This document shows positions 1 to 64,000 of a stretch of 64,000 bases of DNA, piece after piece (within the stretch, counting starts at the first letter, position 1; each line of letters opens with the position of its first letter). Where the stretch lies: NCBI GenBank assembly GCA_002723085.1, contig PBNK01000021.1:1-64000 (forward strand), in the 5' to 3' direction. Made by a program: the position numbers and the translations under genes. Below the pieces are notes generated by a model. That model searched no databases. It was given only the letters and a program-made list of their open reading frames with translations, and was not told where the DNA came from. Origin of the DNA: Crocinitomicaceae bacterium (lineage in GTDB: Bacteria > Bacteroidota > Bacteroidia > Flavobacteriales_D > Parvicellaceae).

Positions 1-567
1 ATAGAAAATGTTGCAAGTAGGTTATATGAATCTGGAAAAGCTTTTGGCGCAGATCATATTGTTAGAATCGTTGGAGACCACCCGTTGAATAGTTTTGAAT
101 TGCTAGACTTTTTAATTGAAGATCACATTAAAAACAATAATGATTTCACATCTTTAAATAGAGACAAAATTGCAATTGGTGTTTTATCAGAGGTGATTAA
201 CCAAAATGCCTTTTCGAGATTACTTAATCATAATTTAAATTTTTCATACAGTGAATATTTAACCTACTTTTTCACAAGAAATACTTCATTTTTTAATGTC
301 AAACTTCTTGATGCCCCAATAATTTATCAATCAGAAAGGTATAGGTTAACTCTTGATGTATATGAAGATTATTTAATGCTTGAAAAATTAATTAAAAATG
401 TTTTAACTAAACATAAAGAAATTAACCATCAAAACGTCCTAGAAGAAATGAAATCTAACCCAGAACTAGTAAAAATAAATTCTAAATTCAAACAAAAATT
501 TCAAGAAAAAGATTTATTAAATAAAATTTTTAAAGCTTGTACAATTAATACAAATGAAAAAAATTGA
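1..567 (+). CDS. SpsF-like cytidylyltransferase, C-terminal part (5' end outside window)
   Basis: The reading frame is open from base 1, so only the last 188 residues are visible. The first visible stretch carries RIVGDHPL, which matches the RxTGDxPL block of the CTP_transf_3 / SpsF-NeuA family. Near residue 120 is the motif RLTLDVYEDYLML, typical of the C-terminal lobe (RLTVDxPEDL). Members activate acidic sugars as CMP-sugars in the cytoplasm. The TTG at 85 lies downstream of the conserved motif and is not the start. The stop overlaps the next gene, a NeuB/SpsE-type synthase, by 14 nt, so the two are co-translated and probably act in sequence. The exact sugar is unknown. Confidence 0.82.
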   Translation: MENVASRLYESGKAFGADHIVRIVGDHPLNSFELLDFLIEDHIKNNNDFTSLNRDKIAIGVLSEVINQNAFSRLLNHNLNFSYSEYLTYFFTRNTSFFNVKLLDAPIIYQSERYRLTLDVYEDYLMLEKLIKNVLTKHKEINHQNVLEEMKSNPELVKINSKFKQKFQEKDLLNKIFKACTINTNEKN

Positions 568-1543
568 AATAATTGCTGAAATAGCTAATGCCCATCAAGG
601 AGATGCTGATATTGCAATAGAAATTGCGAACAAAGCAATTGATGCAAATTGTGATATTATCAAATTCCAAATCTACACTGCGGATGATTTATTAACTCCA
701 AGCCATTCAAGATACAGCCACTTTAAAAAACAAAGTTTTTCAAAAAAACAATGGGAATATATCTTCAAAAATATTAACTCAAATAATATTAAGATTTATG
801 CTGATATTTTCGGAAATGAATCTTTAGAAATTGCGAAAAATTTAAATATTGATGGGTTTAAAATTCATTTTTCTGATCTATTAAACATTCCCCTTCTGAA
901 GAAGATATCTTCAATAGGAAAAACCATATTAATTGGTAGTGGTGGGGGCACATTAGAAGAAATTTCTTTTGCAATAGAAACTATTAAAAAAAACAGAACA
1001 AAAAAATTTAAAATAATTTTATTACATGGATTTCAAGCCTATCCTACTTTTATTGAAGATACTAATCTTGATAGGCTCAAAAAATTCAAAGAATTATTTA
1101 AGAATATTGAAACAGGCATTTCTGATCATGTATCTGGAGATAGTATATTTAGCTCAATATTGCCAATGATGGCTATACCATATGGGATTTCTTGTGTTGA
1201 AAAACACGTGACAGTTAATAGAAGCAAAAAAGGTGTAGATTATTACTCATCAATGGATTGCAATGATTTTCATGACTTTGTTTCAAATTTTCGAATTGCT
1301 GAAAAGTCAATTGGTAAAAGTAATATTTACTCAAAAGAAGAAATCAATTATAGAAAAACAGTAAAGAAAAAATGGGTGTTCAATAAAAAAATGAAAAAAG
1401 GGGATCTAGTGACAGAAAATGACATTATCATGAAAAGACATGAATCCGATGATAAAAATCTTGATTTTCAAATGATTTTAAATAAAAAATTATTATTTGA
1501 TGTCGCTGAAAATTCTATCGTTTCTTTAAATCAATTTATGTAA
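554..1543 (+). CDS. N-acetylneuraminate synthase family protein (NeuB/SpsE-like)
   Basis: A 329-residue protein that condenses phosphoenolpyruvate with an N-acyl-hexosamine to make a nonulosonic acid such as sialic, legionaminic or pseudaminic acid. Family signatures are EIANAHQGD near the start, KFQIYTADDL near residue 37, GSGGGT near 130, the ISDH block near 190 and VEKHVTV near 217. A C-terminal SAF (antifreeze-like) domain begins near residue 275 (MKKGDLVTENDI). The ATG lies 14 nt inside the upstream cytidylyltransferase, a common arrangement for a synthase/CMP-activation pair. NeuB proper cannot be told from LegI or PseI by eye, so no symbol is given. Confidence 0.85.
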   Translation: MKKIEIIAEIANAHQGDADIAIEIANKAIDANCDIIKFQIYTADDLLTPSHSRYSHFKKQSFSKKQWEYIFKNINSNNIKIYADIFGNESLEIAKNLNIDGFKIHFSDLLNIPLLKKISSIGKTILIGSGGGTLEEISFAIETIKKNRTKKFKIILLHGFQAYPTFIEDTNLDRLKKFKELFKNIETGISDHVSGDSIFSSILPMMAIPYGISCVEKHVTVNRSKKGVDYYSSMDCNDFHDFVSNFRIAEKSIGKSNIYSKEEINYRKTVKKKWVFNKKMKKGDLVTENDIIMKRHESDDKNLDFQMILNKKLLFDVAENSIVSLNQFM

Positions 1544-1547
1544 AAAA

Positions 1548-2603
1548 ATGTTTCAAACAGAAAACTGTAAATATATTTTTTACGCTTCTAATCTAATTTC
1601 ATTTTACAATTCACTTGAAATCATAAAAAAATATAATATTCCTGGGAATAATTGTATTTTTTATTCCCCAAGAAAACACATTAATTATAAAATAATACCT
1701 TCTAAATCATCAGTAATTGAATTTAAAAATATTGAATCTTTAAGTATTCTAAGTTTTAAATCACTAATTAATTTAATTAAGAACTTTTATTATAATTATA
1801 AAATTTTAAAGAGAGAACTAAAAGGAACTAATTATATTGTTTTTTTACCTCACCTTATTAATTATAGAGAACAAACAATTGTATTTAATAGAAGATGTAA
1901 AGGGTATTGCTATGTAGAAGAAGGATTGCCAGCATACATGGATATTATATCTCCTTATAACTTAGTAAAAAGATATTTCATTGAGAGGATATTAAACCTA
2001 CTAATAAATAGGGAGTTTATTCCTAGATTTATAAAAACAATGAATCAAGATTCTGACAAATTCCTATTTGCTTTTGGAAATTTTAAAACTTCATTTTCAA
2101 CTTCAAACAAAAAAATTATATTAAAAAATTCATTTCCAAAAAATAAAAAAGAAATAAATCTGTTGCCAAGAAACTCACATTTATTTGTAATTGATCATAT
2201 AAAAGGCCTCCCATGTTCAGAAAAAATATATTTCGAATGTTTTGCTGCCATTTTAAAAAAACTAAAAAAAGCAAAAAATAGTAATGTTTACATTAAATTA
2301 CACCCAAACCTAAAGTATTCTCCAGAAACTAAACATACTTTTGAGCAATTATGCAAAGCTGAAAATTTAAACGCTATAATTTTAGAGGAAAATTTTTTTA
2401 TTGAGGGTTATTTAAAATATCAGCCAAATATAAATCTTTATGGACTTAAGAGTGCTTCTCTTGTTTATGGTATATTATTTGGAGCAAAAGTTCATTGTTT
2501 CAGCAATTATTACAAAAAAAATAAGATAAAAGATGAGAAAATTTATCTAATTGAAAAATTTGTACAAACTAACAAGTTATCAGACAATATAATTTTTATT
2601 TAA
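1548..2603 (+). CDS. putative sialyltransferase-like glycosyltransferase
   Basis: A 351-residue soluble protein starting 5 bases after the synthase gene. It is too divergent to place by eye. It has two short motifs shared by the bacterial sialyltransferase families GT38, GT52 and GT80: an acidic D/E-D/E-G motif (YVEEG, E124-E125-G126) and an HP motif (KLHPN, H252-P253). Spacing and order fit those families, with the acidic motif in the first half and HP in the second. The genes just upstream make and activate a sialic-type sugar, so a role in transferring that sugar is a reasonable inference. Donor, acceptor and linkage are unknown. Confidence 0.55.
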   Translation: MFQTENCKYIFYASNLISFYNSLEIIKKYNIPGNNCIFYSPRKHINYKIIPSKSSVIEFKNIESLSILSFKSLINLIKNFYYNYKILKRELKGTNYIVFLPHLINYREQTIVFNRRCKGYCYVEEGLPAYMDIISPYNLVKRYFIERILNLLINREFIPRFIKTMNQDSDKFLFAFGNFKTSFSTSNKKIILKNSFPKNKKEINLLPRNSHLFVIDHIKGLPCSEKIYFECFAAILKKLKKAKNSNVYIKLHPNLKYSPETKHTFEQLCKAENLNAIILEENFFIEGYLKYQPNINLYGLKSASLVYGILFGAKVHCFSNYYKKNKIKDEKIYLIEKFVQTNKLSDNIIFI

Positions 2604-2769
2604 TAAGGTTATCAATTTTAAATAAGTAATTTAAAAATAAATACATTTTTTACAAATTCATATCATATAAATATTGATGGTACAAGAAAATTCACGACTA
2701 AAAATAATAACTGAACAAAATAATATTGGTTCTAAAAACTAACTTTACATTGATTAAATATTTATAATT
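2604..2769 (+). other. intergenic leader before the second block of glycosyltransferases
   Basis: 166 very AT-rich bases without an open frame of note. This is the only sizeable gap between the sialic-type genes and the following glycosyltransferases, so an internal promoter is expected here. I did not find a clean TTTG-N19-21-TAnnTTTG match; TAACTTTA about 25 bases before the next start is the nearest -7-like string. Confidence 0.3.
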
Positions 2770-3666
2770 ATGAAAATTTACACAATAATTATCACATACA
2801 ATGGTGATAAATGGATTGAAAAAAATATTCAAGCATTAATTGACAGTTCAACTAAAACTAAAATTATAATTATAGATAATGGATCAGTAGATGGAACACA
2901 GGATATTGTTAAAAGTTTTAAAGCAGTTCAATTTATTCAGTCAGAAGAAAACTTAGGTTTTGGAAAAGCAAATAATTTAGGGATTAAGCTAGCACTTGAA
3001 CAAGGTGCAGATTATATTTTTTTATTAAACCAAGATGCTTGGATTGAAAAAAACACATTAAGTAAATTACTTAAAGTTTCAGAAATTGATAAAAGTTTTG
3101 GCATAATAAGTCCATTACATTTAAACGGTGGTGGGACAGGTCTTGATAAGCTTTTTTCTCATTGCATAGCACCATCAATTCATCATTTAGATCATTATTA
3201 TTTTTCCGATTTAACGGTCAAACAAGTAAAAGAATTTTATCAAGTTCCATTTATCAATGCAGCAGCATGGTTATTACCAAAAAACACCTTTAAAAAAGTA
3301 GGTTTCTTTGATAAGTTATTTTACCATTATGGTGAAGATGTAAATTACTGTCATAGAGTAAACTACCATAATTTAAAAATTGTATTTGTTCCAGATGCAA
3401 AATTTTTTCACGATAGAGAAGATAGAGATATAAAAAATGAGGATAAAGACATAAAAAGAAATTTAAAAATAGAGTTGGCTAATGTCATTATACCTAAAAA
3501 CGAAATTTTAAAAAAGTTTAAATATTTCAAAAAATATTACTTAAAATGTACTTTAAAAGATTTTTTAAAGTTTCGCTCCTTTAGTTCAAACTTTGAATTA
3601 TATATGTTCATTAGAAAAAATATGAAAAAAATATTAACTAGTTATCACGAAAATAAACATATCTAA
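2770..3666 (+). CDS. family 2 glycosyltransferase (rhamnosyltransferase-like)
   Basis: A 298-residue GT-A fold enzyme. It opens with IIITYNGDKWIEKNI, then the nucleotide-binding IIDNGSVDGT (residues about 34-43), ENLGFGKANNLG (about 60-71) and a DxD-like LNQDAW (about 92-97). The C-terminal acceptor block reads GFFDKLFYHYGEDVNYCHR. This layout is typical of WbbL/rhamnosyltransferase-like GT2 proteins that build polysaccharide repeats on the cytoplasmic face. It heads a run of tightly spaced same-strand genes. The sugar donor is not predictable by eye. Confidence 0.82.
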   Translation: MKIYTIIITYNGDKWIEKNIQALIDSSTKTKIIIIDNGSVDGTQDIVKSFKAVQFIQSEENLGFGKANNLGIKLALEQGADYIFLLNQDAWIEKNTLSKLLKVSEIDKSFGIISPLHLNGGGTGLDKLFSHCIAPSIHHLDHYYFSDLTVKQVKEFYQVPFINAAAWLLPKNTFKKVGFFDKLFYHYGEDVNYCHRVNYHNLKIVFVPDAKFFHDREDRDIKNEDKDIKRNLKIELANVIIPKNEILKKFKYFKKYYLKCTLKDFLKFRSFSSNFELYMFIRKNMKKILTSYHENKHI

Positions 3667-3680
3667 ATAACTTGCATACG

Positions 3681-4571
3681 ATGAAATTCAGTAGCTTAAC
3701 TTATCAATTTATTATTAAATTTTACAATCTTTTACCCTTAAAAAAACAAATTTGTTTGGTCTTAAGAAACATTAATTTCTTTTCAAAAAATAAATTACAT
3801 GTTGATTTAAAGTTTAAAGGAGAAAGTACAGTGAAAATACCAAATACAAATTACAGGTTTAAATTAAATTGTTGGGAAAGTACAATAGAAAATGAGATAT
3901 TTTGGAATGGTTTAGGCCAAACCTGGGAACCAGAAACTGTTAATCTTTGGATAGATTTATGTAAAAAATCTAAGGTCATTTTTGATATTGGTGCAAATAC
4001 AGGTATCTACTCATTAATTGCAAAATCTATAAATAAAGATAATGAAGTCATTGCATTTGAACCTTCAGATTTAGTACTTCATAAACTTAAAAAAAATATT
4101 TACGATAATAATTTTGATATTAAAATTGTTGAAAAAGGTGTTTCAAATTTAACAGGAGATAGAATATTTTATGATGTTGATGATTTACATCAGACTTCTG
4201 CATCTTTAAGCCCAGATAAACTAAAAAACTTTGATTCTTTTAAAGGTCAGATTAGAGAATACAAAATTAGCACTATACGATTAGATAAATTCATAGAAGA
4301 GAATAACATTATTCCAGACTTGATAAAAATTGATGTTGAACTTCATGAACCAGAAGTTATTGAGGGATTAGGCAAGTATTTAAATAAGATAAAACCAACG
4401 ATTATTATTGAGGTTTTAACAGCTAAAATAGCTGAGACCCTAAACAAAAGTTTTGATAACTCTATATTTGACATTTACAGACTTAAAAAAAATCAAAAAC
4501 CACAAATCGTTAATGAAATAATACCCAACGAATGTTACAATTATCTAATCAAAGCAAAATCAATAATTTAA
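3681..4571 (+). CDS. FkbM family methyltransferase
   Basis: A SAM-dependent methyltransferase of about 296 residues. Motif I is FDIGANTGIYS (about residues 101-111), followed by an acidic EPS motif for ribose binding. Near the C-terminus, LIKIDVELHEPEVIEGL is the FkbM signature (KIDVEGxE). Such enzymes O-methylate sugars in many polysaccharide loci. I prefer the ATG at 3681 over the in-frame TTG at 3672, because it gives a normal start 14 bases after the previous stop. The neighbours on both sides are glycosyltransferases. Confidence 0.83.
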   Translation: MKFSSLTYQFIIKFYNLLPLKKQICLVLRNINFFSKNKLHVDLKFKGESTVKIPNTNYRFKLNCWESTIENEIFWNGLGQTWEPETVNLWIDLCKKSKVIFDIGANTGIYSLIAKSINKDNEVIAFEPSDLVLHKLKKNIYDNNFDIKIVEKGVSNLTGDRIFYDVDDLHQTSASLSPDKLKNFDSFKGQIREYKISTIRLDKFIEENNIIPDLIKIDVELHEPEVIEGLGKYLNKIKPTIIIEVLTAKIAETLNKSFDNSIFDIYRLKKNQKPQIVNEIIPNECYNYLIKAKSII

Positions 4572-4578
4572 TAACAAA

Positions 4579-5430
4579 ATGGAATCACCTTTATTTTCTA
4601 TTTTAATTGCTAATTTCAATAATAGAGATTTTATTGAAGAAGCAATAACTAGCATAATAAATCAAACATATAAAAATTGGGAAATTATTATTGTAGATGA
4701 TGCTTCAACAGATAATTCAATTGACATAATTGAAAAACATAAATCTAATTCAAAAATTAAAATTTATTCTAATAAAGTTAACAAAGGTTGTGGATTTACT
4801 AAAAACAAATGTATAAATCTATCAAATGGTGAAATACTAGGCTTTTTAGACCCAGACGATACTTTGGAATCTAATGCTATTGAAATCATGATTGAACATC
4901 ATTTGAAATATAAAGGTCATAGCTTGATTTATAGTTCATTAAATTTTTGTGACAAAAATTTGAACTTTTTATCTAAATCTAATTTTCCTAAACAAATTGA
5001 TAGTAAATCATCATATTTAAAAAGTAAATCTGGAAGAATATCACATTTTGCAACTTTTAAAATAAGTTTTTACAATAAAACATGTGGTATAAATCCTGAA
5101 TTCATTAGAGCTGTAGATCAAGATTTATATTTAAAACTTGAAGAAGTTGGAAAACTTCTATTTATTAATGAGCATTTATATAATTACAGAAACCATGAAA
5201 ATAGCATTTCATTAAATGAAAATAAAGAAAAAGCTTTTGCATGGAATATTTTAGCGAAAATTGAAGCTTGTAAAAGAAGAAATATTTCAATTGAAGAAAT
5301 CCTTCCTAAGTTTATATTTTCTGAAGAAGGCCTTAGAAGATATGTTGATGCTTCTAGTAGTTATAAATTAGGTAATGCATTACTGAAGCCAATTAGGTTT
5401 ATCAAATCAAAGTTAGGTTTTTATAAATGA
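4579..5430 (+). CDS. family 2 glycosyltransferase
   Basis: A 283-residue GT2 enzyme beginning with FSILIANFNNRDFIEEAI. Nucleotide-sugar binding residues appear at VDDASTDNS (about 40-48), and the DxD-type metal site is FLDPDDTLES (about 88-97). After the GT-A domain the C-terminal quarter is basic, as expected for a membrane-associated cytoplasmic enzyme. The stop overlaps the next start by 4 nt (ATGA), so it is translationally coupled to the following GT2 gene. Specificity is unknown. Confidence 0.83.
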   Translation: MESPLFSILIANFNNRDFIEEAITSIINQTYKNWEIIIVDDASTDNSIDIIEKHKSNSKIKIYSNKVNKGCGFTKNKCINLSNGEILGFLDPDDTLESNAIEIMIEHHLKYKGHSLIYSSLNFCDKNLNFLSKSNFPKQIDSKSSYLKSKSGRISHFATFKISFYNKTCGINPEFIRAVDQDLYLKLEEVGKLLFINEHLYNYRNHENSISLNENKEKAFAWNILAKIEACKRRNISIEEILPKFIFSEEGLRRYVDASSSYKLGNALLKPIRFIKSKLGFYK

Positions 5431-6335
5431 AATTTTCGATAATAATACCGATCTATAATAGAGAGGAATTTATTGCTAACACAATTCAATCTATTATTTT
5501 ACAAACCTATGTCAATTGGGAACTATTGATAATTGATGATGGTAGTACAGATGATTCAAAAAAAAAAATAAATTCTTTTTTAAAAGATGATCGTATTAAA
5601 TACATATTTCAAAAAAATAGTGAAAGAAGTATTGCTAGAAATAATGGAATAAAAAATGCTAGTGGTGATTTTATTTGTTTTGTTGATAGTGATGAACAAC
5701 TAGATTCATATCATTTAGAAAAAATATATAGAGGAATTAATAAAAACAAATGTGCTGAAGGTGTATATCACTATGATATTGGTTTTATATTTCCTCATAA
5801 AAAAAATAATTATATTAGAAAGGGGAAAAAACTAGAGTTTCCTATCAAACCTAATGAACTCTTTTCAATTATAATTGGTGTACCACAGCTTTGTATGTCA
5901 ATTAAAATTGCAAAAAAATATAATTTTAATCCTAATATTGTAGTGGGCGAAGATATGGAAGTTCTTTTTAGAATTTCAGAAGAATTTCCTATTTATTATA
6001 TAGATGGTTCTCCAACTATTTACGAAATAGAACATGAAAATAGATCTGTTAATTATTTAAATAAATCAAATATCAAACAAATTGATACTTTTAAATTAAT
6101 GTTTAACAAAAATCATCCCGCTTCAAAAGTTAATTGGAGATTAAAAAGAAGAAAGTGGTCTGAAGTATATTTAAGAGCTTGCTATTATTACTGTCTCAAA
6201 AAATCTTTTTTTAATGGTTTTAAATATGTCTTTCTATCTTTATTCATGAACCCTTTTGATAAGTTTACTTTCAAAATAAATATTGCATTTTCCATTCTAT
6301 TAAGAAAAAACAAAATTGAAAAATTGATAATATAA
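5427..6335 (+). CDS. family 2 glycosyltransferase
   Basis: A 302-residue GT2 enzyme coupled to the preceding GT2 by an ATGA overlap. It has FSIIIPIYNREEFIANTI at the N-terminus, IIDDGSTDDS (about 37-46) and the DxD-like CFVDSDEQLD (about 88-97). The C-terminal 80 residues are rich in basic and aromatic residues, suggesting a membrane-associated tail. The next gene starts on the base after its stop. It probably adds one sugar to the same repeat unit. The donor is unknown. Confidence 0.83.
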   Translation: MKFSIIIPIYNREEFIANTIQSIILQTYVNWELLIIDDGSTDDSKKKINSFLKDDRIKYIFQKNSERSIARNNGIKNASGDFICFVDSDEQLDSYHLEKIYRGINKNKCAEGVYHYDIGFIFPHKKNNYIRKGKKLEFPIKPNELFSIIIGVPQLCMSIKIAKKYNFNPNIVVGEDMEVLFRISEEFPIYYIDGSPTIYEIEHENRSVNYLNKSNIKQIDTFKLMFNKNHPASKVNWRLKRRKWSEVYLRACYYYCLKKSFFNGFKYVFLSLFMNPFDKFTFKINIAFSILLRKNKIEKLII

Positions 6336-7490
6336 ATGTCATTAAGAGTTTTACATATTATTAGATCGCTTCATAGATCAGGTGCTGAAAGAATTTGTTT
6401 AGACATTTGCAATGAACTTAATACAAGAAAAGACATTCAAGTTCTTTTGATTTCAATGAGTGATATTAATGAATATGAAGAATTAACCAAAAAGATTCCT
6501 TTTAAAATCATTAATTCAAAAGTTTTTCCAAAAATTTTTAAAAAAAGCATTATTGAAATTGATGATTATAAAAAAGTAATTGATGATTTTAAGCCTAACA
6601 TTGTGCATAGTCATCTTTTTTGGTCTGAATTGTTATCAAGAGAGTATTCAAAGAATGAAATAACTTATGTTACTCATTGCCATGACAATATGGTTGAATT
6701 AAATAATATTTCATTTTCAACAATGTTTAACAAACTTAAATTAGTAAGGTTTTTTGAAAAAAAATGGATACTTAATAAATACTCCAATTGCAATAATTAT
6801 TTTTTAACAATTTCAAAACATACACAAAATTATTTTGAAAATGTTTTACCTAATAGTTTAGTAAGTAAATCAAAGTTGATTCCAAATGCAATTAGATTAC
6901 AAAAATTTCAAATAAAATCTAAACGATCATATAAATTAAATAACTCAAAACTTAAACTAATCAACATTGGTAGCTTTTGGCCAAAAAAAAACCAACAATT
7001 CTTATTACAAGTAGTTTCAAAATTAAAATCAAAAAACATAGATGTTGAATTAAAGTTACTTGGAGATGGGCCAGAAAAAGAAAACATTATAAATCAAGTA
7101 AAAAATTTAAACTTAGAGAGTTCTATTAAAATTTTAGGAAATGTTAAAAATGTAGAAGAAGAACTTTTTAAATCTGATTTATATGTTCATTCTGCATTAT
7201 ATGAACCATTTGGATTAGTTTTAATTGAAGCAATGGCAGCAGGCTTACCAATTGTAACAATTAATGGTAAAGGTAATTCGGATCTTATAACAAACAACTT
7301 CAATGGATTTATTTTAAATAATCCAACAGTAAATCTTTTTACAGAAAAAATTTTGTCAATTGTAAACAGCAAAGAACTTTACGAGAAATTTTCAGAAAAC
7401 GCTTCAACTTTTTCTAAAAAATTTTCAATAGAAAACTACACAGATCAACTTATTAAATGGTATAATGAAATTCATGAAAGAGGAAAGTAA
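6336..7490 (+). CDS. family 4 (GT-B) glycosyltransferase
   Basis: A 384-residue retaining glycosyltransferase of GT4 type. The N-terminal lobe begins VLHIIRSLHRSGAERI, with the glycine and acidic residues that contact the acceptor. The C-terminal lobe has the GT4 EX7E signature EPFGLVLIE (about residues 290-298), followed by AMAAGLPIV and a GNSDLI loop. It starts directly after the previous stop. Its 3' end overlaps the next start by 26 nt, so the whole run from 2770 looks like one operon. Confidence 0.84.
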   Translation: MSLRVLHIIRSLHRSGAERICLDICNELNTRKDIQVLLISMSDINEYEELTKKIPFKIINSKVFPKIFKKSIIEIDDYKKVIDDFKPNIVHSHLFWSELLSREYSKNEITYVTHCHDNMVELNNISFSTMFNKLKLVRFFEKKWILNKYSNCNNYFLTISKHTQNYFENVLPNSLVSKSKLIPNAIRLQKFQIKSKRSYKLNNSKLKLINIGSFWPKKNQQFLLQVVSKLKSKNIDVELKLLGDGPEKENIINQVKNLNLESSIKILGNVKNVEEELFKSDLYVHSALYEPFGLVLIEAMAAGLPIVTINGKGNSDLITNNFNGFILNNPTVNLFTEKILSIVNSKELYEKFSENASTFSKKFSIENYTDQLIKWYNEIHERGK

Positions 7491-8415
7491 AAATATTAAA
7501 CTTGAACTTGGCGATGTATCTCTTAATAAAGAGTTAGGAATCTATTACATTGATATGTCTCCAGCAATTATCCATTATAAAAGTAATTTATACGGAGGTG
7601 GATTTGATGAAAATGGTGTTCCAATGGATAAATCAATAGATGGAACAATATTTTACTTCCCCATTAATATCGCACAATATGGATTTATTCTTCATGCTCA
7701 TTATTTAAAAAACAAATGTGAAAAAACATTAATAACTTTAAAAAGTTGTGTAAATAAACTTGAAGAATTAAAAACAACAAAGGATAACTATTGTGTTTGG
7801 TTGCACAAACAATATAATTATAGATATAACATTAAACCACCCTGGCCATCAGCAATGGCACAAGGAGAGTTAATATCCTTATACCTAAGAGCCTATCAAT
7901 TATTTGAAAATGAAAGCTATTTAGATACAGCAAAAAAAGCTTATAAATTTTTAGAGCTAGATGTTGAAGAAGGAGGTGTGAAAAAAATTGATGAAAACGG
8001 ATATCTATGGTATGAAGAATATCCATCAAAACCATCTTCATATGTACTAAATGGGTTTATATACACAATTTTTGGATTGTATGATTTATTTCGAATAACT
8101 AATAATAAAAGTGTAAAAAAAAATATTGACTTATGTATAAATACATTAAAAAATAATATTCATAAATATGATGCTGGATTTTGGTCAAGGTATGATTTAT
8201 TAAAGAAAGAATTAGTTAGATATTATTATCAGAAAAACGTCCATGTTCCATAATTAGAAATACTATACAAGCTTACTAATGAACCTTTATTTTTAAATTA
8301 TAAACAAAAATGGGAAAATAATCTTTCTTCAATAAATTATTTATTTGTAAAATTTATGTATAGAATTGAATTTAGATTTAATAAACTAAAAAATTTCTGG
8401 ATTAGGGATGAATAA
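7465..8415 (+). pseudogene. D-glucuronyl C5-epimerase-like gene interrupted by an in-frame TAA
   Basis: The uninterrupted part (262 residues, stop at 8251-8253) resembles the D-glucuronyl C5-epimerase C-terminal family, which converts D-glucuronate to L-iduronate in glycans. It has YGGGFDENGVP near residue 44, PWPSAMAQGE near 130 and FWSRYDL near 238. The family's final block (YxxxHxxxLxxLYxLTxxxxFxxYxxxW) is split. HVP precedes the stop, and the same frame continues without a gap as LEILYKLTNEPLF and KQKWE until TAA at 8413-8415. Residue 263 would be Gln if TAA were CAA. The read-through frame overlaps the next start by 8 nt, like its neighbours. This could be a recent nonsense mutation, a sequencing error or read-through. 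The start may be 7465 or 7474. Confidence 0.75.
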
Positions 8416-9652
8416 GAACCTAGTATTATTAAATGATGACTATCCAACTTCATCTGGTGAATTTTTCATAGATGATGAAATGAAAGTTCTTGAAAAATAT
8501 TTTAAAAATATTTATATTATTAAAAGAAATCAATCAGGGTTAAGATTAAATCGATATGTTCCCAATAAATTAGAAATAAAAATATATAAGGATCATTTTA
8601 ATGTATATGAAAAAATAAAATCAATTAGACATATCTTTTCTAAATTATTTATAGAAGAATTAAAAGCAATAAAAAATACATACAAAATAAAAATCTCATA
8701 TTTAATAATTAAAATCATTCTAAATGATATTATAAAATCATCCAAGCTTAAAAAAGAAATAAATACATTAATTAAAGAAAAAAATCTAAACTTAAATGAA
8801 ACTGTTTTTTATTCATATTGGCATGACTACAAAGCTTTAACATTAGCAAGAATAAAATATAAATTTCCTGAATTTAAATGTATATCAAGAGCGCATAGAT
8901 GGGATATTTATTTTTATGCAAATAGCCCTGAGTATCTGCCTTTCAAATATTTCATATTAGAAAATTTGAATAAATCTATCTCAATTTCAGAAGATGGAAT
9001 TAGTTATTGGAAAAACAAATTTCCTAAACTAGAAAACAACAAACTAATGCTTTCTAAACTTGGAAAATTTAATAACAGAAATCCTTTTATTAAAAAAGTA
9101 GATAACTCGGTATTTAGGATTTGTAGTTGTTCTACATTAAAGGAGGTAAAAAGAGTTCATCTTATTATTGAAACTTTAAGTATTATAAAAAACCTTAATT
9201 TAGAATGGATACATTTTGGAGATGGAGAACTTAGAAAAGATTTGGAAGAATTAGCTAAAAATAAATTGGCCAATGTTAATTATAATTTCACCGGTAATAT
9301 TTCTAATGAAAAGATACTAAATTTCTATTCTGAAAATTATGTTGATTTATTCCTAAACGTAAGTAGTTCGGAAGGAATTCCAGTTAGTATTATGGAGTCA
9401 TTATCTGCAGGCATTCCTGTTATTGCAACAAATGTTGGAGGAAATAATGAAATTATAAACAACAAAAATGGCAGCATTATAGATTCAGATTTTAGGACAG
9501 AAGAACTTTCCACTAAAATATATAATTATTCCAAATTAAAAGAAACAAAAATTATTCAATACAGAGAAAATGCTTATAAATTCTGGTTAGAAAATTATAA
9601 TGCCAAAAAAAATTACGCCAATTTCACTTCATATATGAAAAACCTAAAATGA
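8408..9652 (+). CDS. family 4 (GT-B) glycosyltransferase
   Basis: A 414-residue protein. The C-terminal lobe has the GT4 signature SSSEGIPVSIMESLSAGIPV (about residues 316-335), followed by ATNVGGNNEII, a clear donor-binding EX7E-type motif. The N-terminal lobe is divergent and rich in lysine and isoleucine, with GEFFIDDEM near residue 18. The ATG lies inside the C-terminal extension of the interrupted epimerase frame. The last 4 nt overlap the next glycosyltransferase. It probably acts on the cytoplasmic membrane, adding one sugar to the lipid-linked repeat. Confidence 0.82.
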   Translation: MNKNLVLLNDDYPTSSGEFFIDDEMKVLEKYFKNIYIIKRNQSGLRLNRYVPNKLEIKIYKDHFNVYEKIKSIRHIFSKLFIEELKAIKNTYKIKISYLIIKIILNDIIKSSKLKKEINTLIKEKNLNLNETVFYSYWHDYKALTLARIKYKFPEFKCISRAHRWDIYFYANSPEYLPFKYFILENLNKSISISEDGISYWKNKFPKLENNKLMLSKLGKFNNRNPFIKKVDNSVFRICSCSTLKEVKRVHLIIETLSIIKNLNLEWIHFGDGELRKDLEELAKNKLANVNYNFTGNISNEKILNFYSENYVDLFLNVSSSEGIPVSIMESLSAGIPVIATNVGGNNEIINNKNGSIIDSDFRTEELSTKIYNYSKLKETKIIQYRENAYKFWLENYNAKKNYANFTSYMKNLK

Positions 9653-10902
9653 AGAAAGTTTTAATATTAGCATATCACTTCCCCCCGAATAATTCAATTG
9701 GCAGTCAAAGACCATATTCTTGGTATCAACATTTTATTAAAAACCAATTGTACCCAATAATTATCACTAGACATTGGCATAATAACATCAATTCAGAAAT
9801 TGAGTGTATAAAATCAACAATCAATCAAAATATTGAAAATATAAAGGATGAAAATGGAACAATAATAAGAATCCCACATAATCCTAATCTAAGAGATAAA
9901 ATACTCATTAAATACGGCAAAGACAAAAAAATACTTTTAAGAAAATTCTTGACTATTTTTTATTCATTTTTTGAATTCAAATTTAAAAAATTTGATTCCA
10001 AAATTTCAATCTATTATGAAGCTGAAAAATATATTAAACAGAACAAAATTAATTGTATAATCGCAACAGGCGAACCTTTTATTCTATTTAAATATGCTTC
10101 AAAACTATCCAAGAAATATTCAATCCCTTGGATTGCTGACTATAGAGATGAATGGATTAAAAGAAACAATAGCATTATTCTAAAGCCTTTTTATAAAATT
10201 CTTGAAAAACAACTTTTATCTAATTGTGATAAAATTATTTCAGCTTCTCCTAATTATTCAAAAAATCTTGAAAAAAATCTTGGAAAAAAAGTAACTACAA
10301 TCACAAATGGATATGATGATAGCATTAATTTTAAAAATGATCCAATAATTAATCCATATTTTGAAATTTCGTATGTTGGAACTCTTTATAGTTTTCAACC
10401 AATAGAATCTTTTTTTTCAGTACTTAATTCTTTTGTTGAAAAATTAAATATTGAAATAATATTCAGTTTTTATGGAACTGGATTTTATCCTGAGAATTGG
10501 GAAAGAGTTGAAAAAATTAAAATATCTAGTAAAATCAAAATCATAAAACATGATAGATTACCAAAAGTTGATCTTTTAAATAATTTAAGGAAATCATCTA
10601 TTTTACTATTGTTAACAACTCCTAATTTTATAACACTTGCTGGGAAAACATTTGATTATTTAATCGCTAAAAGACCAATTTTACTTTTTAAAAATGATTT
10701 TTCAGTTTTAGAAAAAATTATTTTGGACTGTAAATCTGGATACGTTTGTAAAAATGAACAAGAAGTTTTTTTAACATTAAAAAAATCTTATGGCTTATGG
10801 ATTAAACATAAAATAGTTCCTTGTAATACTAGTGATATAGAAAAATACTCAAGAAAGAATTTAACTAAAAAATATGTGTCAATAATAAATAAAATAAACT
10901 GA
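9649..10902 (+). CDS. GT-B glycosyltransferase (GT4-like)
   Basis: A 417-residue protein opening with KKVLILAYHFPPNNSIGSQR, the usual start of a large GT4-like family in Bacteroidota polysaccharide loci. The middle has WIADYRDEWI (about residues 163-172), and the C-terminal lobe has GKTFDYLIAKRPILLF (about 331-346), the donor-side loop that replaces a strict EX7E. It overlaps the previous gene by 4 nt and is followed by a methyltransferase after 22 nt. Function within the repeat-unit pathway is inferred from context. Confidence 0.78.
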   Translation: MKKVLILAYHFPPNNSIGSQRPYSWYQHFIKNQLYPIIITRHWHNNINSEIECIKSTINQNIENIKDENGTIIRIPHNPNLRDKILIKYGKDKKILLRKFLTIFYSFFEFKFKKFDSKISIYYEAEKYIKQNKINCIIATGEPFILFKYASKLSKKYSIPWIADYRDEWIKRNNSIILKPFYKILEKQLLSNCDKIISASPNYSKNLEKNLGKKVTTITNGYDDSINFKNDPIINPYFEISYVGTLYSFQPIESFFSVLNSFVEKLNIEIIFSFYGTGFYPENWERVEKIKISSKIKIIKHDRLPKVDLLNNLRKSSILLLLTTPNFITLAGKTFDYLIAKRPILLFKNDFSVLEKIILDCKSGYVCKNEQEVFLTLKKSYGLWIKHKIVPCNTSDIEKYSRKNLTKKYVSIINKIN

Positions 10903-10924
10903 TAAGCATATATTAAATTTAATT

Positions 10925-11797
10925 ATGGAAAAAAATCACAATTCATGCCTAATATGTAAAAGTTCTATTTTAAATGATTTAGTAACTTTTAAGGCTGCTC
11001 ATTTAACAAAATGTAAAAAATGTAATTTTGTGTTTTCAAAAAAAATACCATCTCAACAAGAGCTAATTGACCATTACGATGGATATGGTAGAAATGATTA
11101 TCTATCACCTATTACAATAAAAAGATATAATGAACTTCTTGATGAATTTGAAAAATTTAGAAAAAATGGAAAAATAATTGATGTAGGATGCGGTATTGGT
11201 TATTTTCTTGAAGAGGCAAAAAAAAGAGGATGGGAAGTTTATGGAACTGAATATACTGACGAAGCAATAAAAATATGCAAAAGAAAAGGTATAACAATGC
11301 AACAAGGTAAATTAAATCCTAATAACTATAATCTTGAAGAATTTGATATAATAACCTCTTTTGAGGTTTTAGAGCACATTAATAATCCAATTGAAGAGCT
11401 TTCAAATTTTTATAAAATTTTGAGAAAAGGAGGATTAGTATATTTAACCACTCCAAATTTCAATAGTATTTCTAGATATTATTTAAAATCTAATTATAAT
11501 GTTATCACTTACCCAGAACATTTAAGTTATTACACACCAAAAACAATTAAATATCTTTTCAAAAAATTAAATTTTAAAACTTTAAAAATTGAAACTACTG
11601 GAATTAGTATAACTAGAATTAAAACAAGCAAAGGGTTAAGTAATCAAGCATTCATTTCTGAAAAATCAGATGACGAGATATTGAGAAATAAAATTGAAAA
11701 AAATTTCATCTTACAAGTATTTAAAACAATCGTAAATTTTTTCTTATCATTAATGGGAAAAGGAAATAGTTTAAAAGGTTGGTTTATTAAAATTTAA
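10925..11797 (+). CDS. class I SAM-dependent methyltransferase with N-terminal zinc finger
   Basis: A 290-residue protein. The N-terminus has two CxxC pairs (C8-C11 and C30-C33), the small zinc-binding module seen in many sugar C- or O-methyltransferases. The Methyltransf_23-type Rossmann core follows, with motif I IIDVGCGIG (84-92), TSFEVLEHI near residue 140 and GGLVYLTTPN near 170. Such enzymes often modify nucleotide sugars or polysaccharide termini, and the glycosyltransferase neighbours support that. The substrate is unknown. Confidence 0.8.
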   Translation: MEKNHNSCLICKSSILNDLVTFKAAHLTKCKKCNFVFSKKIPSQQELIDHYDGYGRNDYLSPITIKRYNELLDEFEKFRKNGKIIDVGCGIGYFLEEAKKRGWEVYGTEYTDEAIKICKRKGITMQQGKLNPNNYNLEEFDIITSFEVLEHINNPIEELSNFYKILRKGGLVYLTTPNFNSISRYYLKSNYNVITYPEHLSYYTPKTIKYLFKKLNFKTLKIETTGISITRIKTSKGLSNQAFISEKSDDEILRNKIEKNFILQVFKTIVNFFLSLMGKGNSLKGWFIKI

Positions 11798-11810
11798 AAA
11801 ATTACATTAA

Positions 11811-13649
11811 ATGTGTGGCATCACAGGCTTTTATTCTAAAAATCTAAAGAAAGATGAACTAATTTTAATGACTAATAGACTACGTCATCGAGGTCCAGAT
11901 GCTATAGGAAATTATTTTAATATAGATAAACACATCGGTCTTGGTCATAGTAGACTTAGTATACTTGATCTTTCTGACTCTGCCAACCAACCAATGACAT
12001 CTAGCTGTAACAGATATGTTATGGTTTACAATGGAGAGGTGTATAACTATAAAAATATTTCAAAAGAAATAAGCAAAATTAATTGGAAAACCTCATCAGA
12101 CTCTGAAGTTATATTAGAGGCTTTTTGTAAATGGGGGCCAAACTTTGTAACCAAATTAAATGGCATGTTTTCTATTGCTATTTATGACAAAAAAGAAAAT
12201 AAATTATTTTTGTTCAGAGACAGAATGGGTATAAAACCATTATTTTATTCTATTTCAGATGATCAATTCATTTTTGCAAGCGAATTAAAAGCAATAGACG
12301 AAATAATAAAAAACAAACCCATTTGTAATGAATCTATTTATGCATATCTCCATTTAGGTTATATACCTACAAATAAAACTATTTATAAAAATATTTTAAA
12401 AGTTAAACCTGGTTCTTACATTGAGTATAGAAATAACGAACTAAATGAAACAATATATTGGACGCCTGAAAATAAAATCACCAATAACACTTTTGACAAC
12501 TTTAGTTCTAGCAAAAAAAAGCTAAAACTATTATTACAGAATTCTATAAAAAGCAGATTGATAAGTGATGTACCTATCGGAACATTTTTAAGTGGGGGAA
12601 CTGATTCGTCTCTAGTCTCAGCTATAGCTCAAGAAGTTAGTGAATCCACAATAAATACTTTCTCAATTGGTTTTGAAGATGCAAAGCACAATGAAAGCTT
12701 TCATGCAAAAAAGGTAGCTAAGCGTTTAGGTACTAACCATAATGAATTTATTTTAAAAGAAAAAGACGCTTTAAATGAATTGGAGTCTATTATGGAACAC
12801 TTTGATGAACCATTTTTAGATCCTTCAGCTTTACCAACATTATTAGTTTCAAAGATGGCTAAAAGAAGTGTTACAGTTTGTTTAAGCGGAGACGGAGGAG
12901 ATGAATTATTTATGGGTTACGGAGCTTATAATTGGGCAAAAAGGCTCTCTAACCCAATAATTTGGTCATTGAAAAAACCTATATCATCTATTTTAGATAA
13001 ATCAGCGACTAATAAATATAAAAGAGCTGGATTAGTATTAAATGCTCCAAAAAAAAATTTAAAAAGTCATATATTCTCTCAAGAACAATATGTTTTTTCT
13101 GAACGTGAACTTAATAAATTATTAATTAAAAGGTCAAATTCATTAATTAATGAACTTAATCAACCTTACATTCTAAGCAGAAAATTAAATTCAATAGAAA
13201 ACCAAGCTTTTTTTGATTTAAATAATTATCTAATAGACGATTTATTAGTTAAAGTAGATAGAGCATCAATGTATACGTCTTTAGAAGCGAGGGTACCTTT
13301 ATTAGATCATAATATTATTGAATTTGCCATTAATTTGAATAAAAGATTCAAAATTCACAAAGGGACTCAAAAATATATTTTAAAAGAGATATTATACGAC
13401 TATTTGCCCAAGGAATTAATGGATAGACCTAAATGGGGCTTTTCAATTCCACTTGACAAATGGCTTCAAAATGAACTTTATTTTTTAATTGAAAAATATC
13501 TTAATAAAGATATAATAATGAATCAAGGAATTCTAAATTATAAAGAAATAGAAAAAATTAAAGTTAGGTTTAAGAATGGAGAAACATACTTATACAATAG
13601 GCTTTGGTCATTAATCATATTAAATAAATTCATTTTAAACTTTGGATAA
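11811..13649 (+). CDS. asnB: asparagine synthase (glutamine-hydrolysing) family protein
   Basis: A 612-residue two-domain amidotransferase. Cys2 in MCGITGF is the N-terminal nucleophile of the class II glutaminase domain. Conserved glutaminase elements are RLRHRGPD (about residues 23-30) and YNGEVYN (about 74-80). The synthetase half has the PP-loop FLSGGTDSSL (about 258-267) and SGDGGDELF. Within polysaccharide loci such proteins often amidate uronic acids rather than make free asparagine. The neighbouring C5-epimerase-like gene fits that, but this is inference. The 3' end overlaps a convergent gene by 15 nt. Confidence 0.85.
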   Translation: MCGITGFYSKNLKKDELILMTNRLRHRGPDAIGNYFNIDKHIGLGHSRLSILDLSDSANQPMTSSCNRYVMVYNGEVYNYKNISKEISKINWKTSSDSEVILEAFCKWGPNFVTKLNGMFSIAIYDKKENKLFLFRDRMGIKPLFYSISDDQFIFASELKAIDEIIKNKPICNESIYAYLHLGYIPTNKTIYKNILKVKPGSYIEYRNNELNETIYWTPENKITNNTFDNFSSSKKKLKLLLQNSIKSRLISDVPIGTFLSGGTDSSLVSAIAQEVSESTINTFSIGFEDAKHNESFHAKKVAKRLGTNHNEFILKEKDALNELESIMEHFDEPFLDPSALPTLLVSKMAKRSVTVCLSGDGGDELFMGYGAYNWAKRLSNPIIWSLKKPISSILDKSATNKYKRAGLVLNAPKKNLKSHIFSQEQYVFSERELNKLLIKRSNSLINELNQPYILSRKLNSIENQAFFDLNNYLIDDLLVKVDRASMYTSLEARVPLLDHNIIEFAINLNKRFKIHKGTQKYILKEILYDYLPKELMDRPKWGFSIPLDKWLQNELYFLIEKYLNKDIIMNQGILNYKEIEKIKVRFKNGETYLYNRLWSLIILNKFILNFG

Positions 13650-14993
13650 CTTTTTTTTATTTGAAATTTTAAAAACTAAAAATAACATTGGAAAATAAAA
13701 TGGTATAAGTGGGACTCTATACCTAACCAATGCACCAAAATTTGTACTAGCAATTCCTACTCCAAAAGCAAATATTATAGAAAAAACAAATGCATACAAT
13801 AAAATTGGCTCAGAAAATAAAACTCTTGCCAATCTTAAAGGGCCAACGTTGATAAATAAGTAAAGAGAAAAAAAGAGTAGTATTGTGTTCTCTATTACGG
13901 AAATCACCATTATTGGACTCCCAATTTCCCAAAATAATGGTCTATAAATAGCTGTAAAAACCGCAACAGGGGCTAAAGAAAAAACACCTCCAATTGACCC
14001 ATCAATTTTACCAATATTATAATTATTTGAACCATAAGCTTCCTCCCTTAACAAATCTTGTTGAATAACTTGAGCTTGCTCTAAAGCAGAGTCAACATCT
14101 CCATAAACACCCATTAAAGAGCTAATATTAGAAAGAACTATATACCCTCCAAAACCAAAAATTAATATAAATAAAGGGAGTTTTAATGTTTTAGAAACAA
14201 ATGATTTTGAAGTTTTAAGATATGCACTATTGATCCACAAAATAATTCCAGGAAATAGTGAAATTAGAACATAAGCTTTTGTATTTAAAAGAATTAAAAG
14301 GTTTAATTGCAAAAATATTATATTCCATAGTAAATGTTTTCTTTCAATAAAAATTCTATAAAAATTAAAAGTTAGCCAACATGTTGATCCTAAAACATAA
14401 CTGTCCTTCATTATTCCACTTCCCCAAAAAATTAAAGTTGGAAGAACTAACATAATATAAAATAACCCTTTAGAATAACCAGGATAAAGCATATTAAACA
14501 ACCTATAAAGTTTCCAAATACCAATAAAAGAAAAAACAGCTGTAAAAAAACTAGTAACTATAAAAGAACCAGAACCAAGAATATAAAATAAAGATGAAAA
14601 CCTTGACACCGCAAATGTTTGGGTATCTCTCCACATATATGTTGGAGGGTAACCAGAACCAGCATTAAAAGATTTCCAAGAATTAAAATAAGAATCAGTA
14701 TTAAAAATTAAAGCAATTCCCTTTTCAATATCTTGAAATAAAACACCAACTAATGCTTTTGAACCTAAAAAATAATTCGTAGTATCACCACCATTATAAT
14801 AAAAAACATAAACCAAACAAAATATAGTAGCACCAATTAATTTAGCAATCAACGCTTTTGTTAAATATTTGTACTCTGGATATTTATTTATATTTCTTGA
14901 TTTCACAAAATTAGCTACTAAAATAATAGCTAAAAAGTATATTAATGCTATTAATAAATCAGGGTAGGAAATAATATTTGATACGCTTTGCAT
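13635..14993 (-). CDS. polytopic membrane protein, possible polysaccharide polymerase-like
   Basis: A 452-residue protein with about ten hydrophobic segments spread along its length and a basic C-terminus (KISNKKKLSKV). I do not recognise the family. Conserved-looking features are a periplasm-type loop with YNGGDTTNYF near residue 67, a Trp/Tyr-rich loop (GSGYPPTYMWRDT) near 113, and FWGSGIMKDSY near 189. The length and topology resemble Wzy-like O-antigen polymerases or GT-C enzymes, and no other polymerase is visible in the locus. It is the only gene on this strand between 1 and 16.3 kb and overlaps asnB by 15 nt tail to tail. Confidence 0.6.
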   Translation of the reverse strand: MQSVSNIISYPDLLIALIYFLAIILVANFVKSRNINKYPEYKYLTKALIAKLIGATIFCLVYVFYYNGGDTTNYFLGSKALVGVLFQDIEKGIALIFNTDSYFNSWKSFNAGSGYPPTYMWRDTQTFAVSRFSSLFYILGSGSFIVTSFFTAVFSFIGIWKLYRLFNMLYPGYSKGLFYIMLVLPTLIFWGSGIMKDSYVLGSTCWLTFNFYRIFIERKHLLWNIIFLQLNLLILLNTKAYVLISLFPGIILWINSAYLKTSKSFVSKTLKLPLFILIFGFGGYIVLSNISSLMGVYGDVDSALEQAQVIQQDLLREEAYGSNNYNIGKIDGSIGGVFSLAPVAVFTAIYRPLFWEIGSPIMVISVIENTILLFFSLYLFINVGPLRLARVLFSEPILLYAFVFSIIFAFGVGIASTNFGALVRYRVPLIPFYFPMLFLVFKISNKKKLSKV

Positions 14994-15097
14994 TTCAAAG
15001 TACTTTTAATTTATACTAATATAGATATATATTTAATGTAATTTGTATAATTGCAAATACATTTACACATTACATATTAAAAACACTCAATAAAGAA

Positions 15098-16339
15098 ATG
15101 ATTAATACTCTTTATTTAAGCTATGACGGCTTAGCAGATCCGCTTGGCCAATCCCAAATCCTTCCATATCTATTTGGATTATCAAAAAATTATAAAATAA
15201 CAATCTTAAGTTTTGAAAAGTCTGAGAATATTAATAAAAGCTATCAATTTATATCAAATAAACTTAAGGAAAATCAAATTGATTGGGTTCCTTTAAAATA
15301 TTCAAAAAGACCACCTATTATTTCAACAATTTGGGACATTTATAAATTGAATAAAACTGTAAATAAGTTAATAAAAAGTGGTGTCAACCTTATTCATTGC
15401 AGAAGCTATATCACTTCATTAGTTGCTTTAAAAATTAAGAGAAAACACAACATCCCATTCATTTTTGACATGAGAGGGTTTTATGCTGATGAGAGAGTAG
15501 ATGGTGAAATTTGGGATAAAAATAAATTACCTTTTAATAAAATTTATAGCTTCTTTAAGAAGAAAGAGAAAGAGTTTTTAGAAAAAGCGGAATATAACAT
15601 TTCGCTAACATCAAATGGTAAAAAAGAAATAGAATCATGGAAACTACCAAATCAGTCTCCGATTTCTGTAATACCTTGTTGTACTGATGATAATTTATTC
15701 AAAAAAGAAAATATAAAAAATGTTAGAAAGGACATAGGTTTTGATGAAGATGATTTTGTAATTTCCTATGTAGGCTCCATAGGCACTTGGTACATGCTTG
15801 ATGAAATGTTAGATTTTTTCAAAGAGGTTCGAAAAAATAAACCAAACGCAAAATTTCTATTTATTACCAAAGATAATCCTCAATTAATTTTAGAAAAAGC
15901 TCTTGCAAAGAATATTGATGTTAATAGTCTAAAAATACAACCCTCATTAAGGGAAATGATGCCCTCTTACATAGGATTAAGTGATTTTTCTATCTTTTTT
16001 ATTCTTCCTGTGTTTTCAAAAAAAGCTTCCTCTCCTACTAAAATGGGAGAAATAATGAATTTAGGAATTCCTATTATCTGCAATGAAGGTGTTGGAGATG
16101 TTGATGAAATAATGAATGAATGTATGCCTGAGCTTTTAATAAAAGAATTTACCAAAAACGAATACCAAAGAATTATTGATTTGATAATTAATGATTATAA
16201 ACCCAATGAAAAAAGAATCATAGAAACTTCTCATAATTATTATTCTCTAGAAAAAGGTGTTAGAAAATACAAAGAAGTCTATCAAAGCATTTTGGAGGGC
16301 AAAATCACTCATGATGATACTTCTCCCCTTTTAAAATAG
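15098..16339 (+). CDS. GT-B glycosyltransferase (GT4-like)
   Basis: A 413-residue protein beginning NTLYLSYDGLADPLGQSQIL, a characteristic opening of a GT4-like family in polysaccharide loci. Other features are DMRGFYADERVDG (about residues 126-138) and the C-terminal donor loop SSPTKMGEIMNLGIPIICNE (about 308-327). It has its own 100-nt leader after the divergent membrane-protein gene, so it is probably transcribed separately from the operon above. The last 35 nt overlap rlmH on the opposite strand. Confidence 0.8.
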   Translation: MINTLYLSYDGLADPLGQSQILPYLFGLSKNYKITILSFEKSENINKSYQFISNKLKENQIDWVPLKYSKRPPIISTIWDIYKLNKTVNKLIKSGVNLIHCRSYITSLVALKIKRKHNIPFIFDMRGFYADERVDGEIWDKNKLPFNKIYSFFKKKEKEFLEKAEYNISLTSNGKKEIESWKLPNQSPISVIPCCTDDNLFKKENIKNVRKDIGFDEDDFVISYVGSIGTWYMLDEMLDFFKEVRKNKPNAKFLFITKDNPQLILEKALAKNIDVNSLKIQPSLREMMPSYIGLSDFSIFFILPVFSKKASSPTKMGEIMNLGIPIICNEGVGDVDEIMNECMPELLIKEFTKNEYQRIIDLIINDYKPNEKRIIETSHNYYSLEKGVRKYKEVYQSILEGKITHDDTSPLLK

Positions 16340-16778
16340 TAAAAGTCCTATACAATTGCTCCTTAAAAATTAAACGAACCATTTGATGGGAAAATGTCAT
16401 TTTTGATAAGCTTAGACTTGAATTTGCTCTATTGTAAACCTCATCACTAAATCCATAGGCACCTCCAACAATAAAAACTAAAGCTTTTGTTCTATTCATA
16501 ATTTTATTTGAAATGAAATTTGAAAAACCTAAAGAAGAAAATTGTTTACCCTTATCGTCTAAAAGAATTACCTTATCTCCATTTTCTAATTTTGATAAAA
16601 TTAAATCCCCTTCTTTTATTTTTAGTTCTTTCTTCGAATACCTGCTGCCATTCTTAACCTCTGAAATAATTATTTCCTCAAATTTAGTGTAGTGTGAAAT
16701 TCTTTTTGAATAATCATTTTCACCTTGAATAAGGTATTTTGCTTGTGTTTTACCGACAACAATTAACTTAATTTTCAT
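16305..16778 (-). CDS. rlmH: 23S rRNA pseudouridine-1915 N3-methyltransferase RlmH
   Basis: A 157-residue SPOUT-class methyltransferase, the usual length for the family. The N-terminus MKIKLIVVGKT and the C-terminal trefoil-knot motifs VFIVGGAYGFSDEVYNRA and TFSHQMVRLIFKEQLYRTF are diagnostic. It methylates N3 of pseudouridine 1915 in helix 69 of 23S rRNA on assembled ribosomes. TACATTTG lies about 5 nt before the start and may be a -7 element, but no matching -33 box is present. Confidence 0.95.
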   Translation of the reverse strand: MKIKLIVVGKTQAKYLIQGENDYSKRISHYTKFEEIIISEVKNGSRYSKKELKIKEGDLILSKLENGDKVILLDDKGKQFSSLGFSNFISNKIMNRTKALVFIVGGAYGFSDEVYNRANSSLSLSKMTFSHQMVRLIFKEQLYRTFTILKGEKYHHE

Positions 16779-16824
16779 TATTCAAATGTATACCATTTAT
16801 AAAACATTAATATAGCTTTGTAAA

Positions 16825-17661
16825 ATGACCATAAAACAATTTGTAAAATTAGCCATTAAAGAAGATATTAAAGATGGTGACCACTCGGCTTCAGCTTGTA
16901 TCCCAAAGCAAGCCAAAGGGAAAGCTAAATTATTAGTGAAAGAAGATGGAATCATAGCTGGGATTGACCTTGCTGTTCAAATTTTTAAAGAATTTGATAA
17001 TTCATTTGAAATTGAATCAATTCTAAAAGATGGTGATAAAGTTAAAGTTGGAGATATCGCATTTATAGTAAGCGGTCCATCCATTGCACTTTTAAGTGCA
17101 GAAAGATTGGTATTGAATGTTATGCAACGTATGAGTGCAATTGCTACTTTAACTAATAAATATGTTCAAGCTATTAAAGGATTATCTACTAAAGTATTAG
17201 ACACCAGAAAAACAACACCATTAATTCGATTCCTTGAAAAAGAAGCTGTTCGAATTGGTGGTGGTTTTAATCACCGATATGGATTATACGACATGATAAT
17301 GCTGAAAGATAATCACAATGATTTTGCTGGTGGAATTGAGAAATCAATCAATAAAACTGTCCAATACTTAAAAGACAATAAACTGAATCTAAAAATTGAA
17401 GTGGAAACTAGAAATTTAGATGAAGTTAAAGAAGTATTAAAAGTTGGTCAAATCGATAGAATAATGTTTGATAACTTTAACTATGATGATATGAAAAAAG
17501 CCGTTCATTTAATTGATGGAAAATACGAAACAGAGGCTTCAGGTGGTATTAACCTTAAAACCGTTAGAAAATACGCTGAATGTGGTGTAGACTATGTTTC
17601 TGTAGGTGCACTAACCCATTCTGTATCAAACATGGATTTAAGTCTAAAAGCCATTAAATGA
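16825..17661 (+). CDS. nadC: nicotinate-nucleotide pyrophosphorylase (carboxylating)
   Basis: A 278-residue quinolinate phosphoribosyltransferase that makes nicotinate mononucleotide from quinolinate and PRPP in de novo NAD synthesis. Diagnostic blocks are EDIKDGDHS near the N-terminus, RMSAIATLT (about residues 92-100), DTRKTTPLIR (about 125-134), GGGFNHRYGLYDMIMLKDNH (about 144-163) and EASGGIN near 237. The start lies 46 nt from divergent rlmH. A TAGCTTTG string ends 4 nt before the ATG. The stop overlaps the next ATG by 4 nt. Confidence 0.95.
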   Translation: MTIKQFVKLAIKEDIKDGDHSASACIPKQAKGKAKLLVKEDGIIAGIDLAVQIFKEFDNSFEIESILKDGDKVKVGDIAFIVSGPSIALLSAERLVLNVMQRMSAIATLTNKYVQAIKGLSTKVLDTRKTTPLIRFLEKEAVRIGGGFNHRYGLYDMIMLKDNHNDFAGGIEKSINKTVQYLKDNKLNLKIEVETRNLDEVKEVLKVGQIDRIMFDNFNYDDMKKAVHLIDGKYETEASGGINLKTVRKYAECGVDYVSVGALTHSVSNMDLSLKAIK

Positions 17662-18551
17662 GCATTTTCATAGATAAATTAAAAAACTTTACTGATCTTA
17701 TTCCTCTACCAGGCTTCAAAGGCATTTCAATTTTTGATTTACTTAAATTCTTAAAAGAAGTGTTTTCAAAAGGTAATTTTGCCATTAGAAGTGCAGCTGT
17801 TTCTTTTCATTTTTTTGTAGGTATATTTCCTGCTTTAATTTTTTTAGTTTCCCTTATACCCTACTTGCCAATAGAAAATTTACAGGAAAATATTTTTCTT
17901 CAAATGAAAATGATTTTACCAAAAGATATATTTCATCATTTTGAAAACACATTTAAAGAACTTTTTATTAGAAGACATAGTGTTGTACTTAGCATTGGGT
18001 TTTTCTTATCTATTTATTATGCCTCAAAAGGAATAAACACACTATTAATAGCTTTTAATCAATCCTATCAAGTAGAATTAAAAAGAAACCCTATAAAACA
18101 AAGATTAGTTTCACTCGGATTATTCCTAGTGATAATAACTTTATTTTTAGCGGCTGTGTGTCTGTCAATTTTCAGTGAAAAGATATTTAATTTCTTAAAT
18201 ATTGAAGCATTAATTCATATGAGCATAACATTGTTTTATATTCTAGATTTAATTTTGGTATTAGCTCTAGTATCATTAAGTATTTCCATTTTATATTATG
18301 CAGGAAACCCAAATATTAAAAAATTTAAGTTTATTAATGCAGGTTCATCATTTGCTACAATTATTATTCTTTTAGCATCATGGGTACTTTCTTTTTATTT
18401 TAGTCACTTCAATAGTTATAATAAAATTTACGGATCCATTGGATCTCTACTTATTGGATTGTTATGGATTAATACGGTAAGTTATGTGTTAATTATAGGT
18501 TTTGAATTATACACAAAAGAAGGAGAAATAAAACAAAGAAAAAGCAATTAA
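17658..18551 (+). CDS. YihY/BrkB family inner-membrane protein
   Basis: A 297-residue integral membrane protein with about six hydrophobic segments. The N-terminal signature AIRSAAVSFHFFVGIFPALI (about residues 41-60) is the YihY/virulence factor BrkB family motif, and YGSIGSLLIGLLWI near residue 258 matches the family's last conserved helix. The family was once annotated as RNase BN, which is now considered wrong. Its function is not established. It is coupled to nadC by a 4-nt overlap and shares its TTAA stop with the convergent next gene. Confidence 0.85.
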   Translation: MSIFIDKLKNFTDLIPLPGFKGISIFDLLKFLKEVFSKGNFAIRSAAVSFHFFVGIFPALIFLVSLIPYLPIENLQENIFLQMKMILPKDIFHHFENTFKELFIRRHSVVLSIGFFLSIYYASKGINTLLIAFNQSYQVELKRNPIKQRLVSLGLFLVIITLFLAAVCLSIFSEKIFNFLNIEALIHMSITLFYILDLILVLALVSLSISILYYAGNPNIKKFKFINAGSSFATIIILLASWVLSFYFSHFNSYNKIYGSIGSLLIGLLWINTVSYVLIIGFELYTKEGEIKQRKSN

Positions 18552-19117
18552 AGACCTAACATTCCACTTTTTAAATCTTCAGATGCTGGAACACCACCAA
18601 GCCAAATTCCAAATAATGCTTGTTTGAAAGGTAATCCTTGAATTGTACCTTTTTTCGTACCATTCATCAATAAATGAACACCTTCGCCAGGTACATAATT
18701 TAAAACTACCTTATCATTTTTCACAAAAGGATCTGTGAAGCATTTTTTAAATTTTTCAATTTGTTCTTTAGTATGTTCACCAGCAGTTGTATTTTCAAAA
18801 CCTTCTTCAAGTGCTTCTATGAATTTTTCTCTAGAAACTAATGAAGAAACAATTACTATTCTTATGCCCATTTCTTCATCGGCCATAATGATTTTATCAG
18901 CATCACTTGTTTTTGATTTAAGATATAATCCCCCAACATATAAATCTACAAAACCATATTTTTCCCTTAAACCACCACCATTTAAAACAACAGTGTTGTT
19001 ATTAATAATGTTTTTTGAAGGAAAATTAACCCCTTCAATCTTCGTGAATATTTGCGCTTTTGAAGAGTTAAAAAAGAATAGTGAAAATGAGAAAAATAAA
19101 ATGCTTATGTATTTCAT
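18548..19117 (-). CDS. secreted chalcone isomerase-like protein
   Basis: About 189 residues from the ATG at 19117. That start is chosen because it places a typical signal peptide (MKYISILFFSFSLFFFNSSK, cut near Ala-Gln) at the N-terminus; a start at 19159 would put 14 odd residues before it. The mature part has GVNFPSK, GGGLREKYGFVDLYVGGLYL and a conserved end (KQALFGIWLG) seen in the bacterial chalcone-isomerase-like family (Chalcone_3). Bacterial members are periplasmic proteins of unknown function with a lipid-binding-like fold. The stop codon overlaps the convergent YihY-like gene. Confidence 0.78.
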   Translation of the reverse strand: MKYISILFFSFSLFFFNSSKAQIFTKIEGVNFPSKNIINNNTVVLNGGGLREKYGFVDLYVGGLYLKSKTSDADKIIMADEEMGIRIVIVSSLVSREKFIEALEEGFENTTAGEHTKEQIEKFKKCFTDPFVKNDKVVLNYVPGEGVHLLMNGTKKGTIQGLPFKQALFGIWLGGVPASEDLKSGMLGL

Positions 19118-19214
19118 AACGTTATTTTTAATATTATTTAGATTCAATGAGATATTCACTAAATTACATCAAATTTTATTATGTAAATGATAAAATTTTA
19201 TAAATAATATTGAA

Positions 19215-19904
19215 TTGACAACATTTTACATAAATCAAGTACCAAAAGATATTGTCTTTCTTAATGAAATAAATTCTAGACATGCCATTAAATCATTGCG
19301 ACTAAAAAAAGGAGATCATATTAAAGTTGTAAATGGAAAAGGAGATTTATTTTATTCAAAAATTTTAGATCCTCATCCAAAAAAAACTGAATTATCTATT
19401 TTAAAAAAAGAATCTTATAAAAAGGAAATTCCTTTAATTCTTGCGTTTTCACCTACTAAAAATAACGACAGAAATGAATGGGTAATTGAAAAAGGCGTAG
19501 AAATAGGCATGACAGAATGTTATCCAATATTCAGTCAAAATTCTGAAAGAAGAAAGTGGAATAAAGAAAGAATGGATAAAATTGCTATTTCTGCAATGAA
19601 ACAATCTGGCAGGTTTTGGTTGACTAAAATTCATGAACCTATGAACATTGAATCTTTTTTAACAATTAATCATCCCCATAACAAGTTTATTGCTCATTGT
19701 AAGAGTTCAAAAAAAGAATCCATTCATAAACTTAGCAATGCTTATGAACCTCAATTAATTTTAATTGGTCCGGAAGGAGATTTCACTGAAAAAGAAATTA
19801 AAATGGCTGAAAAAAATAAATTTACTCCGGTAAATTTAGGAAATAATAGACTTCGAACAGAAACAGCTTGTATTACATCAATTGCCTTATTAAAACTTAG
19901 TTAA
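19215..19904 (+). CDS. rsmE: 16S rRNA m3U1498 methyltransferase RsmE
   Basis: A 229-residue SPOUT methyltransferase that methylates U1498 of 16S rRNA. The PUA-like N-terminal domain reads FYINQV then HAIKSLRLKKGDHI. The C-terminal knot carries LILIGPEGDFTEKEI (about residues 180-194) and NLGNNRLRTETA (about 208-219). The family usually has GPEGG, so the Asp here is a small variation. No ATG fits the N-terminus; TTG at 19215 gives an N-terminus matching RsmE proteins. Confidence 0.92.
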   Translation: MTTFYINQVPKDIVFLNEINSRHAIKSLRLKKGDHIKVVNGKGDLFYSKILDPHPKKTELSILKKESYKKEIPLILAFSPTKNNDRNEWVIEKGVEIGMTECYPIFSQNSERRKWNKERMDKIAISAMKQSGRFWLTKIHEPMNIESFLTINHPHNKFIAHCKSSKKESIHKLSNAYEPQLILIGPEGDFTEKEIKMAEKNKFTPVNLGNNRLRTETACITSIALLKLS

Positions 19905-20054
19905 TAAAAGCTTTAGTCTATGGAAGGCAAATTGCAAAAACAATTATGAACGAAATAATCAATATATAAAACCAAGTTTTTCTTATCACAATAAATTATT
20001 TTAAACAAATAACCTAAAAGCAATAACTTAAGTCAATACCATAAAAATGGTAAA

Positions 20055-21398
20055 TTAAATACCTGTATAATTTTGAGGAGAAATTTGAAGCAATTCTAAC
20101 TTAACATTTTCTTCAACAGATAACCCATTTATAAAATCTTTCATTGAATTAGCCGTGATTTTCTCGTTTTTTCTAGTTAAATCTTTAAGCATTTCATATG
20201 GGTTTTCAACACCTTCTCGTCTCAATACAGTTTGTATGGCTTCAGCTACAACCGCCCAGTTGTTTTCTAAATCATTTTTAAAAGCAGATTCATTTAATAA
20301 TAATTTATCCAATCCTTTCATTGTTGATCCCAATCCAATTATGCTATGAGCTATAGGCATACCAACATTTCTTAAAACAGTACTGTCTGTTAAATCTCTT
20401 TGCATTCTACTAATAGGCAATTTGGAACTCAAATGTTCATATAAAGAATTTGCAATTCCAAGATTACCTTCAGAGTTTTCAAAATCAATTGGATTAACCT
20501 TATGAGGCATAGCAGAAGACCCCACCTCCCCTTCTTTGATTTTTTGTTTAAAATAATCCATAGAGATGTATGTCCATAAATCTCTATTTAAATCTATAAT
20601 AATTGTATTTATTCTCTTTAATACATCAAATAAAGATGCCAAATGATCATAATGTTCAATTTGAGTAGTAGTTTGAGAACGATTAATTTTTAATTTTTGT
20701 TCTAGAAAATTATTAGCAAAATCAACCCAATTTATATCAGGGTATGCTACATGATGAGCATTAAAGTTTCCAGTTGCACCACCAAATTTACCCGCATAAG
20801 TGATTTTCTGAAGTTGATCAAGCTGAATTTGTAATCTTTCAACAAAAACAAAAATTTCCTTACCTAATCTTGTTGGAGAAGCTGGTTGTCCATGTGTTCT
20901 TGCTAACATAGATACATTTTTCCATTCTACAGAAAGTTTGTCAAGCTTATTAATAAGTTTTTCAAAATTTGGAATGAAATCATTTTCTATTCCATCTTTT
21001 AAAGACATTGGAACAGAAGTGTTGTTTATATCTTGAGAAGTTAACCCAAAATGAACAAATTCTTTATGTGATCCAATTTCAACTGAATCCATTTTATCTT
21101 TTATGAAATACTCAACAGCTTTAACATCATGATTAGTTACTCTTTCAATTTTCTTAATTTCTAAAGCATCTTCGTGAGAAAAATTTTCATACCAAGATCT
21201 CAATATTTTAAATAAATTTTTATCAAAATCAATAAGCTGTGGCAAAGGAAGTTCGCATAAAGCTATAAAATACTCTATTTCAACTTTAACTCTATATTTA
21301 ATTAAAGATTCTTCTGAAAAATAAGCGGCTAAAGAATCGGTTTTACTTCGGTATCTTCCATCTACTGGGCTTATTGCCGAAAGTTCTGTTAATCTCAT
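20055..21398 (-). CDS. purB: adenylosuccinate lyase
   Basis: A 447-residue fumarase/aspartase superfamily enzyme that acts twice in purine synthesis (SAICAR to AICAR, adenylosuccinate to AMP). Diagnostic motifs are LSAISPVDGRYR at the start, TSQDINNTS (about residues 120-128), ARTHGQPASPT (about 165-175) and the superfamily signature GSSAMPHKVNPIDFEN (about 292-307). The length fits the E. coli-type PurB group. It has a well-formed Bacteroidota promoter just upstream. An imperfect hairpin after the stop (20038-20051) lacks a U-tract. Confidence 0.96.
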   Translation of the reverse strand: MRLTELSAISPVDGRYRSKTDSLAAYFSEESLIKYRVKVEIEYFIALCELPLPQLIDFDKNLFKILRSWYENFSHEDALEIKKIERVTNHDVKAVEYFIKDKMDSVEIGSHKEFVHFGLTSQDINNTSVPMSLKDGIENDFIPNFEKLINKLDKLSVEWKNVSMLARTHGQPASPTRLGKEIFVFVERLQIQLDQLQKITYAGKFGGATGNFNAHHVAYPDINWVDFANNFLEQKLKINRSQTTTQIEHYDHLASLFDVLKRINTIIIDLNRDLWTYISMDYFKQKIKEGEVGSSAMPHKVNPIDFENSEGNLGIANSLYEHLSSKLPISRMQRDLTDSTVLRNVGMPIAHSIIGLGSTMKGLDKLLLNESAFKNDLENNWAVVAEAIQTVLRREGVENPYEMLKDLTRKNEKITANSMKDFINGLSVEENVKLELLQISPQNYTGI

Positions 21399-21415
21399 TA
21401 TTTAATTTAAAGGAA

Positions 21416-21448
21416 CAAATTTAGCAATCTGTCTAGCATTCAAGCAAA
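21416..21448 (-). promoter_or_regulatory. predicted purB promoter (Bacteroidota -33/-7 type)
   Basis: Read on the minus strand, TTTG (21448-21445) is followed by 21 nt and then TAAATTTG (21423-21416), an exact match to TAnnTTTG. The distance to the purB ATG (21398) leaves a leader of about 10 nt. Confidence 0.6.
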
Positions 21449-21509
21449 AAAATAATAAATGTTATGCATTTAATAAGATACAATTCATATTTTTAAGTCA
21501 AAAAGAACT

Positions 21510-22358
21510 TTGAAAAACTTTATTTTAGGAATTAGATGCCACGTTAAAGCATTTAGGTTTTTAGTAAAACATAAATTTTGGTGGTATAGTTTAGTCCCAT
21601 TTTTTGTTTTTATAGGAATTTATGCACTAGGTTTTTATCTAAAAGGTCTTGAAGAAAATAATTCTCCTGATAATTTTGATGACTTTGAGGATGTAAAAAA
21701 AATGCTTTATTATTTTTATTATGGAATATTACTCCTTCTATTTCTTTCTTTAACAAACTTTACTAGATATATTGTCATTATACTTATTTCTCCAGTACTA
21801 GCCATCATTTCTCAAAGAACTGAAAAAATTCTTACAGGAAACACTTATAAGTTTGATTTTAAACAACTTAAAAAAGATATTATTAGGGCTATTAATTTGG
21901 CTTTTAGAAATATAATCTATGAATTTTCACTTATTCTTTTAATCACTGTTTTATTTTGGTTTATTAGTCTTTTTATATCTGCAGAAAAAGACATGATCTC
22001 ATTTATTAAAAAAGGCATAATAATGATTATTGCATTTTATTACTATGGATTTGCATTTTTAGATTATACACTAGAAAGAATGAGATTAAGTGTTGAAGAA
22101 AGCATAATATATGTTAGAAAAAAAAGAGGTTTAGCCATTTCAATAGGAGTTATTTTTACTATAATTTTTCATTATTCTCAAGAACTTTTAAATCCTAAAG
22201 ATTATTTTCAAAATGATTACGTTTTTTATCTTACCATTTTTGCTATAGCCCTGATTAGTTCTATTGTTCCGGTTTGGTCAATGATTGCATCTACTATTGC
22301 TCTTAATGAAATTGAAGGTTTAGAAAATAATAAGTATGCCAACAAAGAAATTGATTAA
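21510..22358 (+). CDS. EI24 domain-containing membrane protein (CysZ-like fold)
   Basis: A 282-residue membrane protein with about five to six hydrophobic segments. The N-terminus KNFILGIRCHVKAFRFLVKH and the block YIVIILISPVLAIISQRTEK (about residues 89-108) fit the EI24/CysZ family (PF07264). CysZ proteins are sulfate permeases, but the wider family includes Bacteroidota members of unknown role. No sulfur-assimilation genes lie nearby, so no transport substrate is proposed. The start is TTG at 21510, 111 nt from divergent purB. Confidence 0.72.
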   Translation: MKNFILGIRCHVKAFRFLVKHKFWWYSLVPFFVFIGIYALGFYLKGLEENNSPDNFDDFEDVKKMLYYFYYGILLLLFLSLTNFTRYIVIILISPVLAIISQRTEKILTGNTYKFDFKQLKKDIIRAINLAFRNIIYEFSLILLITVLFWFISLFISAEKDMISFIKKGIIMIIAFYYYGFAFLDYTLERMRLSVEESIIYVRKKRGLAISIGVIFTIIFHYSQELLNPKDYFQNDYVFYLTIFAIALISSIVPVWSMIASTIALNEIEGLENNKYANKEID

Positions 22359-22413
22359 ATAATTCATAAAACCAAAAAAAAACACTTATTTTCATTAACT
22401 GAAATTAGCATAT

Positions 22414-23769
22414 ATGAAAATCAATATTCAATTATTATTTCTTATTTTATTTTTAAAAATTTCATTTTTAAACTTTGGTCAGGACAATAACTTTATTGAA
22501 AAAACCAAGGTTCAACACAAAATAAACGAAGGAAGAAATAATTTTTACTCTCACAATGTTAAAACAGCACTTCTAAACTACAAAGAAGCTTTGGCGATGG
22601 ATCCAAAAAATGCTAAAGCAGAATTTGGATTAGCACAATGCTATTTCAAATTGCATAAATTTGAAGAAGCTTTAAATCATGCCAAAAAAGCCAAAAATTT
22701 AAATGCTGAAGTAAATGAAGATCTAAATTTTTTACTTGGTGAAATTTATTTTAGAAAAGGGGAATTAAATCTTGCCAAAAAACACATTCAATCCTTTAAA
22801 GAAGTTACAAAATCAAAATCAAAATTAGAAGATTATGATGTTGATTTAATTTTAGAACAAATTGAATATTCAAAAAAAGCTATCCTTAAAGGAAATACAT
22901 CTGTTATAATAAAAAATATGGGAGAGAAAATAAATAGTTCTGGGCCAGAATATGCACCTTCTATATCTCATGATGGAAAATATTTCATATTTACTTCCAG
23001 AAGATCAGACACTAAAGGTGGTGAAGTAGATCGAAATTTTGATTATCAGTATTTCTCTGATATTTATCTATCTAAATGGAACGAATCAACCAAAAACTGG
23101 GATGAGCCTTCAAATTATCTTGGAAAAATAAACACTGAATATTATGATGCTTCGCTTGGTTTCACAGCTGAAAATTCTATTTTAATTTATAGAAACATTT
23201 TTGGTGTTACTAAGGTTGGAGATATATATATATCACATCAAAGTAAATCTGAAAAATGGGCTACTCCAAAACCTATTGCTCACAAAGACAAAAAAATATC
23301 CAACAAAATAAACTCTAGCTATTTTGAAAGTTCTGCAAGTATTACTTCAGATGGAGAATACATATATTTTGTTTCTGACCGACCTGGAGGTGAAGGTCAA
23401 GCAGATATATATTATGTTAAAAAACAAGGGAAAACATATACTGAACCAGTTAATATAGGAGCTAATATCAACACTGGTCTTGACGAAAAATGTGTTTTTA
23501 TTCACCCAGATGGCAACACCCTATTTTTTACTTCGAATGGCCGAAAAGAAAGCATTGGAAGTTACGATATATATTATTGTACTGGTGGCCATGAAAATTG
23601 GAGTAAACCTGTTAATATGGGTTCTCCAATTAACAGTTTTTTAGAAGAGAAAACAATCAATGTTTCATTAGACAAGAAAAAAGCATATGTTTCAGCCTAT
23701 TATGATATTAATAATTTAGGTGATGCTGACATTTATGAAATTGATATTTCTTCTTTCAAGTTTAAATAA
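22414..23769 (+). CDS. exported TPR and PD40 beta-propeller protein
   Basis: A 451-residue protein with a signal peptide ending near FGQ (residues 21-23). Two to three TPR repeats follow (YKEALAMDPKNAKAEFGLAQ and the next 70 residues). The C-terminal two-thirds contains WD40-like PD40 propeller blades with the repeated core SxDGxxIxFxSxR: PSISHDGKYFIFTSRR, SITSDGEYIYFVSDRPGG and FIHPDGNTLFFTSNGR. In Bacteroidota this architecture often precedes an OmpA peptidoglycan-binding domain, which is absent here. The gene ends in IDISSFKFK. It is likely periplasmic. Confidence 0.78.
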   Translation: MKINIQLLFLILFLKISFLNFGQDNNFIEKTKVQHKINEGRNNFYSHNVKTALLNYKEALAMDPKNAKAEFGLAQCYFKLHKFEEALNHAKKAKNLNAEVNEDLNFLLGEIYFRKGELNLAKKHIQSFKEVTKSKSKLEDYDVDLILEQIEYSKKAILKGNTSVIIKNMGEKINSSGPEYAPSISHDGKYFIFTSRRSDTKGGEVDRNFDYQYFSDIYLSKWNESTKNWDEPSNYLGKINTEYYDASLGFTAENSILIYRNIFGVTKVGDIYISHQSKSEKWATPKPIAHKDKKISNKINSSYFESSASITSDGEYIYFVSDRPGGEGQADIYYVKKQGKTYTEPVNIGANINTGLDEKCVFIHPDGNTLFFTSNGRKESIGSYDIYYCTGGHENWSKPVNMGSPINSFLEEKTINVSLDKKKAYVSAYYDINNLGDADIYEIDISSFKFK

Positions 23770-23818
23770 AAATCTATTCTTAATTTTAAACAAATGATCT
23801 TTTTAATCAATTTGTAAT

Positions 23819-25036
23819 ATGAATAAGCTAATTTTTAAAATAACTATTTTCATAAGTATAATTATTTTACCTCAAATTGGAATTTCTCAAGAAAAACAAG
23901 ATTATGCTTCAGAAGAAAAATCACTTTATTTAGTTAGAAAAACTGACGGTAATGAGCTGTATGGTTTTATAATAAGTGACGATGGAAGAGAAATACTTCT
24001 TGACACAAAAACTATTGGTAAGGTATATATAAATAAAGCAGATATCAAAGAAATAATTGACACAAAAAAAACGCTAAGTCTCGAAGATATCAAATCAGAT
24101 ACCTATACTGAATTTAGAACATCTGGACCATTTACAACTAGATATTATTTTACCAATAATGCTTTACCTGTTAAAAAAGGGGAAGATTATGCTATGATTC
24201 ATTTATTCGGGCCCGAAGTTCACTTTTCATTAAACGACAAAGTATCACTTGGGGTTATGGCAACTTGGATAGCCAGCCCAATAGGTTTAGTTGCAAAGGG
24301 AAATATTTACTCTAATAACAAACTTCACCTTTCATTAGGAACAATTATGGGGTCTTCAGGATATATAAATCAAGGCAGGTCTTTTGGTGGCTTACATTGG
24401 TTAACCATGACAATTGGTGACAGAGCATCAAACTTTAGTTTTTCAGGTGGGTATGGCTATATTAATTGGTCAAATTCTCAATCATCAAATTTCATGATTA
24501 ATCAAAGAACAATTGGCGACAAATATTCATTCAGTTTCTATGATACTCAACATCCTTATTTCATTCCTGATTATGAAATTGAATATGCTTTAAACCAAGA
24601 ATTATATGGAGATAACTTTTATTATTGGAACAATTCAGAAAGATACTTAACCAAAGATAAACAAGGCGCAATTATAATAGGAGTTTCTGGAATTTCTCCA
24701 GTTGGAAAAAAGGCAAGTTTTATTTTTGATTCAATGATTTTAATTAAAGATGAAAAGTCTGTGGTTTACAATGATTATGAAGTGAATGGCACTTATGATC
24801 GATATGATAATAATGGGAACCCTGTTAACACCCCTTTCAATGTAACTGTCGGAAAAGGCGAGGTAGTAAATTCAAATTTTAATTCTACAACTATTTTATT
24901 TATGCCTGCAATGAGAATAAACAGTTCTTATTCAAAAGCTTTTCAATTGTCCCTTGCAGGTGTAATCAATTTTGATTCTAATGGAGACGCAACTTCTTTT
25001 CCCTTTCCAATGGTTTCTTGGTTAAGAAAATTTTAA
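23819..25036 (+). CDS. exported paralogous protein A, outer-membrane-like
   Basis: A 405-residue protein with a signal peptide (cut near ISQ). I do not recognise the family. The mature N-terminus has a small beta module, LYLVRKTDGNELYGFIISDD then GRE and KTIGKVYI. It is followed by RTSGPFTTRYYFTNNALPVK and alternating hydrophobic/Gly-rich strands ending in WLRKF, which look like an outer-membrane barrel with a terminal aromatic. It is a clear paralogue of the next gene, with an extra insertion of about 60 residues around 210-270. No catalytic motif is visible. Confidence 0.6.
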   Translation: MNKLIFKITIFISIIILPQIGISQEKQDYASEEKSLYLVRKTDGNELYGFIISDDGREILLDTKTIGKVYINKADIKEIIDTKKTLSLEDIKSDTYTEFRTSGPFTTRYYFTNNALPVKKGEDYAMIHLFGPEVHFSLNDKVSLGVMATWIASPIGLVAKGNIYSNNKLHLSLGTIMGSSGYINQGRSFGGLHWLTMTIGDRASNFSFSGGYGYINWSNSQSSNFMINQRTIGDKYSFSFYDTQHPYFIPDYEIEYALNQELYGDNFYYWNNSERYLTKDKQGAIIIGVSGISPVGKKASFIFDSMILIKDEKSVVYNDYEVNGTYDRYDNNGNPVNTPFNVTVGKGEVVNSNFNSTTILFMPAMRINSSYSKAFQLSLAGVINFDSNGDATSFPFPMVSWLRKF

Positions 25037-25175
25037 ATACTCTAAATTAAATATAATTAACTTATAGTCAGTTAGTTATGTATGAAAATAAATAATTAAC
25101 ACGTCCTTTTTAGTTTATTACTTATTTTTTTTGTCAATTAATATTACTTAGTATTGACAAATAAAACTCACGTAA

Positions 25176-26210
25176 ATGAAAATTTTATCTAAAACTCTAA
25201 TATTATTATCTGTACTTATACTGCCAATCCTTTTTACAGCTCAAGAATCGACTACAGACACAAGTAAATTATATTTGATTAAAAAAACTGATGGAGGTGA
25301 ATTTATTGGAGAAATCATCTCAGATGACGGCAGAGAAGTCTTGATAATGACTAAAAGCATTGGTAAAGTTTATATTATAAAAGAGAATATTGCACTAATT
25401 ACTCAAACCAATGAAACAAAAAAATTATCAAATGATGAAGCTGAAATTGCAGAGTTTAGAACTGAAGGACCGTTTACCACAAGATACTATTTTACAAATA
25501 ATGCTCTTCCAATAAAAAAAGGTGAGAACTATGCATTTATTAATTTATTTGGACCCGAAGTTCATTTTGCAGTAACTGACAACCTAAATTTTGGATTAAT
25601 CTCTTCTTGGATTGGAAGCCCTATTACCTTAGTAAGTAAATTATCAATTATTTCTGAAAAAAAGGTACATCTTTCAGTTGGAAACATAATTGGAAATTCA
25701 GGCTATCTAGCTCAGGGGAGAGTATTAGTAGGGCTACATTGGGGGACCTTAACAATTGGTGATCGTATGCGTAACGTTAGTTTTTCTGCTGGTTATGGTT
25801 ACTTCAGCGACAAATCTAATACAATTACGAATTTTGGAGACTCTTTTCACGATGCACTTTTCTTAGGTTTTGGAGGAATTAGCCCAGTTGGTAAAAAAGC
25901 CAGTTTTATTTTAGATGGAATGTTCATTTCAAACACAAGGGACAACCGCAGTTATGATCCGCAGAACACAAATAATCCATGGAGAAACACTACAGAGCCG
26001 ACAATAACAAATACTACATTAATTTTAATGCCAGGAATGAGATTTTATTCATCTTATGATAAAGCTTTTCAAATTTCATTAGCTGGTGTGTTCTTTACAA
26101 ATAAAAGATACAATAGACGTATATACAATAGCGATGGAAGTAGTACTTACAAAAGTGGTGAAGTTACCTCATTTCCTGTACCAACTATTTCTTGGCTTAG
26201 GAAGTTTTAA
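25176..26210 (+). CDS. exported paralogous protein B, outer-membrane-like
   Basis: A 344-residue tandem paralogue of the upstream protein. Both share the N-terminal module (LYLIKKTDGGEF, IISDDGREVL, KSIGKVYI), the block GPFTTRYYFTNNALPIKKGE, LFGPEVHF, GISPVGKKASFI and the terminal WLRKF. This copy lacks the mid-protein insertion. A signal peptide ends near FTAQ. The 139-nt gap between the copies suggests separate expression is possible. The Phe-ending beta pattern suggests outer-membrane insertion. Function is unknown. Confidence 0.6.
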   Translation: MKILSKTLILLSVLILPILFTAQESTTDTSKLYLIKKTDGGEFIGEIISDDGREVLIMTKSIGKVYIIKENIALITQTNETKKLSNDEAEIAEFRTEGPFTTRYYFTNNALPIKKGENYAFINLFGPEVHFAVTDNLNFGLISSWIGSPITLVSKLSIISEKKVHLSVGNIIGNSGYLAQGRVLVGLHWGTLTIGDRMRNVSFSAGYGYFSDKSNTITNFGDSFHDALFLGFGGISPVGKKASFILDGMFISNTRDNRSYDPQNTNNPWRNTTEPTITNTTLILMPGMRFYSSYDKAFQISLAGVFFTNKRYNRRIYNSDGSSTYKSGEVTSFPVPTISWLRKF

Positions 26211-26243
26211 AGAAATTTTTATATTCGCAATCATATTTAAGAT

Positions 26244-27941
26244 ATGCGAGTTTCATTTCTTTTAAATCTTATAATTTTTCTTACAACTATTTTATTCATT
26301 ACGAGTTGTAATCAGCCAACCATTCAGAAAGAAAAATTGTCTTGTAATAAGCTAATTTCTGAAATCAACACAACTCAAGAATTTAAATTCTTTTTTGATA
26401 ATGACACTATCATCACTCAAGCTGATAAAAATGAAGAATTTTACAGCTTTAAATGTAAAAACGGAAAAAGAATTTATAGAAAGAAAAAATTCAGATTATA
26501 TCCTTTAAAAAATAATGAATCAATAAAAAAAGCTGAACTTATAATTCATGTAAATAATGAGTTGAAAGAAAATAAATTAATTGGAGTTTTTAGTAAAATA
26601 GTTAATCTTAACAATGAATCTTACCTTTTTCAAGAAGAAATTGGTAAAAGAATAATTGAATCTAATCAAAGAAGAGAAGGCATAATTTTAAAAATCCAAA
26701 ATAAAGATTCATATATTTTTATTGAGAGTACCAAAAGAGAAGCTTTTTCATCAAGTATAGACCTGTCTATTCAAAATTTTATTAATCAAAACATTTTAAA
26801 TGAATGCTACATTGACAAAATAAGTACTATTAAATTTATTTCTATCATAAAAAAACACTTGGGCAATGTAAATCCAAACTATTTTTATTTAAATCCTATT
26901 ACAAATAAAGCAGAACCCATTTTGGCCGGATTAACCAATTTTAAAATCAATAAATCCAAAAACATCATAGTTGAGGAATGCCAAAGTGATTCAAATTTCT
27001 TAACCTATTTTAATAAAGATCAAAACAATAACTTTTTATTTCTAAAAAATGATATTTCAGTAATAGAAAGCAAATTAACTATTCCTGATGGTTATGTAAT
27101 TAAAATTAATGCAGGTCAACAAATTGATATTATTAATTACGCATCTGTAATATCATTTAGTCCAATAGAGTGTAAAGGAACTGTAGATAATAAAATTCAT
27201 ATTTTTTCAAGCGATTCAACTGGTCAAGGAATTCATATTCTTCAAAAAAATGAATCCTCGATAATAGATCATTTGGTGTTTAGCAATCAAAATTCATTTT
27301 CAAAAAGAACAAAAGTAAGCAGTTGGTTACTCCCAAGTGCTTTAACCTTCTATGGAGGTGAAGTTACAATTAACAATAGTGAATTTAGAGATTTATATAG
27401 TGAGGATGCAATAAACACATTCAGAAATAAATATTCTTTCAGTAATTCAACCATCGAAAATACTTTTTCTGATGCTTTTGACGCAGATTTTAGTTTTGGA
27501 TCTATTAACAACTGTTCATTTATTAACTGTGGCAATGATGCTGTTGACATTTCTGGTGGGGAATTAGACTTAAATTATAGTCATTTTTCTGTGGTTAAAG
27601 ATAAAGCAATAAGTGCTGGAGAAGAAAGCATAATGCATGTAAATAATTGTACAATAGAAAAATCTTCATTAGGAATTATTTCAAAAGATTTATCAAAAGT
27701 TAATGCCTCAAATTCATCTATCTCAAATTGTGAAATTGCTTATTGTGCTTTCCAAAAAAAAGGCGAATTTGGACCTGGTTCAATTGTTTCTACTAATAAC
27801 ATTGAATCAAATTGTAAAAAAACTCATTTAATAGAGTTCAAATCTGAATTAAGTTTGAATGATAGTATAATTAATGAGTTTGAATACAATGTAATAGATT
27901 ATCTTTATGGGAACATTTATGGTAAAGCTACCGTAAAATAA
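26244..27941 (+). CDS. lipoprotein with CotH-like N-terminal and right-handed beta-helix C-terminal regions
   Basis: A 565-residue lipoprotein with lipobox ITSC (Cys22). Residues about 120-230 resemble the CotH kinase family: NNESYLFQEEIGKRIIESNQ, RREGIILK and FYLNPITNKAEPI echo the family's YLxQE, RREGxI and NPxTxxLEPI blocks. The Asp usually found shortly after EPI is not evident here, so activity is doubtful. From residue about 270 it becomes a parallel beta-helix with repeated short Asn/Ser-rich turns (NNSEFRDLYSEDAIN, NNCSFINCGNDAVDISGG). CotH-like, VTC and DUF4956 genes often co-occur, and the next two genes are exactly VTC and DUF4956. Confidence 0.68.
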   Translation: MRVSFLLNLIIFLTTILFITSCNQPTIQKEKLSCNKLISEINTTQEFKFFFDNDTIITQADKNEEFYSFKCKNGKRIYRKKKFRLYPLKNNESIKKAELIIHVNNELKENKLIGVFSKIVNLNNESYLFQEEIGKRIIESNQRREGIILKIQNKDSYIFIESTKREAFSSSIDLSIQNFINQNILNECYIDKISTIKFISIIKKHLGNVNPNYFYLNPITNKAEPILAGLTNFKINKSKNIIVEECQSDSNFLTYFNKDQNNNFLFLKNDISVIESKLTIPDGYVIKINAGQQIDIINYASVISFSPIECKGTVDNKIHIFSSDSTGQGIHILQKNESSIIDHLVFSNQNSFSKRTKVSSWLLPSALTFYGGEVTINNSEFRDLYSEDAINTFRNKYSFSNSTIENTFSDAFDADFSFGSINNCSFINCGNDAVDISGGELDLNYSHFSVVKDKAISAGEESIMHVNNCTIEKSSLGIISKDLSKVNASNSSISNCEIAYCAFQKKGEFGPGSIVSTNNIESNCKKTHLIEFKSELSLNDSIINEFEYNVIDYLYGNIYGKATVK

Positions 27942-27973
27942 AAGTATAATTTATTTGAAAGTTACGTTTACAA

Positions 27974-28750
27974 ATGCATAATATACTATCTATCTTAAAA
28001 TTGTATGATCCAATTGATTTAAAAGAAATGGATTCAGTTTCTTTAATGGAAAGAACCGATGAAAAATATACAGTAAAGATTAACGATATTGTTGATATGC
28101 TTAACCTTTTATCCAAAACTTACAGATGTTTAGAGATAAATAATGAAAGACTATTTAATTATGAAACCGAATATTTAGACAATTGTGATTCTATTCTTCA
28201 TAGAAATCATCAAAATGGAAAATTAAATAGGTTTAAAATAAGGTTTAGAGATTACATTCAATCTGGCATTACTTTTTTGGAAATAAAATTCAAATCAAAT
28301 AAAGGGGTTACTAAAAAAAGCAGAATTAAAGTTCCATTCAAAAGTAGAAGTGGAAGTGATAAATGCAATCAATTCATAAATAAAAAAACACCATATAATC
28401 CTAAAAAACTTAAAATCACATTATCAAATAGTTTTGATAGAATTACCTTAGTTAACTTATCTACAAAAGAAAGAGTAACTTTTGATATAAATCTAAAATT
28501 CAACAACAAAAATGAAGTTAAAGAATTGCCTGAATTAGGAATTATAGAGGTTAAAAGAGAAAAAGGAAATAGAAAATCTGAAATATTGTCTTTGCTAAAA
28601 AATAAAGGAATAAGGCCAACAAGATTTAGTAAATATGCAATAGGTTCTGTACTTTTAAATCCTGAATTAAAATACAATAACTTCAAAAAGAAATTATTAT
28701 TTATAAATAAAATAAACCACCATGGAAATATTTGGAATAGAGCTGTTTAA
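27974..28750 (+). CDS. polyphosphate polymerase (VTC) domain protein
   Basis: A 258-residue CYTH/TTM-superfamily protein of the VTC type. Conserved tunnel residues appear in ERTDEKY (26-32), YETEYLDN, RFKIRFRDY (basic strand), FLEIKFKSNKG, TFDINLKF, IIEVKREKG and FSKYAIG. In yeast Vtc4 the equivalent residues polymerise ATP gamma-phosphates into polyphosphate. Bacterial VTC-only proteins are less well studied. There is no signal peptide, so the domain is cytoplasmic. The 3' end overlaps the DUF4956 gene by 29 nt. Product identity, polyP or another phosphorylated polymer, is not shown by the sequence. Confidence 0.82.
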   Translation: MHNILSILKLYDPIDLKEMDSVSLMERTDEKYTVKINDIVDMLNLLSKTYRCLEINNERLFNYETEYLDNCDSILHRNHQNGKLNRFKIRFRDYIQSGITFLEIKFKSNKGVTKKSRIKVPFKSRSGSDKCNQFINKKTPYNPKKLKITLSNSFDRITLVNLSTKERVTFDINLKFNNKNEVKELPELGIIEVKREKGNRKSEILSLLKNKGIRPTRFSKYAIGSVLLNPELKYNNFKKKLLFINKINHHGNIWNRAV

Positions 28751-29336
28751 GGATTTTTTTGATAGCGAGGGTTTTGCAAAATTGATGTTCAAATTTGGAA
28801 TTAATTTCTTCTTTCTATTCATTATTGTAAGGCTTGTTTACTATAGGGTTAAAGACGATAAAGATTATGTATTTACCTTTTTCATGTTTAATATACTTAC
28901 ATTTTTCATCTGTTTTCTACTTAGAAAAGTACCCATGGAAATGGGCTTTGCCCTAGGTCTTTTTGCTGTTTTTGGAATTTTAAGATATCGAACTGAAGCT
29001 ATTCCAATTAGACAAATGACTTATTTGTTTATTGTCATAGGTGTTTCAATGGTAAATGCATTGTCAAATAAATCCATTAGTATTGTTGAACTGCTTTTCA
29101 CCAATGGCTTCATTACTTTAATTACTTATCTAATTGATCGTGTTTGGTTCCAATCTTTGGAGTTAAAAAAGTCAATTACCTATGAAAAAATACATTTAAT
29201 CGTCCCTGAAAAAGAAGATGAGTTAATTAATGATTTAAAAGAAAGAACAGGGCTACCAATTCACGCAGTTAAAATTGAAAAAATTGATTTTCTTAGAGAT
29301 ACTGCTTCAATTACAATATTCTACAATCAGGCTTAA
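28722..29336 (+). CDS. DUF4956 membrane protein
   Basis: A 204-residue protein with about four transmembrane segments and a C-terminal soluble domain of about 65 residues. The family signature GILRYRTEAIPIRQMTYLF (about residues 86-104) is clear. The soluble tail (IVPEKEDELINDLKERTGLP) looks like a small alpha/beta domain. DUF4956 proteins are regularly encoded beside VTC and CotH genes, as here. A role as membrane partner or exporter for the VTC product is inference. It overlaps the VTC gene by 29 nt and is followed after 7 nt by the pyrophosphatase. Confidence 0.84.
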   Translation: MEIFGIELFKDFFDSEGFAKLMFKFGINFFFLFIIVRLVYYRVKDDKDYVFTFFMFNILTFFICFLLRKVPMEMGFALGLFAVFGILRYRTEAIPIRQMTYLFIVIGVSMVNALSNKSISIVELLFTNGFITLITYLIDRVWFQSLELKKSITYEKIHLIVPEKEDELINDLKERTGLPIHAVKIEKIDFLRDTASITIFYNQA

Positions 29337-29343
29337 TTTTTAA

Positions 29344-29919
29344 GTGAAAAAAGTCAATTATATTTTTTTATTTGTATTGGTGTTTTTTTGTCTTCATTGC
29401 AAAAGGACCAAAATAAAAGAAAATAAAAAAGGATTTTCAGATGATTCATATATTGGAGTTGTTGAAATCCCAGCAGGGACAAATAAAAAATTTGAATACA
29501 ATCACCATAACAAATTATTTGAATGCGAAATAATTGATGGGAAGGAACGTATTGTTAATTACCTGCCCTATCCAGGGAATTATGGCTTCATAAAAAACAC
29601 CTATATGGATCCTAAACTTGGTGGAGATGGCGATGCTCTTGATGTTTTAATTATTTCTGAATCAATACCTCAAGGCAGGAATATAAAAATTCAACCTTTA
29701 GCTATTTTAAAACTTTTAGACCATGGAGAAGAAGACCATAAAATAATTGCTATACCTGAAAAAAGTGATTTAATTTTCTTAAATGATTCGATTCCTGAAT
29801 CATTTAAAGAAATTATAAGGACTTGGTTTTGCAATTATAAAGGTCCAGATAAAGTAAAATTTTTTTCTTGGGGAGATAGAAAATCTGCAATTGAAGAAAT
29901 AAAAAAATGGCAGAACTAA
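29344..29919 (+). CDS. family I inorganic pyrophosphatase with N-terminal export signal
   Basis: A 191-residue soluble-type pyrophosphatase. The active site is intact: YPGNYGFI (about residues 77-84), GDGDALDVLI (about 95-104) with both metal-binding aspartates, and DHGEEDHKIIAIP supplying the third. Ahead of the domain is a hydrophobic segment (residues 5-17) ending in cysteines (CLHCKR), so the protein is likely membrane-anchored or a lipoprotein facing the periplasm. The lipobox is weak because His precedes Cys. It starts with GTG 7 nt after the DUF4956 gene. Hydrolysing pyrophosphate would pull phosphotransfer reactions forward. Confidence 0.85.
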   Translation: MKKVNYIFLFVLVFFCLHCKRTKIKENKKGFSDDSYIGVVEIPAGTNKKFEYNHHNKLFECEIIDGKERIVNYLPYPGNYGFIKNTYMDPKLGGDGDALDVLIISESIPQGRNIKIQPLAILKLLDHGEEDHKIIAIPEKSDLIFLNDSIPESFKEIIRTWFCNYKGPDKVKFFSWGDRKSAIEEIKKWQN

Positions 29920-30021
29920 TTATAGTTTTATAAAAAATAAAATTATTAATAATACAATAATAATCACAGAATTTATTATTGATAATTTCAACGCTATTTT
30001 GGACGTTCTTGAACTTGACAT
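29920..30021 (-). CDS. possible 33-residue membrane peptide
   Basis: A short frame on the minus strand, from ATG at 30021 to TAA at 29920. It has a basic, polar N-terminus (MSSSRTSKIALKLSI), then one hydrophobic helix made of Ile/Leu/Val/Phe and a final IKL. It sits in the gap between the pyrophosphatase gene and cinA, downstream of cinA and on the same strand. Single-helix composition is easy to obtain by chance in such AT-rich DNA, so this is tentative. Conservation would decide it. Confidence 0.3.
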   Translation of the reverse strand: MSSSRTSKIALKLSIINSVIIIVLLIILFFIKL

Positions 30022-30102
30022 TTTACATAAAAATTTACTTAAAACATGGTATTTTACAACCATTTTAAATTAGAATTTACGAAAATTTTAAATAATCTCC
30101 AA

Positions 30103-31368
30103 TTATGAAGATTTTGTTAAGTTCATTTTAACTAGCTCTAATCTTAATAGATTTAAAACTGATAAGGCAGAAACATGAATATTTCTTTCCCTGTTATAAC
30201 CTAGATTTAATTTCTTAGAAATTGTTCTCTCATTTGATGAAATAGCAATCCAAACTGTTCCTACTGGTTTATCATTTGTTCCACCTGATGGACCTGCAAT
30301 ACCAGAAGTTGCTAAACCAAAATCAGAATGGAATATACTTCTAACCTTTTTGGCCATTTTCTCAACCGTTGTTTGACTAACAGCACCTTCTGTATTTAAA
30401 ACATTTGAATCAACTTCCAAAATTTCTTCTTTAGACTGATTAGTATAAGTGACAACACTTCCGTTAAAATAAGATGAACTTCCACTAATGCTGGTTAATA
30501 ATTTTGCAACTGTTCCTCCAGTGCAACTTTCAGCAGTAGAAACTGTAGAACTTACCTGATTAAGTAACTTTCCAACAACTGATTCCATAGTATCATTTTC
30601 AAAACCAAAAATTTGATTAGGAATTAATTCTTTTAATTTTTCAATTTGATAATTTAATTTTTGATTTAATATTTCTTTTTCAAAACCTAAAATGGTAAGT
30701 CTTAATTTAACAATACCTGGTGAAGGCAAATAAGCCAATTTTATTTCATCTAAATTCAATCCTTCCTCCCAATCTTTAATAACTTCTGCTAAAAAGGATT
30801 CTCCCATACCATGGGTTTTAATGGTTTTATTGATTAAGTGATATCCATTGCCATATTCAATCCTTAATTTAGGAATCACCTCCTCTGACATAATGGCTTT
30901 CATCTCATAAGGTACACCAGGTAGTGAAATGAAATTTTTATTGTCTTTTTCAAACCACATTCCACTAGCTGTTCCTTTAGAATTATTTAAAATTTTACAG
31001 TTTTTAGGCAACAATGCTTGATCTCTATTGGTTTGTAAAATAGGTAACCCTCTTGCTTTAAAATAGGTGATAATTTTATCTTCAATTTCTTTATTTAAAA
31101 TTAATTCTGTTTCAAAATAATCACAAAGTGTATGTTTTGTGATATCATCTTTAGTTGGACCTAAACCTCCAGTAATTATGATTAAATCTGACCTTCTTTC
31201 CGCAACTTTTAATGCTTTTATTATGTCTGTACTTTCATCAGAAATCACAACTCCATAATTAACATCAAAACCTTCTAAATTTAATTGGGATCCAATCCAA
31301 GAAGCATTTGTATTTACAGTTTGTCCAATCAATAATTCATCTCCTATTGAAATAACTTCACAATTCAT
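30103..31368 (-). CDS. cinA: CinA family protein (competence/damage-inducible; NMN deamidase-related)
   Basis: A 421-residue two-domain protein. The N-terminal MoaB/MogA-like domain (COG1058) has ISIGDELLIGQTVNTNA (about residues 6-22) and IITGGLGPTKDDITK (about 64-78). The C-terminal CinA domain has AESCTGGTVAKLL (about 278-290) and GIAGPSGGT with KPVGTVWIA, the residues of the nicotinamide mononucleotide deamidase (PncC-like) activity. It recycles pyridine nucleotides and, in some bacteria, is linked to competence. It is transcribed away from the DUF4197 gene. Confidence 0.93.
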   Translation of the reverse strand: MNCEVISIGDELLIGQTVNTNASWIGSQLNLEGFDVNYGVVISDESTDIIKALKVAERRSDLIIITGGLGPTKDDITKHTLCDYFETELILNKEIEDKIITYFKARGLPILQTNRDQALLPKNCKILNNSKGTASGMWFEKDNKNFISLPGVPYEMKAIMSEEVIPKLRIEYGNGYHLINKTIKTHGMGESFLAEVIKDWEEGLNLDEIKLAYLPSPGIVKLRLTILGFEKEILNQKLNYQIEKLKELIPNQIFGFENDTMESVVGKLLNQVSSTVSTAESCTGGTVAKLLTSISGSSSYFNGSVVTYTNQSKEEILEVDSNVLNTEGAVSQTTVEKMAKKVRSIFHSDFGLATSGIAGPSGGTNDKPVGTVWIAISSNERTISKKLNLGYNRERNIHVSALSVLNLLRLELVKMNLTKSS

Positions 31369-31452
31369 AATTGTCTAAAATATAAATTAAGTTTTTATTG
31401 AATAGTCAACATTGGCAAAATTTTTGTTATGTTTATGTTATATCTATAAAAC

Positions 31453-32220
31453 ATGAAAAAAACATTTAAAAAAACATCTCTTTTCTTTACTCTTTGCCTA
31501 TTTATCTGCAATTGCAGTAGTCAAATTAATTTGAATAAAATTTCTGATAAAGTTAAGGACCAAATTGACAAAACTAAGACTGAAAATACTTCTAACCCAC
31601 TTACTAATGATGAAGTAATAAAAGGACTAAAAGAAGCTTTATCTAGAGGTATTGAAAAAGGAGCAAATCAAGCTGCTTCACTTGATGGGTTTTTAAAAAA
31701 TGACATTATTAGACTTCCCTTTCCTCCTGATGCTGAAAAAGTAAAAGAAAAAGCTTTAAAACTTGGATTAGATAATAAAGTAAAAGAATTTGAAGAAGTT
31801 TTAAACCGCTCTGCAGAAGAAGCTGCAAAAGAAGCTGCTCCAATTTTTTTATCTGCAATCAAAAACATGAGTGTTCAGGATGGATTTAGCATTCTTAAAG
31901 GAAGTGATAATGCTGCTACTAATTACTTGAAAGAACAAACATCAAATCAATTATACACTGCTTTTTATCCTAAAGTTGAAGCTGCTATTGACAATGTTAA
32001 ATTAACTTCCTATTGGGACCCATTAGCTAAAAGCTATAACAAAACTACACGATTGACTGGTTCAGAACCCATTAATACTGACCTAAAAAAATACGTAACA
32101 CAACGTGCAATAAGTGGATTGTTTGTTTTAATTGAAAATGAAGAAAAAAAAATCAGAAAAGACCCTATTGCAAGGGCTTCAGAACTTCTTAAAAAAGTTT
32201 TTGGTTCATTAGACCCTTAA
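31453..32220 (+). CDS. DUF4197 lipoprotein or exported protein
   Basis: A 255-residue protein with an N-terminal hydrophobic segment ending in CNCSSQ, a probable but non-ideal lipobox. The rest matches DUF4197: LKEALSRGIEKGANQAASLD, NDIIRLPFPPDAEKVKEKAL, the helical AAPIFLSAIKNM, and TSYWDPLAKSYNKTTRLTG. The family is alpha-helical and periplasmic, with no known activity. It is divergent from cinA and 22 nt upstream of a nucleoside phosphorylase. Confidence 0.84.
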   Translation: MKKTFKKTSLFFTLCLFICNCSSQINLNKISDKVKDQIDKTKTENTSNPLTNDEVIKGLKEALSRGIEKGANQAASLDGFLKNDIIRLPFPPDAEKVKEKALKLGLDNKVKEFEEVLNRSAEEAAKEAAPIFLSAIKNMSVQDGFSILKGSDNAATNYLKEQTSNQLYTAFYPKVEAAIDNVKLTSYWDPLAKSYNKTTRLTGSEPINTDLKKYVTQRAISGLFVLIENEEKKIRKDPIARASELLKKVFGSLDP

Positions 32221-32242
32221 TTTAAATGATTACATTTAAGTT

Positions 32243-33139
32243 GTGAGAAAAAATACAATTACCCATAATCAACCTATTCCACCTTCAGAGCTAATAATAA
32301 CTAATGAGGGAAGAATTTATCATTTAGATCTATTACCAGAAGATATTGCAGAGACTATAATAGTTGTTGGAGATCAAGAAAGAGTTCCTTTAGTATCTCA
32401 ACATTTTGATTCTATTGAAACAAAAGTAAATAAAAGAGAATTTTACACCCATACTGGAATAAAAAATGGTAAAAGAATTACCGTACTATCAACCGGGATA
32501 GGTTGTGACAACATTGATATTGTCGTTAATGAACTTGATGCCCTTGCTAATATTGATTTGAACACTAAATTGCCAAAAAAGGAATTTAAAAAATTGAATC
32601 TTATTAGAATAGGTACTAGTGGGTCATTACAAGAGGATATACCTGTTGATAGTTATGTTATTTCATCACACGGTTTAGGATTTGATGGTTTAATGGGTTT
32701 TTATAATACAAATTTTGAAAAAGATGAAATTGAATTACAAAAAGAATTTATAAATCAAGTAAAATGGCCCAAAGAAGCCAATCTTCCTTATTTTGTAAAA
32801 GGTTCTTCTTATTTAGAGAAAAAATTAGGAGATGGAATGTTTCATGGAATAACTGCAACAGCAAACGGTTTTTATGGTCCTCAAGGCAGATCATTAAGAT
32901 TAAAAGCAAAAGTCCCAAATTTAAATGAATACTTAAATGAATTTTCATTCAATGATTATAGAATAACAAATTTTGAAATGGAAACATCTGCTTTATATGG
33001 TTTAAGTTCAATGTTAGGTCATGAAGCCTGTACTGTATGTGCTATAATTGCTAATAGATTCAAAAAAGCATATTCAAAAGATTATAAGAAAACTGTAAAT
33101 GAATTAATTATTACCACTTTAGATAGACTTACTTCTTAA
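32243..33139 (+). CDS. nucleoside phosphorylase, uridine phosphorylase-like
   Basis: A 298-residue PNP/UDP-superfamily enzyme. Family motifs are VVGDQERVPLVSQHF (about residues 41-55), VLSTGIGCDNIDIVVNEL (about 77-94), LIRIGTSGSLQ (about 117-127, phosphate site) and NFEMETSALYGLSSMLGHEA (about 243-262). It is likely to phosphorolyse pyrimidine nucleosides for salvage. The start is GTG at 32243, chosen because conserved sequence begins soon after. It could be co-transcribed with the DUF4197 gene. Confidence 0.85.
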   Translation: MRKNTITHNQPIPPSELIITNEGRIYHLDLLPEDIAETIIVVGDQERVPLVSQHFDSIETKVNKREFYTHTGIKNGKRITVLSTGIGCDNIDIVVNELDALANIDLNTKLPKKEFKKLNLIRIGTSGSLQEDIPVDSYVISSHGLGFDGLMGFYNTNFEKDEIELQKEFINQVKWPKEANLPYFVKGSSYLEKKLGDGMFHGITATANGFYGPQGRSLRLKAKVPNLNEYLNEFSFNDYRITNFEMETSALYGLSSMLGHEACTVCAIIANRFKKAYSKDYKKTVNELIITTLDRLTS

Positions 33140-33194
33140 AGTTTATTGTTTTTCAGCAACCTAATTAAGTTATTGACGTTATAGTTAATTAATT

Positions 33195-34073
33195 ATGTCC
33201 GAAAAAAGAGAAATAACCGCTTTAGTTCACTTATTAGAAGACCCTGATGAAAAGATATATCTTCATATTAAGGAAAAACTTATGGAAATTGGACCGGAAT
33301 GTATTCCCCTATTGGAAAAGGCCTCTTTTGAAGAAGAATTGGGAAAACTATTTAACGAACGAGCTAAAGTTCTAATTCATGAAATAAGCTACAAAAGGTT
33401 TTTTGATAATCATAAACAATGGGTAAAAATACCAGAAACATTATTTGATGGACTAATGCAGATTGATCAATATTTCTTTCCTAACACAACATTGAACTAT
33501 ATTAATCATGAGTTAAATCAAATGGTTGACGATATTTCCATTCAATTGACTAACTCTATGAGTCCAGTTGAAAAAGTAATGATTATAAATAATGTACTTT
33601 TTGATGAATATAAAATTTATGGTGATAAAGAAAATTATCATTTGCCAGAAAATTCATCTTTTGGAAATTTAATAAAAAATAAAAAAGGAAATCCTTTGAC
33701 TATTTCACTTCTATATATTGAAATAGCTAATCGACTCAACATACCTATAAAAGGAATAAACTTACCAAATCATTTCATTGTTGGGTATGTTAAAGAACAA
33801 TCATTTAATGAGTTTAAAATGCAAAATGAATACAATAAAAATGATGTACTTTTTTATATAAATGCTTTTAGCAAAGGAGTTATTCTTCAACACGTAGATT
33901 TAGAAGATTTTTTAGTAGAGATTAAATTAGAAAATAACGTTAAATATTTTACTCCATGTAATAACAAAGCAATAACAAAAAGAATATTAACTAATCTTAT
34001 ATATAGCTATAAAGAATCTGAAATTAAAAATATAAAGAAAGACTTACAGGGAATTATTAAATTATATAACTAA
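33195..34073 (+). CDS. SirB1/transglutaminase-like protein
   Basis: A 292-residue protein. The N-terminal half is helical (EITALVHLLEDPDEKIYLHI). The conserved Transglut_core2/SirB1 block follows: INNVLFDEYKIYGDKENYHL (about residues 129-148), NSFGNLIKNKKGNPLTISLLY-type sequence (about 153-173) and NLPNHFIVGY (about 184-193), where His sits in the transglutaminase-like site. The usual Cys is not evident; the corresponding region reads GNPLTISLL. Homologues lie near prfA or sirB in proteobacteria, but the function is unclear. No such context is present here. Confidence 0.8.
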   Translation: MSEKREITALVHLLEDPDEKIYLHIKEKLMEIGPECIPLLEKASFEEELGKLFNERAKVLIHEISYKRFFDNHKQWVKIPETLFDGLMQIDQYFFPNTTLNYINHELNQMVDDISIQLTNSMSPVEKVMIINNVLFDEYKIYGDKENYHLPENSSFGNLIKNKKGNPLTISLLYIEIANRLNIPIKGINLPNHFIVGYVKEQSFNEFKMQNEYNKNDVLFYINAFSKGVILQHVDLEDFLVEIKLENNVKYFTPCNNKAITKRILTNLIYSYKESEIKNIKKDLQGIIKLYN

Positions 34074-34127
34074 TTGTTTTTTTTGTTATTAAACATCCTC
34101 TATTTTTATTAAATAATGAATAATTAA

Positions 34128-34688
34128 ATGACTTTTTTTTCTAAGTGCGAAAATATATTTAACGAGTCAAAACAGCTTTTCAATGAAAAGCAATATGATT
34201 TGATTTTTTCTCATTTTGGAGAATTTGATTCAAAAAAAATCAATGAATTTTCTTTAGAAACAGAAGGATATTTAATTTCTAAAAAAGAACCTAAAAAAAT
34301 TGTAAAAAGTTTCTTTAACATTATCATTGAAGGCTTACAAAACATTAAGAACCATGGAGAAAAAAGTCCAAAAGGGAAGCAAATTTCCTATTGCAATATA
34401 GCGTCAATAAAAGATTCTTATTCCATTCAGTTTTCTAATCTGATTCTTAATAAGAATATATTGTCTTTAAATCAAGCGGTAAACAGGCTTAACAATGTTG
34501 ATGCAGATGGTGTCAAAAAAATATATTTAGAAACTCTAACAAATGGCGAAATATCTAAAAAAGGCGGAGCAGGATTGGGTATAATAACTATGGCTATGAA
34601 ATCCAAGAACAAAATTTTACTAAATAGCCTTCCAATTGATGATAAATTCTCTCTCCTAACATTAGAAATAAAACTTGATAAAAAATAA
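34128..34688 (+). CDS. SiaB family protein kinase (partner-switching)
   Basis: A 186-residue single-domain protein of the SiaB family (DUF6272). A helix with IIEGLQNIKNHGEKSPKGKQ (about residues 65-84) resembles the N-box of GHKL kinases, and GGAGLGIITMAMKSK (about 145-159) the glycine-rich ATP loop. In Pseudomonas, SiaB phosphorylates SiaC to control a diguanylate cyclase. The SiaC partner follows after 5 nt. No SiaA phosphatase or SiaD cyclase lies in the window, so this may be a shortened form of the pathway. Confidence 0.82.
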   Translation: MTFFSKCENIFNESKQLFNEKQYDLIFSHFGEFDSKKINEFSLETEGYLISKKEPKKIVKSFFNIIIEGLQNIKNHGEKSPKGKQISYCNIASIKDSYSIQFSNLILNKNILSLNQAVNRLNNVDADGVKKIYLETLTNGEISKKGGAGLGIITMAMKSKNKILLNSLPIDDKFSLLTLEIKLDKK

Positions 34689-34693
34689 CTACT

Positions 34694-35068
34694 ATGGAAA
34701 ACCTTTCAATTGAAAATACTAAAAGCACTCCTAAAGTTATAGGCAATACTGAATCGTGCAGTTTAATAATGAGTGGGAACTTATTTCCTGAAAATTCCAT
34801 AATTTTTTTTAAACCTATTTACAATTGGATAACTGAGTTATCTAAAAATAGAGATCAATTTGAACTTGAATTTGAACTGAATTATATTTCTTCATCAAGT
34901 GTCATTCAAATTTTAAAGGCCATGCAACTTGTAGAAGAATTATATCCAACTGAAAAAATTAAATTTAAATGGAAGTATGAAGTTGATGACGAAGACATAC
35001 AAAAACTTGGAGAAGAATTTGAAAAACTAACTAAATCATCTATGGATTTAATTGAAGTTGATTGTTAA
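34694..35068 (+). CDS. SiaC family regulatory phosphoprotein (DUF1987)
   Basis: A 124-residue protein typical in length for SiaC. The characteristic start (STPKVIGN) and FELEFELNYISSSS block match the family. In Pseudomonas SiaC the phosphorylated residue is a Thr within a related NTSS-type motif. Here the matching stretch is Y64-I65 followed by four serines (66-69), so a serine would serve. The protein ends in a conserved acidic/hydrophobic tail. The stop is shared by TTAA with the convergent GH109-like gene. Confidence 0.84.
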   Translation: MENLSIENTKSTPKVIGNTESCSLIMSGNLFPENSIIFFKPIYNWITELSKNRDQFELEFELNYISSSSVIQILKAMQLVEELYPTEKIKFKWKYEVDDEDIQKLGEEFEKLTKSSMDLIEVDC

Positions 35069-36465
35069 TTTTTAAGAAAATAATTTACTTTATTTAACAC
35101 ATTCCAATTTCCTTTAGTAAAATCTGGAACTTCTAAAGGCTTACTTCCCTTATTAACTGAAATTTTTGATAATTCAACAATAGCTGACCATTCTGCAGCA
35201 TCATATACATCTTGATCTAGTGGCAATCCATGGGTTAAGCAATACATTAATCTATAATCCATGATATAATCCATACCTCCATGTCCCCCAACCTCTTGGG
35301 CCTTTTGTTTAATTAATTTAATTGGATAAGGTTCATATTTTAGCAATGTGTCTTTAATGGCATTTGACGATAAAGAAGTATGAGCATTAGGTTCAAAAGC
35401 CATTGATTTAACAGGATATTTCTGAACAAAACCCTCTGTACCACTTACAGTATAAAGTCTTGAATAAGGTCGTGGACTAGTTACATCATGTTGTAATAAT
35501 ATAGTTTTTCCTTTAGCTGTTTTAATCAATGTAGTATTCATATCCCCTTTTGAAAAACTATTTCCCTCCCAATTATGAGATTCATTCAATTTCTCATTAT
35601 AATATTTAGTTAAGCCAAACTGATCGGATGACATAGATACTAAATGTGTGAATTTATCGCCTCTATGAATGTTTAATAAGTGAGCTAAAGGGCCTAAACC
35701 ATGAGTTGGATATGTATTCCCATTTGTGTTCTGTAAGCTTTTTAAACGCCAATGGCTCCAATAGTAGGTGTTGCTAAAATTTAATTCTCTTAAATCGTGA
35801 ATATAAGCACCTTCAGTATGCACCACTTCACCTAAAAGGCCATGCTGTACCATATTAAGTACGGTTATTTCATAAAAATCATACATACAATTCTCTAATT
35901 GAATACAATGCTTTCTATACTTTTCTGCCGTTTTAACTAATCTCCAACAATCTTTAACAGTTAAGGCTGCTGGAACCTCAACAGCTACATGTTTGTCATT
36001 TTCCATAGCATATATAGCAATTGGTGTATGTAACTCCCAATGAGTACATACATATACTAAATCAATATCGTTTCTTTGACAAATCAATTTCCAATCTTTA
36101 GAATTATAGTATGGGTATGGTAAATCAAAATTTCTATTTTCAAAAAATTGATTTAAAGACTTATTCACTTTATTAGAGTCAATATCAGCAATTGCAACAA
36201 TTTTTACATTAGGAATTTGAGGTAATCTTTCTAAAGCCATTTGACCCCTGTTACCTAAACCTATTACAGCAACTCTAACTGTATCAATTTTAGGACAAAC
36301 CAAACCAAGAACATTATTTAGATTTTTGTTTTTATAAGATTTATTCCATTTCACAAACAATGGCCCATAAGATGAATCTAAAGTATTAACTTGAGAGGTA
36401 ATTAAAAAAAAACTAAATATTAATGATAATAAAAATGATGATTTTAAAATAAAAAAGTATCTCAT
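35065..36465 (-). CDS. GH109-type glycosidase-like oxidoreductase (Gfo/Idh/MocA fold), exported
   Basis: A 466-residue protein with a hydrophobic signal (residues 5-22). The Rossmann domain has VAVIGLGNRGQMALERL (about residues 67-83) and IADID. The GH109 alpha-N-acetylgalactosaminidase signature is present as ENCMYDFYE, GAYIHDL and NTYPTHGLGPLAHLLNIHRG, followed by VSMSS. GH109 enzymes cleave terminal GalNAc by an NAD-dependent mechanism. Known members often carry a Tat signal; here no twin arginine precedes the hydrophobic stretch. It lies 31 nt downstream of acnB on the same strand. Confidence 0.8.
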   Translation of the reverse strand: MRYFFILKSSFLLSLIFSFFLITSQVNTLDSSYGPLFVKWNKSYKNKNLNNVLGLVCPKIDTVRVAVIGLGNRGQMALERLPQIPNVKIVAIADIDSNKVNKSLNQFFENRNFDLPYPYYNSKDWKLICQRNDIDLVYVCTHWELHTPIAIYAMENDKHVAVEVPAALTVKDCWRLVKTAEKYRKHCIQLENCMYDFYEITVLNMVQHGLLGEVVHTEGAYIHDLRELNFSNTYYWSHWRLKSLQNTNGNTYPTHGLGPLAHLLNIHRGDKFTHLVSMSSDQFGLTKYYNEKLNESHNWEGNSFSKGDMNTTLIKTAKGKTILLQHDVTSPRPYSRLYTVSGTEGFVQKYPVKSMAFEPNAHTSLSSNAIKDTLLKYEPYPIKLIKQKAQEVGGHGGMDYIMDYRLMYCLTHGLPLDQDVYDAAEWSAIVELSKISVNKGSKPLEVPDFTKGNWNVLNKVNYFLKN

Positions 36466-36496
36466 TTAGAGGAAAATGTAAAATTTAATTCACTCA

Positions 36497-39277
36497 TCAA
36501 CTAGAACACAATGTTTTTTTAGGAGGAGCGAATTTGGTTAAATTAATTCCTACTACAGCATTTTGATATTCTTTCATAGTTGGAGTTCTTCCAAGAATAG
36601 CAGATAGAACAACAACTGGTGTTGATGCCAATAAAGACTCTCCTTTTTTTCTATCTGAATCAGCTACAACACGACCTTGAAAAAGACGAGTTGATGTAGC
36701 CATAACAGTATCACCTTTGGCAGCCTTTTCTTGGTTCCCCATACAAAGATTACAACCAGGTCTTTCAAGATACATCATATTTTCATATTCTTTACGAGCT
36801 GTATTCTTTGGAGAATCGTCATTGAATTCAAAGCCAGAATATTTCTGTAAAACATCCCAATCCCCTTCTTCTTTGAGTTCATCAATAATGTTATAAGTTG
36901 GGGCTGCAACTATTAAAGGAGCATTAAATTCTACTTTTCCTTGAATATTTTCAAGATTTCTAAGCATTTGTGCAAGAATTTTAAGATCCCCTTTGTGCAC
37001 CATACAAGAACCAACAAATCCTAAATCCACTTTTTTTTCACCCCCATAATAAGAAAGACCTCTTATTGTATCATGAGTATATCTTTTAGAAACATCATCA
37101 TTATGAACATCTGGATCAGCAATCATTGGTTGAGCAATTATATCTAAATCAACTTCAAACTCGGCAAAATATTTCGCATCTGAATCTGGAGATAATGGTG
37201 GTTTTAGACCTGATCTAATTTCAAGAATTCTTTTATCAGCTTTATCAATAAGACCTTGAAGAACTTGTTTAGTGTTGTCCATTCCCTTATTAATCATAAT
37301 CTGTATTCTGCTTTTAGCAATCTCTAAAGATTCAATTAAAGTATCATCTTCAGAAATACAAATTGAGGCTTTTGCTTTCATTTCAGCTGTCCAATCAGTA
37401 AAAGTAAATGCCTTATCAGCAAGAAGTGTACCTATATGAACCTCAATAATTCTACCTTGAAAAACATTTTCTCCGCCAAATTTATCTAACATCTGAGATT
37501 GAGTTGCATGAACTACATCTCTGAAATCCATATGCTCAAGCATTTCGCCTTTAAATGTAACTTTAACTGATTCAGGTATGGGCATACTAGCTTCTCCAGT
37601 AGCTAAAGCAAGCGCAACAGTTCCTGAATCAGCACCAAAAGCTACTCCTTTAGACATTCTTGTATGAGAATCTCCCCCGATAATAATCGCCCAATCATCG
37701 ATAGTAATATCATTCAAAACTTTATGAATAACATCAGTCATAGCATGATATTCACCTTTAGGATCACGAGCAGTGATTAAACCAAAATTATTCATAAAGT
37801 TCATCAACTTTGGAATATTTTCTTGTGCTTTTTTATCCCAAACGGAAGCAGTGTGACATCCTGACTGATATGCCCCATCAACAATTGGTGAAATAATAGT
37901 AGCAGCCATCATTTCTAGTTCTTGTGAAGTCATTAATCCAGTAGTGTCCTGAGAACCTACGATATTTACCTCAACTCTAACATCAGACCCAGCATGTAAA
38001 ACTTTTCCGGGTGTATTTCCTACTGCATTTTTATTAAATATTTTTTCGACCGCTGTTAACCCTTGACCTTTATGAGAAATTTCTTTTGACTTTGCGTATA
38101 CTTCTGGAATATCAATTCCTAATGTTTTACAAGCAAAAGTTTGAAGCTTTTTTCCAAAAACAACAGCATAAGAACCACCAGCTTTCATAAACTCCATTTT
38201 TTGTGGTGTAAATGCTGCAGAAATATCTTTTACCGGAACTCCATCTTTATATAATAACTTTTCTTTGGTATTAATTGTAAAAACATCTCCTGTTTTTACT
38301 TCATAAGTTTCTTCTAAAATTGGTTCACCATCATCATCAAGTATTGTATTGCCTTCAGCGTCCTTTTTCTTAACCCAGTTTTTTAAATCTAAACCAATTC
38401 CACCTGTTACACCAACTGTAGTTAAAAAAATTGGAGAAATTCCATTTGTTCCTGCAACAACAGGGGCAATATTTATAAATGGCACATATGGGCTTGCTTT
38501 TCTTCCAATCCACAAAGCCACATTATTGACACCTGACATTCTTGATGAACCTACCCCCATAGTTCCTTTTTCAGCTGTCAACATTACTCTTTTATTTGGA
38601 TGATTGGCCTGAACTCTTTTTAAAGCTTCTTGCTTCTCTTTGTTATGTTCAAATAAACATTGACCATGTAATTGTCTATCAGATCTAGAATGAGCATCAG
38701 AACCTGGAGAAAGTAAATCAGTAGAAATGTCACCTACACCAGCTACAAATGCTACCACATCAATTTCTTGTTCAACTTCAGGAAGATCAGTAAAAAATTC
38801 AGCTTTTGAATAACTTTGAATAATTGCCTTAGCTATTTCATTTCCTTCATTAAATGCAACTTCCAATCTATCCGTATCTGCTTCATATAAAAAAACTTGT
38901 GTTTTAAGTACATCTGCTGCTTTATTGGCAATAAATTCATTTTTACCTAAAGCCAAATCAAGTAAAAATTCAATTGAAGGCCCTCCTTTCATATGAGACA
39001 ACAACTCAAAAGCAAATTCAGGACTAATTTCTTCTACTTTATATTTTTCAAGTATAATTTCTTTTAAAAACTTAGCTTTAACTCCAGCAGCACTAGTAGT
39101 TCCTGGCAAAACATTATAGATGAAAAAATTAATAGATTCTTTCCTTTGAGAATGACCTAAATCTTTAATTTGTTCTATAATTTCATTAAGCAATTCAGCT
39201 CCGTCAATGGGCATAGGATCTAATCCTTGATGTTTTCTTTCTTCAATCTCTTTAAGATAATCTAAATACATGCCCAT
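36497..39277 (-). CDS. acnB: bifunctional aconitate hydratase 2 / 2-methylisocitrate dehydratase
   Basis: About 926 residues, slightly longer than the E. coli enzyme (865). It interconverts citrate and isocitrate in the TCA cycle. The N-terminal HEAT-like domain contains YLDYLKEIEERKHQGLDP and LLSHMKGGPS. The catalytic core has DLLSPGSDAHSRSDRQLHGQ and TAEKGTMGVGSSRM. The [4Fe-4S] ligands are in GSCMVHKGDL and the final RPGCNLCMGNQ. The longer frame starts at a TTG (39283); ATG at 39277 or 39271 better matches the family N-terminus. A Lys/Asp/Glu-rich insertion near residue 300 explains part of the extra length. Confidence 0.94.
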   Translation of the reverse strand: MGMYLDYLKEIEERKHQGLDPMPIDGAELLNEIIEQIKDLGHSQRKESINFFIYNVLPGTTSAAGVKAKFLKEIILEKYKVEEISPEFAFELLSHMKGGPSIEFLLDLALGKNEFIANKAADVLKTQVFLYEADTDRLEVAFNEGNEIAKAIIQSYSKAEFFTDLPEVEQEIDVVAFVAGVGDISTDLLSPGSDAHSRSDRQLHGQCLFEHNKEKQEALKRVQANHPNKRVMLTAEKGTMGVGSSRMSGVNNVALWIGRKASPYVPFINIAPVVAGTNGISPIFLTTVGVTGGIGLDLKNWVKKKDAEGNTILDDDGEPILEETYEVKTGDVFTINTKEKLLYKDGVPVKDISAAFTPQKMEFMKAGGSYAVVFGKKLQTFACKTLGIDIPEVYAKSKEISHKGQGLTAVEKIFNKNAVGNTPGKVLHAGSDVRVEVNIVGSQDTTGLMTSQELEMMAATIISPIVDGAYQSGCHTASVWDKKAQENIPKLMNFMNNFGLITARDPKGEYHAMTDVIHKVLNDITIDDWAIIIGGDSHTRMSKGVAFGADSGTVALALATGEASMPIPESVKVTFKGEMLEHMDFRDVVHATQSQMLDKFGGENVFQGRIIEVHIGTLLADKAFTFTDWTAEMKAKASICISEDDTLIESLEIAKSRIQIMINKGMDNTKQVLQGLIDKADKRILEIRSGLKPPLSPDSDAKYFAEFEVDLDIIAQPMIADPDVHNDDVSKRYTHDTIRGLSYYGGEKKVDLGFVGSCMVHKGDLKILAQMLRNLENIQGKVEFNAPLIVAAPTYNIIDELKEEGDWDVLQKYSGFEFNDDSPKNTARKEYENMMYLERPGCNLCMGNQEKAAKGDTVMATSTRLFQGRVVADSDRKKGESLLASTPVVVLSAILGRTPTMKEYQNAVVGINLTKFAPPKKTLCSS

Positions 39278-39283
39278 GTCCAA

Positions 39284-39551
39284 AATTTGTTTAGCCTATT
39301 AAATACAGATTGAAAAGTTAATTTATACCGCCTATTCATTTTGCTATAACTATATAAACGGAATTTATTTAGTTGCATTTCATCTGCAGATGATGTTGGT
39401 AATTTCAAAATTTGAAAGCGTCAACTATGCGAATTTAAAAAAAATTGATTGAAGAATCAATCTATATGAACTCAATATTTATGAAGAAACAACGAGAAAC
39501 GTTATAAATAATCTTTCAAAATAAGGAATAATAAAATTTAAACTAATTTAA
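39284..39551. other. 268-nt intergenic region without a supported gene
   Basis: AT-rich spacer between acnB and the YjjG-like gene, both on the minus strand. It contains a 12-bp palindrome, CATCTGCAGATG (39381-39392), and a small hairpin with arms ATTGATT/AATCAAT (39444-39461). Either could be part of the acnB leader. No open frame longer than a few codons looks real, and no exact TAnnTTTG promoter was found. Confidence 0.4.
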
Positions 39552-40247
39552 TTATAACAGAATATTCTTTATTTCTGATAAGTTTTTAACTTCTTTCCAT
39601 ACAGGGTATTCGTGGTCTTTACGATTGGGATTAAAGTATATACATTTCATTCCAATTTGAATTGCTCCTTGAATATCAGTTTTTAAATCATCTCCAATCA
39701 TTATTGAATTCCCTAATTTAGCTCCTGTTTTTTCTAAAGAATATTTAAAAGCTACAGGACTTGGTTTCTTGGCCCCAGCTGCTTCTGATGTGACAACTGC
39801 TTGAAAAAAATCTGATAATTTTGAATTTTTTAATTTAACATGTTGAACTTCCTCAAAACCATTAGTTATTATATGCATGCTGAAATGAGGTTTTAATGTT
39901 TTTAATAAATCAATTGTCCCATTGATTAAATGAGTTCTTTTAGGTGAATTTATGACATAATCAGCTCCGAAATGCTTAGCCAAAGATTTATCGTCAATTC
40001 CAAAATACAACAAAGTATCATGAAATCTTTTAACTCTTAAATCTTCTTTAGTTAATTGATTTTCCCTATAACTTTCCCAACATTTCTCATTTATATTTTT
40101 GTAAATTTTAATGAATTCATTAGGCAGTGAAATCCCTTTTTCATGAAGTTTATATTTAGAATATAAAAAGCTCAATTCTTCATATGAATTCTTCTCAAAA
40201 TCCCAAAGTGTTCTGTCTAAATCAAAAAATAGATGCTCAATTTTCAT
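39552..40247 (-). CDS. YjjG family noncanonical pyrimidine nucleotidase (HAD hydrolase)
   Basis: A 231-residue HAD-superfamily phosphatase. The nucleophile motif DLDRTLWDFEKNS (about residues 9-21) and motif III with GAKKPSPVAF plus GDDLKTDIQGA (about 185-195) are complete. The DRTLWDFE form is typical of YjjG/YfnB, which hydrolyse non-canonical pyrimidine nucleotides (house-cleaning). It is last in a minus-strand row after upp and a small membrane gene, so pyrimidine metabolism is a plausible theme. Spacing to the upstream gene is 3 nt. Confidence 0.87.
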   Translation of the reverse strand: MKIEHLFFDLDRTLWDFEKNSYEELSFLYSKYKLHEKGISLPNEFIKIYKNINEKCWESYRENQLTKEDLRVKRFHDTLLYFGIDDKSLAKHFGADYVINSPKRTHLINGTIDLLKTLKPHFSMHIITNGFEEVQHVKLKNSKLSDFFQAVVTSEAAGAKKPSPVAFKYSLEKTGAKLGNSIMIGDDLKTDIQGAIQIGMKCIYFNPNRKDHEYPVWKEVKNLSEIKNILL

Positions 40248-40250
40248 ATT

Positions 40251-40700
40251 TTAAAATAACTGAAAAATACTTTCATTTAGGTACGCTAATAAAAATGCCA
40301 TAATTATCAATACAATGGAAACGTATAAGTAGGTTATTTTTTTGTGGCCAAAAAACTTTACCACTATCACTGTTCCAATAGGAATAGACAAAAACAAAGG
40401 GGCTAAAGTACAGACTAATATGAAACCTATTTTGGATTGCTTCATTTTGATGATCATTCTATTTCTCTTTTTAAAGTTTTTCTTATTCCTAACAACTTTA
40501 GGCTTTTTATTTACTTTTTTAAAATAAAACCTGTGAGATATAAAGTAAAATATATTAAAACAAGAGATCGCTCCTAAGGCAGAAGAAATAAAAATTTCAT
40601 CTACTGAAAATTTAGGATAAGTTGCCAAAGCTATGGTTGCTGCAAAAAGAAACTTAACGTGAGATAATAGAAATACATATAGGAATGCCAACCAATTCAT
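40251..40700 (-). CDS. small membrane protein of unknown function
   Basis: A 149-residue protein with four hydrophobic segments: residues about 3-22, 35-54, 92-112 and 121-145. Between the second and third is a strongly basic cytoplasmic loop (KKVNKKPKVVRNKKNFKKRN). I do not recognise the family. The start overlaps the upp stop by 4 nt and the stop is 3 nt from the YjjG gene, so it is translationally coupled to both. Single-gene comparisons across Bacteroidota would show whether the upp link is conserved. Confidence 0.6.
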   Translation of the reverse strand: MNWLAFLYVFLLSHVKFLFAATIALATYPKFSVDEIFISSALGAISCFNIFYFISHRFYFKKVNKKPKVVRNKKNFKKRNRMIIKMKQSKIGFILVCTLAPLFLSIPIGTVIVVKFFGHKKITYLYVSIVLIIMAFLLAYLNESIFQLF

Positions 40701-41353
40701 TCATCTTTTTTTGATCCATAAGCCAAGTCGCCAGCATCACCTAGTCCTGGTACAATATAAGATTCTGGAGTCATTTCAGGATCTATACCTCCCACCCAAA
40801 TTACTGTATCTTTTGGTAAATTATTTTTAACAAACCCCACTCCTTCATTACTCGCAATTACAGAAACTACATGTATTTTTCCAGGATTACCTCTTTTTAA
40901 TAACGCTTTATAAGCTAGCACCATAGATCTTCCTGAAGCTAGCATTGGATCATTCAATAATATAGTTTTCCCATTTAAATCAGGGCTTGACATGTATTCA
41001 ATTTCAACCTCAAAGTCTTCATTACTAGTATGCTTTCTATATGCTGATATAAAGCAATTCTCAGCTTTATCAAAATAATTTAACAAACCCTGATGCAAAG
41101 GCAATCCAGCCCTTAAAATAGTGGCTAAAACCAATTCTTCATTTAGAACATTCATAGAAGATATTCCTAAAGGAGTTGTGATGTCTTTTTTTTGAGAAAT
41201 TAGTTTTTTGCTGATTTCATATGCAGAAATTTCTCCCAAACGTTCAAGATTTCTTCTAAAACGCATTCTATCTTTTTGAACATCAACATCACGAAGCTGA
41301 GATAAAAAATCATTATAAATAGAATTGTAGTCACTAAAATTGTAAACTTCCAT
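40697..41353 (-). CDS. upp: uracil phosphoribosyltransferase
   Basis: A 218-residue PRTase that makes UMP from uracil and PRPP. The PRPP-binding loop is LLNDPMLASGRSMV (about residues 131-144), and the C-terminal uracil-binding tail is YIVPGLGDAGDLAYG (about 199-213). The N-terminal SQLRDVDVQKDRMRFRRNL fits UPRT. It sits 28 nt downstream of the FemAB/GNAT-like gene and is coupled to the small membrane gene. Length is normal. Confidence 0.94.
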   Translation of the reverse strand: MEVYNFSDYNSIYNDFLSQLRDVDVQKDRMRFRRNLERLGEISAYEISKKLISQKKDITTPLGISSMNVLNEELVLATILRAGLPLHQGLLNYFDKAENCFISAYRKHTSNEDFEVEIEYMSSPDLNGKTILLNDPMLASGRSMVLAYKALLKRGNPGKIHVVSVIASNEGVGFVKNNLPKDTVIWVGGIDPEMTPESYIVPGLGDAGDLAYGSKKDE

Positions 41354-41381
41354 TTTTTAATTTTATTCTAATTTAAAATTT

Positions 41382-42299
41382 TTACTTCAAAAATCTAGTT
41401 CTAATATTTTTTAATTTTTTTACAACTACAGGCAAATTATCAAATGAATAATTATAATAAAGAACATCTTCTGATCCAAACTTTTTATAAAACTCTGAAA
41501 CGCTTTCAATATTAGAACCTCCAAAATCAAATATTTTGTCCGAACTACAATTTTTAGAAATCATATAATCAATTAAAACAAACATTGCCCCAGTTTTTTT
41601 CCCCTCTTTAGTTACTGCACCTTTTAAAAAGTTAATTACATTTTTATGAAAATAAAAAGCTCCATATGCATGTACTTCTCCATCACATTCAACCTTAAGA
41701 AATTCAATACAATTCTCCTTTAATCCATTATTAATTAAAGAAGATAAAACATTATAATTTTCAGTGTTATAATTAAGCTTATCACCAACAGTAGTTTTAA
41801 ATAGATTTATAAAAGAATCTAAATTAGAAGATGTTTTAACTTTTAAGTTTTTATTCTTTTTTAAGATTCTTATTGCATTTTTTGAAAATGAAAGCTGAAT
41901 CATTTTATAATCATCTTTCAAAGATAATTGTTGAAAAACACGTTTGCTTTTATTGAGAAAAGGAAGATTAATCTGCCTAAAAAGATTGAAGTCTAAATGC
42001 TTGTAGTTATTATTAAAATATTGAAATATATGAGATATAAATTCATCATTTGATTCTCCCAAAAAAGGGAAATTCCTTGAATAAAATGGTTGATATACTA
42101 AATCAAATCCCTTTTTTTTAACATGAGCAAATGGGAATGCCGCTATGTAGTCATCAAGCACAAATGCACTCCATTGTTTTGTAACAGTTGAAATGTACCA
42201 ATATGATGCATATTGACCTTTTATAGGGTTTGTTTTTGTGACTAAATTTCCCCATTTTTCTTTATCAATATCTTTATATGAAACTAACTTAATCCCCAA
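41382..42299 (-). CDS. GNAT/FemAB-like acyltransferase of unknown substrate
   Basis: A 305-residue protein with a FemAB/GNAT-type layout: an N-terminal half with PFYSRNFPFLGESNDEF (about residues 70-86) and a C-terminal half with CIEFLKVECDGEVHAYGAFY, VINFLKGAVTKEGKKTGAMF and FDFGGSNIESVSEFYKKFG. The last block is the usual FemAB/GNAT signature (DFxGSxxxxxxxFKxxFG). Such proteins transfer acyl or aminoacyl groups to peptidoglycan or glycans. It begins one base before the end of the polysaccharide deacetylase-like gene and seems part of that operon. Confidence 0.65.
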   Translation of the reverse strand: MGIKLVSYKDIDKEKWGNLVTKTNPIKGQYASYWYISTVTKQWSAFVLDDYIAAFPFAHVKKKGFDLVYQPFYSRNFPFLGESNDEFISHIFQYFNNNYKHLDFNLFRQINLPFLNKSKRVFQQLSLKDDYKMIQLSFSKNAIRILKKNKNLKVKTSSNLDSFINLFKTTVGDKLNYNTENYNVLSSLINNGLKENCIEFLKVECDGEVHAYGAFYFHKNVINFLKGAVTKEGKKTGAMFVLIDYMISKNCSSDKIFDFGGSNIESVSEFYKKFGSEDVLYYNYSFDNLPVVVKKLKNIRTRFLK

Positions 42300-43592
42300 T
42301 TAAAAACTACTTTTAAAAGTGTGCTCATAAACTTCTCTCCAACCCAACCATCTTTTTTGACCACTTAATGATTCATTATGCCAAACTGAAACAAAAGAAC
42401 CGTTTACTGATTTTACATTCTTTAGCAATTTAGATATATATTTCTTTGCATCATCAATAGAATAATTCATATAATCCTTAAAAGCTCCATCCATATAAGC
42501 AAAAGGTGTGATTAATAATTCTGTTTTTTGTTCTTTTATTAAATCATAAAAATAAAAAGGAGTGCATGTACCTGCTCTAAAACCCGGAATATTAGCATAA
42601 CCCATGCTATGATCATTTTTAACACCACATTCTAATAGTTTTTGAAATGTTTCTGGAATTTTAAATCTTAAAAAATGATTTCTGGAGTCATTCACCTTAA
42701 AAGAATTTATATTCTCTAATCTGTTAATTTCAACACTTATATTTTTTAGATTATCATAAGAATTATAGGAAGGATGAATACCAATATTCGAAAAACTAGA
42801 AAGATGCTTAATCAAATTAATAAAAGACTCATTTTTATAATTTAAATTTTTATCATAATTATTATAATCGGCTAGCAAAATAAAAACAGTCAATTTAATT
42901 TTCTCTTTTTCAACAAACTGCTTTAAGTATTCATAATTATCATAAGGATCTTTTTCTTTTAAAAACAGTACTCTAAATCGCTGCATAAAAACAATGAAAT
43001 CTAACTTAAGCAAAGACTTTAATGATGCGCCAAAAGTTCTTAAGAAACCTTTATGCTTATATGCATAAGCATTATCAATATCAATAGTAGAAGTATTAAC
43101 AAACTGTCTATTTGATATTAGGGTTTGGTTAAAAAAAGAATTTATAGAACTTAACAAATTTAAAGCCCATAGATCAACTATTGGAAAATCTAAAACGTCA
43201 TACTTAAAAAGGATAGAGTTTGTATGTTTAAATCTTTTATGAGAATCTAAATCTATGCTATTATATTCTTCCATTCTAGTTATTAGAAAAAAAACAGCAC
43301 TTAAAATATCGAAACCAAAATCATCATCTCTACAAAAAATTCTAATACGATCTCTTTGATTGATTTCTACATCATCAATATTTGAATGAATTTTTTCAGA
43401 AAAAAGCAAACCGTTAGGAGATATATGAAAAGATTTTGCTTTAATTTTTTCATCAGAGTAATTAATGACAATTTCTTTTAGGTTTGCTTTCTGATTGGTT
43501 AATTTAACTTCCAATCCTAAAATTTGTGTAAAAACAACATCGACAGCATATTGTAATCTAGAAGAAAGGTGACTGCTGTATATGGTAATCAT
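42300..43592 (-). CDS. polysaccharide deacetylase-like protein (DUF7033 N-terminal region)
   Basis: A 430-residue protein. The N-terminal 130 residues form a Bacteroidota-specific domain with DDFGFDILSAVFFLITRMEE and a conserved ILFKYDVLDFPIVDLWA block. The C-terminal part has carbohydrate-esterase-4-like features: a TIDIDNAYAY motif (about residues 168-177), NIGIHPSYNS (about 250-259), RNHFLRF and GFRAGTCTPFYFYDL. It probably removes N-acetyl groups from a glycan. It overlaps wecB by 4 nt and touches the FemAB-like gene. The exact substrate is unknown. Confidence 0.75.
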   Translation of the reverse strand: MITIYSSHLSSRLQYAVDVVFTQILGLEVKLTNQKANLKEIVINYSDEKIKAKSFHISPNGLLFSEKIHSNIDDVEINQRDRIRIFCRDDDFGFDILSAVFFLITRMEEYNSIDLDSHKRFKHTNSILFKYDVLDFPIVDLWALNLLSSINSFFNQTLISNRQFVNTSTIDIDNAYAYKHKGFLRTFGASLKSLLKLDFIVFMQRFRVLFLKEKDPYDNYEYLKQFVEKEKIKLTVFILLADYNNYDKNLNYKNESFINLIKHLSSFSNIGIHPSYNSYDNLKNISVEINRLENINSFKVNDSRNHFLRFKIPETFQKLLECGVKNDHSMGYANIPGFRAGTCTPFYFYDLIKEQKTELLITPFAYMDGAFKDYMNYSIDDAKKYISKLLKNVKSVNGSFVSVWHNESLSGQKRWLGWREVYEHTFKSSF

Positions 43593-44731
43593 TTTAATTG
43601 TTTTAATATTTCCTTAGCTATAAATTCTGCCGCATGACCATCACCAAATATAGGAGGGAATGTTAAATTATTTTTAGAAAAAAATGAATTTACACCATCT
43701 AAAATAGCCTGCTCATTAGCATCTGAAATGATCGCACTTCCAGTTTCTAAAATTTCAACCCATTCAGTTTGCGGCCTTAAAATAATACAAGGTTTTTTAA
43801 AAAAATAAGCTTCCTTTTGAAGGCCTCCACTATCAGTAATAATAATTTTAGCATTTTTTTCTAATGCCAAAATATCTAAAAATGATGCTGGAGGAACAAT
43901 GGATATAAATGAAGATGTTTTAATTTTTTGCTTCAAATCATCTTTAAGAAGAAGGTCCATCATTTTAGATGTTCTTGGATGAAGAGGCAATATTAATTTA
44001 ATTTCATGCTGTTCAGTTATTTTTATAAAAGATGAGAAAATAGCATTTAGATTAATAGAATTATCTGTATTATCATTTCTATGTACTGTTGATAATATAT
44101 AATTGTTCTTTTTTAAATTAAGGTCGTCAACAATTGTTGAATTCTTATCACTTAACTCTGAAAAATAAATACTGTTATCATACATTACATCACCACAGTG
44201 ATAAATATTAGGGTGATCCATATCAGCTTTTGAATGAATATCGGGTTTAAAGCCTTCTTTAATTAAATTTTTAAATCCTGATTTGGTAGGCGAAAAAAGT
44301 AAAGTCGAGGAATGATCACATAAAACCCTATTAATCTCTTCAGGCATTTTCTTATTAAATGAACGAAGGCCAGCTTCTACATGAACAATTGGAACATGTA
44401 TTTTTGATGCTGCAATTGCAGTGGCAAGAGTTGAATTAGTATCGCCATATACCAAAACAGCATTAGGATTTTCTTTCAATAAAATTTCTTCAATTTTCTG
44501 AATCATTAATGCAGTTTGATTTCCATGAGATGAAGAACCAACATGAAGATTAATTGCAGGGTTAGGAATTCCTAACTCTTTAAAAAATACTTCTGACATG
44601 TTATCATCATAATGCTGCCCCGTATGAACAATAACTTCTTCAATTTCAGGAAATTTCAAAGATATTGCCCTAGAAAATGCTGCAGCTTTAATAATTTGAG
44701 GTCTTGCTCCAACAATAGTAATTATTTTCAT
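43589..44731 (-). CDS. wecB: UDP-N-acetylglucosamine 2-epimerase (non-hydrolysing)
   Basis: A 380-residue GT-B-fold epimerase that makes UDP-ManNAc from UDP-GlcNAc. Signatures are IITIVGARPQIIKA (about residues 3-16), THHYDD-type VHTGQHYDDNMS (about 35-46), VYGDTNSTLA (about 94-103), PIVHVEAGLRSF (about 114-125) and TDSGGLQKEA (about 301-310). ManNAc could feed the nonulosonic-acid pathway at the left edge of the window, although the two loci are 42 kb apart. It overlaps radC and the deacetylase-like gene by 4 nt each. Confidence 0.88.
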   Translation of the reverse strand: MKIITIVGARPQIIKAAAFSRAISLKFPEIEEVIVHTGQHYDDNMSEVFFKELGIPNPAINLHVGSSSHGNQTALMIQKIEEILLKENPNAVLVYGDTNSTLATAIAASKIHVPIVHVEAGLRSFNKKMPEEINRVLCDHSSTLLFSPTKSGFKNLIKEGFKPDIHSKADMDHPNIYHCGDVMYDNSIYFSELSDKNSTIVDDLNLKKNNYILSTVHRNDNTDNSINLNAIFSSFIKITEQHEIKLILPLHPRTSKMMDLLLKDDLKQKIKTSSFISIVPPASFLDILALEKNAKIIITDSGGLQKEAYFFKKPCIILRPQTEWVEILETGSAIISDANEQAILDGVNSFFSKNNLTFPPIFGDGHAAEFIAKEILKQLK

Positions 44732-45408
44732 GTTTTTAATAAATTATAATCAGCAAAGCTAAAATAGCCATTATCTCCTATTATTAGATGATCTAGTAAT
44801 TGAATATCAAAAAATTTAGATGCTTTTAGAATTTTATTTGTTAACAACAAATCTGCTTTACTAGGCTTCATATTGCTTGAAGGATGATTATGAGCTACTA
44901 TAAAAGAAGAACATTTTTTTAATATCAATTTATGAAAAATCAATCTTATATCAACATAAGTTGCATCCAACCCCCCTTTAGAAATCTGAGTTAAATCAAG
45001 TATTTGATTAGATTTATTCAAACCCAACAACCAAAATTCTTCATGATTTATATGCATCAATTTTTTAGCTATAACCTGAAAAGCTTTAGAGCTAGAATTA
45101 ACTTTCTCAGTATCATTATTATCACATATAGTTCTTTTAGACAATTCTAATGCACAAACCAAAAGACAAGCTTTCGCATGTCCAATTCCATTAATTTGAG
45201 TTAATTCATTTACATCAAGACGAGCCAAAGTATTAAGTTTATTATTTGCTAAAGACAAAACGTCATTAGCTAATTTTTGAATAGGTTTTTTTGAACTTCC
45301 ACTTGATAAAAGAACCCCAATTAATTCATCGTCAGTTAATGATGATTTACCATATTGTATTAATTTTTCTCTAGGCATTAAAGAACCCCAAATCCTTTTA
45401 TTATTCAT
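44728..45408 (-). CDS. radC: RadC family JAB/MPN domain protein
   Basis: A 226-residue protein of normal RadC length. The N-terminal helix-hairpin-helix reads LTQINGIGHAKACLLVCALE (about residues 66-85). The metal-binding JAMM core is complete: SSFIVAHNHPSSNMKPSKAD (about 162-181) and an N-terminal Glu/Trp in NHEEFWLLGLN. The role of RadC is uncertain; the older DNA-repair claim is not supported. It overlaps the wecB start by 4 nt, so it shares the glycan operon's transcript. Confidence 0.92.
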   Translation of the reverse strand: MNNKRIWGSLMPREKLIQYGKSSLTDDELIGVLLSSGSSKKPIQKLANDVLSLANNKLNTLARLDVNELTQINGIGHAKACLLVCALELSKRTICDNNDTEKVNSSSKAFQVIAKKLMHINHEEFWLLGLNKSNQILDLTQISKGGLDATYVDIRLIFHKLILKKCSSFIVAHNHPSSNMKPSKADLLLTNKILKASKFFDIQLLDHLIIGDNGYFSFADYNLLKT

Positions 45409-45484
45409 TCTTTAATATTACAACGAAAGAACATAAAGAAATTACGATATCTAAAATTAAAAACAGTCAAAAAGTATAAAGCAA

Positions 45485-45509
45485 AAAAAAGAGCTCAAAG
45501 AGCTCTTTT
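45485..45509 (-). terminator. intrinsic terminator after rpsT
   Basis: Perfect hairpin AAAAGAGCTC-AAA-GAGCTCTTTT, about 25 nt beyond the rpsT stop. Read on the minus strand it ends in a run of U, so it would stop the tRNA-Glu/rpsT transcript before radC. The A-rich opposite side also allows use from the other strand, but no plus-strand gene reads into it. Confidence 0.8.
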
Positions 45510-45514
45510 AATAA

Positions 45515-45547
45515 AATTATAAAGTGTTTATAATTATAAAGTGTTTA
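45515..45547. repeat. 17-nt tandem duplication across the rpsT stop codon
   Basis: Two copies of AATTATAAAGTGTTTA (45515-45530 and 45532-45547), one base apart. The right copy spans the last codons and stop of rpsT, and the left copy duplicates them between the stop and the terminator. It is likely a slipped-strand duplication with no effect on the protein. Confidence 0.7.
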
Positions 45548-45785
45548 CGTGCTTGTTTAATTTAGATTTTAAATTTGCAGCTTTATTTTTATGAATAATA
45601 TTTTTCTTTGAAAGCTTATCAATTAGAGAGGAAACATATAAAAACAACTTAGAAGCCTCTTTTTTATTAGTTGTTTCTCTTAATTTTTGAATAGCAGTAC
45701 GAGTAGTCTTGTGCTGATACTTATTAATCTCCGCTTTTTTTTCGTTAGATCTAATTCTCTTAATTGCTGACTTATGAGTTGCCAT
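45534..45785 (-). CDS. rpsT: 30S ribosomal protein S20
   Basis: An 83-residue basic protein with the S20 signature: ATHKSAIKRIRSNEKKAEIN at the start, then KLFLYVSSLIDKLSKKNIIH and KNKAANLKSKLNKHV. S20 binds 16S rRNA early in small-subunit assembly. It lies 25 nt downstream of tRNA-Glu on the same strand and is followed by a strong terminator, so tRNA-Glu and rpsT form a short unit from one promoter. Confidence 0.96.
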   Translation of the reverse strand: MATHKSAIKRIRSNEKKAEINKYQHKTTRTAIQKLRETTNKKEASKLFLYVSSLIDKLSKKNIIHKNKAANLKSKLNKHVNTL

Positions 45786-45809
45786 AGCTTTATTTTTTTG
45801 TTTTTTAAG

Positions 45810-45881
45810 TAGCCCGTAGGGGAATCGAACCCCTGTTTCCAGGATGAAAACCTGGCGTCCTAACCCCTAGACGAACGGGCC
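45810..45881 (-). tRNA. tRNA-Glu (UUC)
   Basis: Cloverleaf on the minus strand starting GGCCCGT and ending ACGGGCT plus discriminator A. The anticodon stem CCAGG/CCTGG encloses loop TTTTCAT with anticodon TTC (45848-45846), giving tRNA-Glu for GAA/GAG. The T arm AGGGG-TTCGATT-CCCCT is perfect. The acceptor has a G1-U72 wobble. CCA is not encoded (the bases after the discriminator are CT), so it is added after transcription. Confidence 0.95.
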
Positions 45882-45899
45882 ATTATAATTAATGGTTGG

Positions 45900-45930
45900 C
45901 AAATTTAGTTTTTTTTTTTAGTTAGTCAAA
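45900..45930 (-). promoter_or_regulatory. predicted promoter of the tRNA-Glu/rpsT unit
   Basis: On the minus strand TTTG (45930-45927), a 19-nt A-rich spacer and TAAATTTG (45907-45900) match the Bacteroidota -33/-7 consensus exactly. The tRNA 5' end lies 19 nt after the -7 box. Confidence 0.7.
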
Positions 45931-45949
45931 AAAATATTACACTTAATTT

Positions 45950-46651
45950 CTACACCTCATCTTCAATCTCATCAGAATTGTTGCTAAAAACAAAACCTAA
46001 TCGCTTTCCAGTTCTTAACCTTAGTGAATCACTAACCTGATTAACTTGCCCTACTGAAACTTCTTTCACAAGGTCATATCCAGGAACTAACAAATCAAAA
46101 TCTAAAGAATAAATTATAGCAGACTGAACAATTGACTTTAATTTTTCTTTATCAACAGTTGAATTAACAAAATCATTATATAAAAATCCAAGTTGTCTTT
46201 TTCCTTGAACCATGAAGTGATTTTCATGATTTATAAAAATTCTTCCAATTAAGTACCCTAAATCATGAACTCGATTGTATTTAAAAGAATCATTTAAAAA
46301 ATTATAAACATTAATAACCCCACAAAAACCTCTATTGGGGTTTTCTTCTAAATATTTTGATTTCCATAAACTATTAGCCATATCAAATTTAAACACATTG
46401 CTATGCATTTGAAAAACCAATAAATCTCCAGAAACTCTAACTTGAGCTTCAAATTCACCAGTATCTTTATAGTCAATAATTATTCGATCATCAACTTCTG
46501 AAATTCTATCTTTAAGATCATCTGCAATTTCTTTTAAAACTTGTTTTAAAACCTTAAAATTTAAAATAATATTATTGAAAACATCTTGTTTTAAAATTCC
46601 CTTGTCTTTTATTAATTCAAAAAGCAGATCTTGATTTTTTTGATACGTCAT
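45950..46651 (-). CDS. conserved Bacteroidota protein of unknown function
   Basis: A 233-residue protein with no signal peptide. I do not recognise a catalytic motif. The N-terminal third is helical (LFELIKDKGILKQDVFNN, then VLKQVLKEIADDLKDRISEV). The middle is a mixed beta region (FEAQVRVSGDLLVFQMHSNVF) with an acidic tail, SDEIEDEV. The layout suggests a cytoplasmic, possibly multimeric protein. It is 12 nt downstream of proS on the same strand and likely shares its transcript, so a link to translation is possible but untested. Confidence 0.6.
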   Translation of the reverse strand: MTYQKNQDLLFELIKDKGILKQDVFNNIILNFKVLKQVLKEIADDLKDRISEVDDRIIIDYKDTGEFEAQVRVSGDLLVFQMHSNVFKFDMANSLWKSKYLEENPNRGFCGVINVYNFLNDSFKYNRVHDLGYLIGRIFINHENHFMVQGKRQLGFLYNDFVNSTVDKEKLKSIVQSAIIYSLDFDLLVPGYDLVKEVSVGQVNQVSDSLRLRTGKRLGFVFSNNSDEIEDEV

Positions 46652-46663
46652 AAATTATAAATA

Positions 46664-48139
46664 TTAGTAGGCCCGTGCAAAAACTACTTTTATTGCATTT
46701 TTAGACCCAGTTAAAACGCAATCCCCTTTACTACTATCTCCAATAGGAATACATCTGATAGTAGCTTTAGTTAATTCTTTAATTTTTAATTCTGATTCTT
46801 TCTTTCCATCCCAATAAGCATAAACAAAACCGCCTTTTTCATTTAAAATCTCATTCATTTCTTCAATAGTGCTAGCTTCATGTGAATTTTGCTTGTTAAA
46901 AGACATGGCGTTGCTAAACAAATCATTTTGAATTTCATCCAAAAGGTTTTGTACTGTATTAATAACTTCATCTTGATTAACAAATTGTTTAGTTAAAGTA
47001 TCCCTTCTTGCAATTTCAACAGTTCCTTTTTCTAAATCTCTAGGACCTATAGCAATCCTTAACGGAACGCCTTTTAATTCATATTCAGCAAATTTCCAAC
47101 CAGGTTTTTTTGCATCATCATTATCATATTTAACTGAGATACCTTTTTTTCTTAATTGATTCACCAAATCAAAAGCAAATTCAGAGATTTGATTTAATTG
47201 CTCCTCTCCTTTATATATTGGGACTATAGCTACTTGAATCGGGGCTAATTTTGGAGGTAAAACTAAACCTTTATCGTCTGAATGAGACATTATTAAAGCT
47301 CCCATTAACCTCGTAGAAACTCCCCAAGAAGTAGCCCATACATGATTTTGTTTTCCTGTTTTATCAGCAAACGTAACATCAAATGCTTTAGCAAAATTTT
47401 GACCCAAAAAATGAGAAGTTCCAGCTTGTAAAGCTTTACCATCCTGCATTAATGCTTCTATGCAATAGGTTTCTTCCGCACCAGCAAAACGTTCATTTTC
47501 TGTTTTTACCCCTTTCAAGACTGGCATTGCCATAAACTCTTCAGCAAAGGAAGCATATACATCTAACATTTTTTCCGTTTCTAAAACTGCTTCTTCTTTA
47601 GTTTGATGAGCTGTATGTCCTTCTTGCCATAAAAACTCAGATGTTCTTAAGAAAAGACGAGTTCGCATTTCCCAACGAACAACATTAGCCCATTGATTAA
47701 TCAAAATAGGCAAATCTCTATAAGATTGAATCCATTTTTTATAGGTATTCCAAATTATCGTTTCAGATGTTGGCCTTACAATTAACTCTTCATCTAATTT
47801 AGCAACAGGATCTACAACAACACCACTACCATCATCAGCATTTTTAAGCCTATAATGCGTAACCACGGCACATTCTTTAGCAAATCCTTCTACATGATCC
47901 GCTTCTTTACTTAAATAAGATTTAGGAATAAATAAAGGGAAATATGCATTTTGATGTCCTGTCTCTTTAAACATTCTATCTAATTCCTTTTTCATATTTT
48001 CCCATATAGCAAAACCATATGGTTTTATAATCATACACCCTCTAACATCAGAATGTTCAGCTAAATCAGCTTTAGCCACTAGCTCATTATACCATTTTGA
48101 AAAATCTTGTGACCTATTAACTAAACCTTTTCCAGACAT
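46664..48139 (-). CDS. proS: prolyl-tRNA synthetase, type 3
   Basis: A 491-residue class II aminoacyl-tRNA synthetase of the short archaeal/eukaryotic-like (type 3) group, without the editing insertion of E. coli ProRS. Motif 2 region [20 protein letters not shown] and [10 protein letters not shown], and motif 3 [20 protein letters not shown], are clear. The C-terminal anticodon-binding domain includes [10 protein letters not shown]. The C-terminus [10 protein letters not shown] fits type 3 enzymes. It charges tRNA-Pro in the cytoplasm. Confidence 0.95.
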
Positions 48140-48183
48140 TTATATTTTTTTAAATAACTAAATTAAAAGCAACAAAAATTCAA

Positions 48184-48207
48184 TGCACAATTATCAATAA
48201 TTGTGCA
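48184..48207. terminator. perfect inverted repeat between the zinc-ribbon-like gene and proS
   Basis: TGCACAATTAT, two bases, then the exact complement ATAATTGTGCA. It lies 35 nt beyond the stop of the coiled-coil gene and 45 nt upstream of proS. On the minus strand it is followed by a T-rich stretch, so it may terminate the Nif3-like/coiled-coil transcript. The short loop leaves room for a protein-binding operator for proS instead. Confidence 0.45.
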
Positions 48208-48241
48208 GGTCCAAAAATAAAAAAAGAAAAGGTTAAATTAT

Positions 48242-49033
48242 TTATGAATTAGCTTTTATTACTCTTTTGAGCTTTTTATCCATTTTTGAAGTTTGTTCTT
48301 CAGCTAATTCTGAATCAACTAAAATTCTTCCACTGTGTTCATCTACAATAATTTTTTTCCTAGATGCAATATCCAATTGTACTTGTGGTGGTATTTTAAT
48401 AAAAGACCCTCCAGAAGCTCCTCTTTCAACAGGAACAACAGCCAAACCATTTTTTGATGCACCTCTAATTCTTCTGTAAGCCTTTAGCAATCTATCTTCA
48501 ATTGACTTAGATGCTTTTTCAGATTCAACCATTAATATATCTTCTTCCTTTTCTGTTTCTGCAACAATTTCCTTTAATTCAGCTTGTTTAGCTTCAAGAG
48601 CAGACTCTTTAGAAGAATATTGTTCTTTAATTTCATTTAACATCTCGTTCTTGTCTTCGATTCTTGCTGCATTTTCTTTAATTCTTTTTTCAGCAAGTTG
48701 AGCTTCTAGTTCTTGATATTCAATCTCTTTATTTAAAGAATCAAATTCACGATTGTTTCTAACATTTTTTTGTTGTTCCAGATACTTTTTAATGGCAACC
48801 TTAGAATCTTCAATAATATTTTTCTTATCGAGAATAAGACTATTTAATTCGCTGATTTCTTCTTCTATTTTTTCAACTTTTTTTGTTAATCCAGCCATTT
48901 CATCTTCTAAATCTTGAACTTCTATTGGCAGTTCCCCTCTTACCTCTCTCATTTGATCAATTCTTGAATCTATGATTTGAAGATTAAATAATGCTCTCAA
49001 TGTTTCTTCTGGTGTGTACTTTTTTCTTGCCAT
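48242..49033 (-). CDS. coiled-coil protein with degenerate zinc ribbon
   Basis: A 263-residue protein of the family annotated as C4-type zinc ribbon/CdsZ. A long coiled coil covers residues about 20-170. The C-terminal module has the family scaffold IKIPPQVQLDIASRKKIIV followed by DEHSGRILVD. In the usual form four cysteines bind zinc (CxxC-x20-CxxC). Here the four positions are Ser207, Ser210, Asp231 and Ser234, so zinc binding by this site is lost. The fold may persist without metal. Function is unproven. It is the downstream partner of the Nif3-like gene. Confidence 0.82.
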   Translation of the reverse strand: MARKKYTPEETLRALFNLQIIDSRIDQMREVRGELPIEVQDLEDEMAGLTKKVEKIEEEISELNSLILDKKNIIEDSKVAIKKYLEQQKNVRNNREFDSLNKEIEYQELEAQLAEKRIKENAARIEDKNEMLNEIKEQYSSKESALEAKQAELKEIVAETEKEEDILMVESEKASKSIEDRLLKAYRRIRGASKNGLAVVPVERGASGGSFIKIPPQVQLDIASRKKIIVDEHSGRILVDSELAEEQTSKMDKKLKRVIKANS

Positions 49034-49035
49034 TT

Positions 49036-50124
49036 TTACAAATAATTAATTGGATTAGTGTTAACCGATGTTAAACGGATGGCAAAATTAGTAAAATTTT
49101 TCATTAATAAATCAGCAATTAGATCAATTGTAAATTGTTCAGACTCATAATGACCTATATCTGCTACAATAATTTTATCATCAGCATCAAAAAATTGATG
49201 GTATTTAAAGTCAGATGTAACAAAAACATCTGCAGATGATTTGATGGCATTTTCTAGAAGAAAACTTCCTGATCCACCACAAACTGCTACACGACTTATA
49301 GGCTTATTTAAAAGCCTAGTATGACGTAAAGATTTTACTTTAAATATTTTTTTGATTTGTTTTAAAAATTCTTCTGCATTTATTGGTTTTTCAAGCTCTC
49401 CCACAACTCCAGAGCCAAAATTTGAATTATTTTCTAATGAAATTAAATCATAAGCTACCTCTTCATAAGGATGAGACTTAATCATTGCATTAATGACTTT
49501 ATTTCTAAGAAAGGAAGGCAAAACAACTTCAAATTTTATTTCTTTTTGATGTTCTATTACCCCTTCATTACCAACATAAGGATTTGCATGTTTATTTGGC
49601 ATAAAAGTTCCTAATCCATTTGAAGAAAAACTACAATTAGTGTAATTTCCTAATTCACCTGCTCCAGCATTAAAAATAGATTCACTAACATTTTTATAAT
49701 GTTTTTCGGGGATAAAAACAGAAAGTTTAAAAAGACTATTCTTTTCAAGAAGTATTGATTTGTTCTTCAATCCTATTAAATCTGAAATTCTCCCATTTAC
49801 ACCATAAATTACGTTATCTAAATTGGTGTGAATTGCATAAATACAAATGTTATTCTTAATGGCTTTTATAATTAATCTTCCTACATAATTTGAAGGGTTT
49901 ATTTTTTTTAATCCAGAAAAAATAAGAGGATGATGGGCAATAACTAGATTGCAATCAGTACTTATAGCTTCATCAATAACTTTTTCATTAACATCTAAAC
50001 AAACTAAAGCTCCATTTACTTTTTGAGATTTATCTCCAATTATTAAACCTGCATTGTCATAATTCTCCTGTAACTGCAAGGGAGCTATGGATTCTAAATA
50101 ATTTGTTACATCTTTGACTATCAT
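49036..50124 (-). CDS. Nif3-like dinuclear metal centre protein (YbgI/YqfO type)
   Basis: A 362-residue protein with the longer YqfO layout. Metal ligands appear in the N-terminal half (AHHPLIF near residue 64, HTNLDN near 98) and at the end (DIGHYESEQ near 330). Between them is an insertion domain of about 110 residues containing the KHANPYVGNEG stretch. Homologues form toroidal hexamers. The biochemical role is still unclear. It is encoded 2 nt upstream of the coiled-coil gene, a pairing common in Bacteroidota. Confidence 0.9.
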   Translation of the reverse strand: MIVKDVTNYLESIAPLQLQENYDNAGLIIGDKSQKVNGALVCLDVNEKVIDEAISTDCNLVIAHHPLIFSGLKKINPSNYVGRLIIKAIKNNICIYAIHTNLDNVIYGVNGRISDLIGLKNKSILLEKNSLFKLSVFIPEKHYKNVSESIFNAGAGELGNYTNCSFSSNGLGTFMPNKHANPYVGNEGVIEHQKEIKFEVVLPSFLRNKVINAMIKSHPYEEVAYDLISLENNSNFGSGVVGELEKPINAEEFLKQIKKIFKVKSLRHTRLLNKPISRVAVCGGSGSFLLENAIKSSADVFVTSDFKYHQFFDADDKIIVADIGHYESEQFTIDLIADLLMKNFTNFAIRLTSVNTNPINYL

Positions 50125-50155
50125 TATGATTATTAAATAAAATCAAATATAAAAA

Positions 50156-51199
50156 ATGAAGTGGTTGAAGTGGCCATTATTTCCTTTTGCATTTATCTTT
50201 TGGTTAATTACATCAATAAGAAACACAATTTTTAATAAAAAATTAATAAAACCCACTTCTTTTAGTATTCCCATTATTAATGTTGGCAACATAACAATGG
50301 GCGGCACAGGCAAAACTCCGCATACTGAATATTTAATTAGGCTTTTACAATCAAAATTTAAAATAGCAGTTCTATCAAAAGGATATGGAAGAAACACCAA
50401 AGAGTTTATGTTTGTGGAAACTAAAAACAAACCCTTTGAGGTAGGAGATGAATCTCTTCAAATAAAAAATAAATTTAATGATACTATAATTGCTGTTGAT
50501 CACAACAGAGTAAACGGCGTTTTATCAATATTAGATGAATTTCCAGCATTAGACGGAATAATTCTTGATGATGCTTATCAACATAGAAAAATAAAACCAG
50601 GCTTAAATATTTTACTTTCTGACTACAGTCAACCATTTCATAAAGATTATATTTTCCCCCTTGGTTATTTAAGAGAATCTAAACATAATTCATGCAGAGC
50701 AGATATTTTAATTGTCTCCAAGTGCCCTGAAAACTTAACAAAAAATCAAGCAGAAATCCTAAAAAAGGAAATTTCATTTAAGGGAGATGTTTTTTTTAGC
50801 ACCATTAAATACGTTGAAATTTCCCATTTATTCAGTCAAAATAACATCAACATAAAAACAATAAAAAATTTAGTATTAGTTACTGGAATTGCTAACCCAA
50901 ATCCATTATTAAAATTCATAAAATCATTTGACATAAACATCAAGCACCTAAATTTTAGAGACCACTATAATTATAAAGAGGAAGATGCTTCTGAAATTAT
51001 TGAAATATTTGATAAATTCGCAAATGATGATAAAATCATACTTACAACTCAAAAAGATGCTGAAAAGTTAAAACTTTTTAAATCTTTTAAAAAATACCCA
51101 CTATATTGTATTGATATAGAAATAGATTTTATATGGGATAAAAATAAATTTGACAAAAAAATACTTAACTATGTTATCCACAATCAAAACAACTGCTGA
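50156..51199 (+). CDS. lpxK: tetraacyldisaccharide 4'-kinase
   Basis: A 347-residue lipid A kinase. The N-terminal membrane-associated helix (FPFAFIFWLITSIRN) is followed by the P-loop NVGNITMGGTGKTPHTEYLI (about residues 42-61) and the conserved LDDAYQHRKIKPGLNILL (about 142-159). LpxK phosphorylates the 4' position of the lipid A precursor at the inner membrane, which indicates a Gram-negative envelope with lipid A. Its 3' end overlaps the purine nucleoside phosphorylase start by 29 nt. Confidence 0.95.
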   Translation: MKWLKWPLFPFAFIFWLITSIRNTIFNKKLIKPTSFSIPIINVGNITMGGTGKTPHTEYLIRLLQSKFKIAVLSKGYGRNTKEFMFVETKNKPFEVGDESLQIKNKFNDTIIAVDHNRVNGVLSILDEFPALDGIILDDAYQHRKIKPGLNILLSDYSQPFHKDYIFPLGYLRESKHNSCRADILIVSKCPENLTKNQAEILKKEISFKGDVFFSTIKYVEISHLFSQNNINIKTIKNLVLVTGIANPNPLLKFIKSFDINIKHLNFRDHYNYKEEDASEIIEIFDKFANDDKIILTTQKDAEKLKLFKSFKKYPLYCIDIEIDFIWDKNKFDKKILNYVIHNQNNC

Positions 51200-51983
51200 A
51201 TTTTTAAAAAATAAAACTCAATTTAATCCTCAAATTGGCATCATTCTTGGCACAGGACTAGGTGGACTTGTGAAGGAAATCAATATACATCATGACATTC
51301 CTTATGAAGATATTCCTGATTTTCCAGTATCAACTGTTGAAGGACATAGTGGAAAATTAATTTTTGGAGAACTTGGAGGCAAAAATGTTGTAGCTATGCA
51401 AGGAAGGTTTCATTTTTATGAAGGATACAGCATGAATGAAGTTGTATTTCCTGTAAGAGTAATGAAATTTCTTGGAGTTGAGCAAATGATGGTTAGCAAC
51501 GCTTCTGGAGGTGTAAATCCTGAATTTGAAATTGGTGATATAATGCTTATTACAGATCATATTAATCTTTTCCCAACTAATCCACTTATAGGTAAAAACT
51601 TAAAAGAACTTGGACCTAGATTTCCTGATATGAGTGAGGCATATTCAAAAGAATATATTAAAATTGCTGAAAACCTTGCAAAAGAAATGAATATAAGAAT
51701 TGTTAAAGGTATTTATGCTGGTTTAACTGGACCTACTCTTGAAACACCAGCAGAATATTTATATGTTAGAAATATAGGTGCAGATGCAGTTGGAATGAGT
51801 ACAGTTCCAGAAGTTATTGCTGCAAGACATATGGGAATACCCTGTTTTGGAGTTTCAGTAATTACCGATCTGGGTGTGCCTGGAAAAATTGTTGAAGTAA
51901 CACATGAAGATGTTCAAAAAGTGGCTTCTAAAGCAGAAGTTATTCTAACTGGTTTAGTCAAAAAATTCTTTCAAAGCATTTAA
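51171..51983 (+). CDS. purine nucleoside phosphorylase
   Basis: A 270-residue enzyme from the ATG at 51171; the frame extends upstream to 51150 inside lpxK, but this ATG fits the family start. Family motifs are IGIILGTGLGGLVKEI (about residues 19-34), STVEGHSGKLIFG, QGRFHFYEGYS, NASGGVNPEFEIGDIMLITD and the C-terminal VGMSTVPEVIAARHMG. It cleaves inosine and guanosine for purine salvage. The phosphate-binding serine in LGTGLGG is replaced by Thr/Gly chemistry typical of this bacterial group. Confidence 0.9.
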   Translation: MLSTIKTTAEFLKNKTQFNPQIGIILGTGLGGLVKEINIHHDIPYEDIPDFPVSTVEGHSGKLIFGELGGKNVVAMQGRFHFYEGYSMNEVVFPVRVMKFLGVEQMMVSNASGGVNPEFEIGDIMLITDHINLFPTNPLIGKNLKELGPRFPDMSEAYSKEYIKIAENLAKEMNIRIVKGIYAGLTGPTLETPAEYLYVRNIGADAVGMSTVPEVIAARHMGIPCFGVSVITDLGVPGKIVEVTHEDVQKVASKAEVILTGLVKKFFQSI

Positions 51984-51989
51984 TATTTC

Positions 51990-53453
51990 ATGGATTTAAA
52001 AGAAGTACTTAATAAGTATGAATTAGTTGTTGGTATTGAAATTCACGCACAACTAAATACAGAATCAAAAGCATACTGCTCAGATAAAAATGAATTTGGA
52101 CAAGTTCCAAATACTCTTATTTCTCCCATTTCATTAGGTCACCCAGGGACTTTACCTATGTTTAATGAAAAAGTATTGGAGCATGCAATAAAATTAGGTA
52201 TAGCTTGTAAATGCAACATTACTAAAATGATGCATTTTGACAGAAAAAACTACTTCTACGCAGATCTTCCAAAAGGATATCAAATAACCCAAGACCAAAC
52301 TCCTATTTGTAGAGGAGGACATATTGATGTCAAATTAAAAAATGGAGAAGAAAAATCTATAGAGCTTACAAGAATACACATGGAGGAAGATTCTGGAAAA
52401 AGCATTCATGATTTAGACCCTTTCAACACATTAATTGATTTAAATAGGGCTGGAGTTCCACTTTTAGAAATTGTAACCGAACCGGTTATTAAAAGCTCTG
52501 AAGAAGCTTATCAATATGTTTCTGAAATCAGAAAATTATTAAGATACTTAGACATTTGTGATGGAAACATGGAAGAAGGAAGTATGAGATGCGATGTAAA
52601 TATTTCTATCATGTTAAAGGGGTCGAAAGAATTTGGTCAAAGAGTTGAAATTAAAAACCTAAATTCAATTAGAAATGTCCAAAGATCTATTGACTATGAA
52701 ATCATTAGACATGCTGAATTGCTTGAAAAAAATATAAAAATTGACCCGGAAACTAGAACTTTTGATGCTCCATCAGGTTCCACTAAAGCAATGAGAACAA
52801 AAGAAGCAGCACATGACTATAGATATTTTCCAGAACCTGATTTAAACCCAATAAGCTTAAGCAATGAATTCATTAACAAAATGAAATCAAAAATGCCTGA
52901 ACTTCCAAATGAACTTTTTAAAAAATACACTTCAAAACTTGGACTTTCTGATTACGATGCAAATAACTTAACAGAACATAAAGAAATAGCAAATTATTTT
53001 GAAAAAGTAATTGAACACACCACAAACTATAAATCAGCAACTAATTGGATAATGGGAAGCATAAAATCAATATTAAATCAACAAGCTATTTCAATTAATG
53101 AATTTCAAATTCCTGCCAAACACATTTCTGAGCTAATAAAAATGATTGATGAAAATAAGATTAGCCATTCATTAGCCAATCAAAAACTTTTTGATGAAAT
53201 GATGACTCATCCAACAATTGACCCATTATCTCTTGCAAAAAAAAACAATTGGATTTCAAAAGAAGATGAAGGTGAACTAGAAGAAATAATTAAAAATATT
53301 TTTATCAAAAACCCATCTGAAACCGAACGTTTTAAAAGTGGTGAAAAAAAACTAACTGGGTTTTTTATGGGGCAAATCATGAAAGCCACAAAAGGCACAG
53401 CCAATCCTAAAACTGTTGTACAACTTATTAACCAAATAATAAAAGAATTTTAA
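51990..53453 (+). CDS. gatB: Asp-tRNA(Asn)/Glu-tRNA(Gln) amidotransferase subunit B
   Basis: A 487-residue GatB. It has VVGIEIHAQLNTESKAYCSD (about residues 12-31), MMHFDRKNYFYADLPKGYQI (about 80-99), HMEEDSGKSIHD (about 130-141), NRAGVPLLEIVTEP (about 151-164) and YRYFPEPDL (about 277-285). The C-terminal YqeY-like tail ends in ATKGTANPKTVVQLINQ. The enzyme amidates misacylated tRNAs in the cytoplasm. GatA and GatC genes are not in the window. Its stop shares one base with the next ATG. Confidence 0.95.
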   Translation: MDLKEVLNKYELVVGIEIHAQLNTESKAYCSDKNEFGQVPNTLISPISLGHPGTLPMFNEKVLEHAIKLGIACKCNITKMMHFDRKNYFYADLPKGYQITQDQTPICRGGHIDVKLKNGEEKSIELTRIHMEEDSGKSIHDLDPFNTLIDLNRAGVPLLEIVTEPVIKSSEEAYQYVSEIRKLLRYLDICDGNMEEGSMRCDVNISIMLKGSKEFGQRVEIKNLNSIRNVQRSIDYEIIRHAELLEKNIKIDPETRTFDAPSGSTKAMRTKEAAHDYRYFPEPDLNPISLSNEFINKMKSKMPELPNELFKKYTSKLGLSDYDANNLTEHKEIANYFEKVIEHTTNYKSATNWIMGSIKSILNQQAISINEFQIPAKHISELIKMIDENKISHSLANQKLFDEMMTHPTIDPLSLAKKNNWISKEDEGELEEIIKNIFIKNPSETERFKSGEKKLTGFFMGQIMKATKGTANPKTVVQLINQIIKEF

Positions 53454-54619
53454 TGAAAAAAATTTTACCATTTATAATAATATTATTCTTACTAGCATGC
53501 ACTAACGAAACGTTATCAAACGAGAATATTGATAATGAGGCATCGAATTATTTTAAAATTGATGCTACTATTCAAGGGCTAGAAACTAAAAAAATTTATT
53601 TGTTTGATCTTATGACACAAGCTCCGTCAAAAATTGATTCATCTGTGTCAAAAAATAACAACTTTAAATTTAATTTTAAAACTGAAAAATCTAAATTAAT
53701 TGGAATAGGAACATCTCCTAACACAAGCATCATAATAATTGCTAAGCCAAATTCTTATATTAAAATAACTGCTGACATCAAAAAACCACTTGAAATTTCA
53801 ATTGATGGAGATGATGACAATAAATTATTACAAGAATATATTAAGCATAGAAACCAGACTATTCTAAATTTTCAAGAATTAGTACAACTGCCAAAAAATA
53901 ATGAAAACAACACTAAAATAGCATCACTTCAAAAAGAGTACGAAAAATATTTTCATGACTTTATATTTAACAATAAAAATTCTCAAGCTGTTGTTATGGG
54001 ACTATTTGAAATTACTAATCCTGCAAATCAAAAAGAAGAATTATATATTATAAAAAATATTATTGAAAAACATTTTGACAACCCATTGCTACTATCTGAA
54101 ATAAATAAAAAAATTCAACAAGTAAATCAACAAAACACAATTTTAAATCAACAACAACAAAGAGAAATAGAAAAACAACAAAAACTTAAAGAACTTGGTA
54201 TTGTAATAGGTCAACCTGCTCCGGATCTTAATTTCAAAGATTTGAATAATCAACCTTTAAAACTTAGCAGTTTAAAAGGTAAAATTGTTTTGCTAGATTT
54301 TTGGGCATCATGGTGTAGGCCATGTAGAGCAGAAAATCCTCATGTTGTTGAATTATATAATAAATTTAAAAGCCAAGGGTTTACAGTATATAGTGTCTCT
54401 CTTGACCAAAAGAGAGAGCAATGGATTAATGCTATTAACAAAGATGGATTATTATGGCCAAATCATGTTAGCGATTTGTTAGGCTGGAGATCAGCTGCAG
54501 GAGCAATATATGGCATAAACAGTATTCCTCAAACGTTTCTTATTGACAGAAATGGAAATATAGCGGCAATAAACTTAAGAGGAATTGATTTAGAAAAAAA
54601 GGTGAAAGAACTTCTTTAA
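53453..54619 (+). CDS. thioredoxin-like TlpA lipoprotein with DUF4369
   Basis: A 388-residue lipoprotein with lipobox LLAC (Cys16). Residues about 30-120 match DUF4369, a beta-rich module common in Bacteroidota TlpA proteins. The thioredoxin-like domain begins near residue 245 (IGQPAPDLNFKDLNNQPLKL) and has the active site FWASWCRPCRAE (C288 and C291), then GINSIPQTFLIDRNG. It should reduce disulfides in the periplasm, perhaps for cytochrome maturation or envelope proteins. The Asn-Gln-rich linker (residues about 200-240) includes repeated NQQ/QQQ. Confidence 0.88.
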   Translation: MKKILPFIIILFLLACTNETLSNENIDNEASNYFKIDATIQGLETKKIYLFDLMTQAPSKIDSSVSKNNNFKFNFKTEKSKLIGIGTSPNTSIIIIAKPNSYIKITADIKKPLEISIDGDDDNKLLQEYIKHRNQTILNFQELVQLPKNNENNTKIASLQKEYEKYFHDFIFNNKNSQAVVMGLFEITNPANQKEELYIIKNIIEKHFDNPLLLSEINKKIQQVNQQNTILNQQQQREIEKQQKLKELGIVIGQPAPDLNFKDLNNQPLKLSSLKGKIVLLDFWASWCRPCRAENPHVVELYNKFKSQGFTVYSVSLDQKREQWINAINKDGLLWPNHVSDLLGWRSAAGAIYGINSIPQTFLIDRNGNIAAINLRGIDLEKKVKELL

Positions 54620-55906
54620 TTGAAGAAAATAAAGTCTAATATATCTTTAAACAACCGTTCAAAAAAGACATTTCGTTTTTTTTACTACACACTAATTTTT
54701 ATTTTCATTTTAAAACCCAATAAACTTAAATCCCAACTAATTGATTACGAATTGATTGGAGAATTTTCTAAAGATTCTTTAAATAAAATATGGAAAAACA
54801 GGAATATTCCTAAATTAATGGCTCCTATTAAAAATGGGATTGCCATTTATCATGTAAATTATTATTCACACTGGATTGATGGAAGCAAAATAAAAGCATC
54901 AGGGAGGTACCTTGTTCCATTAAAAGTAAAAGACTTTCCTAAACTAGTTTATAATCATGGCACTAGGATAAAAAAAGGAAGGCCAAAAATTTTAAAAGGT
55001 GAAAATATACTATGTATGATTTTTGCTTCAGATGGATATGGTGTTTTAAGTCCTGATTACATTGGTTTGGGAGAAGGTGAAAAAACTCACTTATATTGCA
55101 ATGTTGAAAGTGAAGCAATTGCAGGGATTGATTTCTTAATAGCAATTGATGAATTAAACAAAGAGCTTGAACTTAAATCTAATGATCAATTATTTATATC
55201 TGGATACTCGCAAGGTGGACATGCGGCAATGTCTCTACATAAAGTCATTGAAAGAGATTATAAAAACATCTTAAAAGTTACAGCTTCTGGACCTATGTCA
55301 GGTCCATATAATATTTCAGGAATTCAAGGTCAAGTGATTTTTAATGAATATACTCAACCGCATTACCTACCCTATCTATTGTATGGGTTAAATGTTGCCT
55401 ATAAAATATGGCCAGAAAATGAATTTAATAACATTTACAGACCACCTTATGATTCAATAATTCCAACACTATTTGATGGAAAACATAAAGTCAAGGCTAT
55501 TAATAAAGCTTTGCCTAAAATTCCGGTACAAATAATAAAACCTGAAATTGTTGACACATATAAATCTGATACAAATTTTATTTTACACCAACTTTTAAGA
55601 AAAAATGACGTAAGCAATTGGAAACCAACAGCTCCCATTCAAATGTGCTATTGCGAAGCAGATGAAGAAGTTCTTTTTGAAAATGCTATATTAACAAAAA
55701 AAAATATGGTTTCATTAGGTGCTGAAAATATTACTTCTGTTTCTGCTGGTAAAAAATATGGCCACGGAAAATGCGCTGGGTTTTCAGCTTTATATACAAA
55801 ATATTATTTTGACACTTTTAAAAAAGGTAAATCCACAACAGGAAGAAAAGGGGCTTTTGTAAAAAGAGCACTGTTAAGCATTTATAAAATTTTCGAAAAC
55901 AACTAA
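54620..55906 (+). CDS. secreted alpha/beta hydrolase (lipase-like)
   Basis: A 428-residue protein starting with TTG directly after the previous stop. An N-terminal hydrophobic segment (residues about 18-34) serves as signal peptide. The hydrolase core has PKLVYNHGTRI (about residues 109-119), VLSPDYIGLGEGE, and the nucleophile elbow FISGYSQGGHAAM with Ser197. A later ITSVSAGKKYGHGKC may supply the His. The arrangement matches secretory lipase/esterase families. Substrate is unknown. It belongs to a compact operon with gatB, TlpA-like and M1 genes. Confidence 0.75.
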   Translation: MKKIKSNISLNNRSKKTFRFFYYTLIFIFILKPNKLKSQLIDYELIGEFSKDSLNKIWKNRNIPKLMAPIKNGIAIYHVNYYSHWIDGSKIKASGRYLVPLKVKDFPKLVYNHGTRIKKGRPKILKGENILCMIFASDGYGVLSPDYIGLGEGEKTHLYCNVESEAIAGIDFLIAIDELNKELELKSNDQLFISGYSQGGHAAMSLHKVIERDYKNILKVTASGPMSGPYNISGIQGQVIFNEYTQPHYLPYLLYGLNVAYKIWPENEFNNIYRPPYDSIIPTLFDGKHKVKAINKALPKIPVQIIKPEIVDTYKSDTNFILHQLLRKNDVSNWKPTAPIQMCYCEADEEVLFENAILTKKNMVSLGAENITSVSAGKKYGHGKCAGFSALYTKYYFDTFKKGKSTTGRKGAFVKRALLSIYKIFENN

Positions 55907-55908
55907 TT

Positions 55909-58900
55909 ATGAAAAAGTTAATTCTAATACTGCCCTTTCTATTCTTAAATGAATTTATTAAGGGTCAAAACAAATATTTTCAACAAAAAGTTGATACTGA
56001 AATATTTGTTGAACTAGATGACATTAATCATACATTAAAAGGAAATGAAAAAATCACTTATCATAACAATTCAAGTTCAAATTTAGACTCCATAATAATA
56101 CACCTTTGGCCGAATGCCTATAAAAATGTGGATACTGAATTGGCAAAACAAAAATATGAGAATGGATCAACAGTCATAAAATTTGCATCAATTGACGAAA
56201 GAGGGTATATAGATTCTCTAAAATTTAAAGTTAATGGTAAAAACGTGAAATGGAATTTTTACAAGAATTATATTGACATAGCTGTGTTACAACTTAACTC
56301 ATCATTAAAGCCTAATGAAAAAATAATCATCGAAACTCCTTTTTTTGTTAAAATACCATCTGGTGATTTTTCAAGACTAGGCCACATAGGTCAATCTTAT
56401 CAAATTACACAATGGTTCCCTAAACCAGCAGTATATGATGAAAACGGATGGCATCCCCTTTATTACTTAGACCAGGGAGAATTCTTTTCTGAATTTGGTT
56501 CATATGATGTAAAAATTTCACTGCCAGAAAATTATGTAATTATGGCAACTGGTGATTTAGTTGATGGAGAAAAAGAATTAGAATTTTTAAATAATAAAGT
56601 TAAAACAACTAAACAAAAAACTCTTCCTGAAAGAGACTCCATTGGAAGAATAGACATGTCTTTTCCAAAAAGTAGTAAAAAATTTAAAACTGTTCATTTT
56701 AGACAAAATAATGTACATGATTTTGCCTGGTTTGCTGATAAAAGATATCATGTTCTTTCAGGTGAAGTTGAATTGCCAAAATCTAATCGGAAAGTCAAAA
56801 CATGGGCATTATTTACCAACCAAGAAGCACATCTTTGGACTAAATCTATTGAATACTTAAACGATGCTACCAAATATTTTTCTAAATGGGTTGGGGAATA
56901 CCCATACAATCACGTAACGGCTGTAGATGGAACAATAAGTGCCGGTGGGGGAATGGAATATCCAAACATTACGGTTATTGGCAACTCATATGATGCCCAC
57001 TCATTAGAAACTGTGATTATTCACGAAGTTGGGCACAATTGGTTTTATGGGATTTTAGGTTCTAATGAAAGAGAACATGCTTGGATGGATGAAGGTATGA
57101 ACACTTATATTGAAATCCGTTACATGGAAGAAAAATACAATGGGCAATTCATGAATATTCCGGTACTGAATTTGAAAGATAAAAATATTCAAGAAGCTAC
57201 TTATCAATTTAATGCCAGTAGAAATTACGATCAACCTTTAAAAATGGGTTCTGAAGATTTTACAGAATTTAATTATGGAGGAATGGTATACGCAAAAACA
57301 GGAATTGGATTTCATTATCTAAAAGGATATTTAGGTGAAGAACTTTTTGACAAATGCATGAACAACTACTTTGATAAATGGAAATTCAAACACCCTAAAC
57401 CCCTTGACTTAGAGAAAGTTTTTGAAGAAACATCAGAAAAAAACTTAGATTGGTTTTTTGATGGATATATAAATACTTCTTTGAAAACAGACTATTCTTT
57501 TAAAAGTTTAAAAAAAATTAATGAAAATGATTATCTAATTAAAATAAAAAACAAAACTGGGTATTCATCCCCTGTTTTAATACAATCCATTAAAAACAAC
57601 AATGAATCAAATGAAATCTTAGAAGAATTTTGGATCGATGGATTTAAAAAAGACACCAGCGTTGTACTTTCCACAAATGAGACTCCAGATCAGTTTGCGA
57701 TGGATATTAACCAAACTACTACTGATTTTAACCATTCACAAAATACTTTGAATACAAACGGGATATTTAAAACTTTGAAACCTATTGGATTAAAACTCAT
57801 TCCATATGACAATAACACCACTAAAAATTTTATTCATTGGCTGCCTATTTTGGGCTACAACTACAACGATAAAACCATGCTAGGACTATCGCTTTATAAT
57901 AAAAGCGTATTCACTAAAAAAACAGAATTTTTGATAGCTCCTATGTATAGTTTTGAAAACAAAGGAGTTTTTGGGATAGGTGAAATAAGTAGAAACATAA
58001 ATACAAATAGCATTTTTCCTAAAATTGAATTGGGTTATAAAATAAGAAGCTTTTCTAATCACTTTGAAGGCAGATACTCTAATGACAGATGGATAAAACA
58101 TGAATTATTTAGTGAATTTAGAATAAAAGAAAAAAAAGTTAGGTACTCTCCTACTCAAAGGCTATTAATTAGAGCTTTAAAAATTGATGATCATAGAATA
58201 TCAGGCAATTCCATATTGCCTTTACAATCAGCAACTCAAACAGCATACTATGGTCAATTTAAATACTCTTTAGAAAGTAAACAAGTACTTAAACCTAAAT
58301 CATTGGAATTAAGCTACACTTATGGATATGATAATGAGAATAAAAGAAACTTAGTTAGCTCATTACAATTAACTGGAAATTACCACCTAAATTACAACAG
58401 AAACTTAGACGCAATTAAGGTAAGGATTTTTGGGGGCTATAATTTTAATACATTTAATGGAAGGTATAATCTATTCATAAAAGGTCAAGATGGATACAAT
58501 GACTATTTATATGACCGAACATATCTTGCAAGAAATAGAAGTTTTCCTGGAACTTTTTCACAACAAACCTCCTTAACTCAAGGAGCATTTAAAACCAACT
58601 GTAAACAAGAAACTGATAAATGGCTTCTTGCATCAAATTTTCTATTTGAATTGCCAAAATTACCATTAGGATTGTTTTTAGACCTAGCTTCATACTACAA
58701 TGAATATGATGTTTACAATGTAAATACTGGATTAACTACAAGACAAGAAGAAACTCTTTTTTTATATAATGCTGGAATATGTTTAAATATTGAAATAAAT
58801 GAAAAACCACTTTTAGGAATTTACTTGCCTTTAATTTATAGCAATGCAATAAATAATTCATATGTTGCTACACAAAATCAAGAAAAGTTTTCAGATTTAA

Positions 58901-58980
58901 AATTGCTTCAAAAAATTACATTTGTACTCAATTTAAATGAAATAAATCCGTTTACCATTAAAAAGAATATTAAACCCTAA
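55909..58980 (+). CDS. M1 family metallopeptidase with a C-terminal barrel-like half
   Basis: A 1023-residue exported protein with a signal peptide ending at KGQ. Residues about 25-545 form an M1 aminopeptidase: the GGMEY exopeptidase motif (about 345-350), zinc motif HEVGH (372-376) and the second Glu at 395 in MDEGMNTYIE (HEXXHX18E). The rest (about 620-1023) has no peptidase feature. It is a run of short amphipathic beta strands with Tyr/Gly turns, similar to outer-membrane barrels or surface-antigen domains. The protein may therefore be anchored in the outer membrane with its peptidase in the periplasm or outside. Confidence 0.85.
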   Translation: MKKLILILPFLFLNEFIKGQNKYFQQKVDTEIFVELDDINHTLKGNEKITYHNNSSSNLDSIIIHLWPNAYKNVDTELAKQKYENGSTVIKFASIDERGYIDSLKFKVNGKNVKWNFYKNYIDIAVLQLNSSLKPNEKIIIETPFFVKIPSGDFSRLGHIGQSYQITQWFPKPAVYDENGWHPLYYLDQGEFFSEFGSYDVKISLPENYVIMATGDLVDGEKELEFLNNKVKTTKQKTLPERDSIGRIDMSFPKSSKKFKTVHFRQNNVHDFAWFADKRYHVLSGEVELPKSNRKVKTWALFTNQEAHLWTKSIEYLNDATKYFSKWVGEYPYNHVTAVDGTISAGGGMEYPNITVIGNSYDAHSLETVIIHEVGHNWFYGILGSNEREHAWMDEGMNTYIEIRYMEEKYNGQFMNIPVLNLKDKNIQEATYQFNASRNYDQPLKMGSEDFTEFNYGGMVYAKTGIGFHYLKGYLGEELFDKCMNNYFDKWKFKHPKPLDLEKVFEETSEKNLDWFFDGYINTSLKTDYSFKSLKKINENDYLIKIKNKTGYSSPVLIQSIKNNNESNEILEEFWIDGFKKDTSVVLSTNETPDQFAMDINQTTTDFNHSQNTLNTNGIFKTLKPIGLKLIPYDNNTTKNFIHWLPILGYNYNDKTMLGLSLYNKSVFTKKTEFLIAPMYSFENKGVFGIGEISRNINTNSIFPKIELGYKIRSFSNHFEGRYSNDRWIKHELFSEFRIKEKKVRYSPTQRLLIRALKIDDHRISGNSILPLQSATQTAYYGQFKYSLESKQVLKPKSLELSYTYGYDNENKRNLVSSLQLTGNYHLNYNRNLDAIKVRIFGGYNFNTFNGRYNLFIKGQDGYNDYLYDRTYLARNRSFPGTFSQQTSLTQGAFKTNCKQETDKWLLASNFLFELPKLPLGLFLDLASYYNEYDVYNVNTGLTTRQEETLFLYNAGICLNIEINEKPLLGIYLPLIYSNAINNSYVATQNQEKFSDLKLLQKITFVLNLNEINPFTIKKNIKP

Positions 58981-59724
58981 ATGACTTTAAAAAAAACATA
59001 TTTTGCTTCTGACTTTCATTTAGGCTCTCCTACATACGAAAAAAGTAGAAAGCGTGAAGTTTTAATAATTAACTGGTTAAATGAAATAGCTAAAGATGCT
59101 GACGAGATTTATCTAGTGGGTGATTTATTTGATTTTTGGTTTGAATATAAAAATACTGTTCCTAAAGGTCATATTAGATTTATAGGAAAAATTGCTGAAC
59201 TTATTGATAAAGGAATTACTGTTCATATTTTCACTGGTAATCACGACATGTGGATGTTTGATTACTTTGAAAAAGAACTAGGTATTCAAATAATTAGGGA
59301 GCCAATAAATAAGGAAATCAATGGTAAAAAATTTCATATTGGACACGGAGATGGACTAGGGCCTGGTGATCAGTCATATAAAATCATAAAAAAAATATTT
59401 TCTAATAAATTATGTCAATGGCTATTTAAACGAATACATCCCAATTTAGGAATTAGCGTTGCAAATGCATGGTCAAATAGAAGTAGAGAAAAAGAAGGCG
59501 AGCTCAAGTTTTTAGGGCCTGAAAAAGAATGGTTAATACAATATTGTAAAGACGTTTTGAATAAAAAACATTTCGATTTTTTTATATTTGGACATCGTCA
59601 TATTCCAATAGAATATAATTTTGAAAATGGTTCAAAATATGTAAACCTAGGTGACTGGATAAACAACTTTACTTATGCAGAATTTGATGGAATAGATTTG
59701 AATTTGAAAAAATTCGATGCTTAA
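58981..59724 (+). CDS. UDP-2,3-diacylglucosamine diphosphatase (LpxH-like)
   Basis: A 247-residue calcineurin-like metallophosphatase starting directly after the M1 stop. All metal-binding motifs are present: YFASDFHLGSPT (about residues 7-18), YLVGDLFDFWFEY (about 41-53), FTGNHDMWMF (about 80-89), HIGHGDGLGPGD (about 118-129) and FIFGHRHIP (about 200-208). LpxH removes UMP in lipid A synthesis. Together with lpxK 8 kb upstream it supports lipid A production. LpxH versus the related LpxH2/LpxG groups is not resolved here. Confidence 0.87.
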   Translation: MTLKKTYFASDFHLGSPTYEKSRKREVLIINWLNEIAKDADEIYLVGDLFDFWFEYKNTVPKGHIRFIGKIAELIDKGITVHIFTGNHDMWMFDYFEKELGIQIIREPINKEINGKKFHIGHGDGLGPGDQSYKIIKKIFSNKLCQWLFKRIHPNLGISVANAWSNRSREKEGELKFLGPEKEWLIQYCKDVLNKKHFDFFIFGHRHIPIEYNFENGSKYVNLGDWINNFTYAEFDGIDLNLKKFDA

Positions 59725-59728
59725 CTAA

Positions 59729-60724
59729 TTAAGCAATTTTGTTAATCAAATCAATAATTCTATTTGAATATCCAGCTTCATTATCGTACCAACCAATAAC
59801 TCTAACCGTATTTTTTGAAACGTTTATAAGTTGAGCATCAATTATACAGGAATTTACATTTCCGATTATATCTGTTGAAACAATTGGGTCCTCAGTATAC
59901 TCCATAATTGATTTCATATTACCATTTGATACATCTTTAAATGCACTTTTAAGCTGATCAAGGTTTGGAGTTTTATTAACATTACAAATAATATCAGTCA
60001 TTGATCCGTTTATTACTGGAACTCTTATACCTATACCTTCAAGTTTACCATTTAATTCTGGAAATATTTTACCAATAGCTTTAGCTGCACCTGTTGAAGT
60101 AGGAATAATAGAGTTTGCAGCAGCTCTGGACCTCCTTAGGTCCTTATGAGGAGCATCATGAATATTTTGATCACTAGTATATGCATGAGTAGTAGTAATG
60201 TAGCCATTTTCAATTGAATAAAGATCATTGATTACTTTAACCATGGGAGCAGCGCAATTGGTAGTACATGAAGCATTACTAATCACTTTCTCATATCCAT
60301 CTATTAAACTATCGTTAATTCCCATAACAATAGTTTTAACTTCTTTATCTGTAGATGGAGCTGATATTATTACTTTTCTTGCGCCTGCAGAAATATGTTT
60401 TTCAGCACCAATCATAGACCTAAAAATTCCTGTTGATTCAATTACAACATCAATTTCTAATTCAGACCAAGGTAAATTTTCAGGATCTCTTTCATTAAAT
60501 ACTTTAATTTTAGTTTCATCAATAGAAATTGAAGAATCACTATAAGTAATTTTTTTATTTAGTGTTCCATGTACAGAATCATATTTTAATAAATGTGATA
60601 AGATTGATGTTTCAACAAGATCATTAACAGCAACAATTTCAATGGATGAATTATTCAAAACAGCTCTAGTAAAAACTCTTCCAATCCTTCCAAAACCATT
60701 AATAGCTACTCTTATTTTTGACAT
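59729..60724 (-). CDS. gap: glyceraldehyde-3-phosphate dehydrogenase, type I
   Basis: A 331-residue NAD-type GAPDH. Features are VAINGFGRIGRVFTRAV (about residues 5-21), NDLVETSILSHLLKYDSVHG (about 34-53), catalytic SNASCTTNCAAPM (about 150-162) and the C-terminal WYDNEAGYSNRIIDL (about 311-325). It performs the glycolytic oxidation of G3P. The stop lies 4 nt from the convergent LpxH-like stop. A near-consensus promoter is found at 60752-60783. Confidence 0.96.
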   Translation of the reverse strand: MSKIRVAINGFGRIGRVFTRAVLNNSSIEIVAVNDLVETSILSHLLKYDSVHGTLNKKITYSDSSISIDETKIKVFNERDPENLPWSELEIDVVIESTGIFRSMIGAEKHISAGARKVIISAPSTDKEVKTIVMGINDSLIDGYEKVISNASCTTNCAAPMVKVINDLYSIENGYITTTHAYTSDQNIHDAPHKDLRRSRAAANSIIPTSTGAAKAIGKIFPELNGKLEGIGIRVPVINGSMTDIICNVNKTPNLDQLKSAFKDVSNGNMKSIMEYTEDPIVSTDIIGNVNSCIIDAQLINVSKNTVRVIGWYDNEAGYSNRIIDLINKIA

Positions 60725-60751
60725 TTCTAAAATTTTAATTCAGCATTAGTG

Positions 60752-60783
60752 TAAATTTAACAACAAGTGTCGTTTAAAACAAA
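60752..60783 (-). promoter_or_regulatory. predicted gap promoter (Bacteroidota -33/-7 type)
   Basis: On the minus strand TTTG (60783-60780), 20 nt, then TAAATTTA (60759-60752), one mismatch from TAnnTTTG. It is 28 nt before the gap ATG. Confidence 0.5.
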
Positions 60784-60834
60784 TTTTGGAAATATAATTT
60801 GATTCATCATAAAATTAAATAAAAAAATCTACCT

Positions 60835-60872
60835 AAAAAAAAGCCCCTACATAAAATGAAGAGGCTTTTTTT
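60835..60872 (-). terminator. intrinsic terminator after the T9SS protein gene
   Basis: Arms AAAAGCCCCT and AGAGGCTTTT (one mismatch) with a 10-nt loop, bounded by A and T runs, lie 17-54 nt past the stop of the T9SS protein gene. On the minus strand it ends in a U run. It also separates that gene from gap. Confidence 0.75.
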
Positions 60873-60888
60873 ATGTTTTAAAATTTGA

Positions 60889-63800
60889 TTAATATTTAAT
60901 AAACTTAGCAACTTTACTTGATGTTTTTGTTTCAAGAAGCACAAAATATGTTCCAACATTGTAATTGGAAACATTAAAGTTTATTGAATGGGTACCTGCG
61001 TTTCTATTTTCATTTTTAATCACTTCAATTACCCTACCATTAAGATCATAAACCGTTGCCTTAACAGCGGATGAAGTACTCAAATCAAAAGTTAATTTAG
61101 CTTGATTAATAACTGGGTTAGGGTAAACCATTAAATCTTTGATTTCTTGAACTGGCTCGTTGGAAATTTCAAAATCATCAATAGAAAGAAGATTATCAGA
61201 TCTCCAAATACCTCTAGCATGAGTTCCTAAATAAATAGCTCCAGGATTATTTACTCTTCCATCTTCCCAATCTCTCCATTGTTGGCGAACATCAAATACA
61301 GGAACAACTCCTACTTGATCATTACACGCTGTCCATTGAGTTGAAGTACCGTTTAGATTATCAGTTGTAAAAACTCCATACTCAGTTCCAATAACAATAA
61401 TATCAGTTGACGGATCTCTTTCAACTATACATCCAAATACAGGCATATCAGGTAAATTTCCATCAATTGAAGTAAACGTTGGACTTGCTGAAGTTCCATT
61501 AGTTGAGTAATAAACATGATTCCCAGATGTTCCACCAAGAACTACACATACGTTATCAGGATTTGTAGGATCAACAGAAATATCTGTAACAGATTTCCCA
61601 CCAAATGAAGTGGTAATTTTAACTGTATGAAGCTGGTATTCAACTGGTGATCCATCTAAATATGAATATAGATGATTATCGTCATCATAATTAATATTAT
61701 TAAGTGCAGCTCCAGTTATAGTATCACCATTAGAAATAAGAATCAAAGTATCTGGATCTTGTCCAGCTGCAGGATTATTTGTTGGTTTGTAAGATATATC
61801 TGCAGCCTCTGCAGTATATGCACTATCAAGACCTGAAACTCTCATTAAAGCTCCAGCTTCATTTCCACACCAAACGTAGTTTCCATCTTTTGAAAATTCA
61901 AAACTCTTCATGTTAGCAGAACTAAAAGATGAATTTACAAACAATTTCCACCATTCGGGTGAAGTTGTAAACCTCATCATATCTCTAGTTATATATGTAC
62001 TAACATCTCCCTGTGTAACATACAAAGATTGCACATAGTCAGGAACCATAATTGTATCCTGAGGTTGTGGATTGTAATAATAAGTTTCACCAGCAAAAAT
62101 GGTATCAATAAAATTTGGAAGAACAGAATCTGTTGCAGGAATAACTGAGTCAAACAAAACTACAAGGTCTTGTGTTAGTGTATATTCAAGCGGAATACCA
62201 AAAGATTCACTAAAATATTGAACAGTTTGGCCAACATACATTGATGAGTCTGGAATAAATTCAATAGAATCACCAGTATTCATATCCATAGGATCTTCAA
62301 ACAACCTTAATGCAGTGTAAAAAGAACCACAATTTAATCCAACAGTACCAGAACAAGGCGCAGCAACCTGTTGCCAATTTAAGCCTTTATCATTTGATCT
62401 GCTAACGCTTCCACTGTAGATAGAAGCAATCATTGCTTCATTATCTAAATAAGATATTTCACATTCAAATCCATCACCGCCCATAACCTCTTGAAATTCT
62501 AAATTCCCAGCAACTGAATTATCATTGTATTGTGTACCATTATCTTGAGAACCACCCATAACAGCTCCATCACCACCATAAGCCATGGCATAAAATTGCG
62601 TTACATTATATCCCTTATTGAAAACAGCACCAAATCCATTAGTTCTTTTTTGAACTCCACCATCATTACCAACAATTAAATTGTATTGATTATCATATAG
62701 TAATCTATGATTGTCAGCATGAATATAATATGGATTTGTTGGAGGCAAAGCCCAGTTAGAAACAGGATACCATTGACCATTATCACAATCAGTGTTGTTA
62801 GTTGCAGTCCATTGCCACAAATCAATACCACCTAAAATACAAGCATCACCATAGGGTGTTGATATTATAACAAGATCATAATTTCCTTGACCGCTTCTCG
62901 ATGTTAATGGGGCAAATCCTGTTGTGGAAGCAGGTCCAATTTGACACCAATTTGTTCCACCATCAATAGATCTGTGTACACCCGCAAGTGTACCATTTGT
63001 AGAAGAGAACAATGCATATAATGTGTAGTGGCCATCAGAATTTAATGTGTCAGAAATAGCATATTCAGCTCTTCCTACTCCAAAACCAGATAATTGACCA
63101 GTACTATGTAAGTCAGTGAAGCTATTTCCTCCATCATTAGAAATAAAGGTTCTCTTACCACTTTGAGTTATGTCTAAAATAATGGTTTGACCATCTTTTG
63201 AAACTTTCACATCACCAACAGAACCTGAAGAAGAAATCCCAGAAACAGACGTTGGTATTCCAAGATCAACCATTTTTTTCAATCCAAAACCAACACCTGC
63301 ATAATAAAGAGTGTTGTCTTCTGTCATGTCTAACTGTAACTTATTAATGTCTGCACCATTAGTTTGTGAAACTTGCTGAAAATTAAAATTACTTAAATTC
63401 ATGCTATACCAAATTCCATCAGCATCAGAAACACCTGAATATTCTGAACTTAATCCACCCTCAAATTGACTACCCCCAGAAGCAACATATAAAGTACCGT
63501 TATTTGAAACTGCAATTGATGAAATACCAATAGAACCTACACCAGTTGCAGCTGATGATACTGCCTCATCAAATTCTTGAACTCGTGTCCAATTTGCACC
63601 AGCATTGTAAGAAACAAAAAGACCACCAGTAACACTTCCAGCAAACATTGTGTTTGGATTATTTGGATCAATAGCAATAGCTCTTGTTCTTCCTCCAACA
63701 TTATCAGGCCCCTCTTCAACAAAACTAAGATTAGAAGACTTAGCTGCCATTAGTTGTAAAACCTGCTGTTTTGCAGACGCTAATTTTGATTTTTCAACCT

Positions 63801-64000
63801 TACCTGTTATTGCATCTCTGTAAATTAAATTGTAGTATTCAGCAGCATCGTTCCAAGACTTTGCATCTTTAAATGAAGGAAGTTCTTTAGAAAAGTATTC
63901 TCTGTTAAGTTCTGAATTGTCAATTTCATTGGAATTTACAAGAGTAAAAACCATCGCAATTGAAGCTGTTGAAAGTAGTGTTAAAAGTATTTTTCTTTTC
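60889..64000 (-). CDS. T9SS-secreted Asp-box/VPS10-like protein (5' end outside window)
   Basis: The frame remains open to the window edge. The 15 codons before the ATG at 63954 encode a typical signal core (KRKILLTLLSTASIAM), so the true start is just outside. At least 1036 residues are visible. Asp-box/BNR blades (SYNAGANW, SNDGGNSF, SIDGGTNW, SNDKGLNW) form a sortilin/VPS10-like propeller, including an EGPDNVGGRTRAIAIDP opening. The last 75 residues (VYPNPVINQAKLTFDL to KVAKFIKY) are a type A C-terminal T9SS sorting domain, so the protein is secreted or attached to the surface. Confidence 0.9.
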   Translation of the reverse strand, partial: KRKILLTLLSTASIAMVFTLVNSNEIDNSELNREYFSKELPSFKDAKSWNDAAEYYNLIYRDAITGKVEKSKLASAKQQVLQLMAAKSSNLSFVEEGPDNVGGRTRAIAIDPNNPNTMFAGSVTGGLFVSYNAGANWTRVQEFDEAVSSAATGVGSIGISSIAVSNNGTLYVASGGSQFEGGLSSEYSGVSDADGIWYSMNLSNFNFQQVSQTNGADINKLQLDMTEDNTLYYAGVGFGLKKMVDLGIPTSVSGISSSGSVGDVKVSKDGQTIILDITQSGKRTFISNDGGNSFTDLHSTGQLSGFGVGRAEYAISDTLNSDGHYTLYALFSSTNGTLAGVHRSIDGGTNWCQIGPASTTGFAPLTSRSGQGNYDLVIISTPYGDACILGGIDLWQWTATNNTDCDNGQWYPVSNWALPPTNPYYIHADNHRLLYDNQYNLIVGNDGGVQKRTNGFGAVFNKGYNVTQFYAMAYGGDGAVMGGSQDNGTQYNDNSVAGNLEFQEVMGGDGFECEISYLDNEAMIASIYSGSVSRSNDKGLNWQQVAAPCSGTVGLNCGSFYTALRLFEDPMDMNTGDSIEFIPDSSMYVGQTVQYFSESFGIPLEYTLTQDLVVLFDSVIPATDSVLPNFIDTIFAGETYYYNPQPQDTIMVPDYVQSLYVTQGDVSTYITRDMMRFTTSPEWWKLFVNSSFSSANMKSFEFSKDGNYVWCGNEAGALMRVSGLDSAYTAEAADISYKPTNNPAAGQDPDTLILISNGDTITGAALNNINYDDDNHLYSYLDGSPVEYQLHTVKITTSFGGKSVTDISVDPTNPDNVCVVLGGTSGNHVYYSTNGTSASPTFTSIDGNLPDMPVFGCIVERDPSTDIIVIGTEYGVFTTDNLNGTSTQWTACNDQVGVVPVFDVRQQWRDWEDGRVNNPGAIYLGTHARGIWRSDNLLSIDDFEISNEPVQEIKDLMVYPNPVINQAKLTFDLSTSSAVKATVYDLNGRVIEVIKNENRNAGTHSINFNVSNYNVGTYFVLLETKTSSKVAKFIKY

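Follow-up and report, generated by a model that had tools for sequence, protein, structure and literature searches.

The question raised by this locus is why a marine bacterium should encode, side by side, a lipoprotein, a polyphosphate polymerase domain, a membrane protein and a pyrophosphatase, and whether the four could work as one system. The window (the whole stretch of 64,000 nucleotides that was analysed) belongs to contig 21 of a 2.43-Mb genome in 46 contigs that is 95% complete and whose nearest named relatives are marine Flavobacteriales and Crocinitomicaceae MAGs. Four plus-strand genes, identified by ORF translation, occupy positions 26244-29919, preceded on the same strand by three further genes:

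22414..23769, plus strand: TPR/PD40 protein, conserved immediately 5' of the module in three of the family's genera
23819..25036, plus strand: putative outer-membrane barrel 1, without a Pfam family; a neighbouring genus has homologues just downstream of the module
25176..26210, plus strand: putative outer-membrane barrel 2, ending 33 nt 5' of the lipoprotein gene
26244..27941, plus strand: lipoprotein of 565 aa, with a signal peptide, Cys22, a degenerate CotH-kinase-fold domain (residues ~30-226) and an AlgG-like right-handed beta-helix (~242-549)
27974..28750, plus strand: VTC (triphosphate-tunnel polyphosphate polymerase) domain protein of 258 aa, cytoplasmic
28722..29336, plus strand: DUF4956 membrane protein of 204 aa, with ~5 long helices plus a small alpha/beta portion at the C terminus
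29344..29919, plus strand: lipoprotein family I inorganic pyrophosphatase of 191 aa, with a GTG start and a complete active site

The lipoprotein and VTC genes are separated by 32 nt, VTC and DUF4956 overlap by 29 nt, and 7 nt lie between DUF4956 and the pyrophosphatase, so that the close or overlapping junctions described in the first-pass annotation are borne out, as are its four domain calls (by Pfam, and for the first protein by AlphaFold and Foldseek). An EI24/CysZ-type membrane protein is also encoded upstream on the same strand with short spacing, and cinA lies downstream in convergent orientation. Spacing is the sole basis for the operon limits, because scans around the module added nothing: promoter-like sites are no commoner than expected by chance and no terminator was detected on the plus strand.

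The VTC protein matches Pfam PF09359 (E 1.7e-20), and the best match of its profile among solved structures is the catalytic yeast Vtc4 (3g3q, E 6.6e-11). Twelve basic or acidic tunnel residues (R27, K31, K88, R90, R92, E103, K105, R156, R167, E192, K194 and K220) are invariant in 13 sequences; the link to R264, R266 and E426, the residues named in Vtc4 (PMC9911596), is made by motif and is covered only in part by the Vtc4 alignment. This is a bare catalytic domain: neither an SPX domain nor a Vtc1-type membrane domain has a Pfam match in its 258 aa. In bacteria, polyphosphate is usually attributed to PPK enzymes and to granules in the cytoplasm; PPK1 and PPK2 were not found in the 95% complete host genome, and the VTC domain is thus its only recognisable polyphosphate polymerase. 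The literature searched contained no assay of a bacterial VTC protein. The CYTH/TTM fold superfamily also includes hydrolases, and this, together with the missing SPX and Vtc1-type parts, would fit a protein that acts as a triphosphate-tunnel hydrolase or a nucleotide-binding regulator, in an operon handling triphosphate or nucleotide signals of the envelope. We regard that explanation as very improbable, given that the closest solved profile match is catalytic Vtc4 rather than a hydrolase and that the tunnel residues are kept. The VTC domain would then make polyphosphate from ATP in the cytoplasm.

The next gene is assigned to DUF4956 by Pfam (E 1.6e-52). Among 60 relatives, the host genome counted, 40 genomes have VTC and 48 have DUF4956; DUF4956 adjoins 41 of the 43 VTC copies, the remaining two lying on contigs without a DUF4956 match, and some relatives carry DUF4956 without VTC. 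The structure model of the window protein is weak (pLDDT 72, pTM 0.52) and gave no significant fold match by Foldseek or VIA-align, including to the MgtC-like or Vtc1-like folds suspected from its sequence pattern; a channel role is therefore a guess. In the mechanism considered here DUF4956, encoded by an overlapping gene, might pass the chain over the inner membrane or help to do so, as the membrane part of yeast VTC does.

The last gene encodes a family I pyrophosphatase (Pfam PF00719, E 2.3e-31, with PDB matches as well) in which E41, K49, E51, R69, Y76, Y80, D95, D97, D100, D126, D131, K133, Y165 and K166 are kept, positions that we take to form the active site from the E. coli enzyme. 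The active site is invariant, and the lipobox cysteine, Cys19, is shared by all 10 aligned homologues; the window protein has an unusual His at position -1 of the lipobox. This operon lipoprotein is the only family I pyrophosphatase of the genome, which has no family II enzyme and one membrane H+-pyrophosphatase. Acting beyond the membrane, it could break PPi and short chains down to Pi, in the manner of the soluble pyrophosphatase in the acidocalcisome lumen.

How firmly this enzyme belongs to the module was judged from a scan of 84,980 species genomes, which returned 25 loci, 14 of them with a short lipoprotein like that of the window (L093-L106). The pyrophosphatase lies directly 3' of DUF4956 in 12/12 short-form loci with a visible downstream flank, in addition to the window, and the order lipoprotein-VTC-DUF4956-pyrophosphatase holds in every short-type relative with visible flanks except one of those 12 (L101), a single-cell genome without VTC at the locus or elsewhere in its 62% complete assembly. 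Three of the loci (L104-L106), with lipoproteins ~32-37% identical to that of the window, have quite different outer neighbours and retain the same gene set and order as far as each contig extends. The case for a conserved gene order is strong. Chance linkage of the pyrophosphatase is ruled out by the maintenance of this order across lineages with different outer neighbours, and so is an arrangement peculiar to this genome, which the first-pass annotation had named as an outcome that would count against the module: the set recurs among the short-form loci, in lineages with quite different surroundings. The co-occurrence across Bacteroidota that it had proposed to count holds for the four-gene order but not for breadth, the lipoprotein homologue being rare (4/395 sampled species).

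The same enzyme also occurs alone. Close lipoprotein pyrophosphatases are stand-alone in other genera (G007, G009, G014, G017 and G040), and the tree separates them, with moderate support, from the operon group. It would thus be conceivable that the enzyme hydrolyses environmental PPi independently as a means of phosphate scavenging and merely came to lie 3' of VTC-DUF4956 in a single lineage, with co-regulation under phosphate stress, and not one pathway, accounting for the linkage; the pyrophosphatase of a locus with a longer lipoprotein (L050), which falls with the stand-alone enzymes and apart from the operon ones, agrees with this. Immediate adjacency has, however, been kept over diverged lineages whose outer neighbours differ, and the presence of a pyrophosphatase beside the L050 module is a separate instance of the association, so that we consider independent scavenging unlikely.

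The lipoprotein itself gives no significant Pfam match, PF08757 (CotH kinase) included. Its AlphaFold model is confident (pLDDT 88.8, pTM 0.85): the best Foldseek matches of the N-terminal half are the B. cereus CotH kinase structures 5jda and 5jd9 (E 2e-5, prob 1.00), and the C-terminal half matches right-handed beta-helices, with AlgG 4ozz on top (Z 27.1, rmsd 2.8 over 274 residues). The lipobox-like Cys22 is invariant in 14 homologues, and an outer location of this and of the other lipoprotein is plausible from the habit of Bacteroidota lipoproteins. The CotH domain is shorter here than in a long form of ~870-995 aa, which joins CotH and beta-helix parts and is encoded with DUF4956 and VTC; some long members match Pfam CotH and Beta_helix (the L050 homologue matches PF08757 at 1.5e-9). 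The catalytic residues of CotH are Asp228 and Asp251 (PMC7821199). The host genome also encodes a CotH protein of its own, and because a phmmer search with it against the PDB returned nothing, motifs were used to locate the catalytic positions. At the Asp251-like column Asp is found in 0/12 short forms versus 6/6 long forms, and at the Asp228-like column in no short form and in a single long form, so that the long form, too, would be atypical as a kinase. With both aspartates lost, the CotH part of the short form is, as far as sequence can tell, not a kinase but a catalytically dead remnant, and phosphotransfer by the window lipoprotein is unlikely. The envelope phosphotransfer or polyphosphate-linked system proposed in the first-pass annotation is accordingly narrowed: phosphotransfer by the lipoprotein falls away as improbable, and what fits best is a polyphosphate-linked system of the envelope whose pyrophosphatase is extracytoplasmic. 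From its fold and lost catalysis, the lipoprotein is most likely, as a guess, a protein that would bind or anchor the anionic polyphosphate chain or a surface glycan, and this role is the weakest point of the proposed mechanism.

The possible glycan ligand leads to another explanation, in which VTC-DUF4956 would provide polyphosphate or phosphate beyond the inner membrane as the donor for modifying an exopolysaccharide or a surface protein, the CotH fold being the ancestral transferase, the beta-helix binding the glycan and the pyrophosphatase pulling the reaction by removing PPi. Polysaccharide genes are found in or beside four homologous loci (L106, L108, L119 and L120; in L117 by appearance only) as well as pel genes at the known loci of other bacteria (PMC7112168), the beta-helix is closest to those of alginate C5-epimerases, one CotH aspartate survives in the long form, and a glycan cluster lies at 1-16 kb of the window. 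Against it, the short form present here has lost both aspartates, no glycan genes occur among the module neighbours within 5 kb, and the translated lipoprotein lacks the AlgG-type DPHD motif, which we take to be catalytic in the alginate C5-epimerases AlgG and AlgE. Surface-polymer modification thus seems rather unlikely.

The long form provides a further view of the exported hydrolase. Its hosts include Saprospiraceae, another Flavobacteriales family, an Alteromonadaceae MAG and a Pelagibacteraceae single-cell genome; DUF4956, the long lipoprotein and VTC occur together in L050, L108, L113, L116, L117, L119 and L120, and L107 is a split version. Contig ends truncate L117 and L115; flanks are visible at L050, L107, L108, L113, L116, L119 and L120, and in 5/7 of these an exported phosphohydrolase is encoded within ~2 genes: a calcineurin-like protein with a type IX (T9SS) tail in L050 and L116 (mutually 48-51% identical), a calcineurin-like protein with a lipobox in L108 and L113, and a PhoD-like enzyme in L107. 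L050 additionally has the lipoprotein pyrophosphatase mentioned above, and no exported phosphohydrolase lies beside L119 or L120. Those VTC-DUF4956 loci of relatives at which the lipoprotein is missing were scanned by motif for adjacent phosphoesterases, and none was found; this is only a rough contrast, since the motif missed the L108 and L107 enzymes that Pfam finds.

Taken together, we tentatively favour, at somewhat less than even chance, an envelope polyphosphate system in which the polymer would be made inside, passed out and trimmed or emptied outside; homology and neighbourhood point to polyphosphate, and the export step is suggested by analogy. A more specific proposal, possible if doubtful, is that the module is an envelope counterpart of the acidocalcisome, where exported VTC polyphosphate would be held by the lipoprotein and a dedicated hydrolase, itself exported, would release phosphate from it; that slot would be filled by unrelated families (pyrophosphatase, calcineurin-like or PhoD) depending on the lineage. 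That a marine bacterium without PPK groups VTC with a membrane partner and a lipoprotein pyrophosphatase in a single operon suggests that there is polyphosphate beyond the inner membrane. Marine bacteria have been described to keep a phosphate buffer outside the cytoplasm whose chemistry is unexplained, in a study that states that bacteria do not synthesize periplasmic polyphosphate (PMC7250820), and this operon offers named genes with which that statement can be tested. Exported polyphosphate would also be a possible donor for secreted CotH-type kinases, which otherwise have no ATP outside the cell.

The general kind of cluster is known, as the first-pass annotation had noted: a cotH-PPP(VTC)-DUF4956 accessory cluster accompanies pelDEADAFG in streptococci, clostridia and bifidobacteria (PMC7112168), likewise encoding a CotH-type protein, a VTC-type polymerase domain and DUF4956 together. 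In the module described here, by contrast, the CotH domain is shortened, apparently dead and joined to a beta-helix in a Gram-negative envelope lipoprotein, the operon includes a lipoprotein pyrophosphatase, and none of the neighbours examined is a pel gene. This short CotH/beta-helix form with its operon pyrophosphatase is new, and so is the finding that exported phosphohydrolases recur next to the long form. VTC also lies near CotH genes in NELoc-2 of Clostridium perfringens, described as VTC-'tubulin'-VTC-'tubulin'-CotH, where the 'tubulin-like' protein appears to occupy the place expected for DUF4956; unlike the window, that locus has duplicated VTC-'tubulin' pairs, and the portion of the report that describes it lists no pyrophosphatase (PMC2879425).

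The third comparison is with eukaryotic polyphosphate stores, which have the same VTC/TTM polymerase domain. Yeast VTC couples polyphosphate synthesis from ATP to translocation through its membrane part (PMC9911596), and lumenal polyphosphatases turn the polymer back to phosphate, creating a phosphate buffer (PMC12668673); the lumenal enzyme of the trypanosome acidocalcisome is a soluble pyrophosphatase (VSP) with exopolyphosphatase activity (PMC6522730), and, of the yeast enzymes, PPN1 is calcineurin-like and PPN2 is a metallophosphatase (PMC6973038). Unlike the eukaryotic complex, the bacterial module has no SPX or Vtc1-type membrane domain and has DUF4956 instead. As with Ppn1, Ppn2 or VSP, a pyrophosphatase or calcineurin-like hydrolase would act beyond the membrane, and since the hydrolase families of the yeast and trypanosome stores recur as exported partners at bacterial VTC loci, the bacterial system may, by analogy, also make its polymer inside and trim it outside.

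The DUF4956 protein does not always travel with VTC. At a short-form locus in a single-cell genome (L101:7947-10899), the lipoprotein, DUF4956 and pyrophosphatase genes are retained and VTC is cleanly missing, a short junction of about 47 nt standing in its place. DUF4956 is also found apart from VTC: loci L039-L046, which come from a single genus of this family and from a different family within the order, carry it without VTC.

VTC-DUF4956 pairs lacking the lipoprotein frequently have other exported neighbours (loci L033, L034, L036, L071 and L077 of other genomes). A DUF2490 family protein adjoins DUF4956 at L033, L034 and L071, the three loci covered by the family scan, and ORFs at L036 and L077 resemble these neighbours; a small lipoprotein precedes VTC at L033, L036, L071 and L077.

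The window's own genome encodes a second protein matching the lipoprotein profile (contig 35, L118:7511-9508; 665 aa; E 2.9e-39), and VTC, DUF4956 and pyrophosphatase are all absent from its examined locus. A long-form lipoprotein lies between DUF4956 and VTC, in the order DUF4956-lipoprotein-VTC, in a Pelagibacteraceae single-cell genome (L117:3-3553), adjoining what appear to be sugar-nucleotide genes; this occurrence may represent contamination.

Two further regions of the window are:

554-16339, gene cluster for surface-glycan biosynthesis, encoding NeuB, a number of GT2/GT4 glycosyltransferases, an FkbM methyltransferase and asparagine synthase
23819-26210, + strand, pair of mutually related barrel-like proteins

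Neither barrel-like protein was assigned a Pfam family. Their homologues lie close to the VTC-DUF4956 pair at L035, in another genome, and in a neighbouring genus they occupy the opposite side of the module from that seen in the window.
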